From an uncultured Elusimicrobia bacterium (lineage in GTDB: Bacteria; Elusimicrobiota; Endomicrobiia; Endomicrobiales; CAIRNS01), in assembly GCA_903880015.1 (NCBI GenBank), contig CAIRNS010000001.1, forward strand, positions 59,413-123,412: 64,000 nt of DNA. The letters are read 5' to 3'. The position numbers were made by a program, and so were the translations under genes. Below the pieces are notes generated by a model, which did not search any database, was not told where the DNA came from, and saw nothing but the letters and a program-made list of their open reading frames with translations. This document shows, piece by piece, positions 1-64,000 of the stretch (within the stretch, counting starts at the first letter, position 1; the number at the start of each line of letters is the position of its first letter).

Positions 1-1
1 T

Positions 2-1231
2 TGTCTTACAACCTGTTGCATATCCGCCTTCGGTGTGTTTAAGTCGTCTGCTGTTCACGGCGGACTCCTTGTCCTTCTCAACGCTGCCCTTCTCGGTTAT
101 CTTGTCAGGTTTGTACTTCGTGACGACCGTAAGAACATCGATACAGCCATAGTCTTCATCGGGCTGCTGGTCGCTATAGAGATGATCGCGTACTCAGTAT
201 TGCCGAATATGTACCTACCAATCATTATCAACCCCAACATCTGCGCTGGGTACCTTATCCTTTGTTACCTTCTTGCTGTTCCCCGATTAAGAGATACAAC
301 CTTCCGCGTCGTTGCAATAGTACTAATAACCGGACTTTTACTGACAAAATCGCGCGCTGCTATTGCCATAGTATCATTGTGTACCGCCGGCTATTGGTGG
401 CAATCAATGAAATCATCGGTTCGGTTGGCAATACTCGGATTGATGACGGCTGGTGCTGTAATCGCTCTTTCAACAGCAACCATAGATGTATCGTTGCTGA
501 ATCGCATTGCATGGTGGCAAACAGCGACGCGCATGTTTCTTACTCATCCTTTGACAGGTATTGGATGGGGCAATTTTGGAAGCGAATATTTATTGTGGAG
601 AACCGTGGTGACTGAGAATTCATTGTATGCACATAATGTAGTACTGCAAGTTCTTGCTGAATCAGGCATTGTGGGATTCACCGGTTGCCTGGCTTTTTTT
701 ATTGTTCGGATGAAGAATATTCCATTGCGTTCTCCCCATGTGCTTGCTGTAGGGGGATTTCTTCTCTACAATCTCTTCGATTACTCACTCTACATCCCTT
801 CACATTTATTTACTGTTTTTGTTTTACTGTACAGCGCTGATATTACCCAGGATACTGAGCCACAAAAAGCTACAAAACCTCTATCTCTATTCGGAAAAAC
901 AGCCATTTTGACTGTGGTATTATTGTGTGCGGGTTTTTTGACTACAAACAGCATTACGCAAGGAAAACAGTGTGCCACCCGAGCACAATCATATTATAAG
1001 ACCTATACCACAAACGGGGATAAGTATCTTCTTGCACAGGCAATCGAACAACAGGAGCTAGCTGTACGCGCGTCTCCCGGTTCGGCTCCTTTGCGGTCCG
1101 ATCTGGCATGGCTGTATATGGTTGGGGGCAATAAGAAAACGGCAAAACATGAAATTATGGAAGCAATACAGCGTGACCCTCTCAACAGCGGATATCAGAG
1201 TTCATTACGCCAATTTATGAATCAAAAATGA
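2..1231 (+). CDS. O-antigen ligase/polymerase (Wzy_C type), 5' partial
   Basis: Integral membrane protein of the O-antigen ligase/polymerase superfamily, expected to join or polymerise lipid-linked glycans on the periplasmic side. The visible part has about nine hydrophobic segments. The family signature lies in the middle: GIGWGNFG followed by AHNVVLQVLAESGIVG, the loop typical of Wzy_C proteins. After the last membrane segment there is a soluble tail of about 90 residues that reads as one or two TPR-like helices (AIEQQELAVRASPGSAPLRSDLAWLY). The frame is open to the window edge, so the true N-terminus lies upstream; the internal GTG at 35 is not a convincing start. It overlaps the next gene by ATGA, so they are probably cotranscribed. 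Ligase and polymerase cannot be told apart from sequence. Confidence 0.8.
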   Translation, partial: CLTTCCISAFGVFKSSAVHGGLLVLLNAALLGYLVRFVLRDDRKNIDTAIVFIGLLVAIEMIAYSVLPNMYLPIIINPNICAGYLILCYLLAVPRLRDTTFRVVAIVLITGLLLTKSRAAIAIVSLCTAGYWWQSMKSSVRLAILGLMTAGAVIALSTATIDVSLLNRIAWWQTATRMFLTHPLTGIGWGNFGSEYLLWRTVVTENSLYAHNVVLQVLAESGIVGFTGCLAFFIVRMKNIPLRSPHVLAVGGFLLYNLFDYSLYIPSHLFTVFVLLYSADITQDTEPQKATKPLSLFGKTAILTVVLLCAGFLTTNSITQGKQCATRAQSYYKTYTTNGDKYLLAQAIEQQELAVRASPGSAPLRSDLAWLYMVGGNKKTAKHEIMEAIQRDPLNSGYQSSLRQFMNQK

Positions 1232-2910
1232 AACGCGAATATACCCCGCTGATTATCCTGATACTTGCCATACTCGTTTTTTTGAGCCCCGTACTCTTTA
1301 CCAGCTCAACTTATTTTCTTCGTGACCTAACCTATATATTTCACCCATGGAGAACCTTTACGGCGGAACTCGTCCAGAGGGGGGAGATGCCTCTCTGGAA
1401 CCCGTATATTCATTGCGGTATGCCACTGCTGGCAAACTGGCAGTCCGCCGTTTTCTACCCGCTCAGCTTGCCGTTCTATTTCTTTTCTTTTGTGACGGGA
1501 TTGAAACTCTTTCAGGTCGGGCATCTGCTCATTGCCGGCATTTTTGCCTATTTATGGGGACGATCTGTACCATTAAATCGCTGGGCGTCAGCCGGTGTTA
1601 TGATTGTATGGGTATTCAACGGATATATGATTACTCGTCTTGAATTTCTCAGTCATTACGGTGTTGATGTGTGGTTATTTGCGGCGCTATTATTGAGCCG
1701 CAATCCGCTATTATTAGCACTATCCCTTGCTATCGCTTTTTTTGCTGGACATTACATAATCGGGCTGGTCGCCGCGGTGGCTATTATATATCGGACACTA
1801 CACAACCCAGTATGGTTACGAGCGACCATGAAGTATTGGTTAATATTTTGCACAATTTTTTTCAGCATTATTGCCTGTCAATTTCTGCCAACCATTGGAC
1901 TTATCCTTCAAACATCCCGATTTAAGGAAGGATATTCTATAGCCATTGCAATGGCATATTCAGTTACTTTCTCCGACATAGTGCATCTGATTAATCCGTT
2001 TCTTTCAACTTCATCGATTCCTGCTATCGTTGGAGAGAAGTTTTCTTGGGCGACATCTTTTCATATCGGATTTTGCGCCTTTCTTTGCGGCATCTTGGGA
2101 TTCGTGCGTTCTAAAATGACGACATTGAAAGTTTTTTCCGGCATTTTATTTTTAGCGGGCATACTGCTTGCGCTAGGGAATCACTCATTTTTTTATCCGT
2201 GGTTGTATCGTACCGTTCCCATTATATCCACCATCCGCTATCCGACACAATTCTTGCTGCTGACTATAATCGGAAGCGCAATAGTAACTGGACTTGGGTT
2301 ACAGCAATTACGAAGGGCAAAGTTTTTTGTTGTGGTTATACTCATTGAACTCATCGTTGTATCATGGAATTTTCAAATAACGGCCCCGCATGCATATTTT
2401 TATTCATCATCACCATTGGTAAAATATCTTCAGGAACATAGTAATCAGGGGACAAACCGCTTTATCCTGAGCCCTGGTACCGAAACTGATCGTAATTTTG
2501 TCGGAACCACTGCCCAAGATGCATGGCAATCAGCTCGCGGCATGCTGTATAATCTTTCCTGTATGCCGTATCATATTGCCAATGCGTATGGTTCAGGAGA
2601 ACCATTAACAAATAATTTGTTAGAAACATCAATCGACACAGCATACCGCGCATCAAGCGCCACTGAAGCAATGCCATTGTACCGCCGTCTCGGAATACGC
2701 TATTTAGTATGCAAGAATATCCTTCCTCCGAGAACCGGCTATATCCCCATTATGCCTCATCTCTATGAATTGCCGGGGCCGACTGCAACTGAGAACTATC
2801 AGATATATCGACCACCTAGTTTTCGCGCAGGGGCAGCGATAACCATAATGATGCTTATTATGTTAAGCTTCATTGCTTTTCGCTTCTTAACTCGCTCAAA
2901 AATCACATGA
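1228..2910 (+). CDS. YfhO-like multispanning membrane protein (copy 1)
   Basis: Membrane protein of 560 residues with roughly a dozen hydrophobic helices, resembling the YfhO family, whose members are thought to have a GT-C-like fold and act in cell-surface glycan modification. The first extracytoplasmic loop holds RDLTYIFHPW and then GEMPLWNPYIHCGMPLLAN, the conserved block of these proteins; the Asp of RDL sits where GT-C enzymes carry a catalytic acid. Start and stop overlap both neighbours by ATGA, so it belongs to one transcript with the O-antigen ligase-like gene and the second YfhO-like gene. It is about 110 residues shorter than the next gene and lacks most of its C-terminal soluble domain. 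The substrate is unknown. Confidence 0.7.
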   Translation: MKREYTPLIILILAILVFLSPVLFTSSTYFLRDLTYIFHPWRTFTAELVQRGEMPLWNPYIHCGMPLLANWQSAVFYPLSLPFYFFSFVTGLKLFQVGHLLIAGIFAYLWGRSVPLNRWASAGVMIVWVFNGYMITRLEFLSHYGVDVWLFAALLLSRNPLLLALSLAIAFFAGHYIIGLVAAVAIIYRTLHNPVWLRATMKYWLIFCTIFFSIIACQFLPTIGLILQTSRFKEGYSIAIAMAYSVTFSDIVHLINPFLSTSSIPAIVGEKFSWATSFHIGFCAFLCGILGFVRSKMTTLKVFSGILFLAGILLALGNHSFFYPWLYRTVPIISTIRYPTQFLLLTIIGSAIVTGLGLQQLRRAKFFVVVILIELIVVSWNFQITAPHAYFYSSSPLVKYLQEHSNQGTNRFILSPGTETDRNFVGTTAQDAWQSARGMLYNLSCMPYHIANAYGSGEPLTNNLLETSIDTAYRASSATEAMPLYRRLGIRYLVCKNILPPRTGYIPIMPHLYELPGPTATENYQIYRPPSFRAGAAITIMMLIMLSFIAFRFLTRSKIT

Positions 2911-4916
2911 AACGATTACCTCTGTTCATTACGATCTTATTCGTCATCATTGTCATGCTTTTTTTTCCTATTTTGCGCTCCCCGGGTAAGGGAGTAGGCA
3001 ATTTCGGTGATATATACTTGCATTATTATCCGCTGAAACATTTGGTTAAAGAACAACTTATAGCCGGGAAAATGCCGTTGTGGAACCCATATATTTTTGC
3101 CGGCGAACCGCTTATGGCTAACCCCCAATCCGCTGTTGCTTACCCATTTTCGATACTATTTGATATTTTTCCATTAGCAACTGGGTTTACTCTTTTCTTC
3201 ATGATACACCTATTATTGGGCGGCATTGGTATGTATCTGCTACTGGCACATACGCGGCTTTCGGCAACTGCATGTATAGTGGGTGCCCTTAGTTACGCGT
3301 GTTCTTCTTTTCTGATATCAAAAACTGCGGCGGGGCATCCGGTGGCGCTATCAGGATATATATGGCTGCCTTTTATTGTACTGGGTGTTTTGAGGATCAA
3401 GACCTCTTTATTATCAGCTGAATCATGTCTATTTGTCATGAGCTTATCGTATCAAGTTCTTTCAGGACATACATTCCCTGTCTATATTTCATTGATTGTT
3501 TTGGCAATGATGTTGGTGAGTTATAAAAGATCACATCTCAAAGAAACCATGGTGTTATGCGGCGCTGTGTTTCTTCTTTGTGCATTTCAACTGCTCCAGA
3601 CTTTTGAACTCTCCCGATTAATTGAGAGGGGAAACTGGATACAATTGGCTCAACAATATTCTTTGTCAATAAAGGATTTTATTACTGTAGTTATGCCTAA
3701 TTTCTTCGGCAATAGCATAGACGGAACATATATATTTCCCGATCATCCGTCTTACTATTTTGAGAAGAATACCCTCTATTTCGGCCTTATTGCTTTTCTA
3801 CTTTCGATGATGGGACTATTCAACTCCTTGCGCCGCCGTGCATGGGGACTGCCCGGGCTTCTTCTGTTAGGGATCATACTGGGACTGGGATTCCATACAG
3901 CTCTATATCGATTACTATATATTGCTGTTCCCGGCATTGACTTTCTTCGGGTACCCGCGCGCTTTATGGCCATAGGCATATTTTCTCTTGTTATTTTGGC
4001 GGCCCAAGGGTGGGATCAGTGGTTCAAAAAAAGTGCTCACTGGTTTAAAGGATTGTTGCTAATACTGGTTATAGCTGATTGCATGTGTGTGAACGCTAAA
4101 TTTCTATATCCCGGCGTATTTGACCGTTATCAGAAGAAGAATGAACTGCTCACTACGCTTGACCCGCTACACCGAATAATCACAAATTCCGACACTATCG
4201 CGGCAAACAAATCAATGCTCTATCACCATTACAATCTAAACGGCTATGAAGCGATATTTCTTGAAGATTTTGTCCGTTATATGGGTTTGCAGGAAAGAAG
4301 AATATTTTCTTCGACCGGATTAGCACGGACAAATATTTCTTCCGCTCTCTCCCGGGGATTTTCGGTATCGACGACGATTAATACAGAGGAAGGGAAATTA
4401 GTGGTCACTTCTTTGCCCAACGCTTTACTGCGTATCTTTGTTGCACAGAAACTAAAAACTTCAGCAGAGATGAGCATTGCCGAGCAACTTACATGGCTAC
4501 AAACCGCTGATAAAGCCCCCAATCAGGAGTTATTGGTATCATCAGTGCCCAAAGATTTCCCGTTAGTCAGCTCACCGGCAGACATACTCTCATACCATAG
4601 TGAGCCTTCCCGCATTGAAGTGCAGGTACACGCTAGCGGTCCGTTTGCTTTGATTTTCAGTGAAGTGGTTTATCCGGGGTGGAAAGCAGTAGCTGGAGAT
4701 ACGCTTATGCCGATAATGAGGGGGAATAAAATATTCAGGACCATTCTGTGTCCAGCGGGTGATTACCTCAACAAAAATACTATTATCATGTATTTCCACC
4801 CCGCCATATGGTTATTAGGGCTCTATCTGTCCTTAATCAGCATAATTATTGCTGTAGTCATCATTATAAAAAAGAATACTGCACCACCAATTTTACTCCC
4901 ATCTACAACGATTTAA
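2907..4916 (+). CDS. YfhO-like multispanning membrane protein (copy 2)
   Basis: Second YfhO-like protein, 669 residues, sharing with its upstream neighbour the loop motif GKMPLWNPYIFAGEPLMAN and the acidic motif GDIYLHYYPLK. The N-terminal two thirds is a bundle of hydrophobic helices. Residues near 560-640 form a beta-rich soluble domain with YPGWKAVAGDTLMPI and RTILCPAGDY, as in full-length YfhO proteins, followed by a final membrane helix. Tandem paralogues of this kind probably arose by duplication and then diverged. The gene ends by overlapping the 3' end of the convergent glycosyltransferase by 14 bases. Role in surface-glycan decoration is inferred from the family and from the neighbours only. 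Confidence 0.72.
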   Translation: MKRLPLFITILFVIIVMLFFPILRSPGKGVGNFGDIYLHYYPLKHLVKEQLIAGKMPLWNPYIFAGEPLMANPQSAVAYPFSILFDIFPLATGFTLFFMIHLLLGGIGMYLLLAHTRLSATACIVGALSYACSSFLISKTAAGHPVALSGYIWLPFIVLGVLRIKTSLLSAESCLFVMSLSYQVLSGHTFPVYISLIVLAMMLVSYKRSHLKETMVLCGAVFLLCAFQLLQTFELSRLIERGNWIQLAQQYSLSIKDFITVVMPNFFGNSIDGTYIFPDHPSYYFEKNTLYFGLIAFLLSMMGLFNSLRRRAWGLPGLLLLGIILGLGFHTALYRLLYIAVPGIDFLRVPARFMAIGIFSLVILAAQGWDQWFKKSAHWFKGLLLILVIADCMCVNAKFLYPGVFDRYQKKNELLTTLDPLHRIITNSDTIAANKSMLYHHYNLNGYEAIFLEDFVRYMGLQERRIFSSTGLARTNISSALSRGFSVSTTINTEEGKLVVTSLPNALLRIFVAQKLKTSAEMSIAEQLTWLQTADKAPNQELLVSSVPKDFPLVSSPADILSYHSEPSRIEVQVHASGPFALIFSEVVYPGWKAVAGDTLMPIMRGNKIFRTILCPAGDYLNKNTIIMYFHPAIWLLGLYLSLISIIIAVVIIIKKNTAPPILLPSTTI

Positions 4917-5865
4917 CTTTGCTCTCCTTTCCGCTGTTCTCAATATTCTTAACTTTAAACAATTTCCCAGGGAATACTTCAAAATAGAACCGTACGATTA
5001 TGTCTGCAAGAAATCCCATGAGAAATGCGATAACTGCAATAGCCATGAGGAATATGCCGAGAAAAAAGAGCGGGCTCAGCCATTGCCCATGGAGAAATAC
5101 TTTTCGCACAAGAACGAAAATATTGAGGCCTGCTCCTCCCAGAAGAAACATCATGCCGATACTGCCAAACACATACATTGGCTTGGGGAAAAATGATAAT
5201 TGAAATTTAAATATCATCAAATCCATCACAACCTTAACAATTCTCTCAAATCCATATTTTGATTGCCCGTGCTCTCTCATGCGATGCCGGACGGGTATTT
5301 CAGCTATCTGAGCGCCCAGCATTTTACAGTAAAGAGGTATAAAACGGTGCATTTCACCATATATCAAAAGATCTTTGACCATTTCCTTCTTATATGCCCG
5401 GAATGTGCACCCAATATCATGTATACCCAAAGGGACAATTGCTGATATCAACTTGTTAGCAATATTGCTGAGCAGTACCCTTAACCACGGGTCCTGCCGG
5501 TTAACGCGCCGGCCGCAAACAACATCGTATCCTTTCTCAATACATTCTATAAATAGTGGTATGTCCTGAGGATCGTTTTGAAAATCACCGTCGATAGTGA
5601 TGATAACATCACCACTGCAGGACTGCATGCCAGCCAGTATCGCAGCTGTCTGTCCGTAATTCCTGCCAAAAGTGATAACACGGTTATGGGCGTGCATTTG
5701 CGAGATTTCAGTTAATACACTATTCGTCTCGTCAGTAGAACCATCATCAATAAAAATAAATTCCATGTCAGGATACTTTTCGTCCCTGACGCGTGACAAC
5801 GCTCGATAAAGTCCGCCAATACTGTCTTTTTCATTGAGAACGGGCACAACAACGCTAATTTTCAT
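4903..5865 (-). CDS. Polyprenyl-phosphate glycosyltransferase, GT2 (DPM1/GtrB-like)
   Basis: Family 2 glycosyltransferase of 320 residues that should transfer a sugar from a nucleotide donor to undecaprenyl phosphate at the inner face of the cytoplasmic membrane. The GT-A domain starts with SVVVPVLNE, followed by IDDGSTDET and a metal-binding TIDGDFQNDP. Two hydrophobic hairpin helices near residues 230-300 anchor it, as in GtrB and ArnC. Lipid-linked sugars of this kind feed GT-C enzymes, and GT-C-like proteins are encoded next door. A GAGGAG ribosome site precedes the ATG. A 14-bp palindrome lies 18 bases upstream. The sugar is not predictable from sequence. Confidence 0.87.
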   Translation of the reverse strand: MKISVVVPVLNEKDSIGGLYRALSRVRDEKYPDMEFIFIDDGSTDETNSVLTEISQMHAHNRVITFGRNYGQTAAILAGMQSCSGDVIITIDGDFQNDPQDIPLFIECIEKGYDVVCGRRVNRQDPWLRVLLSNIANKLISAIVPLGIHDIGCTFRAYKKEMVKDLLIYGEMHRFIPLYCKMLGAQIAEIPVRHRMREHGQSKYGFERIVKVVMDLMIFKFQLSFFPKPMYVFGSIGMMFLLGGAGLNIFVLVRKVFLHGQWLSPLFFLGIFLMAIAVIAFLMGFLADIIVRFYFEVFPGKLFKVKNIENSGKESKVKSL

Positions 5866-5883
5866 AAAAGCTCCTCACCGTTG

Positions 5884-5897
5884 ACTTTGATCAAAGT
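5884..5897. promoter_or_regulatory. 14-bp perfect palindrome upstream of GT2 gene
   Basis: ACTTTGATCAAAGT is a perfect inverted repeat in the 187-bp gap upstream of the minus-strand GT2 gene, about 18 bases before its ATG. Its core TTGATCAA resembles half-sites used by CRP/FNR-type regulators but lacks their usual spacing. It could be an operator in the 5' leader. No convincing -35/-10 pair was found around it, so this is a weak call. Confidence 0.25.
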
Positions 5898-6052
5898 AGT
5901 CTGTACTGCGGTTTTCAAAACTGAGTATAAGAACCCTTAAGAATAAATATTGAGCATATAATCACTTCACTAGATAATCTCAAACACAATCTCATGCTGT
6001 TAAGAATATCTATTTAAAGATATATAATAAGGACAACACTCTGGAATTATAA

Positions 6053-7522
6053 TCACGTGAACATGCCCTGCTTTATTATTCTAAAGAGAATAGCAATATT
6101 ATTGATACGAATGCGCTTAATATTCCTTATCATGATCGATAATCGCAAGTAGAATTCCCGTTGAGCTCGTTTTTGAAGTTTAATTAACCGCTGTGTAGTC
6201 ATGCCGGGATTGGTCCAGATGGGCTCGATCTCATTAAACGCGGGATAGGCGAAATAACGGTGCCAAACAGAAGGATCAACTCGATCGTTGGCACGAATTC
6301 CGGTATCAATCTCGTTTTTATCCCGTAGTTCATCATAGAAGGGGGATCCGGGATAGGGGGTAAAAATACTGAACTGGGCCATATCAAGCGGCTGTTTTTT
6401 AGCAAAGGATATCGTTTGTAAGGCCTCATCATAGGTTTCACCCGGCAAGCCGAGTATAAACAGCCCTTCGAGTTTAATACGGGAATTTTTTTTCACCATG
6501 TTAATGACAGAAACTACTTTTTTTAAATCAATGTTTTTTTCTACACGGTCAAGGATACGCTGAACGCCGGATTCAATGCCGATAGCCAAATCATGACAAC
6601 CGGCCTTTTCCATCGGGCCGAGGATATCGGCTGATAGATAATTCACATGCGCCTGAGCTCCCCAGCGAACAGAAAGATTTCGGCGAGTAATCTCTTTACA
6701 AATGTGTATTAGCCGGGCTTTGTCTGCAATAAAAAGCGAATCAACGATATAGATGTATTCTGTGTGATAAGTCTTGACTAAATGCTCCATCTCATCGACA
6801 ACTTTTACCGGATCGTTGAAACGGGGTTTATTGTTGTGATGAACTGCACAAAATGAACACCGATTGGGGCAGCCCCGGGAAGTAAGCATTGTTTTGACTT
6901 TTGATCCAGAAGATGCCACATAGAGTTGATTGCTGATTGGGTTAAGACCGTACTGCCGTGTTTTTAGAATATCTCGCGCAGGAAATGGAAGGACTGAAAG
7001 ATTCTCAACAGTATTAAAATAATTGCTTTGATGGATAATGCCATCTTGGTTCTTATAGGAAATACCGGGGATTTCCGACAAACTATCTCCTGAGGCATGG
7101 CAACGAACAATCCAAGGGAATACTTCATCACCTTCACCGTGAACGACGACATCACAACAATTGTTTGCAAGATATTGCCGAGCAAAGATAGATGCGTGAA
7201 TATTGCCCAAAACTACAAGGGTATGCGGCATGTGTGTCTTTATCCACCCTCCCAGCTCATAAACACCTGCGCCACTGCCGGTTAAAGTGGTTATCCCAAT
7301 AATATCTGGGGATTGAGTTATTAATTCCTTTTTAACCAAATCCATCGTCATATCATCAGTAAAAGCGTCAATGATGCCCACATCGTAACCAGCTTCCCGC
7401 GTGGAAGCCGCAATATACAATAATCCCAAGGGCTCATATTTTTGGATAAAGATTCGAGCAGCGCCTAAACCATCTATGATGTCGAACGGAGGGTTTACAA
7501 GTAGAATTTTTGTCAAGTACAT
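6053..7522 (-). CDS. B12-binding-domain radical SAM protein
   Basis: Protein of 489 residues with a cobalamin-binding-like N-terminal domain (about 5-150, starting ILLVNPP) and a radical SAM domain carrying the [4Fe-4S] motif RGCPNRCSFC with Cys218, Cys222 and Cys225. The glycine motif GLFILGLPGET lies further on. The B12 domain has no obvious DxHxxG motif, as in BchE-like members that bind cobalamin without the lower His ligand. Such proteins carry out methylations or rearrangements on inert carbons; the substrate here is unknown. AAAGGAG precedes the ATG. It stands alone on the minus strand between the glycan genes and is divergent from the asparagine synthase gene. A second radical SAM protein of the same architecture lies at 61303. 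Confidence 0.82.
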   Translation of the reverse strand: MYLTKILLVNPPFDIIDGLGAARIFIQKYEPLGLLYIAASTREAGYDVGIIDAFTDDMTMDLVKKELITQSPDIIGITTLTGSGAGVYELGGWIKTHMPHTLVVLGNIHASIFARQYLANNCCDVVVHGEGDEVFPWIVRCHASGDSLSEIPGISYKNQDGIIHQSNYFNTVENLSVLPFPARDILKTRQYGLNPISNQLYVASSGSKVKTMLTSRGCPNRCSFCAVHHNNKPRFNDPVKVVDEMEHLVKTYHTEYIYIVDSLFIADKARLIHICKEITRRNLSVRWGAQAHVNYLSADILGPMEKAGCHDLAIGIESGVQRILDRVEKNIDLKKVVSVINMVKKNSRIKLEGLFILGLPGETYDEALQTISFAKKQPLDMAQFSIFTPYPGSPFYDELRDKNEIDTGIRANDRVDPSVWHRYFAYPAFNEIEPIWTNPGMTTQRLIKLQKRAQREFYLRLSIMIRNIKRIRINNIAILFRIIKQGMFT

Positions 7523-7657
7523 TTACTCCTTTGCCGAGGAATGAGCAATTAGGTTTGATTTTATAGATATATTTTAGCATAAAGAAACTCCTAAATCCCA
7601 TTAAGTTAATCGCTATGTTTAATTTTTTAACTCAATTTGATAACATTACATTATATT

Positions 7658-9547
7658 ATGTGCGGTATCGCGGGCATTTATCATTTCGGTAACAGCAGAC
7701 CCGTTGATGAAACGGCCCTTCGCTCATTGTGCAATGCAATTAAGCATCGCGGGCCTGACGACGAAGGTATATATCTTACCCCCCAGATTGGGTTGGGCAT
7801 GAGACGTCTTGCCGTCATTGATCTTGTCACCGGCCACCAACCTCTGTGCAATGAAGACAAAACAGTATGGATCGTCTTCAATGGTGAGATTTATAATTAT
7901 CGTCAATTACGCGAACAACTTGCACCGCGTCACACTTTCTCCACACAATCGGATACCGAAGTAATCATTCATCTCTATGAAGAATACGGTGAGTCATGTG
8001 TTGAACATTTACGCGGCATGTTTGCATTTGCCATTTGGGACTCGCGCCGGCAGTGCCTATTCTTCGCGCGAGACCGGATAGGCAAGAAACCACTTTATTA
8101 CGCCGTCAATAACGGCGCACTGGTGTTTTCTTCTGAAATACCGGGCATAATCAAGTATCTGCCGCATAAACCGGCGATTAAACCTTCAGCGATTGATCTG
8201 TATTTGACGTATCAGTATATCCCTGCGCCACACACTGTTTTTGAGGGAATCTCGACGCTTTTACCCGCGCATACCATGACCTGCGGCCGTAATGGGGAAA
8301 TAGTAACCCGCCGCTACTGGGACATTGATTACCGTCAAAAAACTTCTCTTTCATTCCCTGAGGCCTGCGATAGAACATATGATTTGTTGCGCGAATCGAC
8401 TCGCTTGCGGATGGTTGCCGATGTTCCACTCGGCGCCTTTCTATCCGGAGGTCACGATTCAAGCATCATAGTCGGGCTCATGAGCCAGCTGTCTTCGGCG
8501 CCGGTAAAAACATTTTCTATCGGGTTCGACGAATCTGACTTTTCGGAGCTTGCTTACGCGCGCATGGTTGCCGATAGGTTTAAGACCGACCATCACGAAT
8601 TCATTGTGCGGCCTCACTTTATAGATCTTCTGCCTGAGATTGCCCGGCGGTACGGACAGCCGTTTGCGGACGCATCGGCACTCCCGTCCTATATCGTCGC
8701 CAGAGAGACCAGAAAACAGGTAACGGTGGCGCTTAACGGTGACGGCGGTGACGAGGCCTTCGGAGGATACACCCGCTATCAGGCCATGAAAGTATCACCA
8801 TTAGTCTCACTCCCCTTTCGGATGATAGGCAAAACCGGCACACACTATCTTGCCGGATTGATTCCCGGAACAGGTACTGCCCGCGGAAATAATGTTTTGA
8901 GACATACCGCTCGATTTATTGAGGGTTTAGCGCAGCCGCCTGATAAGCGCATGGTACGATACGCTTCTTTGTTTACCGACCATCTTAAAGAACGCATCTA
9001 TACATCGTCATTTAAGAATGACCTTATTCGTCCGGCATCTTCCTTTTTAAGTGAATTATTTCTCAACTCACCGGCAAACACCATGCTTGACCGTACTTTT
9101 TCAGCCGATATTCACTCGTACCTTCCGGACTGTCTTCTGGTCAAGATTGACATTGCCACCATGGCACACGCACTTGAAGCACGCAGTCCATTTCTTGACC
9201 ACACCGTTCTTGAGTTTTCTGCGGCATTGCCGGCATCATGGAAATTACACGGATTAACGACTAAATATTTGCTCCGAAAAACTTTTGACTCACTGCTTCC
9301 TGAAGCCGTCACCCGACGAAAGAAACAGGGGTTTGGCATTCCGTTGGGGAAATGGTTCCGCAATGAATGGAAAGATTATTTTCACGAAGTAGTTCTCTCT
9401 GAACGGGCGATTGGACGCGGTTATTTTAATCGATCTGCGCTTACCCAATTGTTTCAACAACATACTGAGGGGAAGCATGACCACGGCTATTGCTTATGGG
9501 CTCTGCTGATGCTGGAGCTGTGGCACCGGGAGATTTATGACGCCTAA
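7658..9547 (+). CDS. asnB: Asparagine synthase, glutamine-hydrolysing
   Basis: Class II glutamine amidotransferase fused to an AsnB synthetase domain, 629 residues. The start is set at the ATG giving MCGIAGIY, because the N-terminal nucleophile Cys2 must be exposed; the TTG start 21 bases upstream would bury it. The glutaminase domain covers about residues 2-190 with RGPDDEG, NGEIYN and the SDTEVI motif. The synthetase domain has the ATP-pyrophosphate loop SGGHDSS near residue 262 (usually SGGLDSS or SGGVDSS) and NGDGGDEAFGGY. Members inside glycan clusters often amidate sugars or modify surface polymers rather than make free asparagine, and the glycosyltransferases on the same strand make that possible here. 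The last 11 bases overlap the next gene. Confidence 0.9.
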   Translation: MCGIAGIYHFGNSRPVDETALRSLCNAIKHRGPDDEGIYLTPQIGLGMRRLAVIDLVTGHQPLCNEDKTVWIVFNGEIYNYRQLREQLAPRHTFSTQSDTEVIIHLYEEYGESCVEHLRGMFAFAIWDSRRQCLFFARDRIGKKPLYYAVNNGALVFSSEIPGIIKYLPHKPAIKPSAIDLYLTYQYIPAPHTVFEGISTLLPAHTMTCGRNGEIVTRRYWDIDYRQKTSLSFPEACDRTYDLLRESTRLRMVADVPLGAFLSGGHDSSIIVGLMSQLSSAPVKTFSIGFDESDFSELAYARMVADRFKTDHHEFIVRPHFIDLLPEIARRYGQPFADASALPSYIVARETRKQVTVALNGDGGDEAFGGYTRYQAMKVSPLVSLPFRMIGKTGTHYLAGLIPGTGTARGNNVLRHTARFIEGLAQPPDKRMVRYASLFTDHLKERIYTSSFKNDLIRPASSFLSELFLNSPANTMLDRTFSADIHSYLPDCLLVKIDIATMAHALEARSPFLDHTVLEFSAALPASWKLHGLTTKYLLRKTFDSLLPEAVTRRKKQGFGIPLGKWFRNEWKDYFHEVVLSERAIGRGYFNRSALTQLFQQHTEGKHDHGYCLWALLMLELWHREIYDA

Positions 9548-10640
9548 AAAAGTGCTGTGCATAATAAACAGTATATCTGCGGGCGGCGCGGAGCAGGTGC
9601 TCCAGAATATACTGCGATACTATAACAGGGACTGTTTATCACTTGAAATTTGTGTTCTGCATAAAACAGGCAAAGAAAGATTTCTCATTGTCGCGGATGT
9701 ACCTATACATTATTTGTACGCGGAATCGTGGGGATGGTACGCCGGTGCCTTGATCCGATTTATAGTACTGACAGTCAGGATTAAGCCATCTCTGCTTTTT
9801 TCAAGTCTTGTAAAATCAAATATTATCGCTGCCATAGCTGGATGGTTAACCGGAATTCCGGTAGTCATGAGCGAACACGGACCGACACATTTATACATTA
9901 ACGACTATGCTTATCCGTGTATTGCCCGCGCAATCATGAAAATGGCGTATACATCAGCTCGCAATATAATAGCGGTTTCTCAGGCAGGCAAAGAAAGCAT
10001 ACTTTCCGTCTTTCCTAAATGCCGAGAGAGAATTATGGTAATTCATAATGGCATCGATATTGACGAAATACAAAAGAAAGCAGCATTTGCTCAATTTATT
10101 ATACGGACACCGTATGTGGTGGCCTGCGGTAGGCTTTCACCCGAAAAGAATTTTTCACTGCTTATTGAATCGGTTGCTGCTTTAAATAGTACATACTCTC
10201 TTGACTATCCTCTTTGTATAATCGGAGAAGGCAGTCAACGCGAGGAACTAACGCACTTAGCCCGCCAACGCGGTGTTCGGCTGACGCTACCCGGATTTAT
10301 TGACAATCCCTATCCGATTATTGCCGGCGGGAAGGCTTTTGTTATGACATCGTTCTATGAATCTTTCCCACTGGTTGCGCTGGAAGCTATGACATGCAGA
10401 ACAACCGTTGTCGCCATCAATAGCCCCGGCGGGATCCGTGAGGTTCTGCGCGATGGGGAGAACTGTCTCATTCCTGCAGGGGTGCACCCGCAGGAAATAG
10501 CTGAATCATTGAATCGAATACTCACAGACACGTTACTAGATCAGTGCCTTACGCAAACTGCTGCTAACGATGTAAAAAAGCATTTCAGCGTTCAATTAAT
10601 GATACATCAGTACGATGATATATTGTCACGCAAGTCATGA
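9537..10640 (+). CDS. GT4-family glycosyltransferase
   Basis: GT-B retaining glycosyltransferase, 367 residues. The N-terminal half opens with the donor/acceptor loop INSISAGGAEQVLQN. The C-terminal half is a Glycos_transf_1 domain with VACGRLSPEKNF, IIGEGSQRE and the EX7E motif in ESFPLVALEAM. It is cytosolic or peripheral to the membrane and should extend a lipid-linked oligosaccharide. It overlaps asnB by 11 bases and its 3' end overlaps the longer reading of the next frame, so it sits in one operon with both. Donor and acceptor sugars cannot be assigned. Confidence 0.87.
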   Translation: MTPKKVLCIINSISAGGAEQVLQNILRYYNRDCLSLEICVLHKTGKERFLIVADVPIHYLYAESWGWYAGALIRFIVLTVRIKPSLLFSSLVKSNIIAAIAGWLTGIPVVMSEHGPTHLYINDYAYPCIARAIMKMAYTSARNIIAVSQAGKESILSVFPKCRERIMVIHNGIDIDEIQKKAAFAQFIIRTPYVVACGRLSPEKNFSLLIESVAALNSTYSLDYPLCIIGEGSQREELTHLARQRGVRLTLPGFIDNPYPIIAGGKAFVMTSFYESFPLVALEAMTCRTTVVAINSPGGIREVLRDGENCLIPAGVHPQEIAESLNRILTDTLLDQCLTQTAANDVKKHFSVQLMIHQYDDILSRKS

Positions 10641-10681
10641 AAAGCTATGATACCAAGAGGACAGGATCAACGGGAGGCATC

Positions 10682-11974
10682 ATGATCGAGATTTCGAAAA
10701 AGATTCAGTCGATAACAGCACGCATCGGCATAATCGGATTAGGATATCGCGGACTACCCCTGGCGATAGAATTTGCGAAAATAGGATATTCAGTAACCGG
10801 GTTTGACAGCGACGCCGCAAGAATCACTACCATCGGAAAAGGGGTTTCATCCATCAGCGATGTACCGTCAACGATAATAAAAATTTTATTAAACCGTAAA
10901 ACGCTTGCGGTGTCGGCGGATTTTTCAAAACTAAAAAAAATGGATGTTATTATTGTCTGTGAACCGATCCCTGTTCCTCGCACCAAAGGACCGGAAGAGT
11001 TTTCACATCTTTCCGCTGCAAAAGAAGCAGCTGAGCATATTCACAAAGGACAATTGATTGTCATGGAAACTACAAGCTATCCAGGAGCAACACGAGAATT
11101 GGTGTTGCCGCTGATGAAGAAAAAGGGCTTAAGATGCGGCAAGGATTTTTATCTTGCGTTTAGCCCTGGCAGGGTCGATCCGGGAAACCCGCGTAATTCA
11201 ATTCATTCTACAACCAAGATTATAGGGGGAATAACCCCCCAATGCGGGGAACTTACTACGGCACTTTTTAATAAGATTACTACTGTCTACACAGTATCAT
11301 CACCTGAGATTGCCGAAGCTGCGGCTCTGCTGGAAAACACTTTCAGAACAGTAAATGTCGCTTTGGTCAACGAATTGGCTTTGCTGTGCGACAAACTCAA
11401 GATTGATGTTTGGCAAGTAATCGATGCTGCGAGCACAAAATCCTTTGGATTTGTCCCTTTTTACCCCGGCCCGGGTGTCGGAGGTCTGTCCCTCATGACG
11501 CCGCCATACGGGCAGTCGGAGAACCTAAAAATATTTAATTCTTATTCGCGCATTACCGCTTTAGCTAATGAAATGAATTCAAAAATGCCCGACTTCGTAG
11601 CGGCAAAAATCATAGACGCACTCATCGCGCGAGGGATAAAGATTTCAAAATCAAAAGTTCTCCTTCTGGGAGTCGCTTATAAAAAGGATGTCGGCGAAGT
11701 TTACGGATCGCCGACCATTGAATTAATCAGGATCTTATCTGAAAAGATGATAAGAATTGATTATTTCGACCAATTGGTGCCATCGATACATGTTACTAAT
11801 ACGGTTCTCAAATCATTGCCTGATTTAAAAACCATCGGACGCTATGACGCGGTGGCTATACTTACCAATCATACCGGACTCGATTACAAATTGATCGTTC
11901 AGCATTCACGATTGATAATAGACAGCCGCAATGCTACCAAAGGAATTACCAGCGACAAGATTATTAAACTGTAA
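10682..11974 (+). CDS. Nucleotide-sugar dehydrogenase homologue lacking catalytic residues
   Basis: Homologue of WbpA/WecC UDP-sugar 6-dehydrogenases, 430 residues, with a complete three-domain length and an N-terminal Rossmann motif (IGIIGLGYRGLPLA, normally GYVG). Start chosen at 10682 because GGGAGG lies 6 bases upstream; an ATG at 10637 overlaps the previous gene but has no such site. The fold is well kept (LLENTFRTVN, LGVAYKKD, PFYPGPGVGG), yet key residues are changed: the usual SPERVDPG reads SPGRVDPG (Gly163), the catalytic Lys before LLEN is Ala215, and GGHCIPVDP reads GGLSLMTPP so that the catalytic Cys is Ser270 and its His neighbour is Leu. The RESP motif near the C-terminus is YGSP. 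It is unlikely to be a normal dehydrogenase; a pseudoenzyme with a binding or regulatory role, or a changed reaction, is inferred. The frame is intact. Confidence 0.85.
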   Translation: MIEISKKIQSITARIGIIGLGYRGLPLAIEFAKIGYSVTGFDSDAARITTIGKGVSSISDVPSTIIKILLNRKTLAVSADFSKLKKMDVIIVCEPIPVPRTKGPEEFSHLSAAKEAAEHIHKGQLIVMETTSYPGATRELVLPLMKKKGLRCGKDFYLAFSPGRVDPGNPRNSIHSTTKIIGGITPQCGELTTALFNKITTVYTVSSPEIAEAAALLENTFRTVNVALVNELALLCDKLKIDVWQVIDAASTKSFGFVPFYPGPGVGGLSLMTPPYGQSENLKIFNSYSRITALANEMNSKMPDFVAAKIIDALIARGIKISKSKVLLLGVAYKKDVGEVYGSPTIELIRILSEKMIRIDYFDQLVPSIHVTNTVLKSLPDLKTIGRYDAVAILTNHTGLDYKLIVQHSRLIIDSRNATKGITSDKIIKL

Positions 11975-12017
11975 ATTACTGCATCCGTATCATTTCACAA
12001 TAATGGGGTAAAAAAAA

Positions 12018-12755
12018 ATGAAAACCGTTGTAGTCATGCCGGCGTATAACGCCGAGAAAACACTCAAGAAAACGATAGACGCTATACCTGCCGGTAGCGT
12101 TGATGAAATAATACTGGTTGACGACGCATCTCGTGACAATACCGCTGCGTTGGCAAAAAGTTTAGGCATCAAAGTGGTTGTGCATGAAGAAAATATCGGT
12201 TATGGCGGCAACCAAAAAACCTGTTACCGTACTGCTTTGGCAGCCGGTGCAGATATAGTCGTTATGCTTCATCCCGACTATCAGTATGATCCGCGGATAG
12301 TGCCTTATTTGACCGGGTTCATTAAAGAAGATATTTGCGATATCATGCTGGCCAACCGCATCCGCACCCGACAGGAAGCCATTGGCGGAGGCATGCCGTT
12401 ATATAAATATATTTCAAACAGGTTCCTGACATTTGTGGAGAATCTGTTCCTTGGATTAAATCTGGGGGAGTATCATACAGGCTATCGCGCCTATTCGCGC
12501 AAAGCCCTTGAAATGATTCCGTGGGAGCGTGCATCGAATGATTTTGTGTTTGACCAGCAGTTTCTTATTCAAGCCGCGTCGCTCGGCTTGCGTATCGGAG
12601 AGGTGCCGGTTTCAGCCAAATATTTTCCGGAGGCGTCTTCGATTAATTTTGCCAGAAGCGCCCGGTACGGCCTTGAGACATTATGGAACATTGCCCGCTA
12701 TGTTTTCCATCGATGCGGATGTAAACAGAATTTATTTCTGCCACTAAAAGGATAA
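12018..12755 (+). CDS. GT2-family glycosyltransferase (DPM1-like, soluble)
   Basis: Short family 2 glycosyltransferase of 245 residues. It begins VVVMPAYNAEKTL, then ILVDDASRDNT, GYGGNQKT and the metal-site motif MLHPDYQYDP, followed by HTGYRAYSR. This matches DPM1-like enzymes that load a sugar onto a polyprenyl phosphate carrier. Unlike the GT2 protein at 4903 it has no hydrophobic tail, so membrane association must be peripheral. It lies 43 bases after the dehydrogenase homologue and 7 bases before a large GT-C-like membrane protein, its likely user of the lipid-linked sugar. Confidence 0.85.
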   Translation: MKTVVVMPAYNAEKTLKKTIDAIPAGSVDEIILVDDASRDNTAALAKSLGIKVVVHEENIGYGGNQKTCYRTALAAGADIVVMLHPDYQYDPRIVPYLTGFIKEDICDIMLANRIRTRQEAIGGGMPLYKYISNRFLTFVENLFLGLNLGEYHTGYRAYSRKALEMIPWERASNDFVFDQQFLIQAASLGLRIGEVPVSAKYFPEASSINFARSARYGLETLWNIARYVFHRCGCKQNLFLPLKG

Positions 12756-12762
12756 CGGATTA

Positions 12763-14784
12763 ATGCCACCTATTGTGTTCCCGCTTATCGGCGCTTCTTG
12801 GCTGATTATATTGTTTCTTAATTATTGCTTAGCCTTTCCACCTGTACCCCTGCTTAGTTTTCTTGCGTGGCCTTCTTTTTCCATCGGCAAACATCTTTTT
12901 GTTTCTCTCATTAACGGTGCATGGCTACTCTTCTTCGTAGCCGCAGCATACGGCTATGGCAGTTTTCTTTTGCAAAGAATTGTACGCAAAGCAATAATCC
13001 TTACGCAACTTGAGCATATACTCTTTTCTTTACCTATAGGATTCACCGTTTTGTCTTTAGTTGTATTGGGAGGCAACAGTATTGCCATAACTTCCACGTG
13101 GTTTTACTTCACCGTGCTCACAGCGGGATGCGGAGTCGCCACTATCTCGGCTTATGACAGTGTCAACTCATTGATTAATCGTATACGCGGCATCACAACT
13201 ACAGACATCCTCGCGCTGATATTCGTTGCTATTCCCTGCATCATCAGCCTTGTCGGGGCGTTAGCACCCTCAACTCAATTCGATGCCCTCGTTTATCATT
13301 TGGAACTGCCGACTCGCTACCTAGCGCACGGCGGATTATATGCTGTGCCGGCAAATCTTTTTTTCTCATTTCCGCAATTAATAGAGATGCTGTTTCAAAT
13401 GGGCATAGCACTACACGGGGACACCGTAGCGTCCCTGACAGCATGGATATTTTATCCAATGACTGCACTGGCTATATACGCCTTCTGCAGTCGTTTTAAC
13501 CCGGGGCCCACCGGAAAAGCTCTTGGTTACCTTTCAGCAATAATATGGCTCTATCTCCCGCAGGCTTTTCTTGTCTCAACTGGTGCTTTTGTTGACATTG
13601 CGCTTGCTTTTTATCTGACTATGGGAATATTTGCGTTGTTTTTGTGGCGCGAAAATTCAGCATCTCCATCTTTACTTCTCTTAAGCGGCATACTCAGCGG
13701 CGGCGCCTGTGGAATTAAATACACAGGAAGTATTTTGCTCGCATACGGATTGCTCATGATAATCTTCACCGCTCCGCGCAATATGAGAATAGCATCATTT
13801 TCAATTTATTTTCTTTCAGCTGTCACTGTTTTTTTTTCATGGGTTATAAAAAATATTGTTTTTCTAAATAACCCTTTGGCGCCCTGGGGCACACAAATAT
13901 TCAACCATTCGTTGCTAACGAGCGCGGTAGCACAATCTTATCTATCGCATATCGCCGGTCACGGCACATCATTTCACGGGATAGTAAATATTTTCATGTT
14001 GCCGTGGAATATGACAGTACATGGATTCGCGTTCGGCGGGGGGTTTGATATTATAGGACCGCTGTATCTTTTGTATTTTCCTTGTTTATTCCTGGTAAGA
14101 TTTCGCTTGTTTTCTGACGAAAAAAATAGTAGCATACATAGAGATTTTTTTGCTATCATATTTTTTTACAGTATTGTCTGGTTTTTTACCGGCAAAGTAC
14201 TGCGTTTTATGCTCCCGATTATTCCATTTTTGAGCATTATGATCGCTGGTGGACTGCTGGCGGCATTGCGGAATGGATATTTTCTCAAGATTACCGCTGT
14301 AACCGTGTTCATTGCGGCAATAGTGCATAATGTGCTTATGGCAAATATGGTCTTGTCATATATTCAGCCGGCTAAGGTAGTTTTAGGTGGGCAATCGCGC
14401 GAGCAGTATTTGGGCCAAAAGCTATTTTACTACCGCGGGGTATCAGCCGCAAACGCTTTGCTGGGACAGAATACGCGTGTCCTGTATTTTGGCGAAACGC
14501 GCGGATACTACTATAACGGCGACCATTACACACCAAGCTTTCACGACATAAACCCCTTAATCGAAACTGCTAACCTCGTTGATAGTGCGGGATCACTGGC
14601 TCAACAACTTGCCAAGCAGGGATTTACTCACTTGTTCGTTGCTCATTTTGACGTAAAGCGACTGGGGTGGGAGGATCGGTTTACCGCAAATGGATTGGCT
14701 GTGTGGAAATCTTTTCAGAAAACCTATTTGAAGTCTTTGTATGCTGATCAATACTGTGAACTCTATGCAATCACTAAATCTTAA
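12763..14784 (+). CDS. GT-C-like integral membrane glycosyltransferase (PMT/ArnT-like)
   Basis: Large membrane protein of 673 residues with roughly 13-14 hydrophobic helices. The first long loop after the fifth or sixth helix carries GALAPSTQFDALVYHLELP, a block seen in PMT/ArnT-like GT-C proteins in which the Asp would be the catalytic acid. A soluble C-terminal part of about 120 residues contains LYFGETRGYYYNGDH and FTHLFVAHFD. These proteins take sugars from polyprenyl-phosphate donors and act on the periplasmic side. The gene follows a DPM1-like GT2 gene by 7 bases and overlaps the WecA/MraY-type gene. The specific substrate is unknown, and the GT-C assignment rests on motif resemblance only. 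Confidence 0.65.
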   Translation: MPPIVFPLIGASWLIILFLNYCLAFPPVPLLSFLAWPSFSIGKHLFVSLINGAWLLFFVAAAYGYGSFLLQRIVRKAIILTQLEHILFSLPIGFTVLSLVVLGGNSIAITSTWFYFTVLTAGCGVATISAYDSVNSLINRIRGITTTDILALIFVAIPCIISLVGALAPSTQFDALVYHLELPTRYLAHGGLYAVPANLFFSFPQLIEMLFQMGIALHGDTVASLTAWIFYPMTALAIYAFCSRFNPGPTGKALGYLSAIIWLYLPQAFLVSTGAFVDIALAFYLTMGIFALFLWRENSASPSLLLLSGILSGGACGIKYTGSILLAYGLLMIIFTAPRNMRIASFSIYFLSAVTVFFSWVIKNIVFLNNPLAPWGTQIFNHSLLTSAVAQSYLSHIAGHGTSFHGIVNIFMLPWNMTVHGFAFGGGFDIIGPLYLLYFPCLFLVRFRLFSDEKNSSIHRDFFAIIFFYSIVWFFTGKVLRFMLPIIPFLSIMIAGGLLAALRNGYFLKITAVTVFIAAIVHNVLMANMVLSYIQPAKVVLGGQSREQYLGQKLFYYRGVSAANALLGQNTRVLYFGETRGYYYNGDHYTPSFHDINPLIETANLVDSAGSLAQQLAKQGFTHLFVAHFDVKRLGWEDRFTANGLAVWKSFQKTYLKSLYADQYCELYAITKS

Positions 14785-15808
14785 CTCACCTTCGCTGTAT
14801 TTTTTAACACTATCCACCGCTTTTCTCATTTCGTGGGGATTGACACCGCTAATGCGAAACATAGCGCTCAAACTCAATATCATTGATCACCCACATTCAG
14901 ATGTCAAAACACACCGGCTTTCCACGCCGTACCTGGGGGGGATGGCTATTTGGATCGGCTGGGCGATCAGTTTATTTGTAGTCCGTTATTTTACTCATTT
15001 TCCTACGGGGACCCTGCACAGTTTACGGGGAGTTTTGGCAGGAAGTTTTATTATCCTTATTCTGGGACTTATAGACGATATGGTCCCCCGCGGCCTGGGA
15101 TTTAAAAAGAAGTTTTTAGTGCAGGTGCTGGCCGCCGTCGTCATACTATTGTTTGACATACAGATTCATTTTGTAAACCCACCTTTCATAGCCATAGCAT
15201 TCACTATCGTCTGGATTGTCGGGATTACCAATGCATTTAATATCATCGACATCATGGACGGATTGTCCGGCGGCATCGCCATCATCGCCAGCATAGCGTT
15301 TCTGGTTATTGCTTTGCCATCAGAAATGATTTATGTTAATTTTTGCGCGGTAGCTCTTGCCGGCGCTTGTTCGGGGTTTTTGCCATTTAATTTTTCGAAA
15401 ACTAAAAAGATTTTTATGGGTGATACCGGCAGTTTATCCATTGGGTTCATATTGGCAGCGATTTCAGTGGGGACATCCTACACAAAAGAAAACTATATCG
15501 GACTGTTCGCGCCATTGCTGATTTTGGCAATTCCTTTATACGACACCCTGCTGGTGATGATACTCCGCTTAAAAAAGGGGCAATCTCCTTTTCTGGGCAG
15601 CAAAGATCATTTTGCTTTGCGCCTTGAGAAAATGGGATTAAACCGCACGCAAATCCTCATGGTTTCCTATGCCGCAGGCATAATTCTTGCCATAGCCGCA
15701 TACTGCGTCACATGGTTTGATACCGCTCCCGCAATAATCGTTTTTGTTTTTACCGGATTAAGCGCTCTTCTCATTGGCTACTGGTTAAATAAGGTTAAGA
15801 TAGATTAA
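14765..15808 (+). CDS. Undecaprenyl-phosphate sugar-1-phosphate transferase (WecA/MraY family)
   Basis: Polytopic phosphoglycosyl transferase of about 347 residues, expected to move an N-acetylhexosamine-1-phosphate from UDP to undecaprenyl phosphate and so start a glycan chain. The catalytic motifs are present in order: GLIDDMVPRG on the first large cytoplasmic loop, then NAFNIIDIMDGLSGG, then FMGDTGSLSIGF. About ten membrane helices are visible. Lack of MurNAc-pentapeptide-type C-terminal motifs and the glycan context favour WecA/WbcO-like over MraY. Two starts fit (14741 or 14765); the second is used because it gives the smaller overlap with the upstream gene, but neither has a good ribosome site. 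Confidence 0.85.
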   Translation: MQSLNLNSPSLYFLTLSTAFLISWGLTPLMRNIALKLNIIDHPHSDVKTHRLSTPYLGGMAIWIGWAISLFVVRYFTHFPTGTLHSLRGVLAGSFIILILGLIDDMVPRGLGFKKKFLVQVLAAVVILLFDIQIHFVNPPFIAIAFTIVWIVGITNAFNIIDIMDGLSGGIAIIASIAFLVIALPSEMIYVNFCAVALAGACSGFLPFNFSKTKKIFMGDTGSLSIGFILAAISVGTSYTKENYIGLFAPLLILAIPLYDTLLVMILRLKKGQSPFLGSKDHFALRLEKMGLNRTQILMVSYAAGIILAIAAYCVTWFDTAPAIIVFVFTGLSALLIGYWLNKVKID

Positions 15809-15809
15809 T

Positions 15810-17111
15810 ATGCCTGAGATAATTATAATCGGTGCCGGATTGACTGGCCTTTCATGCGCCCGTTTTCTTAAACAGCCGTTTCTACTGCTTGAAAAGACCG
15901 GCAATCCGGGAGGACTTTGCTCCTCGGAGACACGCAATGGATTTGTCTTTGACCATTCCGGACATTTCCTGCACATGAAAGACGTCCGGGTAAAGAAGCT
16001 CGTTGCGAGTATTCTCAAGAACAATCTTACTTTAATCCAGCGCAATGCATGGATATACACTCACCAATCAACAATCCCTTTTCCTTTTCAGGCACATTTA
16101 TCGTATCTTCCTGACGGTCTAAAAAAAGAATGTCTTGACGGGATCCGTCAGAGGAATGGCGAGTCGCTACCGGCATCTTCATCCCTGTATGCGTGGTCTA
16201 TGGCGACCTTTGGCTCCGGAATAACCCGTTATTTCATGAAACCTTATAATGAAAAACTCTGGACGGTTTCCAGTCGTGTTTTGCGTGCCGACTGGTGCGC
16301 ACCGTTTGTTCCGCGCCCGACTATAGCCGAAATGACGGCAAGCGCCACTGCTGACTCCGCAAAAAAATTCGGATATAACGCCCATTTCAATTACTTCAAG
16401 CGGGGGGGGTGTCAGTCGCTGATAAACGCTTTCGCCGCATCTGTGCCTTCTATCGCTTACCATACTTCCCCCAAAAAGATATGCGCTGCTAAACGCGAGA
16501 TGCAACTTTCTAATGGCAAAGTTCTTAGCTACACATCGTTGGTTTCCACCCAACCCCTGTATGCGCTTATCGATCACATTGCTGACGCGCCGCCGGCAGT
16601 TCGTGCCGCCCGTCAACGCCTCCGGTGGAATACAGTAATCTGCTACAATGTCGCGGTACGCAAGGGCACACCGAATCAACCCATTGCCGGCGGACGGCAC
16701 TGGGTATATTTCCCGGAAAAGAAATTTCCATTTTATCGCGTCGGTGTATATTCAAACATTATGCCAGCAATGGCTCCGAAAGGGTATGCATCACTGTATG
16801 TTGAAATAAGTCATCGGCCTGACGACCGAGTCAACGAAAAGACGGAAATCGCGGCTATCACTCGCGCATTGTACGAATCCCGCATGCTATCTGTCGATGA
16901 TCATATTGAATTTGCATGCGCGTCACCCATTAAATGCGCCTATGTGATTTTCGACAAATCCCGTACAGCGGCGGTCTCAACTATTCAGTCGTGGCTCACC
17001 GCAAACAATATTTATTCCATCGGTCGTTACGGCGCATGGGAATATTCATTTATGGAAAAAAATATTATTGACGGGATGGAAACTGCGCACACCTTGAATC
17101 TATGCCGATAA
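15810..17111 (+). CDS. FAD-dependent oxidoreductase, amine oxidase/protoporphyrinogen oxidase-like
   Basis: Flavoprotein of 433 residues. The dinucleotide-binding motif IIIGAGLTGLSCARFL begins at residue 5, with an acidic strand end LLEKTGNPGG and the FDHSGHFLH block that contacts FAD in this superfamily. Near the C-terminus SIGRYGAWEYSFMEKNIIDG closes the FAD site. Homologues in polysaccharide clusters are annotated as amine-oxidase or UDP-galactopyranose-mutase-like proteins, but the arginines that define a true mutase cannot be confirmed by eye, so no reaction is assigned. It starts one base after the WecA-like stop and overlaps the next glycosyltransferase by 10 bases, so it is part of the same operon. 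Confidence 0.78.
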   Translation: MPEIIIIGAGLTGLSCARFLKQPFLLLEKTGNPGGLCSSETRNGFVFDHSGHFLHMKDVRVKKLVASILKNNLTLIQRNAWIYTHQSTIPFPFQAHLSYLPDGLKKECLDGIRQRNGESLPASSSLYAWSMATFGSGITRYFMKPYNEKLWTVSSRVLRADWCAPFVPRPTIAEMTASATADSAKKFGYNAHFNYFKRGGCQSLINAFAASVPSIAYHTSPKKICAAKREMQLSNGKVLSYTSLVSTQPLYALIDHIADAPPAVRAARQRLRWNTVICYNVAVRKGTPNQPIAGGRHWVYFPEKKFPFYRVGVYSNIMPAMAPKGYASLYVEISHRPDDRVNEKTEIAAITRALYESRMLSVDDHIEFACASPIKCAYVIFDKSRTAAVSTIQSWLTANNIYSIGRYGAWEYSFMEKNIIDGMETAHTLNLCR

Positions 17112-18259
17112 AAATCTGCCATATTATTACCAAGCTTGAATTGGGCGGTGCCCAGCAAAACACCTTGTACACCCTGCGCCATCTTTCGCGTGAACTGTAC
17201 ATGCCGTTTCTTATCGCCGGAACAGGCGGTTTGCTTGACCACGAGGCGGCATCGGACACGAGTTTTACAACTTATTTTATACCTGAACTGGTCCGCTCCG
17301 TTCTTCCGTGGGGCGATTGTATCGCTGCCGTCAAGATATGGAAAATTCTGCGCGATCAAAAACCAGCGGTGGTGCATACCCATTCATCAAAAGCAGGTAT
17401 TCTGGGCAGGTGGGCAGCATGGTGTGCGGGCGTACCCGTAATCATTCACACCGTGCACGGGTTTGGATTCACCGATCAACAACGACCGCCGGTCAGATTA
17501 TTGTTTATCTTTGCGGAATGGCTCACTGTGTTAATAACTGACACATTGATTGTTGTGGCTACTGAAGACAAAAAGAAAGGTCTTGCCAATGGCATCGGAT
17601 GTGAAGATAAGTACATGGTCATCCGAAGCGGTATTGATATTCAATCCTTTAAGACCGCACTAGTAGACCGAGAAGCCGTTCGACGGGAATTTGCGATTTC
17701 ACCCACCGCCGCAGTTATTTCTTCCATCGGCCCGTTTAAACCGCAGAAAAACCTTGCTGACTTTGTCCGTGTTGCCGCTGCAATCTCCGCCCGGCGTAGC
17801 GATTGCATTTTTTTACTTGTTGGTGACGGCGAGCAGCGCCCCATGCTCGAGAAAATGTGCAGTGATGCCGGGATTACCGGACAGGTACGATTTCTGGGGT
17901 GGCGCACTGACACCGTGCGGATTCTCAGCGTTACCGATGTTTTCGTCATGACATCTTTATGGGAAGGGCTTCCCCGATCTATTGTGGAAGCCATGTGCAG
18001 GGGGATTCCGGTTGTTGCTAACGCGGTTGACGGGGTCAAAGAAATAGTCAAAAACGATCAGACCGGGTATCTTATCAAACCATTTGCCATCGAGGAAATG
18101 GCGTCAAAAATCATGCATTTACTAGACGAAAAAACCCTTTCTCATTCCTTGGGCGACAGGGGCAGGGAGTCCATCACCTCTGAGTTTGATATCAACATTA
18201 TGGTTCGCGAACAAGAAAAACTCTATGATGCCCTTGTGCACAACAGGAACACACGGTAA
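17102..18259 (+). CDS. GT4-family glycosyltransferase
   Basis: GT-B glycosyltransferase, 385 residues. N-terminal loop IITKLELGGAQQNTLY, then a central VHTHSSKAGILGRWAA motif typical of GT4 enzymes that build surface polysaccharides. The C-terminal donor domain has SIGPFKPQKN, LVGDGEQRP and the EX7E motif in EGLPRSIVEAM. It should add a sugar to the lipid-linked product begun by the WecA-like enzyme. It overlaps the FAD gene by 10 bases and is the last gene of the polysaccharide run; the following 150 bases carry the promoter of the next operon. No clear terminator was seen. Confidence 0.88.
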   Translation: MPIKICHIITKLELGGAQQNTLYTLRHLSRELYMPFLIAGTGGLLDHEAASDTSFTTYFIPELVRSVLPWGDCIAAVKIWKILRDQKPAVVHTHSSKAGILGRWAAWCAGVPVIIHTVHGFGFTDQQRPPVRLLFIFAEWLTVLITDTLIVVATEDKKKGLANGIGCEDKYMVIRSGIDIQSFKTALVDREAVRREFAISPTAAVISSIGPFKPQKNLADFVRVAAAISARRSDCIFLLVGDGEQRPMLEKMCSDAGITGQVRFLGWRTDTVRILSVTDVFVMTSLWEGLPRSIVEAMCRGIPVVANAVDGVKEIVKNDQTGYLIKPFAIEEMASKIMHLLDEKTLSHSLGDRGRESITSEFDINIMVREQEKLYDALVHNRNTR

Positions 18260-18321
18260 GTTTCCAACACGGCAAGACATCTAACGCTATAATCAATACC
18301 CTCCCCATTGACGGCAGACGG

Positions 18322-18350
18322 TTGACAATAAAACGCATTTGAGCTATCAT
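18322..18350 (+). promoter_or_regulatory. Sigma70-type promoter of the icd-to-etfA operon
   Basis: TTGACA (18322-18327) and TATCAT (18345-18350) are separated by exactly 17 bases, giving an expected start near 18357. A small inverted repeat GCTATC-N7-GATAGC (18343-18361) overlaps the -10 and could be an operator. The transcript would have a leader of about 55 bases before the icd ATG at 18411, which has the ribosome site AGGAG. Confidence 0.65.
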
Positions 18351-18410
18351 AATAAGATAGCGATGGATGCTTTTCCCTCGTTAAATGTAAAACTATTTTA
18401 GGAGATTATT

Positions 18411-19463
18411 ATGTCCACGCGGACTATAACATTAATACCCGGTGACGGAACGGGCCCGGAATTAACGGAAACAACAATCAAAGTTATCGAAGCAACCGGC
18501 GTTAAGATACAGTGGGAAATTAAAGAAGCAGGTTCCGATGTCATGGAGAAGTACGGGACTCCTTTGCCGGATGACACATTGGCGTCCATAAGAAAAAATA
18601 AAGTCGCGCTCAAGGGCCCCATTACCACCCCCATTGGCACCGGATTCCGTTCAGTAAATGTTGCCATTCGCAAAGAATTGGATCTCTACAGCTGTTTGCG
18701 CCCCTGCAAAACATATCAGGGGGTGACATCACGCTTTCAAGACATCGATCTTGTCATAGTCAGGGAAAATACTGAAGATCTTTACGCCGGCGTTGAATTC
18801 GCACCGAAAACAGCTGAAACACAACAGATTATCGCTCTTTCTGCCAATAAAATCCGTCCGGATTCAGCCATATCAATCAAACCCATTTCATGGTTTGGTT
18901 CTGAGCGGATTGTGAGGTTTGCGTTTGATTATGCCCGTGCCCATAACCGCCGCAAAGTAACTGCCGTAACAAAAGCAAACATCATGAAATTCACCGACGG
19001 ATTGTTTCTTGAGGCAGCCCGCTCCGTGGCCGCGCAATATCCCGGCATTGAATATGAAGAGCGCCTGATCGACAATATGTGTATGCAGCTGGTTCAAAAA
19101 CCGGAACGCTACGATGTTATCGTGCTCCCCAATCTTTACGGCGATATACTCTCGGACCTCTGCGCGGGGCTGGTTGGCGGACTCGGCGTGGCACCGGGTG
19201 CTAATTTCGGTAGCGATATGGCAGTTTTTGAAGCCGTTCATGGGTCTGCACCGAAATATAAGGGGCTCAACAAGGTCAATCCTACTGCACTTATTCTCTC
19301 GGGACAACTTATGCTGGAACATCTCGGCGAAATGGAAGCAGCCCTGCGGTTGGGGGCAGCAGTTTCTGCAGTAATCGCTGAGAAAAAAATGGTTACTTAC
19401 GACATGGGCGGATCCGCCGGAACCCGCGAGATGGGTGACGCTATCATTAAAAAATTACAATAG
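18411..19463 (+). CDS. icd: NAD-type isocitrate dehydrogenase (IDH/IPMDH superfamily)
   Basis: Beta-decarboxylating dehydrogenase of 350 residues, the short monomer length of NAD-dependent isocitrate and isopropylmalate dehydrogenases. [12 protein letters not shown] opens the protein. The substrate loop reads [16 protein letters not shown]: the Ser and Asn there are those used by isocitrate dehydrogenases to hold the gamma-carboxylate, against the Leu-rich loop of Leu[13 protein letters not shown] and the metal-binding Asp motif [10 protein letters not shown] follow, then HGSAPKY. Homoisocitrate or isopropylmalate activity is less likely but not excluded. It supplies 2-oxoglutarate and is the first gene after a clear promoter, with AGGAG 6 bases before ATG. 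Confidence 0.85.
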
Positions 19464-19476
19464 GAGACATTGAGTG

Positions 19477-19920
19477 ATGGAAAGAACTTGTGTTATCGTA
19501 AAACCGGACGGTGTGGGGAAAAAAGTTGTCGGAGCCGTACTACAGCGTTTTGAAAACGAAGGATTGAAACTTGTTGCCATGAAAATGGTCAAACCTAACC
19601 GTTCCGTCATGGAACAGTTCTACGCCGTGCATGCAGGAAAATCATTTTTTGAACCATTCATCCAATTTGTTACCTCTGGCCCGATTGTGGTTACTGTTTG
19701 GGAAGCCTCTGTGGCCATACAGAAGGTTCGGGGGATTATCGGCGCGACCAATGCAAAGGAAGCGGCGCCGGGCACGCTGAGAAATCTTCATGGGACCGAC
19801 AATCGACGCAACCTTGTTCATGCGTCGGATTCCGCTGAAAATGCAGCACGAGAGATAGAATTTTTCTTCACCCCGCTTGAATTGATGCAGTATGATTTGA
19901 CCGATTGGGAAAAGGCATAA
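19477..19920 (+). CDS. ndk: Nucleoside diphosphate kinase
   Basis: Balances NTP pools by moving the gamma-phosphate of ATP to NDPs through a phospho-histidine. 147 residues, the normal length. Seen motifs: [11 protein letters not shown] at the N-terminus, [18 protein letters not shown] for nucleotide binding, and NLVHASDS with the catalytic His. The ATG at 19477 is preferred to a GTG one codon earlier because the protein then begins [17 protein letters not shown] lies upstream at a workable distance. It sits 13 bases after icd and 4 bases before ackA in the same operon. Confidence 0.95.
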
Positions 19921-19924
19921 TACT

Positions 19925-21127
19925 ATGAAAGTACTGGTCATAAATTGCGGATCATCATCGGTCAAATACATGCTCTTCGACATGGCGACAGAAAAACGCT
20001 TGGCAAAAGGCGTCATTGAATGCATCGGATTGCCCGAGGCCTATTTTAACAACCAATTCACCGGTTCGGAAGAAACAAAAGAATCCTGTAAAGCAAAAAA
20101 CCATATCGAATCCGTTGAAATTATTCTCAAGAAGCTGCTTGACCCCGCAGCGGGGATGATCAAAAATATCGATGAAATCGCTGCGGTTGGCCACCGGGTT
20201 GTACACGGCGGCGATAAATTTGCTGATTCAGTCCCGATAAATGAAGAAGTTATGCAGGGGTTGAAAGAATGCTTTGACATTGCACCGCTGCATACTCCTC
20301 ATCATTATGCCGGAATTGAAGCAACGCAAAAACTTCTCAGCGGCGTTCCTGAGGTCGTTGTTTTCGATACAGCTTTTCATCAAACCATACCTGACTACGC
20401 CTACATGTACGCTTTGCCGTATGCACTCTATGAAAAATTCCATATACGACGCTATGGTTTTCACGGTACTTCACATAAATATGTCGCCCAGCGCGCCGCA
20501 AAACTACTAAAGAAACCACTGCAGGACACAAAACTCATAACCTGTCATTTGGGAAACGGATGCAGTATTACTGCGGTTCAAGGCGGAAAATCGATTGATA
20601 CCTCCATGGGGTTTACCCCGCTTGAAGGGCTGGTGATGGGTACGCGATGCGGTGATATTGATCCGGCCATAATTGTTAATCTCCTGGACCACCATGAAAT
20701 TACCCCGGAAACCCTCAACACCCTGCTCAACAAAAAAAGCGGGCTTTATGGAATATCGGGCCTTTCGGGCGACTTGCGGACCGTTTTGAAGGCAGCCGCC
20801 AGCGGCAATGACCGCGCCCGCTTGGCAGTTGATATGTTTTGCTATCGCGCCAAAAAGTATATCTCCAGCTATATAGGTGTATTAAATGGTATTGATGGTA
20901 TAGTTTTTACCGCTGGAATCGGTGAGAATTCACCCACTATTCGAGAAAAAGCCTGTCAGGGCCTTCAAAATATGGGGATTGAGATTGATCCTGAGGCAAA
21001 CAACGGGGTATCATCTGATGAAAGAGTCATCTCAACCGCTCATTCACCGGTCAAGATCATGGTCATTCCTACAAACGAGGAACTCATGATTGCGCGGGAA
21101 ACAGTGCGGGTATTGACAAACGCATGA
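19925..21127 (+). CDS. ackA: Acetate kinase
   Basis: Interconverts acetyl phosphate and acetate with ADP/ATP, a main substrate-level ATP source in fermenters. 400 residues, typical of the family. It begins [13 protein letters not shown], the family signature; also visible are [21 protein letters not shown] and [14 protein letters not shown]. The usual partner pta (phosphotransacetylase) is not beside it nor anywhere in the window, so acetyl phosphate must be made by a distant gene. It lies between ndk and the DUF177 gene with spacings of 4 and 12 bases. Confidence 0.96.
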
Positions 21128-21139
21128 GTAATCATTATA

Positions 21140-21595
21140 ATGTCCAAATTGCTTATTGATCTAACACAGATTCCCGCACAGGGGATTACCGATCGGGTTA
21201 TTGAATCATATCACAGCGATGAGCTGGATGGTATTGTAAAAGAACACGAAATTTCAATATCTTTTAGTGTTCAGAAACTTGACACAGAGTTCCTGGTTCA
21301 AGGAACGATATACGGGAGTGCCGGGCAGGATTGCAGTTGTTGTCTCGAACCAGCTCGATGGGATATAGATTTATCGTTCGCACAGGCATATACAGCTGAC
21401 CAAACGGTCATAGATATCGAACCGGAAGTACGCGATACCCTGCTTATTAACCTGCCGGAAAAACCCCTCTGTCGCAAGGAGTGCAAGGGCCTCTGTACGG
21501 TATGCGGTAAGAATAGGAATACACACTCCTGTGATTGTCAGGCAGAGAGCGGCGATATCCGGTTAGCGAAATTAAAAGAGTTTTTTAAAAAGTAA
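21140..21595 (+). CDS. DUF177 (YceD-like) protein
   Basis: Protein of 151 residues of the DUF177/YceD family, which is nearly always found just upstream of rpmF and is linked in other bacteria and plants to 23S rRNA accumulation. A cysteine pair in CSCCLEPARWD near residue 70 and a C-terminal cluster CRKECKGLCTVCGKN...CDC could bind zinc. The gene lies 50 bases before rpmF in the conserved order DUF177-rpmF-plsX. The molecular function remains unproven in bacteria. Confidence 0.85.
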   Translation: MSKLLIDLTQIPAQGITDRVIESYHSDELDGIVKEHEISISFSVQKLDTEFLVQGTIYGSAGQDCSCCLEPARWDIDLSFAQAYTADQTVIDIEPEVRDTLLINLPEKPLCRKECKGLCTVCGKNRNTHSCDCQAESGDIRLAKLKEFFKK

Positions 21596-21645
21596 GGTGT
21601 GCCCCCAACCTGTAGTAAGGGTGGGTAAATAAAGGAGAATCAACC

Positions 21646-21861
21646 ATGCCAAATCCCAAACGAAAGCATACCGCTTCGCGGCGCGACAGCCGGCGAGCGG
21701 CAAACTGGAAGATTGAACCGACAAATTCCAGCAAATGCCCACAATGCGGCGTAGCAAAACTTCCGCACCGGATTTGCAAAGCGTGCGGATTCTATAATGG
21801 CGCATTGATTATCCCCAAAAAAGAAAAAAAGAAAGTTGAAGGGACGGAAGGAAAGCAGTAA
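21646..21861 (+). CDS. rpmF: 50S ribosomal protein L32
   Basis: Small basic ribosomal protein, 71 residues, of the large subunit. It begins with PNPKRKHTASRRDSRRA, the classic L32 N-terminus. It has the zinc-binding form with CPQCG and CKACG. The C-terminal tail PKKEKKKVEGTEGKQ is charged and slightly longer than average. GGAG lies 9 bases upstream of ATG. A gap of one base separates its stop from the plsX start, and the longer plsX frame overlaps its tail. Confidence 0.97.
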   Translation: MPNPKRKHTASRRDSRRAANWKIEPTNSSKCPQCGVAKLPHRICKACGFYNGALIIPKKEKKKVEGTEGKQ

Positions 21862-21862
21862 T

Positions 21863-22882
21863 ATGCGCATTGCCCTTGATGCCATGGGCGGTGATCATGC
21901 TCCTGCGGTAACGGTTGCCGGTGCCATTGAGGCAGCCCGTACATCGTCACATTCTATTATTCTTGTCGGCAAGGAAGATGTTCTTGCCGCTGAGCTTAAA
22001 AAACATGCCGTAGTCCCTTCCACCATATCTCTGCAGCATGCATCTGAAGTTATTACGATGGATGAATCCCCCGCGCAAGCGGTCCGTCAAAAACGGGATT
22101 CTTCCCTTGCGGTTTGTTCGCGCATGGTTGCCGACGGGAAAGCAGATGCGTTCGCCTCCGCAGGGAACTCGGGTGCCGCCATGGCCTCAGCACTACTGTA
22201 TTTACGCCGGATTCCCGGCGTTATCAGGCCCGCGATTATGACTGTTTTCCCGACACTGACCGGGCACATTGCCATCCTTGATGTCGGCGCTAATACCGAT
22301 TGTAAACCAAAAAACCTTGTTCAATTCGCCGTAATGGGGAAAACCTATTTTCAGGATGTTTTTTCTGTTGCCAACCCGCGCGTTGGTTTGTTGTCAATCG
22401 GCGAAGAGGAAAGCAAGGGCAATGAACTGGTTCTGGAAACACACGAATTACTACGAAAAACATCCCTAAACTTTATCGGTAATGTCGAAGGCGGAGATAT
22501 CGCCAAGGGGACTGCCGATGTTATTGTTTGTGACGGCTTTGTCGGCAATATCGTTCTCAAATTCGGTGAAGGCGTCGCTGAAATGATATTAAAACTGGTC
22601 AAAGAAGAATTCAAAGCTCACCCGTTCGCATGGGCGGCACTACCGTTCTTGTGGCCCGTGCTTAAGGATATCAAGAAAAAAATGGATTACTCTGAATACG
22701 GCGGAGCGCTCCTGCTCGGCGTTGATGGCGTGTGCGTTATTTCACACGGCAAATCAAACGCAAAAGCTATCAAAAACTCAGTTTTTGCAGCTGCGCAATT
22801 TGCAGAAAAAAATATAAACAAAGCAATCGCAAAAGAGATAACTCGGTTGGAAGAAATTGAAAAATCAACGGTGATTTCATGA
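21863..22882 (+). CDS. plsX: Phosphate acyltransferase PlsX
   Basis: Makes acyl phosphate from acyl-ACP, the first step of phospholipid synthesis by the PlsX/PlsY route. 339 residues. Start set at 21863, giving MRIALDAMGGDHAP, the family N-terminus; an upstream in-frame ATG at 21836 falls inside rpmF. GGAAGG sits upstream. Other family blocks: SAGNSGAAMA, DVGANTDCKP, LLSIGEEESKGN and VVCDGFVGNIVLK. It is peripheral to the membrane. The stop overlaps the fabH start (ATGA). Confidence 0.96.
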   Translation: MRIALDAMGGDHAPAVTVAGAIEAARTSSHSIILVGKEDVLAAELKKHAVVPSTISLQHASEVITMDESPAQAVRQKRDSSLAVCSRMVADGKADAFASAGNSGAAMASALLYLRRIPGVIRPAIMTVFPTLTGHIAILDVGANTDCKPKNLVQFAVMGKTYFQDVFSVANPRVGLLSIGEEESKGNELVLETHELLRKTSLNFIGNVEGGDIAKGTADVIVCDGFVGNIVLKFGEGVAEMILKLVKEEFKAHPFAWAALPFLWPVLKDIKKKMDYSEYGGALLLGVDGVCVISHGKSNAKAIKNSVFAAAQFAEKNINKAIAKEITRLEEIEKSTVIS

Positions 22883-23865
22883 GCAACTATGGCGTAGCGA
22901 TACGGGGCACGGGCTCACACATGCCCGAAAAGATTCTTACCAATGCCGATTTAGAGAAATTCGTTCAAACGACTGACGAATGGATAACAACGCGAACTGG
23001 CATCAAACAGCGCCATATCGCTGACTATGCAACAGCTACATCCGATATTGCAATCATTGCCGCACGCAAAGCACTTACTGAAGCAAACATGACCCCGTTG
23101 GATCTTGATGCAATAATTGTGGCAACGGTTACCGCTGACATGGCGTTCCCTTCAACCGCATGTTTTGTACAAAAAGGCCTCGGAGCGCGCAACGCTACTG
23201 CATTTGATATCAGCGCCGCCTGCAGCGGTTTTATTTATGGCCTTTCGATTGTAAAAGCCCTCATTGAAAATGGAACCTACAAGAATGTACTGCTTATTGG
23301 CGCTGAAACCCTGAGCAAAATTACCGATTGGACTGACCGTAACACCTGTGTACTTTTCGGCGACGGCGCCGGAGCAATGATACTCTCACAAACAAACCAG
23401 CCAACAAGCATTGTATCGGTGTATACCGGTGCTGACGGTTCCTATGATACGCTTTTGCAATTGCCCGGGGGCGGGTCGCGGAACCCGGCTACGCACGCAA
23501 CTATCGACAACAAACTGCATTGCCTCAAAATGGAAGGCAAAGAGGTATTTAAAGTAGCCGTAACAAAAATGTCCGATGCGGTCAATAAGGCACTTGACCA
23601 GGCGAACCTAAAATGCGATGATATCGCGCTTTTTATACCTCATCAGGCGAATTTGAGGATTATAGAAGCGATTGCGAAACGGCTTAATATCCCGGTGGAA
23701 AAAGTTTTTATTAATCTGCAAAAATATGGAAACATGTCGTCTGCAACCGTCATTGTCGCTCTTGATGAAGCGCGCCGTGAAGGCAGAATCAAACCGGGCG
23801 ATCTTATTGAGATGGTTGCGTTTGGCGGCGGCTTTACCTGGGGCGCCGCAATACTGCGGTTGTAA
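22879..23865 (+). CDS. fabH: 3-oxoacyl-ACP synthase III
   Basis: Starts fatty-acid synthesis by condensing an acyl-CoA (usually acetyl-CoA) with malonyl-ACP. 328 residues. The Cys-His-Asn triad is visible: Cys in ISAACSGFIYG, His in IPHQANLRI and Asn in YGNMSSAT. RTGIKQRH and the C-terminal AFGGGFTWGA are also typical. It overlaps plsX by 4 bases and precedes fabD by 15 bases. Confidence 0.96.
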   Translation: MSNYGVAIRGTGSHMPEKILTNADLEKFVQTTDEWITTRTGIKQRHIADYATATSDIAIIAARKALTEANMTPLDLDAIIVATVTADMAFPSTACFVQKGLGARNATAFDISAACSGFIYGLSIVKALIENGTYKNVLLIGAETLSKITDWTDRNTCVLFGDGAGAMILSQTNQPTSIVSVYTGADGSYDTLLQLPGGGSRNPATHATIDNKLHCLKMEGKEVFKVAVTKMSDAVNKALDQANLKCDDIALFIPHQANLRIIEAIAKRLNIPVEKVFINLQKYGNMSSATVIVALDEARREGRIKPGDLIEMVAFGGGFTWGAAILRL

Positions 23866-23880
23866 TAAAGGATACTAGTG

Positions 23881-24849
23881 ATGACTTACGGTTTGTTATT
23901 TCCCGGGCAGGGTTCTCAATATGTTGGCATGGGCAAGGAGTTATACGATTGCTTTCCTGTTGCCAAAGAAACCATCGATCAGGCAAACGTGATACTGGGC
24001 TATGACATCAAAAAGATTATTTTTGAAGGCCCTGAAGAAATATTAAAACAAACGCAGTACACGCAACCCGCTATTTTTGCTGTCAGTATTGCTGCATATA
24101 AAGTTTTTTTCACTTCTGCCGGTCTCACATCTGCCGATTGTATATGTGCCGGGCATTCTTTGGGCGAGTATTCGGCACTTTGTGCGGCAGAAGTATTTGA
24201 CTTTAAAACAGGTCTGCAACTCGTCAAGGCGCGGGGAGAGTTCATTCAGCAAGCAGCGGAGAAGAATCCGGGAACGATGGCAGCGATTATCGGGCTTGAC
24301 TCATTAAAAGTAAAAGAGATATGTCTTCTTGCCGCAACTGAAGGCACCGTCTGTGAACTGGCTAATTTCAATTCACCGGGGCAGATAGTTATTGCCGGAC
24401 ATACCGCTGCCGTACATGCCGCTGTGGCGCTGGCAACAGCCAGTGGCGCCATGAAAGCAGTCGTGCTTAATGTATCAGGCCCTTTTCATTCTTCGCTCAT
24501 GGCAGATGCGGCGATTTTAATGAGAGCGGAACTCAATAAACACATTTTGGCGCATCCAGCAATGCCGGTGGTGACCAATTGCGATGCCCAGACAACCCTT
24601 ACCAATACTGAAATTGCTGCAAAACTTGAACGGCAGATACACAGCCCGGTACGGTGGGATGAATCGATTAAAACCATGATTGGCAGCGGTGCCCACACAT
24701 TCGTTGAGATTGGACCACAGCGCGTCCTTTCCGGCCTCATGCGCCGTATTGATAAAACAAAGAAATGTTTTTCTGTTGAAGACAAGAAAACATTAGACGC
24801 AGCTGTAGCTTCTCTCACTACCAACAAGGAGACAGCCCCATGCAACTAA
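23881..24849 (+). CDS. fabD: Malonyl-CoA:ACP transacylase
   Basis: Loads malonyl groups on ACP. 322 residues, alpha/beta hydrolase-like fold. Catalytic Ser in GHSLGEYSAL and His in GPFHSSLM; FPGQGSQYVGMG at the N-terminus and the oxyanion Gln within it. ATG at 23881 is taken rather than the GTG just before it, since it gives MTYGLLFPGQGSQ and AAGGA is well spaced. It overlaps fabG by 10 bases. Confidence 0.96.
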   Translation: MTYGLLFPGQGSQYVGMGKELYDCFPVAKETIDQANVILGYDIKKIIFEGPEEILKQTQYTQPAIFAVSIAAYKVFFTSAGLTSADCICAGHSLGEYSALCAAEVFDFKTGLQLVKARGEFIQQAAEKNPGTMAAIIGLDSLKVKEICLLAATEGTVCELANFNSPGQIVIAGHTAAVHAAVALATASGAMKAVVLNVSGPFHSSLMADAAILMRAELNKHILAHPAMPVVTNCDAQTTLTNTEIAAKLERQIHSPVRWDESIKTMIGSGAHTFVEIGPQRVLSGLMRRIDKTKKCFSVEDKKTLDAAVASLTTNKETAPCN

Positions 24850-25583
24850 AAGACCAGGTAGCCGTCGTAACCGGTTCAGGACAGGGAATCGGCCGTGCCA
24901 TAGCTGAAGCGCTTGCCCGTGAAGGTGCGTCCATAGTCATTTCGGACATCAACGCTCAGTTGGCTCAGAAAACTGCCGATGAGATCAAATCGAAATACGG
25001 CGTTGACACGCTTGCCGTTGACGGGAATGTCTCAATCCTTGCCGATTGCGACAAATTAGTTCAGAAAACGCTTGACAAATTTTCGAAAATAAATATACTT
25101 ATTAACAACGCCGGCATAACCAGGGATAACCTGATACTGCGAATGAGTGAAGCTGAATGGGATTCAGTCATCAGCGTAAACCTCAAAGGTGTATTCAACT
25201 GTATTAAGGCCGCCTGCAGAGTGATGCTCAAACAACGCAGTGGACGCATAGTCAATATTGCTTCCGTGGTTGGGCTGATGGGCAATGCAGGACAGGCAAA
25301 TTATTCGGCTTCAAAGGGCGGGGTCATAGCGCTGACAAAAACATGTGCCCGCGAATTTTCTTCAAGAAACATTCTGGTTAACGCCATTGCTCCGGGATTT
25401 ATACAGACTGCGATGACGGATGCATTGACCGATGAGCAGAAAACGAAATTGGCGGAACAGATACCTCTTGGCCGCCTCGGAACCGCGGAGGATGTTGCAA
25501 AAGCCGCGGTCTTTCTTTGTACTGATGCATCATCCTATATCACCGGTGAAATTATTTCCGTTAACGGTGGAATGTACATGTAA
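24840..25583 (+). CDS. fabG: 3-oxoacyl-ACP reductase
   Basis: NADPH-dependent short-chain dehydrogenase that reduces 3-oxoacyl-ACP. 247 residues. Cofactor motif TGSGQGIGRAIA, structural NNAGITRDN, catalytic Ser in NIASVVGLMGN and Tyr/Lys in YSASKGG. The C-terminal SVNGGMYM is the usual FabG end. It overlaps fabD by 10 bases and is followed by acpP after 43 bases. FabZ and FabI/FabK, needed to finish the cycle, are not in this window. Confidence 0.96.
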   Translation: MQLKDQVAVVTGSGQGIGRAIAEALAREGASIVISDINAQLAQKTADEIKSKYGVDTLAVDGNVSILADCDKLVQKTLDKFSKINILINNAGITRDNLILRMSEAEWDSVISVNLKGVFNCIKAACRVMLKQRSGRIVNIASVVGLMGNAGQANYSASKGGVIALTKTCAREFSSRNILVNAIAPGFIQTAMTDALTDEQKTKLAEQIPLGRLGTAEDVAKAAVFLCTDASSYITGEIISVNGGMYM

Positions 25584-25626
25584 CAGCTTTACATAAATAG
25601 ATACAAAATAAAAGGAGGTATTTACC

Positions 25627-25869
25627 ATGGCAGCAGATGTCGAAGCGCGCGTAAAAGAAATTATTGTTGAACAATTAGGTGTTGATCCGGCTGAAGTGAA
25701 TCCGCCGGCGTCATTCGTTAACGATTTAGGTGCCGATTCCTTGGACACCGTTGAACTCGTTATGGCGTTTGAAGAAGAGTTCGGCATCGAGATTCCTGAC
25801 GAAGATGCAGAGAAAATTCAAAGCGTAGGTCATGCTATTGACTACATTAAGAGTCATCAGCCGAAATAA
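25627..25869 (+). CDS. acpP: Acyl carrier protein
   Basis: Acidic 80-residue carrier for growing acyl chains. The phosphopantetheine site is Ser in [12 protein letters not shown], followed by the acidic helix [17 protein letters not shown] very strong ribosome site AAAGGAGGT precedes the ATG by 7 bases, in keeping with the high abundance of ACP. It lies between fabG and fabF. Confidence 0.97.
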
Positions 25870-25893
25870 ATACACACAAGGGTTTTTTATCGT

Positions 25894-27135
25894 ATGAAAA
25901 AAAGAATCGTTATTACCGGGTTAGGCATTGTTTCGCCCATAGGCATAGGTATTGATGCGTATACTGATGCGCTCAAAAACGGCGTTTCCGGCGCCAACCC
26001 TATCGGCACCTTTGATGTTACGAACCACTCCTGCAAAATTGCGGCTCATGTAAAGAACTATAATCCGGAAGATTATATTGACCGCAAAAAAGCGCGCCGG
26101 ATGGCGCAGTTTACCCAATACGGCGTGACTGCAGCTAAGATGGCGATAAAAGATGCGGAACTTGATATTTCGCGTCTGGACAGAAGTCGTATAGGTGTCA
26201 TTACCGGGACCGGCATGGGCGGATTGGATATCATTGAACAGGAAGAACGCGTTCTGCTTGAAAAAGGTCCGCGTCGGGTGAGCCCGTTCCTGATTCCCAT
26301 GATTATAACCAATATGCTGCCGGGGGAAATAGCGATTGACGCAGGCATTACGGGACCGAACTACTCGGTATCCAGCGCATGCGCCTCGGCAAATCATGCA
26401 ATCGGCGATGCTATGCGGTTGTTAAGCTATGGCGATGCCGATGTCATCATCGCCGGTGGCGCGGAAGCTGCCATTACACCGCTCGGACTTGCCGGCTTTT
26501 GCAGTTTAAAGGCACTCACCACCCGTAATGACGACCCTTTAAAAGCTTCGCGACCGTTTGATTTAAACCGCGACGGTTTCTTAATGGGTGAAGGCGCAGG
26601 AATACTTGTCCTTGAAACACTGGAACACGCGCTCAAACGCGGTGCAAAAATATATGCGGAATTAGTGGGGTACGGTGCCTCCGACGACGCGTATCACATG
26701 ACGGCACCTCACCCCGAGGCGGAAACTGCCGTTCAGGCAATGCGCGCGGCGATTACTGACGCCGGGATTACCGCTGACGAAATCGATTATATAAATGCCC
26801 ATGGAACATCGACGGATTTAAATGATAAGATTGAAACGCTGGCAATTAAGAAGGTGTTCGGCGACCGCGCCTATAAAATACCTGTTTCTTCAACAAAGTC
26901 AATGACGGGACATTTATTGGGCGCCGCAGGGGCAGCTGAGTTAATCGCCACGATTGTTTCCATGAATAAGGGCTTCATACATCCAACTATCAACTATGAA
27001 ACGCCTGATCCGGACTGCGATCTGGATTATGTGCCCAATACCGCCCGCATTGCACAGATTAATTGCGCTCTTTCAAACTCGCTTGGTTTTGGCGGACACA
27101 ATGCGGTACTGATCGTAAAACGCTATGCCAATTGA
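25894..27135 (+). CDS. fabF: 3-oxoacyl-ACP synthase II
   Basis: Elongating condensing enzyme, 413 residues. Catalytic Cys in SSACASANHAIG and the two His in NAHGTSTDLND and STKSMTGHLLGAAG; the C-terminal SNSLGFGGHNA is also standard. A short N-terminal RIVITGLGIVSP gives the start, 24 bases after acpP. The last 11 bases overlap rnc. Confidence 0.96.
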   Translation: MKKRIVITGLGIVSPIGIGIDAYTDALKNGVSGANPIGTFDVTNHSCKIAAHVKNYNPEDYIDRKKARRMAQFTQYGVTAAKMAIKDAELDISRLDRSRIGVITGTGMGGLDIIEQEERVLLEKGPRRVSPFLIPMIITNMLPGEIAIDAGITGPNYSVSSACASANHAIGDAMRLLSYGDADVIIAGGAEAAITPLGLAGFCSLKALTTRNDDPLKASRPFDLNRDGFLMGEGAGILVLETLEHALKRGAKIYAELVGYGASDDAYHMTAPHPEAETAVQAMRAAITDAGITADEIDYINAHGTSTDLNDKIETLAIKKVFGDRAYKIPVSSTKSMTGHLLGAAGAAELIATIVSMNKGFIHPTINYETPDPDCDLDYVPNTARIAQINCALSNSLGFGGHNAVLIVKRYAN

Positions 27136-27802
27136 TGCCGCAAAACTGCAAAAGATAGTCGGCTACCGGTTTAAAAAGAAAGCGCATTTAGAGCTGGCAC
27201 TGACGCACAAATCATACGCAGCGGAGACAGGTGCTGATGTTTTCAACGAACGGATGGAGTTTTTAGGTGATAGCATATTGTCCGCCGTTGTCGCTGATTT
27301 CTTGTATCATAAACATCCTGACCGCGACGAAGGCCGCCTCTCCCAGCTGAAATCTCATATTGTTTCAAAAGAAAGCCTTGCCAAATGGGCAAAAACCATC
27401 GGGCTTGGTGAGTTTATGCTGATGAGCTCAGGCGAGCAGGCAAACGGCGGGCGCGAGCGCGACAGTTTGATTGCGGATACACTGGAAGCGGTAATCGCCG
27501 CACTGTATCTTGACGGTGGGTTTGAACCCCCGATGAAGTTCATCACGAAATATCTTGCACAGCAAAAGCGTATAGTCGTCAATGACCCTAAGAGCAAGCT
27601 TCAGGAAGTCGTTCAGTCAAAACACCAGTTACTGCCGGACTACCGGGTTCTCGATGAAACCGGCCCGGATCACGAAAAGATTTTTAAGATAGGCGTCTAT
27701 GTGCGCAAGAAACTTCTCGGCACAGGAGAAGGACGCTGTAAAAAAGAAGCACAGCAGGCAGCAGCGCGCAAAGCGCTGCGCGCATTAAAAAACAACAAAT
27801 AA
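27125..27802 (+). CDS. rnc: Ribonuclease III
   Basis: Double-strand-specific endoribonuclease that matures rRNA and some mRNAs. 225 residues. The catalytic signature reads ERMEFLGDSILSAVV, and the second acidic site is DTLEAVIAALYLDGG. A C-terminal dsRNA-binding domain covers about residues 155-222 (SKLQEVVQSKHQ, GEGRCKKEAQQAAA). It overlaps fabF by 11 bases. In many bacteria rnc is followed by smc; here smc is 25 kb away. Confidence 0.95.
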   Translation: MPIDAAKLQKIVGYRFKKKAHLELALTHKSYAAETGADVFNERMEFLGDSILSAVVADFLYHKHPDRDEGRLSQLKSHIVSKESLAKWAKTIGLGEFMLMSSGEQANGGRERDSLIADTLEAVIAALYLDGGFEPPMKFITKYLAQQKRIVVNDPKSKLQEVVQSKHQLLPDYRVLDETGPDHEKIFKIGVYVRKKLLGTGEGRCKKEAQQAAARKALRALKNNK

Positions 27803-27815
27803 CAAAGGAGAAACC

Positions 27816-28976
27816 ATGGAGTATTTTCTGTCGGAAGAACAACAAATGATGGTGGATCTGGCACGCAAAATCGCCCAGGAAAAAATTAAGCCGGTTCGCG
27901 AACATTATGATGAAACCGAAGAATTTCCATGGCCTATCGTCAAGGAACTTGCCGCTGCTGATTTGTGCGGAACCTACATCCCGCAGGAGTTTGGTGGATT
28001 CGGCGGAGGAATATTCTCATTAGTGCTGGTTACCGAAGAATTGTGCAAAGTTGACGGCGGCATCGCGCTGGCGTTGGCTGCCACCGCGCTCGGGACCTTC
28101 CCTATTATGATTGCGGGCAATGATGAACAGAAAAGAAAATATCTGCCCGATATCGCCGCAGGAAGAAAGCTGGCGGCATTTGGGTTGACCGAACCGGAAG
28201 CCGGCTCAGACGCGACCGGCTTGCGTACGACAGCGGTCAAAGACGGTGATTTCTATGTTCTTAACGGAACAAAATGTTTTATCACCAATGCAGGGGACGC
28301 GGAAACCTATACGGTATTCGCCAAAACCAATCCCGGACGCGGCGCACGGGGCATTTCCTGCTTTGTCGTCGAAAAAGGAACGCCGGGCTTTGAATTCGGC
28401 AAAAAAGAAAAGAAAATGGGTATTCGCGCTTCTTCAACCCGTGAGCTCATATTTAATAACTGTAGAATCCCGAAAGAGAATCTGCTCGGAAAAGAAGGGC
28501 ATGGACTGATAACCGCACAAGCAACCTTGGATTGTTCTCGTCCCGGCGTTGCGGCTCAGGCGCTCGGCATTGCCGCCGGCGCACTGGAAGAAGCAGTCGC
28601 ATATGCAAAGACCCGCGTTCAGTTCGGACAGACGATAGCCTCGTTCCAGGGGATTCAGCATATGCTCGCCGACATGGCGACCGAAGTTGAGGCGGCACGG
28701 TGTCTGGTGTACGCAACTGCTCGCATGATGGATGCTCATCCGGGAAAACGCACCACCAAGGAATCGGCAATGGCGAAATTGTTTGCCTCTGAAACAGCCA
28801 TGAAAGTTACGACCAATGCAGTCCAGATATTCGGCGGGTATGGCTACAGCCGCGAATATCCGGTCGAGAAAATGATGCGCGACGCGAAAATAACCACGCT
28901 GTACGAGGGCACCAGTCAGATACAAAAAAATGAGATTGCGCTCGCTTTGATAAAAGAAGCAGCAACAAAAAAATAG
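27816..28976 (+). CDS. Acyl-CoA dehydrogenase (short-chain/Bcd-like)
   Basis: FAD-dependent acyl-CoA dehydrogenase, 386 residues. LTEPEAGSDATGL and FITNAG bind FAD and substrate; the catalytic base is the Glu of YEGTSQIQKNEIA near residue 366, the position used by butyryl-CoA dehydrogenases. The gene is followed by etfB and a ferredoxin-fused etfA, the order of CarCDE of Acetobacterium woodii and of Bcd-EtfBA complexes. By that analogy it may run as an enoyl-CoA reductase that bifurcates electrons from NADH to an enoyl-CoA and ferredoxin. The actual acyl substrate is not predictable. AAAGGAGAAACC precedes the ATG. Confidence 0.9.
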   Translation: MEYFLSEEQQMMVDLARKIAQEKIKPVREHYDETEEFPWPIVKELAAADLCGTYIPQEFGGFGGGIFSLVLVTEELCKVDGGIALALAATALGTFPIMIAGNDEQKRKYLPDIAAGRKLAAFGLTEPEAGSDATGLRTTAVKDGDFYVLNGTKCFITNAGDAETYTVFAKTNPGRGARGISCFVVEKGTPGFEFGKKEKKMGIRASSTRELIFNNCRIPKENLLGKEGHGLITAQATLDCSRPGVAAQALGIAAGALEEAVAYAKTRVQFGQTIASFQGIQHMLADMATEVEAARCLVYATARMMDAHPGKRTTKESAMAKLFASETAMKVTTNAVQIFGGYGYSREYPVEKMMRDAKITTLYEGTSQIQKNEIALALIKEAATKK

Positions 28977-28993
28977 TTTTCTGAGAGGCAGTT

Positions 28994-29779
28994 ATGCACA
29001 TAGTCGTTTGTATCAAACAAGTTCCCAATACAACCAATGTACAGATTGATGCGACCACGGGAACGCTTAAACGCGAAGGCGTCGAAGCGATCATCAACCC
29101 GTTCGACGAATACGCTATAGAAGAAGCAATTCGCTTGAAGGAACGATTCGGCGGGAAAACCACGGTTATCACCATGGGACCGCCGCAGGCGGAACAGGCG
29201 CTGCGCGACACGCTGGCGCGCGGTATTGACAATGCGATACTCGTCTCAGATCGCGCCTTTGCCGGCGCGGACACATGGGCAACATCCTATGCGCTAGCGC
29301 AAGCCATTCGTACGCTCGGTGACTATGACCTGATTATCTGCGGCAAGCAGGCAACTGACGGCGACACGGCGCAGGTCGGTCCGGGCGTCGCGGAAATGCT
29401 CAATATCCCGCATGTTGCCTATGTCAAAAAAATAGAAGAAGCTTCCAACGGTTCGATGAAAGTCGAACGCATGATGGAAGATGGATATGACCTCATCGAA
29501 ACGCCGCTGCCGGCGCTTATAACCGTGGTAAAAGAGATTAACACTCCGCGTTTGCCTTCCCTGCGCGGATTGATGAACGCAAAAAAAGCGCAAATTCCTC
29601 ACTGGAACGCAGAAACCATCAAAGCGGAAAAACTCAATATCGGGCTGACCGGTTCTCCGACGCAGGTTTTAAAAATATTCAGCCCGCCCCTGCGCCCCGG
29701 CGGCGAAATGCTTCAGGGATCGCTTGAACAGGTTGCGGAACAGCTCGTTGCCAAACTTAAAAATGCCCAGCTGATTTAA
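28994..29779 (+). CDS. etfB: Electron transfer flavoprotein, beta subunit
   Basis: EtfB of 261 residues. HIVVCIKQVPNT at the start, ITMGPPQAEQALRDTLARG for nucleotide binding and CGKQATDGDTAQVGPG, a block characteristic of the NADH-using, bifurcation-capable Etf group. TPRLPSLRGLMNAKK is the recognition-loop region that docks on the dehydrogenase. It lies between the acyl-CoA dehydrogenase gene and etfA. The bifurcating assignment rests on motif resemblance and gene order; no measurement supports it here. Confidence 0.93.
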   Translation: MHIVVCIKQVPNTTNVQIDATTGTLKREGVEAIINPFDEYAIEEAIRLKERFGGKTTVITMGPPQAEQALRDTLARGIDNAILVSDRAFAGADTWATSYALAQAIRTLGDYDLIICGKQATDGDTAQVGPGVAEMLNIPHVAYVKKIEEASNGSMKVERMMEDGYDLIETPLPALITVVKEINTPRLPSLRGLMNAKKAQIPHWNAETIKAEKLNIGLTGSPTQVLKIFSPPLRPGGEMLQGSLEQVAEQLVAKLKNAQLI

Positions 29780-29821
29780 CCAATGGTGTGCGGGTAATCT
29801 TACGGAGGCGGTACTTTTATT

Positions 29822-31063
29822 ATGTCTAACCAGATTGCGGTCTCAGCGGATAAATGCATCGGATGCGGACTGTGCTTTAAAGCGTGTCCTTTCAATGCGA
29901 TATCCATGGCGGAACGCCCGACTCACCCCAGAAAACTTAAACTTGCTGTCATCGATATGCATACCTGTACTTTTTGCGGTGCGTGTGTTGATTCCTGCAA
30001 AAATATCGGCGCAATAACCATGATCAAGGATGCCCCTGCGGTTCTTGACACAGATTTATCCGCCTACCGCGGCGTATGGGTATATGCCGAGCAGCGCCAC
30101 GGTGAAATATCACCGGTGGTCTATGAACTCCTTAACGAAGGTGCCGTCTTGGCGCGCAAACTGAGCGTCCCGTTGTCCGCCGTGTTAATCGGCGACAACA
30201 TAGAAGCAAAAGCACAGGACCTGATACACCATGGCGCCGACAAGGTATACCTGTTTGACGCTCCGCTGTTCATTGAATTTCAGGATGATTCCTATTCCGA
30301 TGTCTTGTCACACCTTATCGTTGAAGAAAAACCTGAGATAGTACTGATGGGTGCAACCAATATCGGCAGGTCGTTCGCCTCGCGCGTAGCAGCCCGCATC
30401 CGCACCGGACTTACGGCAGACTGCACGGCTTTGGATATTGATCCGACAACAAGAAATCTTATGCAGACCCGTCCGGCATTCGGCGGCAATATTATGGCAA
30501 CCATCCTGTCGCCGCGGCATCGCCCTCAAATGTCAACGGTTCGTCACAAAGTTTTCAAGCCCGCAGTGAAAGATTCATCCCGCACCGGCACCATCATCAA
30601 AAAAGGCGTTAACACCGCTACTATAGTCAATAGAACTAAATTTCTGGGATTTATTAAAGATACGACTGCCAAGGTCAATCTTTCCGATGCCGACATTATA
30701 GTATCCGGCGGCAGAGGATTGGGAAAAACGGAAGGGTTTACCCTGATTGACGAACTTGCTGAAGCCCTGGGCGGCGCGGTCGGATCATCCCGCGCGGCAG
30801 TTGACGCGGGCTGGATTCCCTATTCTCACCAGGTGGGACAAACGGGCAGAACCGTCAGCCCGAAGATCTATTTCGCCTGCGGAATCTCCGGACAGATACA
30901 ACATCAAGTAGGCATGGGATCGTCAGAAATCATTGTGGCTATCAATAAGGATCCCAGCTGCCCAATGATGAAAATGGCAACCTTCGCCATCGAAGGCGAC
31001 CTGTACGAAGTTATCCCCTGGATCATAAAAGAAATCAAAAAAGCACGCGGCTGTCAGATATAA
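29822..31063 (+). CDS. etfA: Electron transfer flavoprotein alpha subunit with N-terminal ferredoxin domain
   Basis: EtfA of 413 residues, about 70-80 longer than plain EtfA because residues 1-65 form a 2[4Fe-4S] ferredoxin domain (CIGCGLCFKACP and CTFCGACVDSCK; the second motif lacks the usual Pro). The Etf part holds GADKVYLFD and ATNIGRSFASRVAARIRTGL, and the C-terminal FAD domain has VGSSRAAVDAGW and QVGQTGRTVSPK. CarE of A. woodii has the same extra ferredoxin domain and works in a ferredoxin-reducing complex. The likely role is to carry electrons between flavin and soluble ferredoxin, which could feed the hydrogenase encoded downstream. It is the last gene before a strong terminator. 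Confidence 0.93.
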   Translation: MSNQIAVSADKCIGCGLCFKACPFNAISMAERPTHPRKLKLAVIDMHTCTFCGACVDSCKNIGAITMIKDAPAVLDTDLSAYRGVWVYAEQRHGEISPVVYELLNEGAVLARKLSVPLSAVLIGDNIEAKAQDLIHHGADKVYLFDAPLFIEFQDDSYSDVLSHLIVEEKPEIVLMGATNIGRSFASRVAARIRTGLTADCTALDIDPTTRNLMQTRPAFGGNIMATILSPRHRPQMSTVRHKVFKPAVKDSSRTGTIIKKGVNTATIVNRTKFLGFIKDTTAKVNLSDADIIVSGGRGLGKTEGFTLIDELAEALGGAVGSSRAAVDAGWIPYSHQVGQTGRTVSPKIYFACGISGQIQHQVGMGSSEIIVAINKDPSCPMMKMATFAIEGDLYEVIPWIIKEIKKARGCQI

Positions 31064-31085
31064 CCGCATACATACTGCATCTCCA

Positions 31086-31124
31086 AAAACCCGAGCGATG
31101 GAATCCATCACTCGGGTTTTTTTT
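31086..31124 (+). terminator. Rho-independent terminator after etfA
   Basis: AAAACCCGAGCGATGG pairs with CCATCACTCGGGTTTT (one C-A mismatch) around a short loop, followed by a run of eight T. It ends the icd-to-etfA operon about 20 bases after the etfA stop and separates it from the lexA promoter just downstream. Confidence 0.92.
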
Positions 31125-31132
31125 GCTTACGC

Positions 31133-31161
31133 TTGACAACCATACATATGTATGGTATTAT
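31133..31161 (+). promoter_or_regulatory. lexA promoter
   Basis: Consensus TTGACA (31133-31138) and near-consensus TATTAT (31156-31161) lie 17 bases apart. The expected start near 31168 leaves a leader of about a dozen bases with AGGGGG as the ribosome site before the lexA ATG at 31180. The whole spacer is filled by a palindrome listed separately. Confidence 0.8.
31139..31156. promoter_or_regulatory. Probable LexA operator (SOS box), 18-bp palindrome
   Basis: ACCATACATATGTATGGT is a perfect 18-bp inverted repeat placed exactly between -35 and -10 of the lexA promoter, where a bound repressor would block RNA polymerase. It differs from the Escherichia coli box (CTGT-N8-ACAG) and the Bacillus box (GAAC-N4-GTTC). 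LexA normally represses its own gene, so this is the best candidate for its binding site in this lineage. Binding is inferred. Confidence 0.7.
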
Positions 31162-31179
31162 TAATAACCAGGGGGAATC

Positions 31180-31770
31180 ATGGAAAAACTAACCGATAAA
31201 CAAAAAAAAATCGTTGATTTTATTATCCGCGTTAACGCTGATTCCGGCGTGTCGCCAACTATACGGGACATAGCAAAGAGCTTTTCGCTGAGCGTCGGAA
31301 CGATTCAAGATCATTGCAAGGCCCTGATCCGTAAAGGATATCTCAAACATAATCCCGCAACGGCGCGGGGGATGGAACTATCATTTAGAAAACCGTTGTT
31401 GCCGGTTCCTCTGGTGGGCAGCGTACATGCCGGAACGCTGGCGGAAGCCATTGCAGACAGCGGAGAATATGTGTATGTCGACAGCAGCGTTCTCAAGAGC
31501 GGCGAATATTTTGCGCTCAGGGTTACGGGGGACAGCATGACCGGTTCCGGCATATATGAAGGGGACCTGATTGTCGTCAGAAAGCAATCAGTCGCTGAAA
31601 ACGGCGAAATAGTCGCCGCCATGATCGACGGCAATGCCGCGGTTAAAAAATTCCGGCGCCGGCACGGGACTACTTCTCTTGAATCAACTAATCCGGCATA
31701 CCAACCCATCACTTCAAAAAAAATAGCGATACTGGGAAAAGTAGTCTATTTGACTCGGCGTTTGCACTAG
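31180..31770 (+). CDS. lexA: LexA repressor
   Basis: SOS repressor and self-cleaving serine peptidase, 196 residues. Winged-helix DNA-binding domain at about 1-65 with SPTIRDIAKSFSLSVGTIQDH; the recognition-helix residues differ from the E. coli SPNAAEEH form, fitting a different operator. The cleavage site is Ala84-Gly85 in SVHAGTL, the catalytic Ser is Ser119 in TGDSM and the Lys is Lys156 in AAVKK, so RecA-stimulated autocleavage should work. It heads a cassette with a small gene and dinB, 3 and 8 bases apart, so the polymerase would be induced by DNA damage. Confidence 0.95.
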   Translation: MEKLTDKQKKIVDFIIRVNADSGVSPTIRDIAKSFSLSVGTIQDHCKALIRKGYLKHNPATARGMELSFRKPLLPVPLVGSVHAGTLAEAIADSGEYVYVDSSVLKSGEYFALRVTGDSMTGSGIYEGDLIVVRKQSVAENGEIVAAMIDGNAAVKKFRRRHGTTSLESTNPAYQPITSKKIAILGKVVYLTRRLH

Positions 31771-31773
31771 TGT

Positions 31774-32022
31774 ATGGACACCATCATTATTGACGAACGC
31801 ATTGATGTAGGCGCAGTATTTAAAAAAAACATCATTAAACCGCGCTGGTTTGTTTGGAAGGGGCGCAAGTACGCCATTACAGAAGTTACCTATACCTGGG
31901 AGGATACCCAGGGGGCAGCCAGGGTCATGCATTTTGCGCTCAGCGACGGGAACACCTTGTTTGAAGTATCATTAAATCTTACCTCGCTGGAATGGCGACT
32001 TGAAAAAAGCTCCGTTGTTTGA
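31774..32022 (+). CDS. Small conserved-looking protein between lexA and dinB
   Basis: Unrecognised 82-residue protein encoded 3 bases after lexA and 8 bases before dinB. It reads as a single small beta-rich domain: PRWFVWKGRKYAITEVTYTWED, then HFALSDGNTLFEVSLNL and a final EWRLE. The pattern of an F-W-GR-Y strand, a W and a final WxL resembles the DUF6504-type domain found at the end of, or beside, ImuB-like Y-family polymerases, though this is recall of a pattern and not a search result. Its location points to a damage-inducible accessory factor of the DinB polymerase. Confidence 0.75.
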   Translation: MDTIIIDERIDVGAVFKKNIIKPRWFVWKGRKYAITEVTYTWEDTQGAARVMHFALSDGNTLFEVSLNLTSLEWRLEKSSVV

Positions 32023-32030
32023 GACATACA

Positions 32031-33257
32031 ATGACCAGAACGATTTTGCTTATCGACATGAATGCTTTCTTCGCATCCGTTGAACAGGCGATGAACCCCG
32101 CCTTGAGGGGAAAACCGATTATCGTATGCGGACGGGGGCGCACCGTCGTTACCACGGCGTCGTATGAGGCGCGCGTCTTCGGCGTTAAAACAGGAATGAA
32201 TCTCTATCAGGCAAAACAGGCCTGCCCGCAGGTTATTGCCGTCGAAGGGGACATGAGCAGGTATATTGACGCCAGTCACAACATACAACGCATTGCGCGG
32301 GAATTTACGGACCAGGTCGAAATGTTTTCTATCGACGAATGTTTTCTTGATGTTTCAAAAACCTGCAGAAATGAAGTTGACCCCCAGAACATAGCCAGAG
32401 CAATCAAACATACGATACGCGAGAAACTCGGAGTAACCTGTTCGATCGGCATCGGGCCGAACAAGGTGGTTGCCAAGATTGCCAGCAAAATGCAAAAACC
32501 GGACGGGCTCATCGAAATACGGGAAAAAGACATCCCGGTACTCTTTGCGCTCATGGCGGTTCAAAAACTACAAGGCGTGGGGGTGGGCAGGCATATATCG
32601 GAAAAATTGATGAGCATGGGCATAACAACTGCCGGGCAACTGGGTAACACCCCTTTAGAAAAACTCATGCATCACTTCGGTATCATGGGATACCGCCTCA
32701 AAAGGATAGGAGAGGGGAAAGACGACAGCCCCGTTGACTCTTCGGGTGGCAATGAACTGATAAAATCAGTCGGACATAGCCACACCTTTCCCCGAGACAC
32801 GAGAGATATATCCATAATCCGCTCCTATATGATGATGCTGACGGAAAAAGTGGGGCTACGGCTAAGAGAATATGGATTAATGGGAAAAACCGTATACTGC
32901 ACCATTCGTTTTGGTGATTTTACTTCCTGGGGTGCCCAGCAGGGACTCAAAGAACATATCCGCCAAAACAGGGAGATTTTTTTCGTTGCTGAACAGATAC
33001 TCGCCCGCGCGTTTCCGTTGTCAAAAGCGGTCCGCCTTGTCGGGTTGAGCATCAGTGATCTAAAACCCCGCGATACCCAGCAATTTCTGTTGAAGGAAAT
33101 GGAAAAAGACACTACGCTGGCTGAAGCCGTTGACGACATTAACAAGAAATACGGCGTATTCACCATAAAAGCGTCTTCTGTCATACTGTCTGAAAAGTTT
33201 GGCATACGGCCCTCCTGCGGGATGGTAAGCAAACAGGCGTTAAAAATAAAGGTTTAG
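32031..33257 (+). CDS. dinB: DNA polymerase IV (Y family)
   Basis: Error-prone translesion polymerase, 408 residues. Start set at the ATG giving MTRTILLIDMNAFFASVEQA; an earlier TTG overlaps the upstream gene. Catalytic carboxylates are in LIDMNAFFASVE and MFSIDECFLDVS; the steric-gate region and YEARVFGVKTGM are typical. Helix-hairpin-helix segment near 180-205 (LQGVGVGRHISEKL) and a little-finger domain at about 240-350. No canonical clamp-binding QLxLF peptide is visible at the C-terminus (it ends KQALKIKV). Regulated with lexA. Confidence 0.93.
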   Translation: MTRTILLIDMNAFFASVEQAMNPALRGKPIIVCGRGRTVVTTASYEARVFGVKTGMNLYQAKQACPQVIAVEGDMSRYIDASHNIQRIAREFTDQVEMFSIDECFLDVSKTCRNEVDPQNIARAIKHTIREKLGVTCSIGIGPNKVVAKIASKMQKPDGLIEIREKDIPVLFALMAVQKLQGVGVGRHISEKLMSMGITTAGQLGNTPLEKLMHHFGIMGYRLKRIGEGKDDSPVDSSGGNELIKSVGHSHTFPRDTRDISIIRSYMMMLTEKVGLRLREYGLMGKTVYCTIRFGDFTSWGAQQGLKEHIRQNREIFFVAEQILARAFPLSKAVRLVGLSISDLKPRDTQQFLLKEMEKDTTLAEAVDDINKKYGVFTIKASSVILSEKFGIRPSCGMVSKQALKIKV

Positions 33258-33304
33258 GATGAAATAATGCCTGCAAAAAACTACATTTCATCGCACCAAA
33301 GCTT

Positions 33305-33325
33305 ATTTGACAGTTTAGGTCAAAT
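33305..33325. promoter_or_regulatory. Inverted repeat on the hydrogenase promoter (candidate operator)
   Basis: ATTTGAC (33305-33311) and GTCAAAT (33319-33325) form a perfect 7+7 inverted repeat with a 7-base spacer. The left arm contains most of the -35 box, so a protein bound here would directly control the hydrogenase operon. The half-site TTTGAC is loosely like those of CRP/FNR-type factors but the spacing differs. No regulator gene is adjacent. Confidence 0.5.
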
Positions 33326-33335
33326 AATATATGAT
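33307..33335 (+). promoter_or_regulatory. Promoter of the hydrogenase operon
   Basis: TTGACA (33307-33312) and TATGAT (33330-33335) are spaced by 17 bases. The expected start near 33342 gives a leader of about 40 bases, AGGA, and the ATG at 33383. No other promoter of this quality was seen in the following 17 kb, and most gene junctions there overlap. Confidence 0.65.
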
Positions 33336-33382
33336 TTTATAATTAGAATTGAACAAAAAAAGACGAAAGAGTATAGGATTCA

Positions 33383-34396
33383 ATGGCCTTATATTACATT
33401 ACTGAATCGAACTGGAACAGTTTCCTTCATTTGCTCATCACCAAATTTATTGCTTATTCACTGGAAAATCGTGAAGGCAAACTTTTTTGGACGCAGGTAT
33501 CCGCTGATAAAATGCCCGGGATTACCATCAATCGTTACCGTGCACTCCACTCGATAAAAAACTTTTTTTTCCCTCTTGCCGAAGAAGTAACCCATGAGCC
33601 ATCCCCCAAAAAAACCGTTCTGATAGGCGTAAAAGCGTGCGATCTTAAACAATTGGAAATTATGGATGCCCTTTTTAGCGGAGGGGTTGTCGCTGATCCG
33701 TATTATGTTGCTCGACGGCAGAACACGATCATTATTTCCTGCGATTGCGATGCCTCACTCCCCAGCTGTTTTTGCACAAAAATAAGTGGACAGCCCTATC
33801 CCAAAAAGGGATTTGACATAAATCTAAGCTTGGTGCGGGCAGGATATATCGTTGAAACCGGAAGCTCGGCGTGTGACGATCTTATTATGTCAAAAAAACG
33901 CCTATTTCAGGTACCGCAAAGTTACCATCTTGCCGAACGGGACCATATCCGTCAAAAAATAACCAAGGCGGTCACCGACAATAATCAGTCCTTTTCGTGG
34001 AATGATCCGCGAACATTGGTACAATCAAGCCATGAGTCACCTCAATGGTTGACTGATATCGCAGGAACATGCGTCGAGTGCGATGCATGTCGATTTAATT
34101 GCGGCACCTGTTATTGTTTTTTTCTGGGGAACAGTGAAAATAACGGCGAGAAAATGCGGACTTGGGATTCTTGCCAATCGACGGGATACGGCAGGGTTGC
34201 GGGGGGAGCTAATCCCCGCAAAGAGAAGCATGAACGATTACGCAATTATTATGCTTGCAAGCTCGTATATCGCCCGGAGAATTTCGATGTGTATGCCTGT
34301 TCAGGGTGCGGCCGGTGCATAGAAGTATGCCCAGGGAAAATCGATATTCGCAAAAGCCTTCAAAAACTCTATGAGCATGTTCAAAAGCCCGTATAA
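33383..34396 (+). CDS. Iron-sulfur subunit, sulfhydrogenase beta (HydB)/anaerobic sulfite reductase A-like
   Basis: Protein of 337 residues in the HydB/AsrA family, which carries electrons from a partner flavoprotein to a hydrogenase or reductase. The N-terminal 200 residues include VLIGVKACDLKQLEIMDALF and a CDCDASLPSCFC cluster, both seen in this family. The C-terminal part has two [4Fe-4S] sites, CVECDACRFNC and CSGCGRCIEVCPGKID. The next gene encodes the HydG/AsrB-like flavoprotein and overlaps it by 26 bases. In Pyrococcus these subunits serve a soluble group 3 hydrogenase; here they precede a membrane group 4 enzyme. Partnering is inferred from gene order. Confidence 0.83.
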   Translation: MALYYITESNWNSFLHLLITKFIAYSLENREGKLFWTQVSADKMPGITINRYRALHSIKNFFFPLAEEVTHEPSPKKTVLIGVKACDLKQLEIMDALFSGGVVADPYYVARRQNTIIISCDCDASLPSCFCTKISGQPYPKKGFDINLSLVRAGYIVETGSSACDDLIMSKKRLFQVPQSYHLAERDHIRQKITKAVTDNNQSFSWNDPRTLVQSSHESPQWLTDIAGTCVECDACRFNCGTCYCFFLGNSENNGEKMRTWDSCQSTGYGRVAGGANPRKEKHERLRNYYACKLVYRPENFDVYACSGCGRCIEVCPGKIDIRKSLQKLYEHVQKPV

Positions 34397-35198
34397 ATCC
34401 ATACCGGCAATACTCGAAACCATAATCGAGGAAACTGCCGCCATAAAAACTTTTGTACTGCGTCCGCAGGAGCCCATAATGTTCGATACGGGACAATTCA
34501 TCGAACTCTCTATACCCGGTGTCGGCGAAGCTCCTTTTACGCCATCTTCTTCGCCATTAGCAACAGACACCATTGAAGTTACCATCATGCGCGCAGGACA
34601 CCTGACGGAACATCTGCACCGGCTCAAAGGCGGTGAGACTTTGGGGATTCGCGGGCCGTATGGAAAAGGATATCCGCTTGATAAATGCCCGGGCAAAGAA
34701 GTCATTATTGTCGGTGCCGGCGTCGGCATAGCCCCCTTGCGCTCCTTTCTTTTACCCTTGATAGCGCAAAAAGACAACTACAGCCGCATTTTAGTTTGCT
34801 ACGGCACAAAAACACCGGCCGATATCGTTTATAAAGATCAATTCCCTGAATGGGAAAAGGTTCCAGGGCTTGAATTACTACGCAGTGTTGATACTTGCCC
34901 CATCGGCGCTTGGGACGAGACGGTGGGGTTAGTCACCTGTTTGCTTGACAAAGTAAAAGTTACCACTGCTTCTGCTATTGCCGTTGTCTGCGGACCGCCC
35001 ATAATGATGAAATTTACGGTTAAAAAGTTACTGGATATCGGACTTAAACCACATGATATATATGTCTCCATGGAAGGCAATATGTCGTGCGGCATCGGCA
35101 AATGCGGGCATTGTCAGCTGGGCCCTTATTTTGTCTGCAAAGACGGTCCGGTTTTCAGTTATGACAAGATTCAAAACATCCCATCACCTTTTGCATAG
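34371..35198 (+). CDS. FAD/NAD(P)-binding diaphorase, sulfhydrogenase gamma (HydG)/AsrB-like
   Basis: Ferredoxin-NADP reductase-type flavoprotein of 275 residues. FAD domain with GQFIELSIPGVGEAPF and SSSP, then the NAD(P) domain with VIIVGAGVGIAPLRSF and VVCGPPIMMKF. A C-terminal [2Fe-2S] cysteine motif CGIGKCGHCQLG...VC matches HydG and dihydroorotate dehydrogenase B subunits. It should take electrons from, or give them to, NAD(P)H and pass them to the HydB-like partner. NADH versus NADPH preference cannot be read from the sequence by eye. The start overlaps the previous gene; a second ATG two codons later is equally possible. Confidence 0.87.
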   Translation: MSMFKSPYKSIPAILETIIEETAAIKTFVLRPQEPIMFDTGQFIELSIPGVGEAPFTPSSSPLATDTIEVTIMRAGHLTEHLHRLKGGETLGIRGPYGKGYPLDKCPGKEVIIVGAGVGIAPLRSFLLPLIAQKDNYSRILVCYGTKTPADIVYKDQFPEWEKVPGLELLRSVDTCPIGAWDETVGLVTCLLDKVKVTTASAIAVVCGPPIMMKFTVKKLLDIGLKPHDIYVSMEGNMSCGIGKCGHCQLGPYFVCKDGPVFSYDKIQNIPSPFA

Positions 35199-35210
35199 GA
35201 TGACCGAGCA

Positions 35211-35696
35211 ATGGACAACATGAAAAAACTTGTTATTGATATTGATGTATGTTATCAGTGCACTGATTGTGTGGCTGATTGTGATTATTTTTACCATCCT
35301 CATAACAAGGGATATGTCCGCTGTATGGCTTTGGCGGCACAGGAACATGTTTGTCGCCGTTGTGAAGATTCCCCGTGTGTCTCCGCCTGTCCGCGCGAAG
35401 CCCTTGAAAAGGATGCGAACGGCAGATTAAACCGCTCATCTTTGCGGTGTACTTCGTGCAAAAGCTGTACGGTGGCTTGTCCGTTCGGCGTTATTTATCC
35501 GCGCATCGTAGAATATTCATCAACCATGTGCGATTACTGCGCGGACCGGTGCACTGACGAACAAACACCCGTGTGCGTAAAATCCTGTACGCAGGGGGCA
35601 CTGCAATGGCGTGAAGTTTCTGAAGATCCGTCAGCAAATATTTATGCCGTACGCGATGGCGCTTTTTATGTGAGAACAATTAAATGGAAAAAATAA
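35211..35696 (+). CDS. Polyferredoxin, HycB/CooF/HydN-like
   Basis: Electron-transfer protein of 161 residues with four cysteine motifs: CYQCTDCVADC, CRRCEDSPCVSACP, CTSCKSCTVACP and CDYCADRC...CVKSC, enough for four [4Fe-4S] clusters as in HycB and CooF. These proteins link an upstream donor to a membrane-bound group 4 hydrogenase. It sits between the diaphorase pair and the membrane subunits, exactly where a wire between the two modules would be expected. Start at 35211 or the ATG 9 bases later. The 3' end overlaps the next gene by 13 bases. Confidence 0.85.
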   Translation: MDNMKKLVIDIDVCYQCTDCVADCDYFYHPHNKGYVRCMALAAQEHVCRRCEDSPCVSACPREALEKDANGRLNRSSLRCTSCKSCTVACPFGVIYPRIVEYSSTMCDYCADRCTDEQTPVCVKSCTQGALQWREVSEDPSANIYAVRDGAFYVRTIKWKK

Positions 35697-36610
35697 ATAT
35701 TCTTACAACGCTCGTGCAGTATCTTGTTTTTCCAGGATTCCTTTTTCTGGCTGTTGCGGGGTTATTTGTATCATGGGCTGACCGTAAACTTGCGGCCCGC
35801 ATGCAATGGCGGGTGGGGCCGCCTCTGCTACAGTCATGGTATGATATCAGGAAACTTTTCAAAAAGGAACTTATAATCCCCGAAGGCGGTAACACGCTTG
35901 CTTTTATCTGTGCGCCGGTCATTGCATTATTATCGATCATATATGCAGGCGCGAATCTTATAATGATCTTGTTTATGCAGGGACAGATCTTCCCCGGCGA
36001 TTTATTTGTTTTTCTGTATCTTTTATCGATTCCCTCGGTATGTATGATGCTCGGGGCGTCGGCCTCGGCAAACCCGTACGCAGCGCTGGGCGCAAGCCGC
36101 GAGATGAAACTGATTTTAAGCTACGAATTGCCGCTGCTAATCAGCATTATTGTCGCCGCCCTCAAAGCACATGTCATGTCGTTGGGGTTGATCATTCAAT
36201 TTCAGATGGAACACTTGCCCGCTATCGCCTCTTTGTCGGGGGTTTTGGCAGTGGCGGTTTCTATGGTATGCATTCAGGCAAAAATGGGCATGGCCCCCTT
36301 TGATGTCAGCGAAGCGGAAACAGAACTTGCCGGAGGTCTATTTGTCGAATACTCTGGCCCTCTGCTGGCGGTGTGGAAACTGGTTAAAATGATTGCAATG
36401 ATTGTGTTTCCGCTCTTTCTGGTGCTTATTTTCTGGGCTGGCGGTTCGCTGTCACTGGTGGTTCTTAAATGCGCCGGCATTATACTTATAGCGATAATTG
36501 CGCGCATTCTCAGCCCGCGCGTACGGATTGATCATGCACTCACATTCTTTTGGCGCAAGGTGACGCCGTGGGCGATTCTCGCTCTGCTCTTGGCAATCAT
36601 AGGCATATAG
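35684..36610 (+). CDS. mbhM: Group 4 hydrogenase membrane subunit, NuoH/HycD-like (MbhM)
   Basis: Membrane anchor of 308 residues with about eight helices. SWADRKLAARMQWRVGPPLLQSWYD, split across the first loop, is the conserved contact with the hydrogenase arm, and FDVSEAETELAGGLFVEYSG is the NuoH-family signature with its acidic residues for proton movement. It couples electron transfer in the peripheral arm to ion translocation in the membrane. It overlaps the polyferredoxin gene and is followed by the small subunit after 7 bases. Confidence 0.9.
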   Translation: MEKINILTTLVQYLVFPGFLFLAVAGLFVSWADRKLAARMQWRVGPPLLQSWYDIRKLFKKELIIPEGGNTLAFICAPVIALLSIIYAGANLIMILFMQGQIFPGDLFVFLYLLSIPSVCMMLGASASANPYAALGASREMKLILSYELPLLISIIVAALKAHVMSLGLIIQFQMEHLPAIASLSGVLAVAVSMVCIQAKMGMAPFDVSEAETELAGGLFVEYSGPLLAVWKLVKMIAMIVFPLFLVLIFWAGGSLSLVVLKCAGIILIAIIARILSPRVRIDHALTFFWRKVTPWAILALLLAIIGI

Positions 36611-36617
36611 GATTTTT

Positions 36618-37037
36618 ATGGTTAACGCTTTTACCCAATCATTATTTGTATTTCATGCAGCATGCAGTCCGTGCAATAATTGCGATATCGAGATACTGGA
36701 TATGCTCGCCCCGCGACATGATGTGGAACGATTCGGTATACAGCTTGTCGGATCGCCCCGCCATGCCGATGTTCTGCTTGTTTCAGGCGCGGTCAACAAA
36801 AAGGTTGTCCATCGCATCAAACGGCTCTACGAACAAACGGCAAAACCCTGTTTTGTCATAGCCGTCGGCGGCTGCGCGTGTTCTGAAATTCTGTTTCGTG
36901 ACTCGTACAACACCTGCGGGCCGTTAGATACAATCCTTCCGGTGGATATGTATATCCCCGGGTGCCCGCCGAAGCCGGAAGCAATGATTGCCGGCATAGT
37001 TAAGCTTATGGAAAAACTCAAAGGGAAGAAAAAATGA
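36618..37037 (+). CDS. mbhJ: Group 4 [NiFe] hydrogenase small subunit, NuoB-like (MbhJ)
   Basis: Small subunit of 139 residues that binds the [4Fe-4S] cluster next to the NiFe site. The four ligand cysteines are in SPCNNCDIEIL (two), VGGCACSEI and PGCPPKPEAMI, as in NuoB-family small subunits of group 4 enzymes. It has no Tat signal, as expected for a cytoplasmic-facing complex. It overlaps the NuoC-like gene by ATGA. Confidence 0.92.
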   Translation: MVNAFTQSLFVFHAACSPCNNCDIEILDMLAPRHDVERFGIQLVGSPRHADVLLVSGAVNKKVVHRIKRLYEQTAKPCFVIAVGGCACSEILFRDSYNTCGPLDTILPVDMYIPGCPPKPEAMIAGIVKLMEKLKGKKK

Positions 37038-37474
37038 TCATTGACGATATTAAGCATTTTTTAAAAGCGCAGATTATCAGCTGTGACGAAACAAAAAAGG
37101 GGCAAGTCATTATAATGGTCGCCCCTGACGCAATTGCAACGGCAATTCCCTATCTATTCAAAGATAAATATCTGCGTTTTATGACCATAACCGGCATTGA
37201 TGTACGCCAATATTTTGAATTATCTTATCATTTCAGCGATGACGGGACCGGAACAATAATCAGTATTCGGACCCGATTAACTGACAAGTCATTCCCGCGG
37301 ATTGCATCGATAACGCATATCATTATCGGCGCTAACTGGATTGAACGCGAATTGCACGAAATGCTGGGCATTGTTTTTGAAGGACACCCCAATCTCAAAC
37401 ATCTGCTGTTGTCGGAAGATTGGCCTGCCGGCAACTTCCCGCTGAGGCAGAACGGACAATCAGATGGAAAATAA
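37034..37474 (+). CDS. mbhK: Group 4 hydrogenase NuoC-like subunit (MbhK)
   Basis: Protein of 146 residues matching the 30-kDa NuoC family: the block RIASITHIIIGANWIERELHEMLGIVFEGHPNL, in two parts, ends in the usual motif for docking on the large subunit, followed by LLSEDWP and PLRQ. It is a separate gene here, not fused to the large subunit as in HycE. It overlaps both neighbours. Confidence 0.9.
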   Translation: MIIDDIKHFLKAQIISCDETKKGQVIIMVAPDAIATAIPYLFKDKYLRFMTITGIDVRQYFELSYHFSDDGTGTIISIRTRLTDKSFPRIASITHIIIGANWIERELHEMLGIVFEGHPNLKHLLLSEDWPAGNFPLRQNGQSDGK

Positions 37475-38669
37475 GAAAAATTCTTTTATCCCTATCGGGC
37501 CGTATCATCCTTTACAAGAAGAACCTGAATTTTTTAAACTCTTTGTAGAAGGTGAACGGGTTACCGGCATTGAAATCGATATCGGATATAACCACCGCGG
37601 CATAGAAAAATTGTCCGAAGCAAAAAACTTCGAGCAAGGCGTATATGCGGTTGAACGCATATGCGGTATTTGTTCAACATCACACCCGTTCGCCTATGTC
37701 AACGCCATTGAAAATCTTGCCGGCATAGAGATCCCGGAACGGGCGAAGTATATTCGCACCTTTGTCGGAGAGCTAGAACGGCTCCATTCTCACATGCTGT
37801 GGCTGGGGCTGGTGGGACACTTTGCCGGGTACAACACGCTGTGGATGTGGACATGGAAACACCGTGAACCGGTACTGGATATATTCGAACGGATATCCGG
37901 TAACCGCCAGCATTATTCGATGATGCGCATTGGCGGTGCGCGAACCGACATTGACAGTAACGATATCCCCTGGGTACTGCAGCAAATCGACACCCTGCAA
38001 TCAGCGCTCATGATGATATTTGAAACGCTTGCCAACGATCCTGTTTTTGCCGCGCGCACCAAAGGCGTCGGTATATTGACAAAACAGGATATTCAGGACT
38101 ACGGCGGCGTCGGGCCGCTGGCGCGCGCCTCAGGCGTTGCGTTCGATGTGCGGCGCAATGCGCCCTATGCCGCGTACGGATTAGTTGATTTTGATGTGAT
38201 AACAGCTGAAACCGGCGATATTTTTGCAAAAGCGGTAGTTCGTATACGGGAGATGCTTGAATCGATCCGCATGATCCGTCAATGCATGGAACACTTGCAA
38301 AGCACTGCCGGACCATTTTTCGTCAATGTCAAAGAAATCCCGCCGGGCGAAGGCATCGGCCGTCACGAAGCGCCCCGAGGCGAATGTTTCCATTATATCC
38401 GCACCGATAAAACGAACCGACCGGTGCGCCACAAGATTCGCGCCCCGTCGTTTATGAATGTTGCCACTAACCAAAAAGCGGTAATTGGGCAATATATTTC
38501 TGACGCACTCTTGATACTGGGCGCGGTTGATCCGTGCTATTGCTGTACGGAACGCATGATAATAGTTAACAAGGAATCGCCGGATCGGATACTGACCGCC
38601 AACGATCTCTTGAAGTTATCTCATGAAAAAACAATCCGCCTGCGCAAAGAGGGGGGATATCCTTTGTGA
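37464..38669 (+). CDS. mbhL: Group 4 [NiFe] hydrogenase large subunit, NuoD-like (MbhL)
   Basis: Catalytic subunit, 401 residues. Both NiFe-binding cysteine pairs are intact: ERICGICSTSH near residue 70 and DPCYCCTER near residue 360. It is therefore a true hydrogenase and not a complex I or MBS-like relative that has lost the metal site. RGECFHYIRTD and IGRHEAPRGE are group 4 motifs. About 40 residues follow the second pair, which may be cut off by a maturation peptidase or retained; no peptidase gene was found nearby. All Hyp genes but hypB lie downstream in the same direction. Confidence 0.94.
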   Translation: MENKKNSFIPIGPYHPLQEEPEFFKLFVEGERVTGIEIDIGYNHRGIEKLSEAKNFEQGVYAVERICGICSTSHPFAYVNAIENLAGIEIPERAKYIRTFVGELERLHSHMLWLGLVGHFAGYNTLWMWTWKHREPVLDIFERISGNRQHYSMMRIGGARTDIDSNDIPWVLQQIDTLQSALMMIFETLANDPVFAARTKGVGILTKQDIQDYGGVGPLARASGVAFDVRRNAPYAAYGLVDFDVITAETGDIFAKAVVRIREMLESIRMIRQCMEHLQSTAGPFFVNVKEIPPGEGIGRHEAPRGECFHYIRTDKTNRPVRHKIRAPSFMNVATNQKAVIGQYISDALLILGAVDPCYCCTERMIIVNKESPDRILTANDLLKLSHEKTIRLRKEGGYPL

Positions 38670-40480
38670 TCGAGCTTTATCTCGGGATTCTCCTCTTATT
38701 AGGACTGATATGCTATTTGATACCGGTGCGGCACTCATATGCCCTTAAAGCTTTTGCACTACTTGGCGCTGTCTATATCGGCGCACAAATCGTACTAAAC
38801 TTTCTAACGCCGCCTCTGTCGGCTACCACTTATTTCGCCGGCGGAGCATACCCGGGGTTTTTTGCTTTGGGATGCAGCTTCTTCACTGCTGTGGTCATTA
38901 TATACTCCCTGTCTTATGCCAGATTCATTGAGGAACTCAACAAGTATTACGCATATATTTTCTGGTGCGCGGCAGTTTCCGTAGGTGCGATATATTCTTG
39001 TCATCTGATTATGTTTGCCGTCATGTGGGGTTTGTCAGGCGTTCTTGTATATCTCCTAGCCTCGCTGCAACCTCTTGCCGCCAACGCTGCAAAGAAATCC
39101 TTTATCTTCATCGGCGGCTCCGACGCAATAATTATGTTGGGCATACTCAGCGTTATTTTTTTTACCGGAACATTTACCATTGGCGCGTCCCCTATAGATC
39201 TTAATCACGCGCCGTTCATTATGCAGATTGCCTGCATCTGTTTTTGTATTGCGGCACTGACAAAAGCGGGGGCAATGCCGTTTCACACATGGATTCCTGA
39301 CTTCGCCGAAACCGTGCCGCTGAGTATAACCGCTTTTCTGCCGGCGTCCCTTGATAAGATTTTGGGCATTTTTCTTCTGGTAACCATAACAACAAAAATA
39401 TTTATTATTACCCCGCTTATAATGTATTCGTTGCTGACTATCGGTTCACTCACCATCATCGCTGCGGTGTTTATGGCTATGGCTCAGCATGATATGCGCC
39501 GCTTGCTTTCCTACCACGCAGTTTCACAGGTTGGGTACATGGTCATCGCCATCGCGTCGGGCACGCCGCTGGGGATTATCGGCGGCGTTTTTCACATGCT
39601 CAACCATACCGTCTATAAGACACTGTTATTTATGTCAGCGGGGGCCGTTGAGCATCGAACACACACCACGCATCTTGACCGCCTGGGGGGGCTTGCCGCT
39701 TTTATGCCTTTTACCGCAGCCGTTTGCCTGACCGGCGCTCTGGCGATTTCCGGCATACCTCCTTTCAACGGATTCGCTTCAAAGTGGATGATATACCAGT
39801 CCCTGATAACCGCCGCAACAGCGCAGCCATTCACCAGCGCTCGGACAATCTTTTTCCTGGGAGCTGTCATCACCGCCATATTCGGCTCGGCTTTTACGCT
39901 AGCCAGTTTTATTAAACTTATTCATGCCATTTTTTGGGGACAGAAAACCCGGACCTATGACCCCAGCGTCGTCAAAGAAGTCGGCATAAGCATGATGCTT
40001 CCGATGATGATGCTCGCACTGCTTTGTATCCTTTTTGGTTTACTGCCGGGCTCACTGGCGCTAGGCAAACTCATCAGCCCGGCCTTATCGTCTATCGGCA
40101 TTTCTATTCCACCGGTTGTCCCGTTCTGGAAAGCCGGTGCGGCAGGACTGCTCATTCTTGCCGGAGTTGCCGCGGGCTTCCTGTTATTTTTCATCACGGC
40201 GATAAAGATACGCAAAAACGGAGTATTTGTCGGGGGTGAGGTTCTGCCCCTTGAAGCCCGAGCGCCGGCGATTGATTTTTATCAGACGATTACTGATGTG
40301 CCGCTGTTGAACCGCATATATGCAATGGCACATAGAAAATGGTTTGATATATATGAATGGGGAACCAAGGGGATACTCTCCTTCGGACAATTATTGTCCG
40401 ATGTGCAAACGGGCAGCATGCATACTTATGTACTTTTATGCTTATTGGGATCAGCTCTTCTATTCGCTGCGTTATTGTAG
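38666..40480 (+). CDS. Antiporter-like membrane subunit, NuoL/MrpA N-terminal/HyfB type
   Basis: Polytopic protein of 604 residues of the proton-antiporter family. The Lys/His residues typical of the channel lie in ALTKAGAMPFHTWIPDF and LLSYHAVSQVGYM, and HMLNHTVYKTLLFM is the conserved helix. The C-terminus (YEWGTKGILSFGQLLSDVQTG) is like HycC/MbsH'-type subunits of membrane hydrogenase and MBS complexes. With the subunit at 41744 it makes two antiporter modules in one locus. It uses a GTG start overlapping the large-subunit stop, with GAGGGGGG upstream. Confidence 0.88.
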   Translation: MIELYLGILLLLGLICYLIPVRHSYALKAFALLGAVYIGAQIVLNFLTPPLSATTYFAGGAYPGFFALGCSFFTAVVIIYSLSYARFIEELNKYYAYIFWCAAVSVGAIYSCHLIMFAVMWGLSGVLVYLLASLQPLAANAAKKSFIFIGGSDAIIMLGILSVIFFTGTFTIGASPIDLNHAPFIMQIACICFCIAALTKAGAMPFHTWIPDFAETVPLSITAFLPASLDKILGIFLLVTITTKIFIITPLIMYSLLTIGSLTIIAAVFMAMAQHDMRRLLSYHAVSQVGYMVIAIASGTPLGIIGGVFHMLNHTVYKTLLFMSAGAVEHRTHTTHLDRLGGLAAFMPFTAAVCLTGALAISGIPPFNGFASKWMIYQSLITAATAQPFTSARTIFFLGAVITAIFGSAFTLASFIKLIHAIFWGQKTRTYDPSVVKEVGISMMLPMMMLALLCILFGLLPGSLALGKLISPALSSIGISIPPVVPFWKAGAAGLLILAGVAAGFLLFFITAIKIRKNGVFVGGEVLPLEARAPAIDFYQTITDVPLLNRIYAMAHRKWFDIYEWGTKGILSFGQLLSDVQTGSMHTYVLLCLLGSALLFAALL

Positions 40481-40501
40481 TTGTATAGGAACTTTTAAAT
40501 T

Positions 40502-41014
40502 ATGACCCTTATTTCCTTTATCATCTGTTTAATGATTGTTGCCGCCCTTTTTGCGATTGAATCGCGAAACATGGTAGCTTCCGTCATCTCTTTAGGCACT
40601 GTTGGCCTGGGATTATCTCTGTCATTTTTGCTTCTCAAGGCGCCCGATCTTGCCGTAATACTTCTCATTGTCGAGATTATCACCATGATAACGTTGCTCC
40701 GCGCAACCGCTGCGTTTGATACTTGTACAATACGAAGCTACGGCAGGACAACGGAATCGGCGGCTGTTCTGTTTTTGCTCTGTTTTACCGCTATTGCATG
40801 GAAAGTGTTTTCATCGCTACCACCATTCGGAGCGCCGGTCATTAAGACAGATGAGATGTTTTCGATTATCCTTTCCGGTGGCATTATTAATCGGGTGACC
40901 GCTGTTGCGCTGGGTGTCCGCTCGCTGGAAACTGTCGGTGGAATGGCAGTTCTTCTTATTGCCGCAGCCGGTGTCGCCACGGTGATGCGTGCTGCGTCAA
41001 GGAGGAAACCATGA
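40502..41014 (+). CDS. MrpA C-terminal-like subunit (DUF4040, MbhD/MbhE-like)
   Basis: Hydrophobic protein of 170 residues. The first part has LLKAPDLAVILLIVEIIT, the DUF4040 block of MbhD and of the MrpA C-terminal region; the second part, with an extra pair of helices and AVALGVRSLETVGGMAV, resembles MbhE. So the MrpA tail is coded as its own gene and MbhD and MbhE appear fused. It belongs to the ion-translocating module. The last bases overlap the mrpB-like gene. Confidence 0.82.
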   Translation: MTLISFIICLMIVAALFAIESRNMVASVISLGTVGLGLSLSFLLLKAPDLAVILLIVEIITMITLLRATAAFDTCTIRSYGRTTESAAVLFLLCFTAIAWKVFSSLPPFGAPVIKTDEMFSIILSGGIINRVTAVALGVRSLETVGGMAVLLIAAAGVATVMRAASRRKP

Positions 41015-41415
41015 ACGGGCTCAGCGATGTCGTAAAAACCGTTAGCCGGTACGCGACCGGACCGCTGGTTATCTTTGGTATATATCTTTTCACGCACGCT
41101 GACCGCAGCCATGGCGTAGGGTTTGCCGGCGGACTCATCATCGCATTGACGGTAATGATGCTGATCCTGTCGTTTGGGTGGCGCCGGGCGCAGTACACCC
41201 TGCCCCCCGTTAAGGTTCAAACCGCCGGACTTTTTTCACTGCTGGCAATGACGGCAACAATGACTGCTATGACCTATGCAAGCACCATCTGTTTTTCTGT
41301 GCCCGCGTTTATATCGTTGTATCCGGTACTAATACAAATGCTCAATGTCTTTCTTTGTCTGGGGACTGCGTTTGCTTTCATTTCAATTTTTTATGTCTTG
41401 TCGAGGGGAAAGTAA
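41011..41415 (+). CDS. mnhB: MrpB/MnhB-like subunit (MbhF)
   Basis: Membrane protein of 134 residues, about four helices. GPLVIFGIYLFTHADRSHGVGFAGGLIIA matches, in pieces, the MnhB-domain signature with its HG-GGFxGG pattern. It is part of the Mrp cation/proton antiporter module that membrane-bound hydrogenases share. AGGAGG precedes the ATG; overlaps of 4 bases upstream and 1 base downstream indicate translational coupling. Confidence 0.88.
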   Translation: MNGLSDVVKTVSRYATGPLVIFGIYLFTHADRSHGVGFAGGLIIALTVMMLILSFGWRRAQYTLPPVKVQTAGLFSLLAMTATMTAMTYASTICFSVPAFISLYPVLIQMLNVFLCLGTAFAFISIFYVLSRGK

Positions 41416-41747
41416 TGGCATTTATACTTGCAATCATATTATTTTCCATCGGACTTTACGCAGTTATCGTTAAACGCAACATAGTCAAGATTATTATCGG
41501 CATAGCCGTCATGGGATATGCGGTCAATCTTCTCATGATCATGATTGGCTACCGGGCGGATGGGACCATTCCCCTGGCATCCTACGGGGCGGGCATGGTA
41601 ACGGTTGACCCGCTAATGCAAGCGGTAGTTTTGACGACCATTGTAATCGGATTGTCGATGACGGTATTTCTGGTCGCGCTCGCCTTACGCTTATACGCAA
41701 CCTATAACACGATTGATGTTGCGGAAATACGGGAATTAAACGGATGA
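41415..41747 (+). CDS. mnhC: MrpC/NuoK-like subunit (MbhG)
   Basis: NuoK-family protein of 110 residues with three helices. The ATG at 41415 shares its A with the upstream stop and has GAGGGGAA before it; a longer frame from 41355 runs inside mnhB and is rejected. KIIIGIAVMGYAVNLLMI and DPLMQAVVLTTIVIGLS with its buried acidic residues are typical of MrpC. It overlaps the MrpD-like gene by ATGA. Confidence 0.9.
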   Translation: MAFILAIILFSIGLYAVIVKRNIVKIIIGIAVMGYAVNLLMIMIGYRADGTIPLASYGAGMVTVDPLMQAVVLTTIVIGLSMTVFLVALALRLYATYNTIDVAEIRELNG

Positions 41748-43234
41748 ATCTTTTACCTTTGCTGATCATTATTCCCTTACTGGGAGCAATCATCGTTTTA
41801 TTGATGCGTTCCTGCGCAAAACCATGGCATGATGCGGTGACATTTATTACTTTGATCGCCCTTTCAGTCATTGCCGTGCTGGTACAGACAGGCGTGGTAT
41901 CCCACGGCATGATGGTATTTAATCCTGGATCCGTTGTGCCGGGGTTAGGGACGATAGCTGTAGCCGATGGATTGACGGGATTGATGCTCATTACCATCAA
42001 TACGGTAATTACCTGCATGGTCATATTCTCTATTGACTATATAAATCGATTCGAGGATTCTGCGCTCTACTATTTTCTCATTCTCATGACTACCGCCGGA
42101 TTAAACGGCGTTCTTATTTCAGGTGATCTCTTTACCTTGTATGTCTTCATGGAGATTGCGGTCATTTCGGCGTATGTGCTCACGGCTTTTACCAACGAGC
42201 CGGAGAGTTTGGAAGCATCGTTTAAGTATGCAGTGATTGGCGGCGTTTCATCTTTACTGATCCTGTGCGCGATAGCGTTTATTTATGCTGAAACGGGCTC
42301 ATTAAGTTTTCATGAAATCGCCATAGCGTGGAACCGCCCCGAGCATTTTCTTACCGTTCTTGTCATGGTACTGCTGATTGTTGGCTTCGGCATAAAATCA
42401 ACGCTTATTCCGTTCTCAAGCTGGGTCCCAGATGCGTACACCGCTGCCCCGGCCCCGGTGGCGGGCATATTTTCCGGCGCGGTCAGCAAGGTTGTTGGCA
42501 TCTATGCGCTGATGAGGCTTCTGTATAATATTTTTGGTTTTGACGCTCACATCATGTCGGTCGTGGGGTGGCTTGCTGTAGCCTCGATAATTATCGGCGT
42601 CACGCTGGCGTTGTACCAATGGAATTTCAAACGACTTCTGGCGTATCATTCAATCAGTCAGATCGGATACATGATCCTAGGACTATCGCTCGGAACGCCT
42701 CTGGGAATTGCCGGAGGGCTTATGCACTTGATCAATCATTCGGTATTCAAGCCCCTATTGTTTTTAAATGCCGGAAGCATTGAACACACTTCAAACGCTA
42801 CAACCCTGAAGGATATGGGCGGATTGGCGCAGCGTATGCCCGTTACCGGCGCCACATCGCTTATTGCGTCACTGTCGATATCGGGCATCCCGCCCTTCAA
42901 TGGTTTTTGGAGCAAATTATTAATCATATTTGCCTGTGTGCAATCGGGTAAATTCGGTTTTGCGGTCATCGCGGTGGCGGGCAGTATTTTAACCTTGGCT
43001 TCTTTTACAAAAGTGCAGCGATATGCGTTTATGGGACCACTAAACCGTGCGGCTCAATCAATCGGTGAAGCGACCATGCTGATGCGCCTATCGATGATTA
43101 TACTGACGGTATTATGTGTAAGCATGGGTGTATTACTGCTGCCCGGGGTATACGAGGTTTTCCTTGAACCCGCTGTACGGGCACTGACTGTCGGACGACA
43201 TTATGGCGTTGCCATTGAGAAACTACTCCAATGA
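41744..43234 (+). CDS. mnhD: MrpD/NuoM-like antiporter subunit (MbhH)
   Basis: Antiporter-like subunit, 496 residues and about 14 helices. Channel motifs: TLYVFMEIAVISAYVL with the conserved Glu, FGIKSTLIPFSSWVPDAYTAAP with the Lys, LLAYHSISQIGYMILG, and HLINHSVFKPLLFL. This is the MrpD-type unit kept in all Mrp and Mbh complexes. It sits in strict Mrp order between mnhC-like and mnhE-like genes and overlaps both by 4 bases. Confidence 0.92.
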   Translation: MNLLPLLIIIPLLGAIIVLLMRSCAKPWHDAVTFITLIALSVIAVLVQTGVVSHGMMVFNPGSVVPGLGTIAVADGLTGLMLITINTVITCMVIFSIDYINRFEDSALYYFLILMTTAGLNGVLISGDLFTLYVFMEIAVISAYVLTAFTNEPESLEASFKYAVIGGVSSLLILCAIAFIYAETGSLSFHEIAIAWNRPEHFLTVLVMVLLIVGFGIKSTLIPFSSWVPDAYTAAPAPVAGIFSGAVSKVVGIYALMRLLYNIFGFDAHIMSVVGWLAVASIIIGVTLALYQWNFKRLLAYHSISQIGYMILGLSLGTPLGIAGGLMHLINHSVFKPLLFLNAGSIEHTSNATTLKDMGGLAQRMPVTGATSLIASLSISGIPPFNGFWSKLLIIFACVQSGKFGFAVIAVAGSILTLASFTKVQRYAFMGPLNRAAQSIGEATMLMRLSMIILTVLCVSMGVLLLPGVYEVFLEPAVRALTVGRHYGVAIEKLLQ

Positions 43235-43719
43235 ATAAAATAAAACTTTATTATTTTTCGGTGCTGATGTTTGTATGGATCATACTCACCTGGTCGGTGA
43301 ACCCCTATCAGTTGTTGCTCGGCGCCACGGCATGTATGTTGGTAACGCTTTTCACCAGCGGACTTATCCCGGCATCCATACAGCCATTTACAAAACCAGC
43401 AGCGATACTAATACTGTTACGGTACGCCTGCCTTCTTGCGGCCGACATGCTAAAAACAAATATCATCATTGCGGGAAGGCTGCTGCGTCAGCCAGCAAGC
43501 ACAGAGACAACGATGACCTTCCAATCAACATTGACTAATCCTCTGGCACTGACTCTGTTGGCGAACGCAATATCGCTTATTTATGACACGGCCGTCGTAA
43601 CGATGGCTGCCCGGACCGGAACGCTACTCATACACTGCACGGCAACGGAAATCGGCGGAGAATCGCCGGTACGTTTGCGCATTGAAAAATATCAGGGTCT
43701 TCTGGAAAACATATCATGA
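43231..43719 (+). CDS. mnhE: MrpE/MnhE-like subunit (MbhA)
   Basis: Protein of 162 residues of the MnhE family: two or three N-terminal helices, then a soluble part with STLTNPLALTLLANAISL and GTLLIHCTA, the conserved MnhE segment. It is a structural part of the Mrp module. It overlaps mnhD-like and mnhF-like genes by 4 bases on each side. Confidence 0.86.
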   Translation: MNKIKLYYFSVLMFVWIILTWSVNPYQLLLGATACMLVTLFTSGLIPASIQPFTKPAAILILLRYACLLAADMLKTNIIIAGRLLRQPASTETTMTFQSTLTNPLALTLLANAISLIYDTAVVTMAARTGTLLIHCTATEIGGESPVRLRIEKYQGLLENIS

Positions 43720-44051
43720 AATGCATCCGGTATATATCGATATTACTATTGGTAATCGCCGTCGTGGCGCTAATCTTTTTAACTATGGGTTCATGGCATG
43801 AACGGTGGAATTACCTGCTCATATTCAGCGCTTTTATCGCGCTGCTGCGCCTGATTATTGGACCTGCGACAATAGACCGGGTTGCTGCCATGAAAGTCAT
43901 CAGCGTTATTATCATTAATTTTTCCATCATTATGGGCGTCATGACCAACAATGATTTGTATGTTGACATTGCCATCGCATGGGCGTTTCAGGCATTTATC
44001 GGCACACTGATATTTGCAAAACACGGTGAAGGGAAGAACCTCGATGCATAA
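43716..44051 (+). CDS. mnhF: MrpF/MnhF-like subunit (MbhB)
   Basis: Small membrane protein of 111 residues, three helices. LLRLIIGPATIDRVAAMKVIS carries the Asp of the GPxxxDR motif typical of MrpF. It overlaps the previous gene by ATGA; the mnhG-like ATG lies within its final codons. Confidence 0.88.
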   Translation: MKCIRYISILLLVIAVVALIFLTMGSWHERWNYLLIFSAFIALLRLIIGPATIDRVAAMKVISVIIINFSIIMGVMTNNDLYVDIAIAWAFQAFIGTLIFAKHGEGKNLDA

Positions 44052-44373
44052 TATATTTCATATTGCCGGATATGTGCTGATAACGGTCGGCGTGGTTTAC
44101 AACCTCATCGCCGCAATCGCGGTCATGAGGTATTCTTCACCCTTGTCCCGTCTGATAGCATCCACAAAAGCGCTGGCATTCGGAACCGTGTTGGTCATCG
44201 GCGGAGCGATTGTTATAAACGGTTGGTCGGCAATGGGAGTTAAATCACTGCTCTGTCTTATTTTTGCCGTTGTTACTGCGCCGGTCGAGGCGCACGCTCT
44301 GCTCCGGTCGTGGTACAAATCGGCGGCGACACCTCTGACAACCCAGAATCGCAGGCACCATGAAACTATTTAA
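44044..44373 (+). CDS. mnhG: MrpG/MnhG-like subunit (MbhC)
   Basis: Small membrane protein of 109 residues with three helices. IAAIAVMRYSSPLSRLIASTKA matches, in two parts, the MrpG pattern of a Gly/Ala-rich helix before a R-x-x-S-P-x-x-R-x-H/S-A-x-T/K loop. The ATG at 44044 is used since it starts at the first helix; an ATG 30 bases upstream lies inside mnhF. It completes the set MrpA(split)-B-C-D-E-F-G. Confidence 0.87.
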   Translation: MHNIFHIAGYVLITVGVVYNLIAAIAVMRYSSPLSRLIASTKALAFGTVLVIGGAIVINGWSAMGVKSLLCLIFAVVTAPVEAHALLRSWYKSAATPLTTQNRRHHETI

Positions 44374-45001
44374 ACTACGCGAATTAAAACAGGCTTTCAC
44401 CGCGCTGTTCAATAAACCCTATACAAATAATTTTCCGGCTCAGCCGCATATTCCGTTCCCGCGTTTTCGCGGTCGGCCAGTCCCGAGCGATGATGCTTGT
44501 ATTGCCTGCGGCGCCTGCGCGGAGGTTTGCCCATCGCGGGCAATAGAGGTTATTAACACCGTAGAAGGGAATATACCGAGCCGCGCAGTAATCTGGCATT
44601 ATGATCTGTGCATTTTCTGCGGGCAATGCGAACGGCTATGTACGACCATTGACGGGGTAAAACTTTCAAACGAATATGATCTCGCCACAGATGATCGCTC
44701 GACTCTTTTTGCGCGCATCGACAAAGAACTTATCCTGTGCGAATCATGCCGTGCCATTATCGCCCCGCGCGCCCAGCTTCTATGGCTTATCAAGCGCATG
44801 GGAGCATTGGCATCGGGAAATTTCAATCTGGTTTTTGAGATGCAGAAAGAACTTGGTTTGGTTAGCCGCGCGCAACCTCCCACGCCTGGATTTGCCTCGC
44901 GCCAGGATTTGTACCGCGTTCTCTGTCCTCACTGCCGCCATCAGGCGCTGATTTTCAATCAGACAGGGAAACAACCGCCGGCGTTGGATAACAGTTTGTA
45001 A
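44360..45001 (+). CDS. mbhN: NuoI-like 2[4Fe-4S] subunit of group 4 hydrogenase (MbhN)
   Basis: Ferredoxin-type subunit of 213 residues that passes electrons from ferredoxin into the hydrogenase arm. Two motifs, CIACGACAEVCP and CIFCGQCERLC, supply eight ligands; the second lacks the usual Pro. The C-terminal 110 residues are unusually long and hold two more pairs, CESC and CPHC, which could bind a metal or another cluster. It is the last structural gene and is followed by hypA after 70 bases. Confidence 0.88.
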   Translation: MKLFKLRELKQAFTALFNKPYTNNFPAQPHIPFPRFRGRPVPSDDACIACGACAEVCPSRAIEVINTVEGNIPSRAVIWHYDLCIFCGQCERLCTTIDGVKLSNEYDLATDDRSTLFARIDKELILCESCRAIIAPRAQLLWLIKRMGALASGNFNLVFEMQKELGLVSRAQPPTPGFASRQDLYRVLCPHCRHQALIFNQTGKQPPALDNSL

Positions 45002-45071
45002 AGATACGGCAGAGACACGGCACACCGGATTAATCGGGCGGACGAAACTGTTTGAAAAGGGAATTATTGAT

Positions 45072-45419
45072 ATGCATGAACTGGCGATTGCTCAGGATTT
45101 TTGGAAAACGATACTTGATAACGCGCGCACTAACCACATAAAGAAAATTACCAAAATATCTCTTATGCTGGGTGAGGCATCCGGGATAGAAAAAGATTTT
45201 CTTGAGCATTCCCTGCGCGACCATATTATGCCGGGAAGCATCGCCGCGGACGCCCAGCTCGAGATTACTCTGCTCCCACTTGCTGCATCGTGCAAATCAT
45301 GCGCAACCGTCATTACCAAAGATATGATGTCCACGCTTGCCTGCCCGCAGTGCGGATCGAGAGATATCGATATTCAATCAGGCAGAGAAACATATGTCGC
45401 CTCCATTGAAGGGGAATAG
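45072..45419 (+). CDS. hypA: Hydrogenase nickel-insertion protein HypA
   Basis: Nickel chaperone of 115 residues. MHELAIAQ gives the Ni-binding His2, and the zinc site is CKSC...CPQCGS. It delivers nickel to the hydrogenase large subunit, usually with the GTPase HypB, which is missing from this locus. AAGGGA precedes the ATG. Its 3' end overlaps hypF by 26 bases. Confidence 0.95.
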   Translation: MHELAIAQDFWKTILDNARTNHIKKITKISLMLGEASGIEKDFLEHSLRDHIMPGSIAADAQLEITLLPLAASCKSCATVITKDMMSTLACPQCGSRDIDIQSGRETYVASIEGE

Positions 45420-47745
45420 TTTCCGGATTGCAATCCATGGACTGGTACAAGGCATTGGTTTTCGTCCGTTCGTTGCAAACAGTGCCACTCGATACCATAT
45501 TACCGGCTGGGTAGCAAATACATCTTTCGGCGTTTCGATACTCGCCCAGGGCACACCGCACAATCTACGCGCATTTTTCAATCATCTCAAAAAACACCCG
45601 CCATCCCTTTCGAAAATTGACCGTTTTATCATTACTAAGAATACTGCGAAGCGGGTGTGCACATTTTCCATAGTACCCAGTAAAAAATCATTGGTTACCT
45701 CAGCTGACTTGCCGGCGGACATCGCGCTTTGCGACGCATGCCGTCACGAACTCAATGATCCCTCTGATCGCCGCTTTCGCTACCCCTTCATCAATTGCAC
45801 ACACTGCGGCCCCCGGTTTTCCATTACCCGCACACTGCCGTACGACCGCCCTTCAACAACAATGGAATCATTTCGCCTGTGCCCCGCATGCCGCACAGAA
45901 TACGACGACCCACATAACCGGCGATATCACGCCCAACCAAACGCCTGCCCTGTGTGCGGACCGTTTGTACAGCTGGTATCATCACGCGGCGGCCAGAAAA
46001 TCAAGGCGCTAAACGACACGGCGATTACAAAAACTATTGCGTTATTACAGGCGGGGAAAATTATTGCGATCAAAAGCATTGGCGGTTATCACCTGTCCTG
46101 CGACGCACACAATCATGGCGCTATCAATCGATTGCGCAGCAGGAAGAACCGCCCCGATAAACCGTTTGCAGTTATGGTGCCGGATCTCACTGTCCTGCGT
46201 AGGATTTGCATTCTCTCCGCTGACGAGGAGAAACTCCTTACGTCCCCGCAGGCGCCCATTGTCATCCTCCGCAAAAAAGTTGACGCGCTGAGGTATCTGC
46301 CGACTATAGAAGAAATAGCCCCTAACAACGCATATCTGGGCGTTATGATGCCCTATACGCCTCTTCATGCCGTATTGTTTTCCGGCACCGCTCTCGAAAA
46401 CGCTGTTCCCTGTCTAATCATGACTTCCGGGAACCGCCTTGATGAACCTATTTGCCGGGACGAGAAAAATGCTTTTACAAAACTTGCCCGCATTGCCGAT
46501 TATTTTTTGACGCATAACCGACCCATCCATAATCGCTGCGACGATTCCATCGTCCAGATGATACCGGGCACCCGGGATACACAAATACTCCGCCGCAGTC
46601 GCGGATACATACCCACTCCTGTTGCATTACCCTCTACACCAGGCGCTCGTCAGTCGGTTCTTGCTGTCGGCGCGGAGCTTAAAAATACTTTTAGTCTTAC
46701 GCGCGGCGGCAATGCGTATCCATCACCGTATATAGGCGATCTTGACACCCATGAAGCCATGGACTATTTCAATGAATCATTGCAACGATTTTCGCTTCTC
46801 CTAAAAGTAAATCCGCATGTAATCGTCTACGATTCCCATCCCGATTATATGTCTACCCGCTTTGCCCGCACACTACTTGGCTCAACGGCACGGTTGCGCG
46901 GCATGGCAGTTCAACATCATCACGCACACCTGGCGTCCGTCTGTGCGGAGCATGCCATCGCAGAACCGGTCATCGGTTTTTCATTTGACGGCACCGGTCT
47001 CGGCAACGACGGGAATATATGGGGGGGAGAATGTTTTACCGGGCACCCGGGGGCATTTGAGCGGTTTGCTCATCTTGAGTATTTTGCTCTGCCCGGCGCG
47101 GACAGGGCAACCAGAGAGATATGGCGTATTGCGGTTTCGCTGGTACGACTGGCCGGGATTGACGCATCCTGTCTTAATCTTCCCCGGAAATTTCACGTGA
47201 CAACCGTAAACGCCATGATAGAAAAGAAAGTTAATAGCCCCCTTTGTTCGAGTATCGGACGGCTTTTTGACGGTGTTGCCGCTTTGTTGGGGGTCAGGTA
47301 TGAAGTATCTTTTGAGGCCCAGGCTGCTATGCAGTTAGAGGCACTCGCGGTTTCGCTTCCGGTAGACAAGCGACCGCTAAAAGGATATAATTTCTCGTGT
47401 CGCTTTCGTAATGAAATAGACGGTCCGACACCGGTTTCAATCGCTCCGCTTGTCCGGGAAATTATCCATGATAAAAAGCGAAGAAAAACAGATGCATACA
47501 TCGCCTACCGCTTCCATCTGACGCTTGTTGACATCATGGTAACCGTGGCAAGAGAGATTCGGCGGCGGAAAGCCATAGACAGAGTAATATTCAGTGGCGG
47601 CGTTTTTCAGAACAGGTTACTGCTTTCTCTTGCGGTCAAGAAATTAAAAGCTAATAAGTTTGCAGTTGCCTATAACCGTCTCGTGCCGCCCAATGACGGG
47701 GGCATCGCCTTAGGCCAGGCATGGACGGCATTGAAAAAAAAATAG
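45394..47745 (+). CDS. hypF: Carbamoyltransferase HypF
   Basis: Makes the thiocarbamate on HypE that becomes the CN ligands of the NiFe site. 783 residues with the standard order: acylphosphatase domain (IHGLVQGIGFRPFV), two zinc fingers (CDACRHELN...CTHCGPRFS and CPACRTEYDD...CPVCGP), a YrdC-like domain (about 200-390) and a Kae1-like domain with HHHAHLAS. Start chosen at 45394, with AGAGA upstream; a longer frame beginning at 45337 is inside hypA. A small inverted repeat follows the stop. Confidence 0.95.
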   Translation: MSPPLKGNSFRIAIHGLVQGIGFRPFVANSATRYHITGWVANTSFGVSILAQGTPHNLRAFFNHLKKHPPSLSKIDRFIITKNTAKRVCTFSIVPSKKSLVTSADLPADIALCDACRHELNDPSDRRFRYPFINCTHCGPRFSITRTLPYDRPSTTMESFRLCPACRTEYDDPHNRRYHAQPNACPVCGPFVQLVSSRGGQKIKALNDTAITKTIALLQAGKIIAIKSIGGYHLSCDAHNHGAINRLRSRKNRPDKPFAVMVPDLTVLRRICILSADEEKLLTSPQAPIVILRKKVDALRYLPTIEEIAPNNAYLGVMMPYTPLHAVLFSGTALENAVPCLIMTSGNRLDEPICRDEKNAFTKLARIADYFLTHNRPIHNRCDDSIVQMIPGTRDTQILRRSRGYIPTPVALPSTPGARQSVLAVGAELKNTFSLTRGGNAYPSPYIGDLDTHEAMDYFNESLQRFSLLLKVNPHVIVYDSHPDYMSTRFARTLLGSTARLRGMAVQHHHAHLASVCAEHAIAEPVIGFSFDGTGLGNDGNIWGGECFTGHPGAFERFAHLEYFALPGADRATREIWRIAVSLVRLAGIDASCLNLPRKFHVTTVNAMIEKKVNSPLCSSIGRLFDGVAALLGVRYEVSFEAQAAMQLEALAVSLPVDKRPLKGYNFSCRFRNEIDGPTPVSIAPLVREIIHDKKRRKTDAYIAYRFHLTLVDIMVTVAREIRRRKAIDRVIFSGGVFQNRLLLSLAVKKLKANKFAVAYNRLVPPNDGGIALGQAWTALKKK

Positions 47746-47762
47746 GGATAAACGACGGCGAA

Positions 47763-47836
47763 GCAAGCTTCGCAGCTACAAGAAAAATAAATCCGTCAAT
47801 TATGCCTTGACAGTGAAATGTAGCTGCAGAGCTTGC
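47763..47836. repeat. Inverted repeat between hypF and hypC
   Basis: GCAAGCTTCGCAGCTACA (47763-47780) is nearly the reverse complement of TGTAGCTGCAGAGCTTGC (47819-47836), with two mismatches and a 38-base centre. Each arm also holds a short self-complementary core (CGAAGC-AA-GCTTCG and CAGAGC-TT-GCTCTG). This layout suggests a small mobile or dispersed repeat (MITE-like), or a folded RNA element inside the operon; only one copy is in this window. Confidence 0.5.
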
Positions 47837-47871
47837 TCTGTCGAAGTTGACTTTATGAAAGGTGTTTGAAT

Positions 47872-48099
47872 ATGTGTCTTGCTGTTCCCGGAAAAATAAT
47901 TACTTCTATTACGGACCATATAGCTGATGTTGATTTTGGCGGCGTCGTGCGTTCTGTTCAGTTTAATCTTTTGCCCGATGTCGCAAAAGGGAACTATGTT
48001 ATCGTCCATGCGGGATTTGCCATTTCAAAGCTTACCAACAAGGATGCAAAAAAAACTCTTGCTCTTTTTAAAGAAATGAATGAACTCTGTGAACCCTGA
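47872..48099 (+). CDS. hypC: Hydrogenase maturation chaperone HypC
   Basis: Small chaperone of 75 residues that works with HypD to carry the Fe(CN)2CO group. The start is fixed by the family N-terminus MCLAVPGKI with essential Cys2; an ATG two codons earlier would bury it. VDFGGVVRSVQFNLLPDV and YVIVHAGFAISKL are typical. The 3' end overlaps the acetyltransferase gene by 20 bases. Confidence 0.94.
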   Translation: MCLAVPGKIITSITDHIADVDFGGVVRSVQFNLLPDVAKGNYVIVHAGFAISKLTNKDAKKTLALFKEMNELCEP

Positions 48100-48691
48100 A
48101 ATATCACCCTATAACGAACCGGCATTGCCGGCCATATATAACGACCTCCCGGAGCTCACTACTGCCCGCCTTGTTTTGAGAAAAATGCGCCTGACAGACG
48201 CAGGCGATATGTTTGCGTACGCCTCTGACCCTGATGTATCCCGTCATCTTGTTTGGACACCGCACCAAAATATCGACGAAACACTCGGTTTTTTGAAATA
48301 TGTCCTCAGCCGTTATGCCCAGGGGACGATAGAGGATTGGGGCATTGAACATCGCCAAACACGTGCGTTTATCGGCACTGCCGGCTATTTTTTTTATGAT
48401 GGATTGCATCACCGGGCTGAAATTCATTATTGTCTTGCTAAATCATATTGGCGCCAAGGGCTGATGACAGAAGCACTTCGTGCCATTATCGCTTTTGGAT
48501 TTCAGCAGATGAACCTTCACCGCATTGAAGCAAAATGTTTTCCGGATAATATCGGTTCTCAAAGTATTCTCCTGAAGCTCGGTATGCAGTATGAAGGGAT
48601 TATGCGCCAGGGACTCTATGCAAAAAAAACATATCACGATATGCGCTGTTACGCCATCCTTTCATCGGACTCTATAAAGAACAATGAATAG
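48080..48691 (+). CDS. GNAT N-acetyltransferase, RimJ/RimL-like
   Basis: Acetyl-CoA-dependent acetyltransferase of 203 residues. LTTARLVLRKMRLTDAGDMF opens the RimJ/RimL-type domain, followed by EIHYCLAKSYWRQGLMTEAL with the acetyl-CoA loop (usually QGxGxEA) and FGFQQMNLHRIEAKCFPDN. The gene is wedged between hypC and hypD and overlaps both (20 and 8 bases), so it is translated with them. Such enzymes acetylate protein N-termini, lysines or small molecules; no hydrogenase-related role is established. Confidence 0.85.
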   Translation: MNSVNPEISPYNEPALPAIYNDLPELTTARLVLRKMRLTDAGDMFAYASDPDVSRHLVWTPHQNIDETLGFLKYVLSRYAQGTIEDWGIEHRQTRAFIGTAGYFFYDGLHHRAEIHYCLAKSYWRQGLMTEALRAIIAFGFQQMNLHRIEAKCFPDNIGSQSILLKLGMQYEGIMRQGLYAKKTYHDMRCYAILSSDSIKNNE

Positions 48692-49697
48692 ACCCATCAC
48701 CATCATGGAGGTCTGCGGCACGCACACCATGGCTATTGCCCGCCAGGGTCTAAAAAAGCTGTTTCCGCCCGGCGTGCGTATGGTATCCGGTCCCGGTTGC
48801 CCCGTCTGCGTAACCCCGATTGCAGATATCGACCACGCGATTGAAATAGCGAAAATCCCTGATGTCATCATCGCAACCTTCGGCGACATGATGCGCGTGC
48901 CGGGCTCATCAACAAGTTTGGAAGCGGTGAAAGTCGCCGGTTCAGACATTCGCGTCATTTATTCGCCTGTAGACGCTCTTGAAATAGCAACCGCACACCC
49001 CGACAAAAAGATTGTTTTCATCGGCGTTGGCTTCGAGACCACTTCGCCCGCCATCGCTTCCACAGTCATGATAGCTCGCAAGAAATATATCACTAATTTT
49101 TTTGTACTCCCGCTATTTAAAACCGTCCCGGCTGCCCTAAAAACATTGATGACCGCTGACTCTGAGATTGACGGATTTCTTCTTCCGGGACATGTCTCTG
49201 CAATCATTGGAATGCGCCCCTATGAATATATCGCCCGCGATTACGGAATGCCCGGGGTTATCGCCGGATTTGAAGCGCAAGACATTCTACGCTCAGTCAA
49301 TCGCATAGTCGCCATGATACGAACTAAGAGTCCTTCAATCGTCAACGACTACACGCGCGTGGTGCATGCTAAAGGAAATCTTGCTGCGCAAAGAATTCTT
49401 GCAGAAGTGTTTACGCCAAATGACTCGCGTTGGCGGGCTATAGGGATAATCCCGGACAGCGGATTCGGTTTTACGGATAAATACCATGTTTTTGATGCCG
49501 GCAAAGTCTTCAAAGTAAAACTCCCGCCTACCCGCGAACCAAAAACATGCCGGTGCGGCGCTATAATGATGGGAAAAATGGAACCGCGCCAATGCCCGCT
49601 ATTTGCCGAAAAATGCACTCCGGCCCATCCCATCGGCCCTTGCATGGTTTCATCCGAAGGCGTCTGCGCAGCCGAACACACATACGGTACTCTATGA
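48684..49697 (+). CDS. hypD: Hydrogenase maturation protein HypD
   Basis: Iron-sulfur scaffold on which the Fe(CN)2CO group is built, 337 residues. MEVCGTHTMAIAR, GPGCPVCVTP and FEAQDIL are family motifs; the C-terminal [4Fe-4S] cysteines are in CRCGAIMMG, QCPLFAEKC and GPCMVSSEGVC. It overlaps the acetyltransferase gene by 8 bases. About 65 bases follow before hypE, with G-rich repeats AAAAGGGGGACACAGGGGGG. Confidence 0.95.
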   Translation: MNRPITIMEVCGTHTMAIARQGLKKLFPPGVRMVSGPGCPVCVTPIADIDHAIEIAKIPDVIIATFGDMMRVPGSSTSLEAVKVAGSDIRVIYSPVDALEIATAHPDKKIVFIGVGFETTSPAIASTVMIARKKYITNFFVLPLFKTVPAALKTLMTADSEIDGFLLPGHVSAIIGMRPYEYIARDYGMPGVIAGFEAQDILRSVNRIVAMIRTKSPSIVNDYTRVVHAKGNLAAQRILAEVFTPNDSRWRAIGIIPDSGFGFTDKYHVFDAGKVFKVKLPPTREPKTCRCGAIMMGKMEPRQCPLFAEKCTPAHPIGPCMVSSEGVCAAEHTYGTL

Positions 49698-49761
49698 TGA
49701 AGAATTATTCCCACGTTGCAAAAGGGGGACACAGGGGGGGTTGTCGTACTCCTTCGTCCTT

Positions 49762-50799
49762 ATGGATACTAACATGAAAAAACACACAGAATCCATCGGA
49801 AAAATAATAACTATGGCTCATGGGGCGGGGGGGCGCTTGACTCATGAACTTATAGAGACCATATTCCGTCCGGCTTTTTCCAATGCGGTACTCAACACTT
49901 TAGACGATGCAGCTGAACTTGCGGTCAATCAGGGGCGACTGGCGTTTACTACCGATTCATTTGTAGTTGATCCGCTTATTTTTTCCGGGGGTGACATCGG
50001 GAAATTAGCGGTTTGCGGAACTGTCAATGATCTGGCCATGAAGGGCGCACAGCCGTTGGGGATTTCGGTCGCGGCAATCATCGAGGAAGGCCTTGATATC
50101 CGCCTGCTTGCAGCAATAACGGCTTCACTAGCTGCAGCCGCTAAAGAAGCAGGAGTCCGCGTAGTAACGGGGGATACAAAAGTAGTTGAAAAAGGAAAAG
50201 CTGATAAACTTTTTTTAACGACATCCGGCGTAGGAATCATTGAGCCGGGAACAAAAATCTCGGGAAAAAACGCCCGAATCGGCGACGCCGTTATTATCAA
50301 TGGCACAATCGCCGATCACGGCGTTGCTATACTTGCGGCACGCAACAACTTTAAGTTCAAAGGAGCTTTTGCAAGCGATTGCGCTCCGCTCAACCACCTG
50401 GTACACGCTATGATCTCTACCGGGGAAACTATAGGGGTTCTTCGCGATCCAACACGCGGCGGCGTGGCAACTACCCTGTATGAAATTGCTGAGGCCTCAC
50501 GCGTCGGGATCATCATTGAGGAAGATCTCATGCCTATAAAGCCGGCGGTTAAGAATGCCTGCAATCTTCTGGGACTCGATCCGCTCTATGTGGCAAATGA
50601 AGGGAAACTACTGGCGATAGTCCCGTGCAGCGGAGAAACTGCCGTACTCAAAGCGATGAAAAAAAACGTATATGGGAAAAAATCAACAATAATAGGACGG
50701 GTTGTTGCGTACCCGAAAGGTCTATGGTTGAAAACTCAGGCAGGCGGCTTACGCCCCCTGACCATGCTCGAGGGCAACCAATTGCCCCGTATTTGCTAA
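49762..50799 (+). CDS. hypE: Hydrogenase maturation protein HypE
   Basis: Dehydrates the HypF-made thiocarbamate to thiocyanate and gives CN to HypCD. 345 residues with the AIR-synthase-like fold: AHGAGGRLTHELI, FTTDSFVVDPL, DPTRGGVATTLYEIAE. The C-terminal PRIC ends in the essential Cys. Start at 49762, or the ATG 12 bases later; longer frames to 49603 overlap hypD and are rejected. No terminator is evident after the stop, but the 130-base AT-rich gap probably ends the hydrogenase operon. Confidence 0.95.
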   Translation: MDTNMKKHTESIGKIITMAHGAGGRLTHELIETIFRPAFSNAVLNTLDDAAELAVNQGRLAFTTDSFVVDPLIFSGGDIGKLAVCGTVNDLAMKGAQPLGISVAAIIEEGLDIRLLAAITASLAAAAKEAGVRVVTGDTKVVEKGKADKLFLTTSGVGIIEPGTKISGKNARIGDAVIINGTIADHGVAILAARNNFKFKGAFASDCAPLNHLVHAMISTGETIGVLRDPTRGGVATTLYEIAEASRVGIIIEEDLMPIKPAVKNACNLLGLDPLYVANEGKLLAIVPCSGETAVLKAMKKNVYGKKSTIIGRVVAYPKGLWLKTQAGGLRPLTMLEGNQLPRIC

Positions 50800-50930
50800 C
50801 GCAGACAGGCAGCCCGACTTTACAAATCACAAAATAGGTGGTAAAATAGCATAGTAATTGTAGATTATACTTTACTCTATCTACTTTATACTGATTTTAT
50901 AATGGGTCCCAAAACAAGGAGCGAGGCGAA

Positions 50931-52250
50931 ATGCAAAATGATATTTTTGGCAAGTGTGTAAAATTTACCAGTGCCCGGGAGATTATGGCTGCGGGTGTCT
51001 ATCCGTATTTTAAGCGCATTGAATCTGCGCAAGGCCCCGAAGTTATTATTGAAGGACAAAGAAAAGTCGTTGTTTGTTCAAATAATTATTTAGGATTAAC
51101 TGCTCATCCGAAAGTTAAAGAAGCCAGCATTGCAGCTATAAAAAAATATGGAACCTCATGCACCGGATCTCGATTCCTCAACGGGACCAACGATCTGCAT
51201 GAAAAAGTTGAACGAAAGTTCGCCCGTTTTGTCGGCAAAGAATCAGCCATACTGTTTACTACCGGGCATCATGCCAATCTTGGCGCATTGTCAACACTTG
51301 TCGGAAAGTCAGATATTGTTATTACTGACAAGCTGGATCACGCGTCCATTATAGATGGATGCCGCCTCTCGATGGGGGAAATGGTCCGCTACCGCCATAA
51401 CGACATGGCTGATCTTGAACGCCAACTGATCAAATACCCTTCAAACGGAAAACTGATTGTTGTTGACGGCGTTTTTAGCATGGAAGGCGATATCGCCAAC
51501 ATGAAAGATATTGTCCGTCTGGCGAAAATATACGGCGCCCGGGTCATGGTTGACGAAGCCCACTCCCTGGGCGTCTTAGGCGAAACGGGGCGCGGTATTG
51601 GCGAACATTTCGGCATGGAATCAGATATTGATGTCCTGATGGCGACGGCGTCAAAATCGTTGGCGTCAATCGGCGGTTTTATTGCCGGCCGCGAAGAAGT
51701 TATTCATTATGTAAAACACATGTCCCGTTCATTGATGTTTACGGCAAGCCTCGTGCCTGCGGCGGTTGCCGCAATCGACGCTTCACTTGATATAGTCGAA
51801 AAGGAACCGGAGCGCATACGCCAGTTATGGGCAAATACCCGAAAAATGAAAGAAGGATTTAACGCGCTGGGTTACGACACCAGAACATCCGACTCACCCA
51901 TAATCCCGCTAACCATCGGCGAAGACATGAAAGCGTTTCAGATGTGGCGCATGCTCTACGATGAAGGCGTATACACCTCCCCGGTTGTCAGCCCGGCGGT
52001 ACCCGAAGGTCAGGCGATTATCAGGACCAGCTATATGGCCACTCACACTGACGAGCATCTTGATTTAATTCTTGACGCTTTTGAGAAGGTTGGCAAACAA
52101 CTAGGGATTATACCCGGAGGTTCTAAACGGGTGAAAAGCAAAAGCCAGAAACACCGTCTAAAAAACGACTGGTCATTCCCGTTTACCAAGGGTCAAATGT
52201 CATTGATAACGAAACGATGGATTAAAAACTTGTGGTCATTTAAACAATAA
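50931..52250 (+). CDS. Alpha-oxoamine synthase, serine palmitoyltransferase-like
   Basis: PLP enzyme of 439 residues that condenses an amino acid with an acyl-CoA. CSNNYLGLTAHPKV, GTSCTGSRFLNGTNDLHE and DEAHSLGVLG are shared by KBL, BioF and SPT. The PLP lysine lies in TASKSLASIGGF; this SKSxASxGG form is closer to bacterial serine palmitoyltransferases than to the SKALGSYGGY of KBL/BioF. If correct, the product would be 3-ketosphinganine for sphingolipids. A basic C-terminal tail of about 45 residues (KRVKSKSQKHRLKND) goes beyond the usual end and may contact the membrane. AAGGAG precedes the ATG. No other sphingolipid gene is adjacent. Confidence 0.78.
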   Translation: MQNDIFGKCVKFTSAREIMAAGVYPYFKRIESAQGPEVIIEGQRKVVVCSNNYLGLTAHPKVKEASIAAIKKYGTSCTGSRFLNGTNDLHEKVERKFARFVGKESAILFTTGHHANLGALSTLVGKSDIVITDKLDHASIIDGCRLSMGEMVRYRHNDMADLERQLIKYPSNGKLIVVDGVFSMEGDIANMKDIVRLAKIYGARVMVDEAHSLGVLGETGRGIGEHFGMESDIDVLMATASKSLASIGGFIAGREEVIHYVKHMSRSLMFTASLVPAAVAAIDASLDIVEKEPERIRQLWANTRKMKEGFNALGYDTRTSDSPIIPLTIGEDMKAFQMWRMLYDEGVYTSPVVSPAVPEGQAIIRTSYMATHTDEHLDLILDAFEKVGKQLGIIPGGSKRVKSKSQKHRLKNDWSFPFTKGQMSLITKRWIKNLWSFKQ

Positions 52251-52288
52251 TCTTTTTTCATCGCATATTAACTAAAGGAGGCAGTACG

Positions 52289-52738
52289 ATGTCGCCGAAA
52301 AAAACCGTTAAAACAGAGGGCAAGAAATCAAGCGTAGTTGCAGGAGTTGCTAAAAAAGCTGTTGCAGCAAAAAAAACTGCAAAAACTACCGGTTCTTTGC
52401 AGAAGAAAAGCATCGGCAATGCTTCGTCGTCTCCCTTAACTTCTTTGGCAACAGCGCTTCCTTCAAGCGATGTGACCTATATCATAATCGACTTCCCGAT
52501 TGAAAACGAAACTGTCTCGGGCCTGCATTATGCAATCCGCATCGGTGCATCGAGCAATGGAATAGTAGAGCTTTCAATTAACAACGGTCCTTGGGAAGGA
52601 TGCCGGTTTACTGACGGTTATTGGTGGTATGACTGGGGATATTATTTACCCGGAACCGCCAAAATATCCGCACGGCTCGTTGATGAAAAAGGCAAACTAT
52701 TAAAGCGCGCCTCCGTCCGCAAAGTCGTTGTGGTATAG
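52289..52738 (+). CDS. Unknown protein: Lys/Ala-rich tail plus aromatic-rich beta domain
   Basis: Unrecognised 149-residue protein with two clear parts. Residues 1-45 are rich in Lys, Ala and Thr (VAKKAVAAKKTAKTT), like histone H1-type tails of AlgP or HctB proteins. Residues 60-149 look like one Ig-like or carbohydrate-binding beta sandwich: IIIDFPIENETVSG, VELSINNGPWEGCRF, GYWWYDWGYYLPG, ISARLVDEKGK. No signal peptide is seen. A very strong AAAGGAGG site suggests high expression. Position between the SPT-like gene and smc gives no clear hint. The tail could bind DNA or polyanions and the sandwich a partner or glycan; both ideas are guesses. Confidence 0.75.
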   Translation: MSPKKTVKTEGKKSSVVAGVAKKAVAAKKTAKTTGSLQKKSIGNASSSPLTSLATALPSSDVTYIIIDFPIENETVSGLHYAIRIGASSNGIVELSINNGPWEGCRFTDGYWWYDWGYYLPGTAKISARLVDEKGKLLKRASVRKVVVV

Positions 52739-52800
52739 TAACGCCTGTTTTTCCGGGTTTGCTGTGCCGTATCAGTGTTCAACTTGAGGTTAATTGATTT

Positions 52801-52914
52801 TGTAGGGGCTGGCCGTGCGTCCGCCCGGCTTTAAGAATGGAAAGAAGTTCTTCTAACAAAACAAATAACCACAGGTAAACTGATAATCGGGCGGACGCAA
52901 GGCCCGCCCCCACA
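52801..52914. repeat. MITE-like inverted-repeat element
   Basis: Two 27-base arms, 52801-52827 and 52888-52914, are reverse complements with three mismatches (core GCGTCCGCCCG / CGGGCGGACGC), flanking 60 bases that contain a small palindrome AGAAG-TT-CTTCT. The arms are much richer in G+C than the surroundings, and no ORF lies inside. This is the shape of a non-autonomous mobile repeat, common between genes in bacterial genomes. Only one copy is in the window, so mobility is inferred. Confidence 0.6.
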
Positions 52915-53002
52915 GTATCAAGCAAGACAAATCCCGTTGGAACTTGCGGGATTAAGAAAAGAAGCCGACTGCAATCTGGTATCTATATAACGGAGATTCT
53001 TT

Positions 53003-56000
53003 ATGTACCTCAAACGAGTTGAGTTGTGCGGGTTTAAATCCTTTGCCGACAAAACAAAAATGGATTTTGAACCGGGAATTTCCGCGGTTGTTGGTCCAAA
53101 CGGATGCGGCAAATCAAATATTTCAGATTCCATTCGGTGGTGTCTGGGTGAGCAGAGCGCAAAATCGATGCGCTCAAAACAAATGCTCGATGTTATTTTC
53201 GGCGGATCACAATCACGACCGACCACCGGCATGGCCGAAGTTACCCTCACCTTTGACAATACCAACAACATTCTTCCTCTTGATTATTCCGAGATTTCCA
53301 TTACCCGTCGATTATTTCGCAGCGGCGAGAGTGAATATTTCATCAACCGTATACAATGCCGGCTTAAAGATGTGCGGGATATGTTCCTCGATACTGGCAT
53401 CGGCTCTGAAGGATACTCTATCATCGAGCAAGGAAAAGTAGAGTTCCTTCTGCTCGCTTCCGCTGAAGACAGACGCGAGTTATTCGAAGAAGCTGCCGGA
53501 GTCTCCAAGTACAAAGTGCGCCGGGAAGAGACCCTGCGTAAACTGGACAAAGTAGAAATAGACATGAATCGCGTCAACGACATGCTGGCGCTGCTCAAGG
53601 ATCAAATCACGGCACTGGACATAGCCGCAAAAAAGGCGCGTCAGTACCAAAAACACAAAACTGATCTCAGACGCCTTGAAATTACTTCGCTGGTCCATGC
53701 TATCGCACGGGATACCCGTGAAATCGACAGCATTAAAGCGGAGATGGATCCTCAAATCCTTACCTATGAAGCCACCAACGCAGCACAGAACCAGGCAGAG
53801 GCTGAACTGGCGGATATGCGGGTCATGCAGATACAAAAAGATGATGAATATGTGGCCATCCAAAATGAATTTTCACAAATTAAATCCGACATTAACTTGG
53901 CTGATGAACGGATAGTCCAAGCAGAAGAACGCGGTGAAGAACTGACACAAAGGCGGCAGACGCTTACCGTCGAAGTTCAGACAGGCGAACAGAGAATTGC
54001 TCAGTATGAACAGGAACTTTTGCAGGTGCAATCCCTCACTCAGTCCCTGTCTGCAGAAGTGCACATACTTGAGCAGAAGTATCAAAGCAAAGAGACAGAA
54101 ATCGTTGAAATCCGCAGCGCCATAACGAATATAGTTGTCCGCGAGAATGCCACAAAAGAAGATCTTTTCTCGTGCGCGGCCCAACGAACCACTCTCCATA
54201 ACGACCAAAACCGCCTTATTTCGCTGCAGTCGCATTGCCAGGCACAGATTGCCGCCCTTAAAAAGGACCTTGAACGACTGTTGCAAAATGAAGATCCGAT
54301 CAATGCTGATATAGCCGTCAAACAATCAGAGATTGATATAGCTGTGGCATCGCTTGAGGGCACCAGAGCCACACTGACCCGTATCCGCGAACAAATGGGA
54401 ATCAGCGAAGCGAATATCACAACATCGGTAGATTTACAGCGGACGCTCAATGAGAAAATGATTGCGCTTGAATCACGCGCGAACATGATCCGCGAATGGG
54501 AGCAAAAAGACCCTGTCCGTGGAACAATGCGCGTGACGATGTCTGCCGCTATTGCGGGCATACGCGGACCCGTCAGTGGATTGATAGACATCGATCCCGG
54601 CATGGAAGAAATTGTCGGTGCGGCGCTGGGCGACATGCTTAATTATATAGTTGCCGACACCATGGACGCAGCACAGAAAGCCATACAGCTTCTTAAAGAG
54701 ACCAACGGCGGCCGGTTGACATTTGTTGTCCTTGAATGCCTGCCTGAACATAGTCACTCAAAACCAATCGCACTGCCAGCAGCAGCCAGATCGTTGCTTG
54801 CCATAATACAGTGTGCGCCTGCCTATGAACGGCTGGTAAAGTTTTTATGCCAGAACACCATGATCAATGGAACGGAAATATACGCCAATGCCGTCGTCCA
54901 AGGTGGCAGTAAGATATCATTTGACAAACCGGTGCTCATCGAGGGGCAACTGCATCAGTTGACACAAGATACCGAAAAGATCCGCCATGAACTTACGCTT
55001 GCCGCCGGCAGCATGAATGAGCGGAACGCTACACTGGCCGCACTGCGCGATGAATACCGCGCCGCGGAGATGGAATGTCAAAAGATTGAACTCCATAACG
55101 GATGGATGGAGAAACAGCTTGCCGACAAGCGCGAGGAGCGCGAACTGATATTGACAGGCATTTCGCTTAATAAGCGGGATATATCCGAAAAGGAAATCGA
55201 AGAACAACAGGTAATAGAGCAACAAAATATTATTGCGAACAAACTCACTGAACTTCTGTCGCGCGAGCAATCATTGAACGAGGATCTTCTCCGACATGAA
55301 ACAGATCAACATACGCAGCGGACTCAGGAAGAATCGGTTGCACCGCTACTTACTGAGGCAAAAGTTGTATGGGCTACACAATCAAGCGAACTATCGAGTC
55401 GCCAACGGGAAGAACAAAAACTGAGCGAAATGACCGCTGATACGCGACGCCAAATAGAACAATACCGTCAGGAACTTTCCTCGATTGACGCCAAAACGGT
55501 CGAGCTTGCTGCCGTGCGGTCCGCGGAAAGCACTCATCTCATCGAACTCAGAGTTGCCCAGACAACAAAAGAACGCCAGGTTCAGTCAACCTACAACGAA
55601 CGGCAGGGATTTCTTAAGATACTTGATGAAAAAACCGGCATAATCGTTGAAATGCGCCAACAGGTTGAAGCTCTTAAACAGGAGATTCACAACCGCCAGA
55701 TGGACTTGCGCAGTTTTGAACTTAAACTCCAGTCCAGTCAACAACGGTTATCGGAAGAATACAGCGCTGTATATGAAGAATTGAAAACTGAGTTTCTTGC
55801 GTTGGCGGTCAACGAAGAAGAAGTCACGCGTCTTAAGCGAAAAATTGATGCCATGGGTGCGGTCAATCTGGCGGCGCCCGAAGAATATACGGCGCTTGAG
55901 GAACGGTATAATTTCCTTTTGACGCAGCAGCAGGACCTCTTAAAGGCAAAAGAGGATATGCTGGAAGTTATCGCGAAAATTAATCACACTACGCGCGATC

Positions 56001-56470
56001 ATTTCAAACAGACCTTCGACAAAGTCCGCGAGAACTTCCGTATACTGTATCATCAACTCTTTGAAGGCGGAGAAGCTGACTTGGTACTGACTGATGAATC
56101 CAATCTCCTCGAAACAGGTGTCGAGATTATGGCTCAACCTCCCGGAAAGAAATTGCAGAATATTACGCTTTTGTCCGGCGGTGAAAAGGCCCTGACTGCG
56201 ATTGCACTGCTGTTTGCTTTTTTCATGGTGCGCCCTTCGCCGTTTTGTATTCTTGACGAAGTTGACGCCCCGCTTGATGACGCCAATATCGGCCGCTACA
56301 TAAACATGATCAAATCATTCGCTGAACGGTCGCAGTTCCTGGTGGTAACGCATAACAAGCGCACCATGGAAATGGCTGATGTGCTTTATGGCGTTACGAT
56401 GGAAGAATTAGGCGTCTCGAAAATTATATCGATCAAGCTGAAGAAAATAAGCGAGCTGGCTGCTGTTTGA
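53003..56470 (+). CDS. smc: Chromosome segregation protein SMC
   Basis: ATPase of the condensin complex that organises the chromosome, 1155 residues, normal length. Walker A GPNGCGKSNI at 31-40 in the N-terminal head; coiled coil at about 170-500; hinge at about 510-670 with GPVSGLIDIDPGMEEIVGAALG; second coiled coil to about 1000; C-terminal head with signature LSGGEKALTAIALLF and Walker B CILDEVDAPLDD. ScpA and ScpB are not in the window. The stop is followed 2 bases later by the ATG of the wecG-like gene. Confidence 0.97.
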   Translation: MYLKRVELCGFKSFADKTKMDFEPGISAVVGPNGCGKSNISDSIRWCLGEQSAKSMRSKQMLDVIFGGSQSRPTTGMAEVTLTFDNTNNILPLDYSEISITRRLFRSGESEYFINRIQCRLKDVRDMFLDTGIGSEGYSIIEQGKVEFLLLASAEDRRELFEEAAGVSKYKVRREETLRKLDKVEIDMNRVNDMLALLKDQITALDIAAKKARQYQKHKTDLRRLEITSLVHAIARDTREIDSIKAEMDPQILTYEATNAAQNQAEAELADMRVMQIQKDDEYVAIQNEFSQIKSDINLADERIVQAEERGEELTQRRQTLTVEVQTGEQRIAQYEQELLQVQSLTQSLSAEVHILEQKYQSKETEIVEIRSAITNIVVRENATKEDLFSCAAQRTTLHNDQNRLISLQSHCQAQIAALKKDLERLLQNEDPINADIAVKQSEIDIAVASLEGTRATLTRIREQMGISEANITTSVDLQRTLNEKMIALESRANMIREWEQKDPVRGTMRVTMSAAIAGIRGPVSGLIDIDPGMEEIVGAALGDMLNYIVADTMDAAQKAIQLLKETNGGRLTFVVLECLPEHSHSKPIALPAAARSLLAIIQCAPAYERLVKFLCQNTMINGTEIYANAVVQGGSKISFDKPVLIEGQLHQLTQDTEKIRHELTLAAGSMNERNATLAALRDEYRAAEMECQKIELHNGWMEKQLADKREERELILTGISLNKRDISEKEIEEQQVIEQQNIIANKLTELLSREQSLNEDLLRHETDQHTQRTQEESVAPLLTEAKVVWATQSSELSSRQREEQKLSEMTADTRRQIEQYRQELSSIDAKTVELAAVRSAESTHLIELRVAQTTKERQVQSTYNERQGFLKILDEKTGIIVEMRQQVEALKQEIHNRQMDLRSFELKLQSSQQRLSEEYSAVYEELKTEFLALAVNEEEVTRLKRKIDAMGAVNLAAPEEYTALEERYNFLLTQQQDLLKAKEDMLEVIAKINHTTRDHFKQTFDKVRENFRILYHQLFEGGEADLVLTDESNLLETGVEIMAQPPGKKLQNITLLSGGEKALTAIALLFAFFMVRPSPFCILDEVDAPLDDANIGRYINMIKSFAERSQFLVVTHNKRTMEMADVLYGVTMEELGVSKIISIKLKKISELAAV

Positions 56471-56472
56471 CA

Positions 56473-57222
56473 ATGCGCCGCATAACACTAGGACCTATTT
56501 CGTGCCTATTGTACAGTTGCGCTGAAGCTCTCGAAGAAATATCCTGCCTTATTGAAAGACGGACTCCCGGCCAGATCGTTACCCTTAACGCACTGATGTA
56601 TAATTATGCACTCGGCGACGGCGCGCTGGCACGGTTAGTATCACATGCAGCAATAGTTGTCGCAGATTCTGTAGGGATTACCTGGGCAGCACGGCTAATC
56701 AACAATGTATCCGCCCCCAGGACGCCGGGGATTGAACTAATTCTCGATTTGTGCGCACGAGCGGCTACAAGGCACTATTCAGTTTTCTTGCTCGGTTCCC
56801 GCGCGGGAGTAGCTGACAAAGCAGCCGCTCAGATACAGAATCTGTTTCCCGGCATAGTTATCGCTGGGACACATCACGGCTTTTTTAGTGCCTCTGATGA
56901 AGGATCGCTGTTTGAAGCCATTCGAACGGCGCGACCGCAGATACTTTTAGTAGGACTTGATATTCCCCGGCAGGAAAAATGGATAGCTGAGAACCTCGTA
57001 AATCTGGGAGTACCCGTTATCATCGGGGTGGGAGGCAGTTTTGATGTCATTTCAGGTGACCTTACGCGCGCGCCCCGATGGATGCAGCGGGCAGGCATGG
57101 AATGGCTGTTTAGATTCATTCAACAACCATGGCGGTTAGTTCGTATCAAGGATCTCCCGATTTTCGTCGCTCATATTCTTATGTTAAAATTCAAGGTAAC
57201 CTACTATGCAAACAAAAGTTAG
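56473..57222 (+). CDS. WecG/TagA/CpsF-family glycosyltransferase
   Basis: GT26 enzyme of 249 residues that adds an N-acetyl-mannosamine(-uronate)-type sugar to a lipid-linked intermediate in other bacteria. Motifs: ADSVGITWAARL, FLLGSRAGVADKAA, VGLDIPRQEKWI and GVGGSFDVISGDLTRAP followed by EWLFRFIQQPWRL. Start at ATG 56473; a TTG two codons earlier overlaps smc. It is separated by 38 kb from the other glycan genes in this window, and its ACI place after smc is probably just operon sharing. Confidence 0.9.
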   Translation: MRRITLGPISCLLYSCAEALEEISCLIERRTPGQIVTLNALMYNYALGDGALARLVSHAAIVVADSVGITWAARLINNVSAPRTPGIELILDLCARAATRHYSVFLLGSRAGVADKAAAQIQNLFPGIVIAGTHHGFFSASDEGSLFEAIRTARPQILLVGLDIPRQEKWIAENLVNLGVPVIIGVGGSFDVISGDLTRAPRWMQRAGMEWLFRFIQQPWRLVRIKDLPIFVAHILMLKFKVTYYANKS

Positions 57223-58351
57223 TTTAATTAAATGTGAAAACTATGATTTCACGGCGGTAGAAGCAGCTGTGCGGCGGGCAGTGGCGCTTATCGGCGATAT
57301 TTCTACCCTTGTTCGTCCCGGTGAACGAATACTCATCAAACCAAACCTGCTCGGCGCAAAAGAACCCGATCGTCATATAACTACTCATCCTGAAATAGTC
57401 CGGGCAATTGTGCGGATGGTGAAGAATGCAGGCGCGACTCCAGTGGTTGGCGACAGCCCCGGCGGAGCCATCAAAGGCGTAGAGCGCGTATGGGAAAAAA
57501 CAGGGATGAAACAGATGGCGCTTGAAGAAGGCATTGAACTGATTAATTTTGAAACTGCGGGTTCGCGCGAGATAAAGATCAATCACCCCGGTGTCCCTAC
57601 AATCCAGGTTTCCAAAGCCGTACTTGATTGTGACGGCATAATCAATGTCCCCAAACTGAAATCTCACGGACTAATGATATTCACCGGGGCAATTAAAAAT
57701 TTTTATGGAATAATTCCCGGGCTTCGGAAAGCCACCTATCACAAACTCGCTCCGCACCCCGATGAATTCGGTGAACTTCTCGCGGAGATATACGGCACCG
57801 TTTTGAGCAAAATCCGCTGTACTGTTATCGACGGAATCGTTGCAATGGAAGGCAATGGCCCGAGCTCCGGCGATCTGCGCAGGATGGACCTGATTGCGGC
57901 ATCCCGGGACGGCTTGGCGCTGGATACGACGCTCACGCGCCTACTGGGGTTTGACCCCATGAAAATCGATATGCTGCATCAAGCGGCACGCAAGGGGTTA
58001 GGCGAGTTTCAATCGTCCCGCGTGGAAATTGTCGGCGACGACATTACCCAGTTCCATTTTTCCGGATTTAAATTTCCTTCCAATTGGTATATTAAACTGG
58101 TGCCGCATTTTTTTGTTAATATACTCGGAAAACTTATATGGCTTAAACCTCAAATACAATCCAATCAGTGCAGGAACTGCATGCTCTGCGTAGAGTCCTG
58201 TCCGGTGAAAGCAATCGTCAGCACTCCACCGGGAAAACCTGTCGTGGTGTTGAAGGACTGCATCAGCTGCCTTTGCTGCCACGAACTGTGCCCCTATAAA
58301 GCCATTGAACTCAAGAAAAGCATGCTTTCGAAACTGCTTATTAGACAATAA
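57206..58351 (+). CDS. DUF362 protein with C-terminal 2[4Fe-4S] ferredoxin domain
   Basis: Protein of 381 residues. DUF362 domain over about 1-300 (ILIKPNLLG, VGDSPGG, NVPKLKSHGLMIFTGAIKNFYG) and a ferredoxin domain with CRNCMLCVESCP and CISCLCCHELCP. DUF362 proteins are common in anaerobes, and their reaction is not known; the ferredoxin part suggests a redox step or cluster transfer. It overlaps the wecG-like gene by 17 bases and is followed by the LpxL-like gene. Confidence 0.87.
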   Translation: MQTKVSLIKCENYDFTAVEAAVRRAVALIGDISTLVRPGERILIKPNLLGAKEPDRHITTHPEIVRAIVRMVKNAGATPVVGDSPGGAIKGVERVWEKTGMKQMALEEGIELINFETAGSREIKINHPGVPTIQVSKAVLDCDGIINVPKLKSHGLMIFTGAIKNFYGIIPGLRKATYHKLAPHPDEFGELLAEIYGTVLSKIRCTVIDGIVAMEGNGPSSGDLRRMDLIAASRDGLALDTTLTRLLGFDPMKIDMLHQAARKGLGEFQSSRVEIVGDDITQFHFSGFKFPSNWYIKLVPHFFVNILGKLIWLKPQIQSNQCRNCMLCVESCPVKAIVSTPPGKPVVVLKDCISCLCCHELCPYKAIELKKSMLSKLLIRQ

Positions 58352-58376
58352 TGAGGAATATCTCACAGATAGATTC

Positions 58377-59297
58377 ATGAAAAGGCTTCAGCATCTCATA
58401 GAATATATAGCATTGAATGGATTTGCAGTCGTCATTCGCCTGTTTCCGCTATCTTTTGCCCGGCGTGCAGCGAAACAACTGGGAAATTTTGTTTATTGGT
58501 GTATTCCCATCAGAAAACAACTCGTCCTCGAGAGCCTTGCGTTAGGATTCCCCGAAAAAGATTCGAAGGAATTGCATGCTATCGCGCGAGGGGTTTACCG
58601 TCAATTCGCATTGACTATGATGGAATTATTGTTCTTTCCTAAATTTACTTCAGCCGACATCGGAAATATGGTAGATATGAGCGGGCTGGATGTACTGCAA
58701 GCTGCCCGTACCGGTGGCAAAGGAGCGGTGATCGTGGGTGCCCATTTCGGCAACTGGGAACTTATGGGAGCCGCGGTCGCACGGGTTTATCCGCTGACTT
58801 TTGTTGTCGGTCAACAGCAGAATTCTCAAGTCGATGATTTGCTTAACGCATACCGTACGGCAAAGGGCGTCAAGCTTATCCCCTTGAAACTGGCTTTACG
58901 GGGGGTAATGAAAACGCTCAGGAACAATGAATTCATCGGTATTCTCGCAGACCAGGACGCTCATGAACAGGGGGCGTTTGTCCCGTTTTTTGGCCGTCCC
59001 GCATCTACACCAAAGGGCCCTGCACTGTTCGCTTTACGCGCCGGGGCTCCGCTGATTATGGCAACCATGTTCAGGTCTGGCAACAAGTTCAAGGCCGTTT
59101 TTGAAACCGTTCCACGGCCCGCACCGTCAGGAAACGAAGAGAACGATATTCAAACATACACAGCCGCTTTTACAGCCATACTTGAACGTAACACCAGAAT
59201 CAGTCCGGACCACTGGTTCTGGCTTCACCGCAGATGGAAAACAAAATTAATAGGGGGAAATCATCATGCAGAAAAATCCGTTGCAGTTCGCGCTTGA
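58377..59297 (+). CDS. Lysophospholipid/lipid A acyltransferase, LpxL/HtrB-like
   Basis: Membrane-associated acyltransferase of 306 residues. The catalytic HX4E motif is AHFGNWELMG, followed by VGQQQNSQVDD, GILADQDAHEQGAFVPFFGRPAST in two parts and DHWFWLHRRWKT, all LpxL/LpxM-type blocks. It probably adds a secondary acyl chain to lipid A or a similar lipid, which points to an outer membrane. Start at 58377 gives a usual N-terminus; a longer frame from 58305 overlaps the previous gene. The last 32 bases overlap the ferritin-like gene. Confidence 0.86.
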   Translation: MKRLQHLIEYIALNGFAVVIRLFPLSFARRAAKQLGNFVYWCIPIRKQLVLESLALGFPEKDSKELHAIARGVYRQFALTMMELLFFPKFTSADIGNMVDMSGLDVLQAARTGGKGAVIVGAHFGNWELMGAAVARVYPLTFVVGQQQNSQVDDLLNAYRTAKGVKLIPLKLALRGVMKTLRNNEFIGILADQDAHEQGAFVPFFGRPASTPKGPALFALRAGAPLIMATMFRSGNKFKAVFETVPRPAPSGNEENDIQTYTAAFTAILERNTRISPDHWFWLHRRWKTKLIGGNHHAEKSVAVRA

Positions 59298-59781
59298 GTT
59301 TGAGCAAAAAGGTATCGAAATGTATATGAAGCTCGCTGCGCAAACCGAGAATCCACTAGGCAAGAAATTATTTTACTCGCTTGCGGTCGAAGAAGTAGAA
59401 CACGCCCGCAAGATAGATTTTCTCTCAGAGGACCTCAAAAAGAAAACAGGATCATCGCCCCTGGACTCAGCTCGGCTCCCCGATGTTTCCGAAGTGATTA
59501 AATCGTTTTTTATAAATGCTGACAAAGAATCATTACGAGGCAATGTCACCAATGTGGCTGGTTACGAACTTGCGTTGAAGATGGAACGCGAAGGATACGC
59601 CGCCTATCAGGAATTCTTGAAAAATGCCGCCACTGCCGAAGAAAAGGAGTTCTTTTCTTTTCTTGTTGCTCAGGAAAAACAACACATTGACGCTATTGCC
59701 AATGTCTATGCATATTTGACCGGATCGGAAGATTGGCTTCAAAACGACGAAAGCAAGACATGGAACTGGATGAATTTCTAA
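59266..59781 (+). CDS. Ferritin-like/rubrerythrin-type di-iron protein
   Basis: Helical-bundle protein of 171 residues with two ExxH pairs: EFEQKGIEMY and EEVEHARKI in the first half, EREGYAAYQEF and QEKQHIDAI in the second, giving a di-iron site as in rubrerythrin. The rubredoxin-like domain of full rubrerythrins is absent. In anaerobes such proteins remove peroxide or hold iron. AGGGGG precedes the ATG, which lies inside the 3' end of the LpxL-like gene. Confidence 0.86.
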   Translation: MQKNPLQFALEFEQKGIEMYMKLAAQTENPLGKKLFYSLAVEEVEHARKIDFLSEDLKKKTGSSPLDSARLPDVSEVIKSFFINADKESLRGNVTNVAGYELALKMEREGYAAYQEFLKNAATAEEKEFFSFLVAQEKQHIDAIANVYAYLTGSEDWLQNDESKTWNWMNF

Positions 59782-59849
59782 ATTATTCATATAGTCTTTC
59801 TTTTTATATTTAAGCGACCATGGTGCGACATGATTAAAGGCGGATAATT

Positions 59850-60875
59850 ATGAATTTTTCTCATGTAAATCTTTTGATGATTGCGGCAGCTGTCGTAGCG
59901 GTTTCTTATGGCGGGGGTTTGTTCCTGCGAAATGTTATTTTTTATTTTCTGCGCAAATGGTCTGAAAAAACTGAAAATGTTATCGACGACATTATCATTG
60001 ACCGCAGCAGCTCATACATCTTGTTTTTTTGCGTGCTGTTCGGGATGTACATAGCAGCCTATATTATGCCCTTAAACGCGATGACCCAGCAGATGGCCCT
60101 GAAAATCATTGTTGGATTAGGGATGGGTGCTGCCACGCTGATGGTAGCAAGCATGGTTTATGGCATCATAGATGCATATATGATGAAAGAAGCGCTCAAT
60201 CTACCTCATACGAGTTTAACTCAAAATATCATCCGCGGCATAATTATTGCCATAGGCGGACTGGTCATCTTGTCGCATTTCGGCATAGCGATTACGCCAC
60301 TGTTGACCGCTCTCGGCGTCGGCTCATTGGCTGTCGCCCTGGCGCTTCAAGACACTCTGACAAACCTCTTTGCCGGATTTCAGATTATTGCCTCAAAACA
60401 AATCAGTTCGGGTGATTATGTTAAAACTGATACAGGACAGGAAGGTACCGTCATCGACATCGGCTGGCGCAACACCCGCATCAAACAGCTCGCCAACAAT
60501 GTTATTATTATTCCGAACTCTAAAATTACCGCTTCAATAATTACTAATTGCTCTTTGCCGGACAAGGAAATTGTTTTTACCGTATCGGTGGGCGTCGCCT
60601 ATGAAAGCGACCTGCAAAAAGTCGAAAAGGTAACCATTGAGGTTGCCGAGGCAGTTCTTGTTGCCACCCCCGGCGGTTCAAAGACATTCAAACCACTGGT
60701 GCGTTTTTCGTCCTTCGGCGATTCTGCAATCAATTTCAATGTTATCCTGAGGGCACTCGACTTTACCGACCAAGGCCTTCTTACGCATGAATTTATTAAA
60801 AACCTCCATGTTCGCTTTAAAAAAGAAGCCATTGATATGCCGTTCCCGCACAGAGTAGTTCATCTGAAGAAATAG
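59850..60875 (+). CDS. mscS: Small-conductance mechanosensitive channel MscS
   Basis: Channel of 341 residues. About four membrane helices; the pore helix GVGSLAVALALQDTLTNLFAGF is rich in Gly/Ala as in TM3 of MscS. The beta domain follows (GDYVKTDTGQEGTVIDIGWRNTRIK in two parts, NNVIIIPNSKI) and the alpha-beta C-terminal domain. It releases solutes on hypo-osmotic shock. It stands 68 bases after the ferritin-like gene. Confidence 0.93.
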   Translation: MNFSHVNLLMIAAAVVAVSYGGGLFLRNVIFYFLRKWSEKTENVIDDIIIDRSSSYILFFCVLFGMYIAAYIMPLNAMTQQMALKIIVGLGMGAATLMVASMVYGIIDAYMMKEALNLPHTSLTQNIIRGIIIAIGGLVILSHFGIAITPLLTALGVGSLAVALALQDTLTNLFAGFQIIASKQISSGDYVKTDTGQEGTVIDIGWRNTRIKQLANNVIIIPNSKITASIITNCSLPDKEIVFTVSVGVAYESDLQKVEKVTIEVAEAVLVATPGGSKTFKPLVRFSSFGDSAINFNVILRALDFTDQGLLTHEFIKNLHVRFKKEAIDMPFPHRVVHLKK

Positions 60876-60899
60876 ATTATTTAAAGCGGAGATATTTTC

Positions 60900-61259
60900 A
60901 TGACACTCATTTTCTGTGTTGTATTAGGGCTCGCCGCCGGGGTACTAAGCGGACTCATGGGAATCGGCGGGGGACTTATACTCATTCCCGCACTCATATT
61001 TCTTTTTGGGTTCTCTCAGCACCAGGCCCAAGGAACTACCCTCGCCCTTATGGTGCCCCCTATCGGGATTCTCGCTGCATGGACCTATTACAAGCATGGA
61101 TTTGTAGACCTCAAGATAGCCGCTTTTATCTGTATCGGCTTCATCATCGGCGGCTTATTTGGCGCTCAATGGGCGATTACCATCCCCAAAGAAATTCTCC
61201 GCAGGATATTCGGCATTATCTTTCTTCTCATTTCTCTGCACATGATATTTACGAAATGA
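60900..61259 (+). CDS. Half-size TSUP (TauE/SafE) membrane permease
   Basis: Membrane protein of 119 residues and four helices, half of the usual eight-helix TSUP transporter. LSGLMGIGGGLILIPALIFLFG carries, in pieces, the family signature, followed by HQAQGTTLALMVPP and the second-half motif GGLFGAQWAITIP. Half-size members are thought to work as homodimers. Substrates in the family are sulfite, sulfonates, sulfur compounds or small organic acids; this one is unknown. It follows mscS by 24 bases. Confidence 0.85.
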   Translation: MTLIFCVVLGLAAGVLSGLMGIGGGLILIPALIFLFGFSQHQAQGTTLALMVPPIGILAAWTYYKHGFVDLKIAAFICIGFIIGGLFGAQWAITIPKEILRRIFGIIFLLISLHMIFTK

Positions 61260-61302
61260 TTATTAACGGGAAACAACCAACAACAATCCTGGAATACTAA
61301 CC

Positions 61303-62685
61303 ATGAAAGTTGCTTTAATCCTCTGCCCATCCTTATATAAACGACTTCCACTTAACGGCATCGCATATCTTTCAGCCTACTTAAGGAACCGCAGGCATGC
61401 AGTAGATGTCATTGACTGCAATGCGGAATACGAATGGCCTAATAATGACAAAGAAAATGTTTGGCAGAATAAACGACATATCGATAACTTCACTTCCATC
61501 AATAGATTATTGTTTGAATCAATAGTCGATAGAATAATTAAAACCGATGCACCCGTTATCGGATTTTCCGTCTGGGCTTCCACAAAACATATAAGTTTAT
61601 ATATTGCGCGCCTGATCAAAGATCGAGATACTAAAAGGCTGATTGTTTTCGGCGGACCAGAATGCAGTTTTACTGGCGAGGAACTTATCAACAATGATGC
61701 AGTGGACATTGTTGTCCGCGGTGAAGGCGAAGTAACACTGGCTGAGATTGTCTCACAAATGAACACATACGGAAAAGTTAACTATTGCAAGGGTGCGATA
61801 GTTAAGATAGACGGAGCAATAGTAGATGGCGGATTTCGACCGGAAATTGAGGACCTAGATTCACTCTCTTTCCCTGACTACAGCGATTTTTGCCTGAATA
61901 AATATAATGCTGACCATGCTTTGCCAATCTCGTTTAGCCGTGGCTGTTTGCGGCAGTGTGCCTTTTGCAATACCGCGACTACATGGAAAAAATTGCGATC
62001 ACGAACTGCGCAGAATGTGTTTGCCGAGATGGTTCATCAGTTGTCTTTGTTCCCGACTACAAGAAAATTTGAAATTGATGATTCTGCATTGAATCTCAAT
62101 ATTCGTTTATTAAACGATTTAAGCGATCTCATGATCTCCGATGGCATGGCCGTTAATTGGGGGGGCAGCGGACTCATAAGAAAAGAGATGAATGCTCCTT
62201 TGTTGCAAAAAATGGCGCAAGCAGGATTTAATTGTATCGGATATGGTTTGGAGAGTGGTTCTCAAAAAATTGTGGATTTGATGGGAAAAGGATTTTTGAT
62301 GGATGATGCAGAGCGAGTGATTAGAGATACTTTTAACGCCAACATTGAGGTGATTGTGGGCATTGTCATAGGATTCCCCGGAGAAACTGAGGAAGATTTC
62401 ATGGCAACACTTCATTTTCTTGAAAAAAATAAAAAATATTTGTCATGGGTGCATACACCCAGTGAATGCTCTATAGGAGGCAATAGCTATTTACAGCGCA
62501 ATCCAGAACGATTTGGCGTATCAGCCGAGTCTTTGCGATTAGGAGGCGCTCAAGGGTGGACATCATTGGACGGCACATCAAATACTCATGAAGAACGCGA
62601 GAGAAGGATGGTTTTATTTGATCAATTCCTTGATGCTCACTCAATATCGCAAAAACATTATACGACGGTAGTGAAGAAACAATAG
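61303..62685 (+). CDS. B12-binding-domain radical SAM protein
   Basis: Protein of 460 residues, same architecture as the one at 6053. An N-terminal Rossmann B12-binding-like domain (about 1-150; VRGEGEVTLAEIV at its end) and a radical SAM domain with SRGCLRQCAFCNT, Cys215, Cys219 and Cys222. GYGLESGSQKIVDLM and VIGFPGETEEDF are standard further blocks. No DxHxxG motif is seen. Substrate unknown. Its codon choice is more AT-rich than in the fab operon, which could mean a more recent arrival. Confidence 0.83.
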   Translation: MKVALILCPSLYKRLPLNGIAYLSAYLRNRRHAVDVIDCNAEYEWPNNDKENVWQNKRHIDNFTSINRLLFESIVDRIIKTDAPVIGFSVWASTKHISLYIARLIKDRDTKRLIVFGGPECSFTGEELINNDAVDIVVRGEGEVTLAEIVSQMNTYGKVNYCKGAIVKIDGAIVDGGFRPEIEDLDSLSFPDYSDFCLNKYNADHALPISFSRGCLRQCAFCNTATTWKKLRSRTAQNVFAEMVHQLSLFPTTRKFEIDDSALNLNIRLLNDLSDLMISDGMAVNWGGSGLIRKEMNAPLLQKMAQAGFNCIGYGLESGSQKIVDLMGKGFLMDDAERVIRDTFNANIEVIVGIVIGFPGETEEDFMATLHFLEKNKKYLSWVHTPSECSIGGNSYLQRNPERFGVSAESLRLGGAQGWTSLDGTSNTHEERERRMVLFDQFLDAHSISQKHYTTVVKKQ

Positions 62686-62789
62686 ATTATTGTTACCTGT
62701 TCTGGATAATTTCTCAACCTAACATCTGCCTTTAAATCCCTTTAAAAAAAGCCCACCACCAAAATCGGATATTCTGTAACCCTATTAAT

Positions 62790-63230
62790 TTAAAAAAGAT
62801 AGTAATGAATTGCCAGATTCATTGTCCATTCAATGCCGTCTACGCTGACATCGTCGGATTTCAAGGCGATTACGGTGGGGCAAAAATCCATCATAAAACT
62901 GAGGTTTTTTGCCACAAAATATTCTCCGCCAACAAATAATGAACCTTCGTACCCGGCGCCATGGATGTCAAAGGTATCGAATTCTATCCACCCGCCTTCC
63001 AGCCCGGTAAACAACTTGATATTTTCTGACCGCGAGAAGTTCCAATACAACCTGCCGGCGTACACCTTAATGCCTTCAGCCGCGGCGTATCGCGCCTCTG
63101 TAGCGAATCGCGGCGATAGATTGCCCTTAACGCTGACATACGGCCAGCCCAGGCCGATGCTCAGATTGCCCTCGGCAAAAAGCATCGTGGCATTAAATAT
63201 CATGAGGATAAGCATTACCGTTCTTTTCAT
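62790..63230 (-). CDS. Exported outer-membrane beta-barrel-like protein
   Basis: Small protein of 146 residues with an N-terminal signal peptide (KRTVMLILMIFNATMLFA, cut probably after AEG or FA). The rest is alternating hydrophobic/polar beta strands ending in an aromatic residue (ends HYYLF), as in small eight-strand barrel proteins of the outer membrane. No named family was recognised. It overlaps the 3' end of the upstream PQQ-repeat gene by 4 bases, so the two are probably cotranscribed and may both act outside the cytoplasm. Confidence 0.72.
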   Translation of the reverse strand: MKRTVMLILMIFNATMLFAEGNLSIGLGWPYVSVKGNLSPRFATEARYAAAEGIKVYAGRLYWNFSRSENIKLFTGLEGGWIEFDTFDIHGAGYEGSLFVGGEYFVAKNLSFMMDFCPTVIALKSDDVSVDGIEWTMNLAIHYYLF

Positions 63231-64000
63231 TTCTTCCCCGTATTTTGCAAATTATTATGGAATTTTGGCCACGGAGTACTTCCTAATGTTCCTAAACTAT
63301 TTATTGCATACAGTTTATTATCATATGAACCAACATAAATGATCCCATCTGAACCTATTGCAGGGGAGGAATAATAGATACTATTCCCCGTTAAAAATTC
63401 CCATTTCTTGGTGCCGTCAGGATTTATGGCATACAGTTTATTATCATTTGAACCGACATAAATCGTCCCATCTGTATCTATTGTTGGGGAAGAGTAAATA
63501 GTGTTACCCGTTAAAAATTCCCATTTCTTGGTGCCGTCAGGATTTATGGCATACAGTTTATTATCAGTTGAACCAACATAAATCGTCCCGTCTGAACCTA
63601 GTGCGGGGGAAGAATATTGGATACCATTACCCGTTAGAAATTCCCATTTCTTAGTACCATCAGGATTTATGGCATACAGTTTATTATCAGTTGAGCCGAC
63701 ATAAATCGTCCCATCTGAACCTAGTGCGGGGGAACTATTAACCCTATTCCCTGTTAAAAACTCCCACTTCTTTGTGCCATCGGAATTTATGGCATACAGT
63801 TTATTATCATTTGAACCAACATAAATCGTCCCGTCTGAGCCTATTGCGGGGGAAGAAAAAGTGATAATATTACCCGTTAAAAATTCCCATTTCTTTGTAC
63901 CATCAGGATTTAGGGCATACAATTTATAATCATATGAACCAACATAAATCGTCCCATCTGAACCTATGGCGGGGGAAGAAGTGATATAGTTACCCGTTAC
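63227..64000 (-). CDS. PQQ-like beta-propeller repeat protein, 5' partial
   Basis: The frame is open to the right edge, so the N-terminus and any signal peptide are missing. The 257 visible residues hold about six near-identical blades of 40-41 residues, each with SSPAIGSDGTIYVGS, DNKLYAINPDGTKKWEF and LTGN, the PQQ/WD40-like propeller repeat of extracellular or periplasmic proteins. Residues after the last blade (WPKFHNNLQNTGKK) are the usual end of such proteins. It may bind other proteins or polymers; PQQ binding itself is not indicated. Repeats are very alike at DNA level. Confidence 0.87.
   Translation of the reverse strand, partial: VTGNYITSSPAIGSDGTIYVGSYDYKLYALNPDGTKKWEFLTGNIITFSSPAIGSDGTIYVGSNDNKLYAINSDGTKKWEFLTGNRVNSSPALGSDGTIYVGSTDNKLYAINPDGTKKWEFLTGNGIQYSSPALGSDGTIYVGSTDNKLYAINPDGTKKWEFLTGNTIYSSPTIDTDGTIYVGSNDNKLYAINPDGTKKWEFLTGNSIYYSSPAIGSDGIIYVGSYDNKLYAINSLGTLGSTPWPKFHNNLQNTGKK
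63306..63940. repeat. Tandem DNA repeats coding propeller blades
   Basis: The phrase GCATACAGTTTATTATCA recurs at 63306, 63429, 63549, 63672, 63792 and, with two changes, 63915. The steps are 123, 120, 123, 120 and 123 bases, always a multiple of three. High identity between units suggests recent duplication or gene conversion within the PQQ-repeat gene. Confidence 0.85.

Follow-up and report, generated by a model that had tools for sequence, protein, structure and literature searches.

HydB- and HydG-like subunits as a predicted NAD(P)H input arm of an Mrp-linked group 4 [NiFe] hydrogenase in an uncultured Elusimicrobia bacterium

Sulfhydrogenase I (SHI) of P. furiosus is a soluble enzyme with group 3 catalytic subunits, and homologues of its HydB and HydG subunits are encoded here at the head of an operon for a membrane [NiFe] hydrogenase, raising the question of which enzyme the pair serves. 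The locus was analysed within a 64,000-nucleotide stretch of an uncultured Elusimicrobia contig (the window, in whose coordinates all positions are given), where sixteen plus-strand genes extend from 33383 to 45001 with intergenic spacings of -26 to +21 bp. These genes and their surroundings are as follows.

27816..31063, plus strand: acyl-CoA dehydrogenase, EtfB and EtfA with a 4Fe-4S N-terminus (context, outside the complex)
33383..34396, plus strand: HydB-like iron-sulfur subunit (sulfhydrogenase beta / AsrA family), 337 aa; Fer4_22
34371..35198, plus strand: HydG-like FAD/NAD(P) and [2Fe-2S] subunit (sulfhydrogenase gamma / AsrB / PyrK family), 275 aa; NAD_binding_1, DHODB_Fe-S_bind
35211..35696, plus strand: HycB-like ferredoxin with four cluster motifs, 161 aa; domain match, 7z0s_B HycB E 4e-11
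35684..36610, plus strand: MbhM / NuoH / HycD-like membrane anchor, 308 aa; NADHdh E 4e-61, HycD match
36618..37037, plus strand: MbhJ / NuoB / HycG-like small subunit, proximal [4Fe-4S]; domain match, conserved Cys
37034..37474, plus strand: MbhK / NuoC-like subunit; Complex1_30kDa
37464..38669, plus strand: MbhL, [NiFe] catalytic subunit, 401 aa; RICGIC, DPCYCC, 6cfw_L, 7z0s_E
38666..40480, plus strand: antiporter-like subunit, HyfB-like, 604 aa; Proton_antipo_M, HyfB the best E. coli match
40502..41014, plus strand: MbhD; PF13244
41011..41415, plus strand: MrpB/MnhB-like; PF04039
41415..41747, plus strand: MrpC/NuoK-like; PF00420
41744..43234, plus strand: MrpD-like antiporter subunit, 496 aa; PF00361 E 2e-68
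43231..43719, plus strand: MrpE-like; PF01899
43716..44051, plus strand: MrpF-like; PF04066
44044..44373, plus strand: MrpG-like; PF03334
44360..45001, plus strand: MbhN, HycF-type two-cluster ferredoxin, 213 aa, C-terminal Cys quartet C127, C130, C189, C192; 7z0s_F HycF E 1e-17, alignment
45072..45419, plus strand: HypA (nickel insertion); PF01155
45391..47745, plus strand: HypF, start codon provisional; domain match
47872..48099, plus strand: HypC; domain match
48684..49697, plus strand: HypD; domain match
49603..50799, plus strand: HypE-like, start codon provisional; AIRS domains, the name HypE inferred from position

The block of acyl-CoA dehydrogenase, EtfB and EtfA lies 5′ of HydB likewise in three genomes of the same order. 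Rfam and tRNA scans of the whole window returned no match. The family matches and the RICGIC and DPCYCC motifs bear out the earlier note on this DNA, which had described sixteen same-strand genes with intact NiFe cysteines, and its HydB- and HydG-like subunits are recognizable from Fer4_22, NAD_binding_1 and DHODB_Fe-S_bind matches and from SHI beta and gamma. The four-cluster polyferredoxin that it reported does carry four cluster motifs and is a HycB/DmsB-like ferredoxin. Two of its assignments had to be revised. It had listed all Mrp subunits A to G, of which B-, C-, D-, E-, F- and G-like subunits were matched but not a single fused MrpA, the 604-aa antiporter-like subunit standing alone and MbhD being separate; and MbhN, given as NuoI-like, is at 213 aa of the HycF type rather than a short NuoI/MbhN.

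Searched against the PDB, MbhL gave its best hit to 6cfw_L of the P. furiosus membrane hydrogenase (MBH; E 5e-87), with 7z0s_E at E 1e-78. The enzyme belongs to the group 4 (energy-converting) [NiFe] hydrogenases, as its NuoD-like subunit carries both CxxC NiFe motifs and is accompanied by NuoB-, NuoC-, NuoH- and NuoI-like partners, MbhL and MbhJ being of NuoD and NuoB type and not the large and small subunits of a group 3b sulfhydrogenase. The ligand cysteines of MbhL are kept across relatives, the DPCYCC count being partly selected in the set of the best 80 of 260 relatives because one peptide pattern used in choosing that set was CYCCTERM. A same-phylum set of loci was chosen without a motif, and the two sets may overlap in genomes. 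In MbhJ, C19, C22, C86 and C116 are kept in 96 of 96 relatives, and E137, K218, K249 and K391 of the MrpD-like subunit are each conserved in 80 or more of 85. The pump arm varies, as MrpB, E, F and G were missing by similarity search from 7 of 76 loci, and in L121 and L122, two genomes of the same taxonomic order as the source, a half-length antiporter-like subunit alone is left between MbhL and MbhN. An MbhL tree (FastTree) grouped 108 sequences in one clade with local support 0.845.

In formate hydrogenlyase (FHL), a Cys-quartet extension of HycF is described as interacting with HycB (PMC9474812). The equivalent residues of MbhN are kept among relatives (C127 and C130 in 73/74, C189 and C192 in 73/73). 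The extension was scored by counting CxxC motifs beyond the last cluster motif, which was feasible in 72/107 clade loci and in 19/21 loci of a ~44% identical paralogous group 4 hydrogenase from the same phylum; two such motifs past the MbhN clusters were present in 70/72 clade loci versus 0/19 paralogue loci. E. coli FHL-1 (group 4a) thus has counterparts here of HycB, HycC/HyfB, HycD, HycE, HycG and HycF, including its Cys-quartet extension, whereas the operon is without FdhF and has HydB/HydG, separate NuoC- and NuoD-like subunits and added Mrp subunits. Since FHL-type docking parts are present (HycB-like ferredoxin, HycF-type MbhN), HydB, HydG and the ferredoxin might serve a formate dehydrogenase docked as in FHL, with exchange of formate, NAD(P)H and H2. 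A molybdopterin oxidoreductase gene does lie between HydG and the ferredoxin in a Saganbacteria locus (L114) and a Zixibacteriota locus (L087), and ORFs of similar size, whose domains were not scanned, occur in L095 and L108. However, any ORF at this place is found in only 10 of 73 loci, measuring at least 469 aa in 4 of those 10, and PF00384 (molybdopterin oxidoreductase) had no match in the source genome, the control being positive in 11 of 14 genomes; a formate-linked enzyme is regarded as extremely improbable.

HydB matched SHI beta (9nez_B) with E 3e-34, and 14 of its Cys are kept in 74/74 relatives and one further Cys in 73/74. HydG, which has a single FAD/NAD domain of the SHI-gamma/PyrK type, matched SHI gamma (9nez_C) with E 1e-49, its four C-terminal Cys being kept in 80/80 relatives. 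The best NCBIfam models were ShyB/HydB for HydB and PRK08345, AsrB, ShyC and HydG for HydG, all under curated cut-offs, so that the two subunits are relatives, not proven orthologues, of those of SHI (group 3b; PDB 9nez, 9nf0). Sulfhydrogenase beta/gamma homologues are also contained in the formate dehydrogenase Nfd of Thermococci. Among plasmid records, used as named controls, 38 matched HydB, and the 20 listed show 23-29% identity and carry the annotation AsrA, 4Fe-4S protein or none at all. One HydG residue is Asp in 81/81 relatives where SHI gamma has Thr, and within the FNR family Asp at that position points to NADH; as the Asp is likewise found in the 16 other sequences of the comparison group, it does not discriminate NADH from NADPH, and a choice between them from the HydG sequence was dropped.

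HydB and HydG accompany the hydrogenase in 51/51 multi-phylum loci whose sequence reaches 4.7 kb or more upstream of MbhL (drawn from the best 80 of 260 relatives, 29 of the 80 being too short) and in 20/20 same-phylum loci with equal upstream length (10 of 30 too short). The four-cluster ferredoxin was present in all 20 of the latter and, by ORF choice, in 48 of the 51, the remaining three being recovered by tblastn. By comparison, HydB, HydG and the ferredoxin were found in 0/19 paralogue loci (2 of 21 too short), and this locus survey rules out a chance neighbourhood. The same gene order was found again in loci of many phyla. Across 340 genomes, all 28 with a HydB match of E 1e-49 or better carry a clade MbhL and 29 of the 30 with a clade MbhL have HydB, the exception (G329) being a genome whose contig ends at MbhK. 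The distances of HydB, HydG and the ferredoxin correlate with those of MbhL (r 0.81-0.84) as closely as the MbhJ distances do (0.82). Conserved order and correlated distances can also stem from operon co-inheritance without one complex. The earlier note had proposed checking whether the HydB-HydG-polyferredoxin-Mbh order is kept in relatives and had named relatives without the pair at this place as evidence against its reading; the order is kept, and no such relative was encountered in these loci.

The source genome, which is 99.92% complete, has one HydB with no second match and one HydG with one weak second match. It contains three NuoD/[NiFe] large-subunit genes in total, and neither a group 3 [NiFe] hydrogenase nor Rnf was found in searches of it. 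TIGR02912 (AsrC) gave 8 weak matches, of which none was over the cut-off and none is a separate operon gene. Group 3 [NiFe] hydrogenase, a molybdopterin enzyme and AsrC were thus each sought as another partner of HydB/HydG in this genome, with none over cut-off. The group 4 hydrogenase of the operon is the sole partner found for the pair. HydB and HydG could instead make up a separate soluble enzyme, either a diaphorase or a reductase of sulfur or sulfite, which has nothing but the operon in common with the hydrogenase, given that they score to AsrA and AsrB too and that, in 11 of 16 loci retrieved, other HydB/HydG pairs of the phylum stand ahead of a distant hydrogenase large subunit. Against this are the searches for group 3 hydrogenase and for AsrC, the control genomes likewise yielding no AsrC over the cut-off, and the presence of the pair in 71/71 clade loci with enough upstream DNA versus 0/19 paralogue loci, which make a separate enzyme very unlikely. 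The locus survey and the search for other [NiFe] or molybdopterin partners therefore uphold the earlier claim that HydB, HydG and the ferredoxin belong with the Mbh hydrogenase.

Judged from its sequence, the operon encodes a membrane [NiFe] hydrogenase of group 4 whose electron-input arm probably consists of HydB, HydG and the HycB-like ferredoxin and replaces formate dehydrogenase, with predicted ion-coupled exchange between NAD(P)H and H2 via the Mrp-type arm. The gene order, cofactor ligands, docking-type extension of MbhN and clade-wide conservation are read directly from the sequences; from them we infer a physical complex, its carrier (NADH or NADPH), direction and ion. Electrons from NAD(P)H would enter at the FAD and [2Fe-2S] of HydG and pass through the [4Fe-4S] clusters of HydB to the four-cluster HycB-like ferredoxin, then to the two clusters of MbhN and the single cluster of MbhJ, and so to the [NiFe] site of MbhL, where protons and H2 would interconvert. 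MbhM would join this redox arm to both antiporter-like subunits. If NADH is the donor, making H2 is calculated to be uphill unless H2 is very low, and the pump arm would in that case have to operate in reverse electron transport; given NADPH and low H2, or H2 itself as the donor, it could build a gradient.

That NADH alone was uphill for H2 at most H2 pressures tried could also suggest a second donor, reduced ferredoxin, which would deliver electrons to the four-cluster ferredoxin or to MbhN and be oxidised together with NAD(P)H by branching or flavin-based confurcation. Clusters of the input arm could take ferredoxin electrons, and there are partial precedents: the soluble Nfd, described as working with NAD(P)+ or ferredoxin (PMC10025317) but, unlike the operon here, without hydrogenase or membrane arm, and the Dehalococcoides Mbh-Bfu, proposed as an NADH/ferredoxin-linked membrane hydrogenase, which likewise joins a group 4 hydrogenase to an NAD-linked flavoprotein module, although one reported to be BfuABC (NuoF-type, bifurcating) and not HydB/HydG (PMC9304861). 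BfuB of this bifurcating core (NuoF-like, Complex1_51K) had no match among the sixteen subunits, and HydG supplies a single FAD/NAD-type domain. Moreover, the ferredoxin load could go elsewhere in the source genome, to an [FeFe] hydrogenase adjoined by a NuoF-type protein or to a second group 4 hydrogenase with a short MbhN and without HydB/HydG. A dual-donor enzyme is therefore considered unlikely. Of the earlier proposal that the complex uses both NAD(P)H and ferredoxin, the assignment of HydB/HydG to the hydrogenase stands, whereas neither ferredoxin use nor confurcation is supported, HydG having one FAD/NAD domain and no subunit of the operon matching the NuoF type.

The P. furiosus MBH (group 4d) similarly joins Mrp-type subunits to a [NiFe] membrane hydrogenase; neither HydB/HydG nor other dedicated donor subunits are known to form part of that complex, whereas the operon here is predicted to encode such subunits in HydB, HydG and the HycB-like ferredoxin. 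MbhN of MBH has 139 aa versus 213 aa here, and MBH is reported to oxidise ferredoxin (PMC2678158). A region resembling ours was noted in 2019 in one genome, Saganbacteria RX5A, as an enigmatic region with asrA, asrB, cooF, Mrp-like subunits, a group 4 hydrogenase and a Mo enzyme, its closest sequences being in Zixibacteria and Omnitrophica (PMC6349859). Its molybdopterin oxidoreductase is absent here, and in the accessible part of that report the proposal is an oxidoreductase module, with NAD(P)H not named as donor. The system, put forward earlier as the best candidate for an undescribed one in the window, is therefore not wholly undescribed; what is added is the clade-wide pairing of HydB/HydG with the hydrogenase, giving a predicted NAD(P)H donor. 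Mrp-linked enzymes of Omnitrophota and Cloacimonadota, which are not matched to the loci here, have been named group 4g (PMC8542988), a group whose HydDB entry gives an undetermined role, putatively ferredoxin-coupled.

If the clade falls in or near group 4g, the donor is likely NAD(P)H rather than ferredoxin, and the inferred H2 metabolism would change for uncultured Omnitrophota, Bacteroidales, Kiritimatiellae, Margulisbacteria and Elusimicrobiota. Group 4 hydrogenases might also be seen as a socket, whose HycB/HycF-type pair takes exchangeable donor modules (formate dehydrogenase, HydB/HydG, perhaps both); in Azospirillum, a 4Fe-4S protein has an aldehyde oxidoreductase next to it. On balance we favour the view that HydB/HydG on an FHL-type core with an Mrp arm constitute a widespread, unrecognised respiratory NAD(P)H hydrogenlyase, an ion-coupled NAD(P)H:H+ oxidoreductase and a hydrogenase counterpart of complex I that has a dehydrogenase arm of its own, by which anaerobes of many uncultured phyla, some, like the source genome, without Rnf, may draw on an ion gradient or build one up to balance NAD(P)H against H2. 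Such an ion-coupled route would bear on NADH-driven H2 formation, a standing problem of fermentation and syntrophy.

The operon at 33383-45001 consists of sixteen genes on the + strand with intergenic distances of -26 to +21 bp in the reading frames of the window. Pfam and NCBIfam place them in the order HydB, HydG, a HycB-like ferredoxin, NuoH, NuoB, NuoC, NuoD (the catalytic subunit, MbhL), a 604-aa antiporter-like subunit, MbhD, MrpB, MrpC, MrpD, MrpE, MrpF, MrpG and a HycF/NuoI-like ferredoxin (MbhN). Seventy bp past the operon (+70) hypA begins, followed by hypF, hypC, hypD and a HypE-like gene; HycI was not seen beside these hydrogenase genes among the proteins scanned. Cofactor ligands are retained among relatives of MbhL (the clade): the NiFe cysteines of MbhL in 109/109, the proximal-cluster cysteines of the small subunit MbhJ in 96/96, four C-terminal cysteines of HydG in 80/80, and fourteen cysteines of HydB in 74/74, with a fifteenth in 73/74. 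The HycB-like ferredoxin has invariant cysteines at its two middle clusters (83/83), and at its outer clusters they differ among loci. The C-terminal NiFe motif of MbhL (37464-38669, residues 356-361) reads DPCYCC in 109/111 clade sequences, the remaining two giving no match. A second group 4 hydrogenase of the phylum, ∼44% identical and also carrying NiFe motifs, has DPC[FMIL]SC in 19/21 and DPCVCC in 2/21; next to the active-site ligands, the clade motif contains one Cys more than DPC[FMIL]SC.

Conservation of the HydB/HydG link was investigated with MbhL as query, in the best 80 of 260 relatives with named loci and in 340 genomes of the phylum (the source genome included), which yielded 30 loci. 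Upstream genes were counted only where at least 4.7 kb upstream of MbhL was present. HydB and HydG were found together in 51/51 countable named loci and in 20/20 countable same-phylum loci, and the ferredoxin in 48/51 and 20/20, respectively. The three apparent absences (L049, L053 and L055) proved to be an artefact of ORF choice, since tblastn finds the gene in each. Record titles among the best 80, as deposited, include Omnitrophota, Bacteroidales, Kiritimatiellae, Chitinispirillaceae, Margulisiibacteriota, Saganbacteria, Zixibacteriota, Atribacterota, Cloacimonadota and others. In contrast, HydB, HydG and the ferredoxin were each found in 0/19 loci of the second hydrogenase with enough flanking sequence, of 21 fetched. 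The placement of HydB/HydG beside the hydrogenase, as described in the earlier note, is thus kept in relatives.

When the 340 genomes were searched with HydB, 92 gave a match at a threshold of E 1e-8. All 28 genomes that reached E 1e-49 or better encode a clade MbhL, and a fragment locus in genome G237 likewise reads HydB-HydG-ferredoxin followed by the NuoH-like, MbhJ, MbhK and MbhL genes. With G237, HydB occurs in 29/30 genomes with a clade MbhL; in the exception, G329, the contig stops at MbhK. In the other 63 genomes HydB is at most 32% identical (44% for one short fragment, in G145), and a clade MbhL is lacking. Sixteen of these were fetched, and in 11 HydB-HydG is followed by a hydrogenase large-subunit match of 19-26% identity, which is a group 3 type of arrangement. 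Apart from itself, the closest HydB in the protein database is 80% identical and is named as from an Endomicrobiales bacterium, other near ones being named Elusimicrobia; these names point to Elusimicrobiota as the likely phylum.

In alignments, HydB pairs with the beta chain and HydG with the gamma chain of P. furiosus sulfhydrogenase I. Matches of the ferredoxin include HycB from both formate hydrogenlyase (FHL) and HDCR. HycF is the best of the listed group 4 hydrogenase matches of MbhN, which shares with FHL HycF a C-terminal extension with a cysteine quartet. This extension is present in 70/72 clade loci versus 0/19 loci of the second hydrogenase. Since the HycF extension interacts with HycB in the FHL structure, where the quartet holds a metal (accessible part of PMC9474812), the ferredoxin would dock on MbhN much as HycB does on HycF, and HydB/HydG would take the position from which the formate dehydrogenase FdhF feeds electrons. 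The further proposal that NAD(P)H and ferredoxin are used together, perhaps by confurcation, drew no support from the analyses that could be run.

An ORF of any kind lies between HydG and the ferredoxin in 10/73 loci. This is a molybdopterin oxidoreductase gene in Saganbacteria L114 and Zixibacteriota L087, and L095 and L108 have an ORF of comparable size at this position; both input modules may be present together there. The interval holds an ORF of 151-156 aa in L081, L097, L098 and L106 (cNMP-binding in L081, the sole copy scanned) and a CBS-domain protein in L126; these inserts are possibly regulatory. Between the ferredoxin and the NuoH-like MbhM, L114, L095, L108 and L069 (Saganbacteria, Margulisbacteria) carry a 225-aa ORF, which in L114 consists of TPR repeats. 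A related group 4 hydrogenase on the Azospirillum thermophilum plasmid NZ_CP029357.1 (L226; 44% identical to MbhL) is accompanied, in place of the HydB/HydG-type input, by an aldehyde ferredoxin oxidoreductase, a 4Fe-4S dicluster protein and a MoaD/ThiS protein, perhaps another donor module.

Two gene groups precede the operon in the window:

27816-31063, acyl-CoA dehydrogenase, EtfB, and EtfA carrying a ferredoxin domain at its N-terminus, upstream of HydB
31180-33257, LexA-like repressor (called by eye), small ORF and DinB/ImuB-type polymerase (from its IMS domains), directly before HydB

The latter three genes, a possible SOS cassette, separate the Etf block from the operon. In L122 and L123 this block immediately precedes HydB, and in L164 two opposite-strand ORFs intervene; all three loci come from the same order as the window, and their Etf blocks are 76-86% identical. 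A tie to acyl-CoA redox metabolism is offered as a lead only.

The source assembly (1.81 Mb, 31 contigs, 99.92% complete) contains no HydB match other than HydB itself, and one additional HydG match (38%) with an internal stop, on a different contig. Both group 4 hydrogenases are present. Three NuoD-like genes were found, one without Ni cysteines, and the genome search revealed neither a further [NiFe] large subunit nor a molybdopterin oxidoreductase nor an Rnf-Nqr membrane subunit. Also detected were two POR_N matches and an [FeFe] hydrogenase, which has a NuoF-type partner. The second group 4 [NiFe] hydrogenase (L119, contig C10 of G000, the source genome) has three antiporter-like subunits, a short MbhN and an adjoining HycI protease gene.

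In the ion arm, charged residues are conserved in the two antiporter-like subunits. Of eight membrane parts tested by similarity in 76 loci spanning MbhL to MbhN, all were present in 31 loci and all except MrpE in 28, while MrpB, E, F and G were missing in seven. L121 and L122 (genomes G327 and G326, of the same order as the window) retain the donor arm (HydG-ferredoxin) with a much reduced membrane arm, a single protein of 293-299 aa between MbhL and MbhN that matches the C-terminal half of the 604-aa subunit; ion pumping is doubtful there because only this half-length subunit remains. Distances correlate with those of MbhL at r 0.83 for HydB, 0.84 for HydG and 0.81 for the ferredoxin, versus 0.49 for MrpD, a set that may mix paralogues. 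Given these losses and the lower MrpD correlation, the donor module accompanies the hydrogenase, by sequence comparison, more steadily than the Mrp arm does.

In the accessible parts of earlier reports, one Saganbacteria genome was described as having these components and, in addition, a molybdopterin enzyme, which the window operon lacks; the set was termed enigmatic (PMC6349859). Mrp-linked enzymes of Omnitrophota and Cloacimonadota were assigned to group 4g (PMC8542988, whose available text has no match for HydB or asrA), a group listed as undetermined (PMC5037454); Endomicrobium 4g enzymes were called uncharacterised and presumably ferredoxin-dependent (PMC11257099), and an Mbh-Bfu was proposed (PMC9304861). 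In the literature searched, main texts and mostly not subscription papers, no report was found that names HydB/HydG as the module supplying electrons to a group 4 hydrogenase.

With the potentials used in the accessible part of PMC9304861, H2 formation at 1 bar and 1e-4 bar H2 was computed at +25.9 and +3.0 kJ/mol from NADH, +6.6 and -16.3 kJ/mol from NADPH, and -16.6 and -39.4 kJ/mol from ferredoxin. On these energies, an ion-coupled arm would enable H2 formation from NADH or, alternatively, a gradient would be built with H2 or NADPH as donor. Taken together, the sixteen-gene operon is conserved and behaves as one unit, and its product is predicted to be a variant of group 4 hydrogenase with an NAD(P)H input arm.
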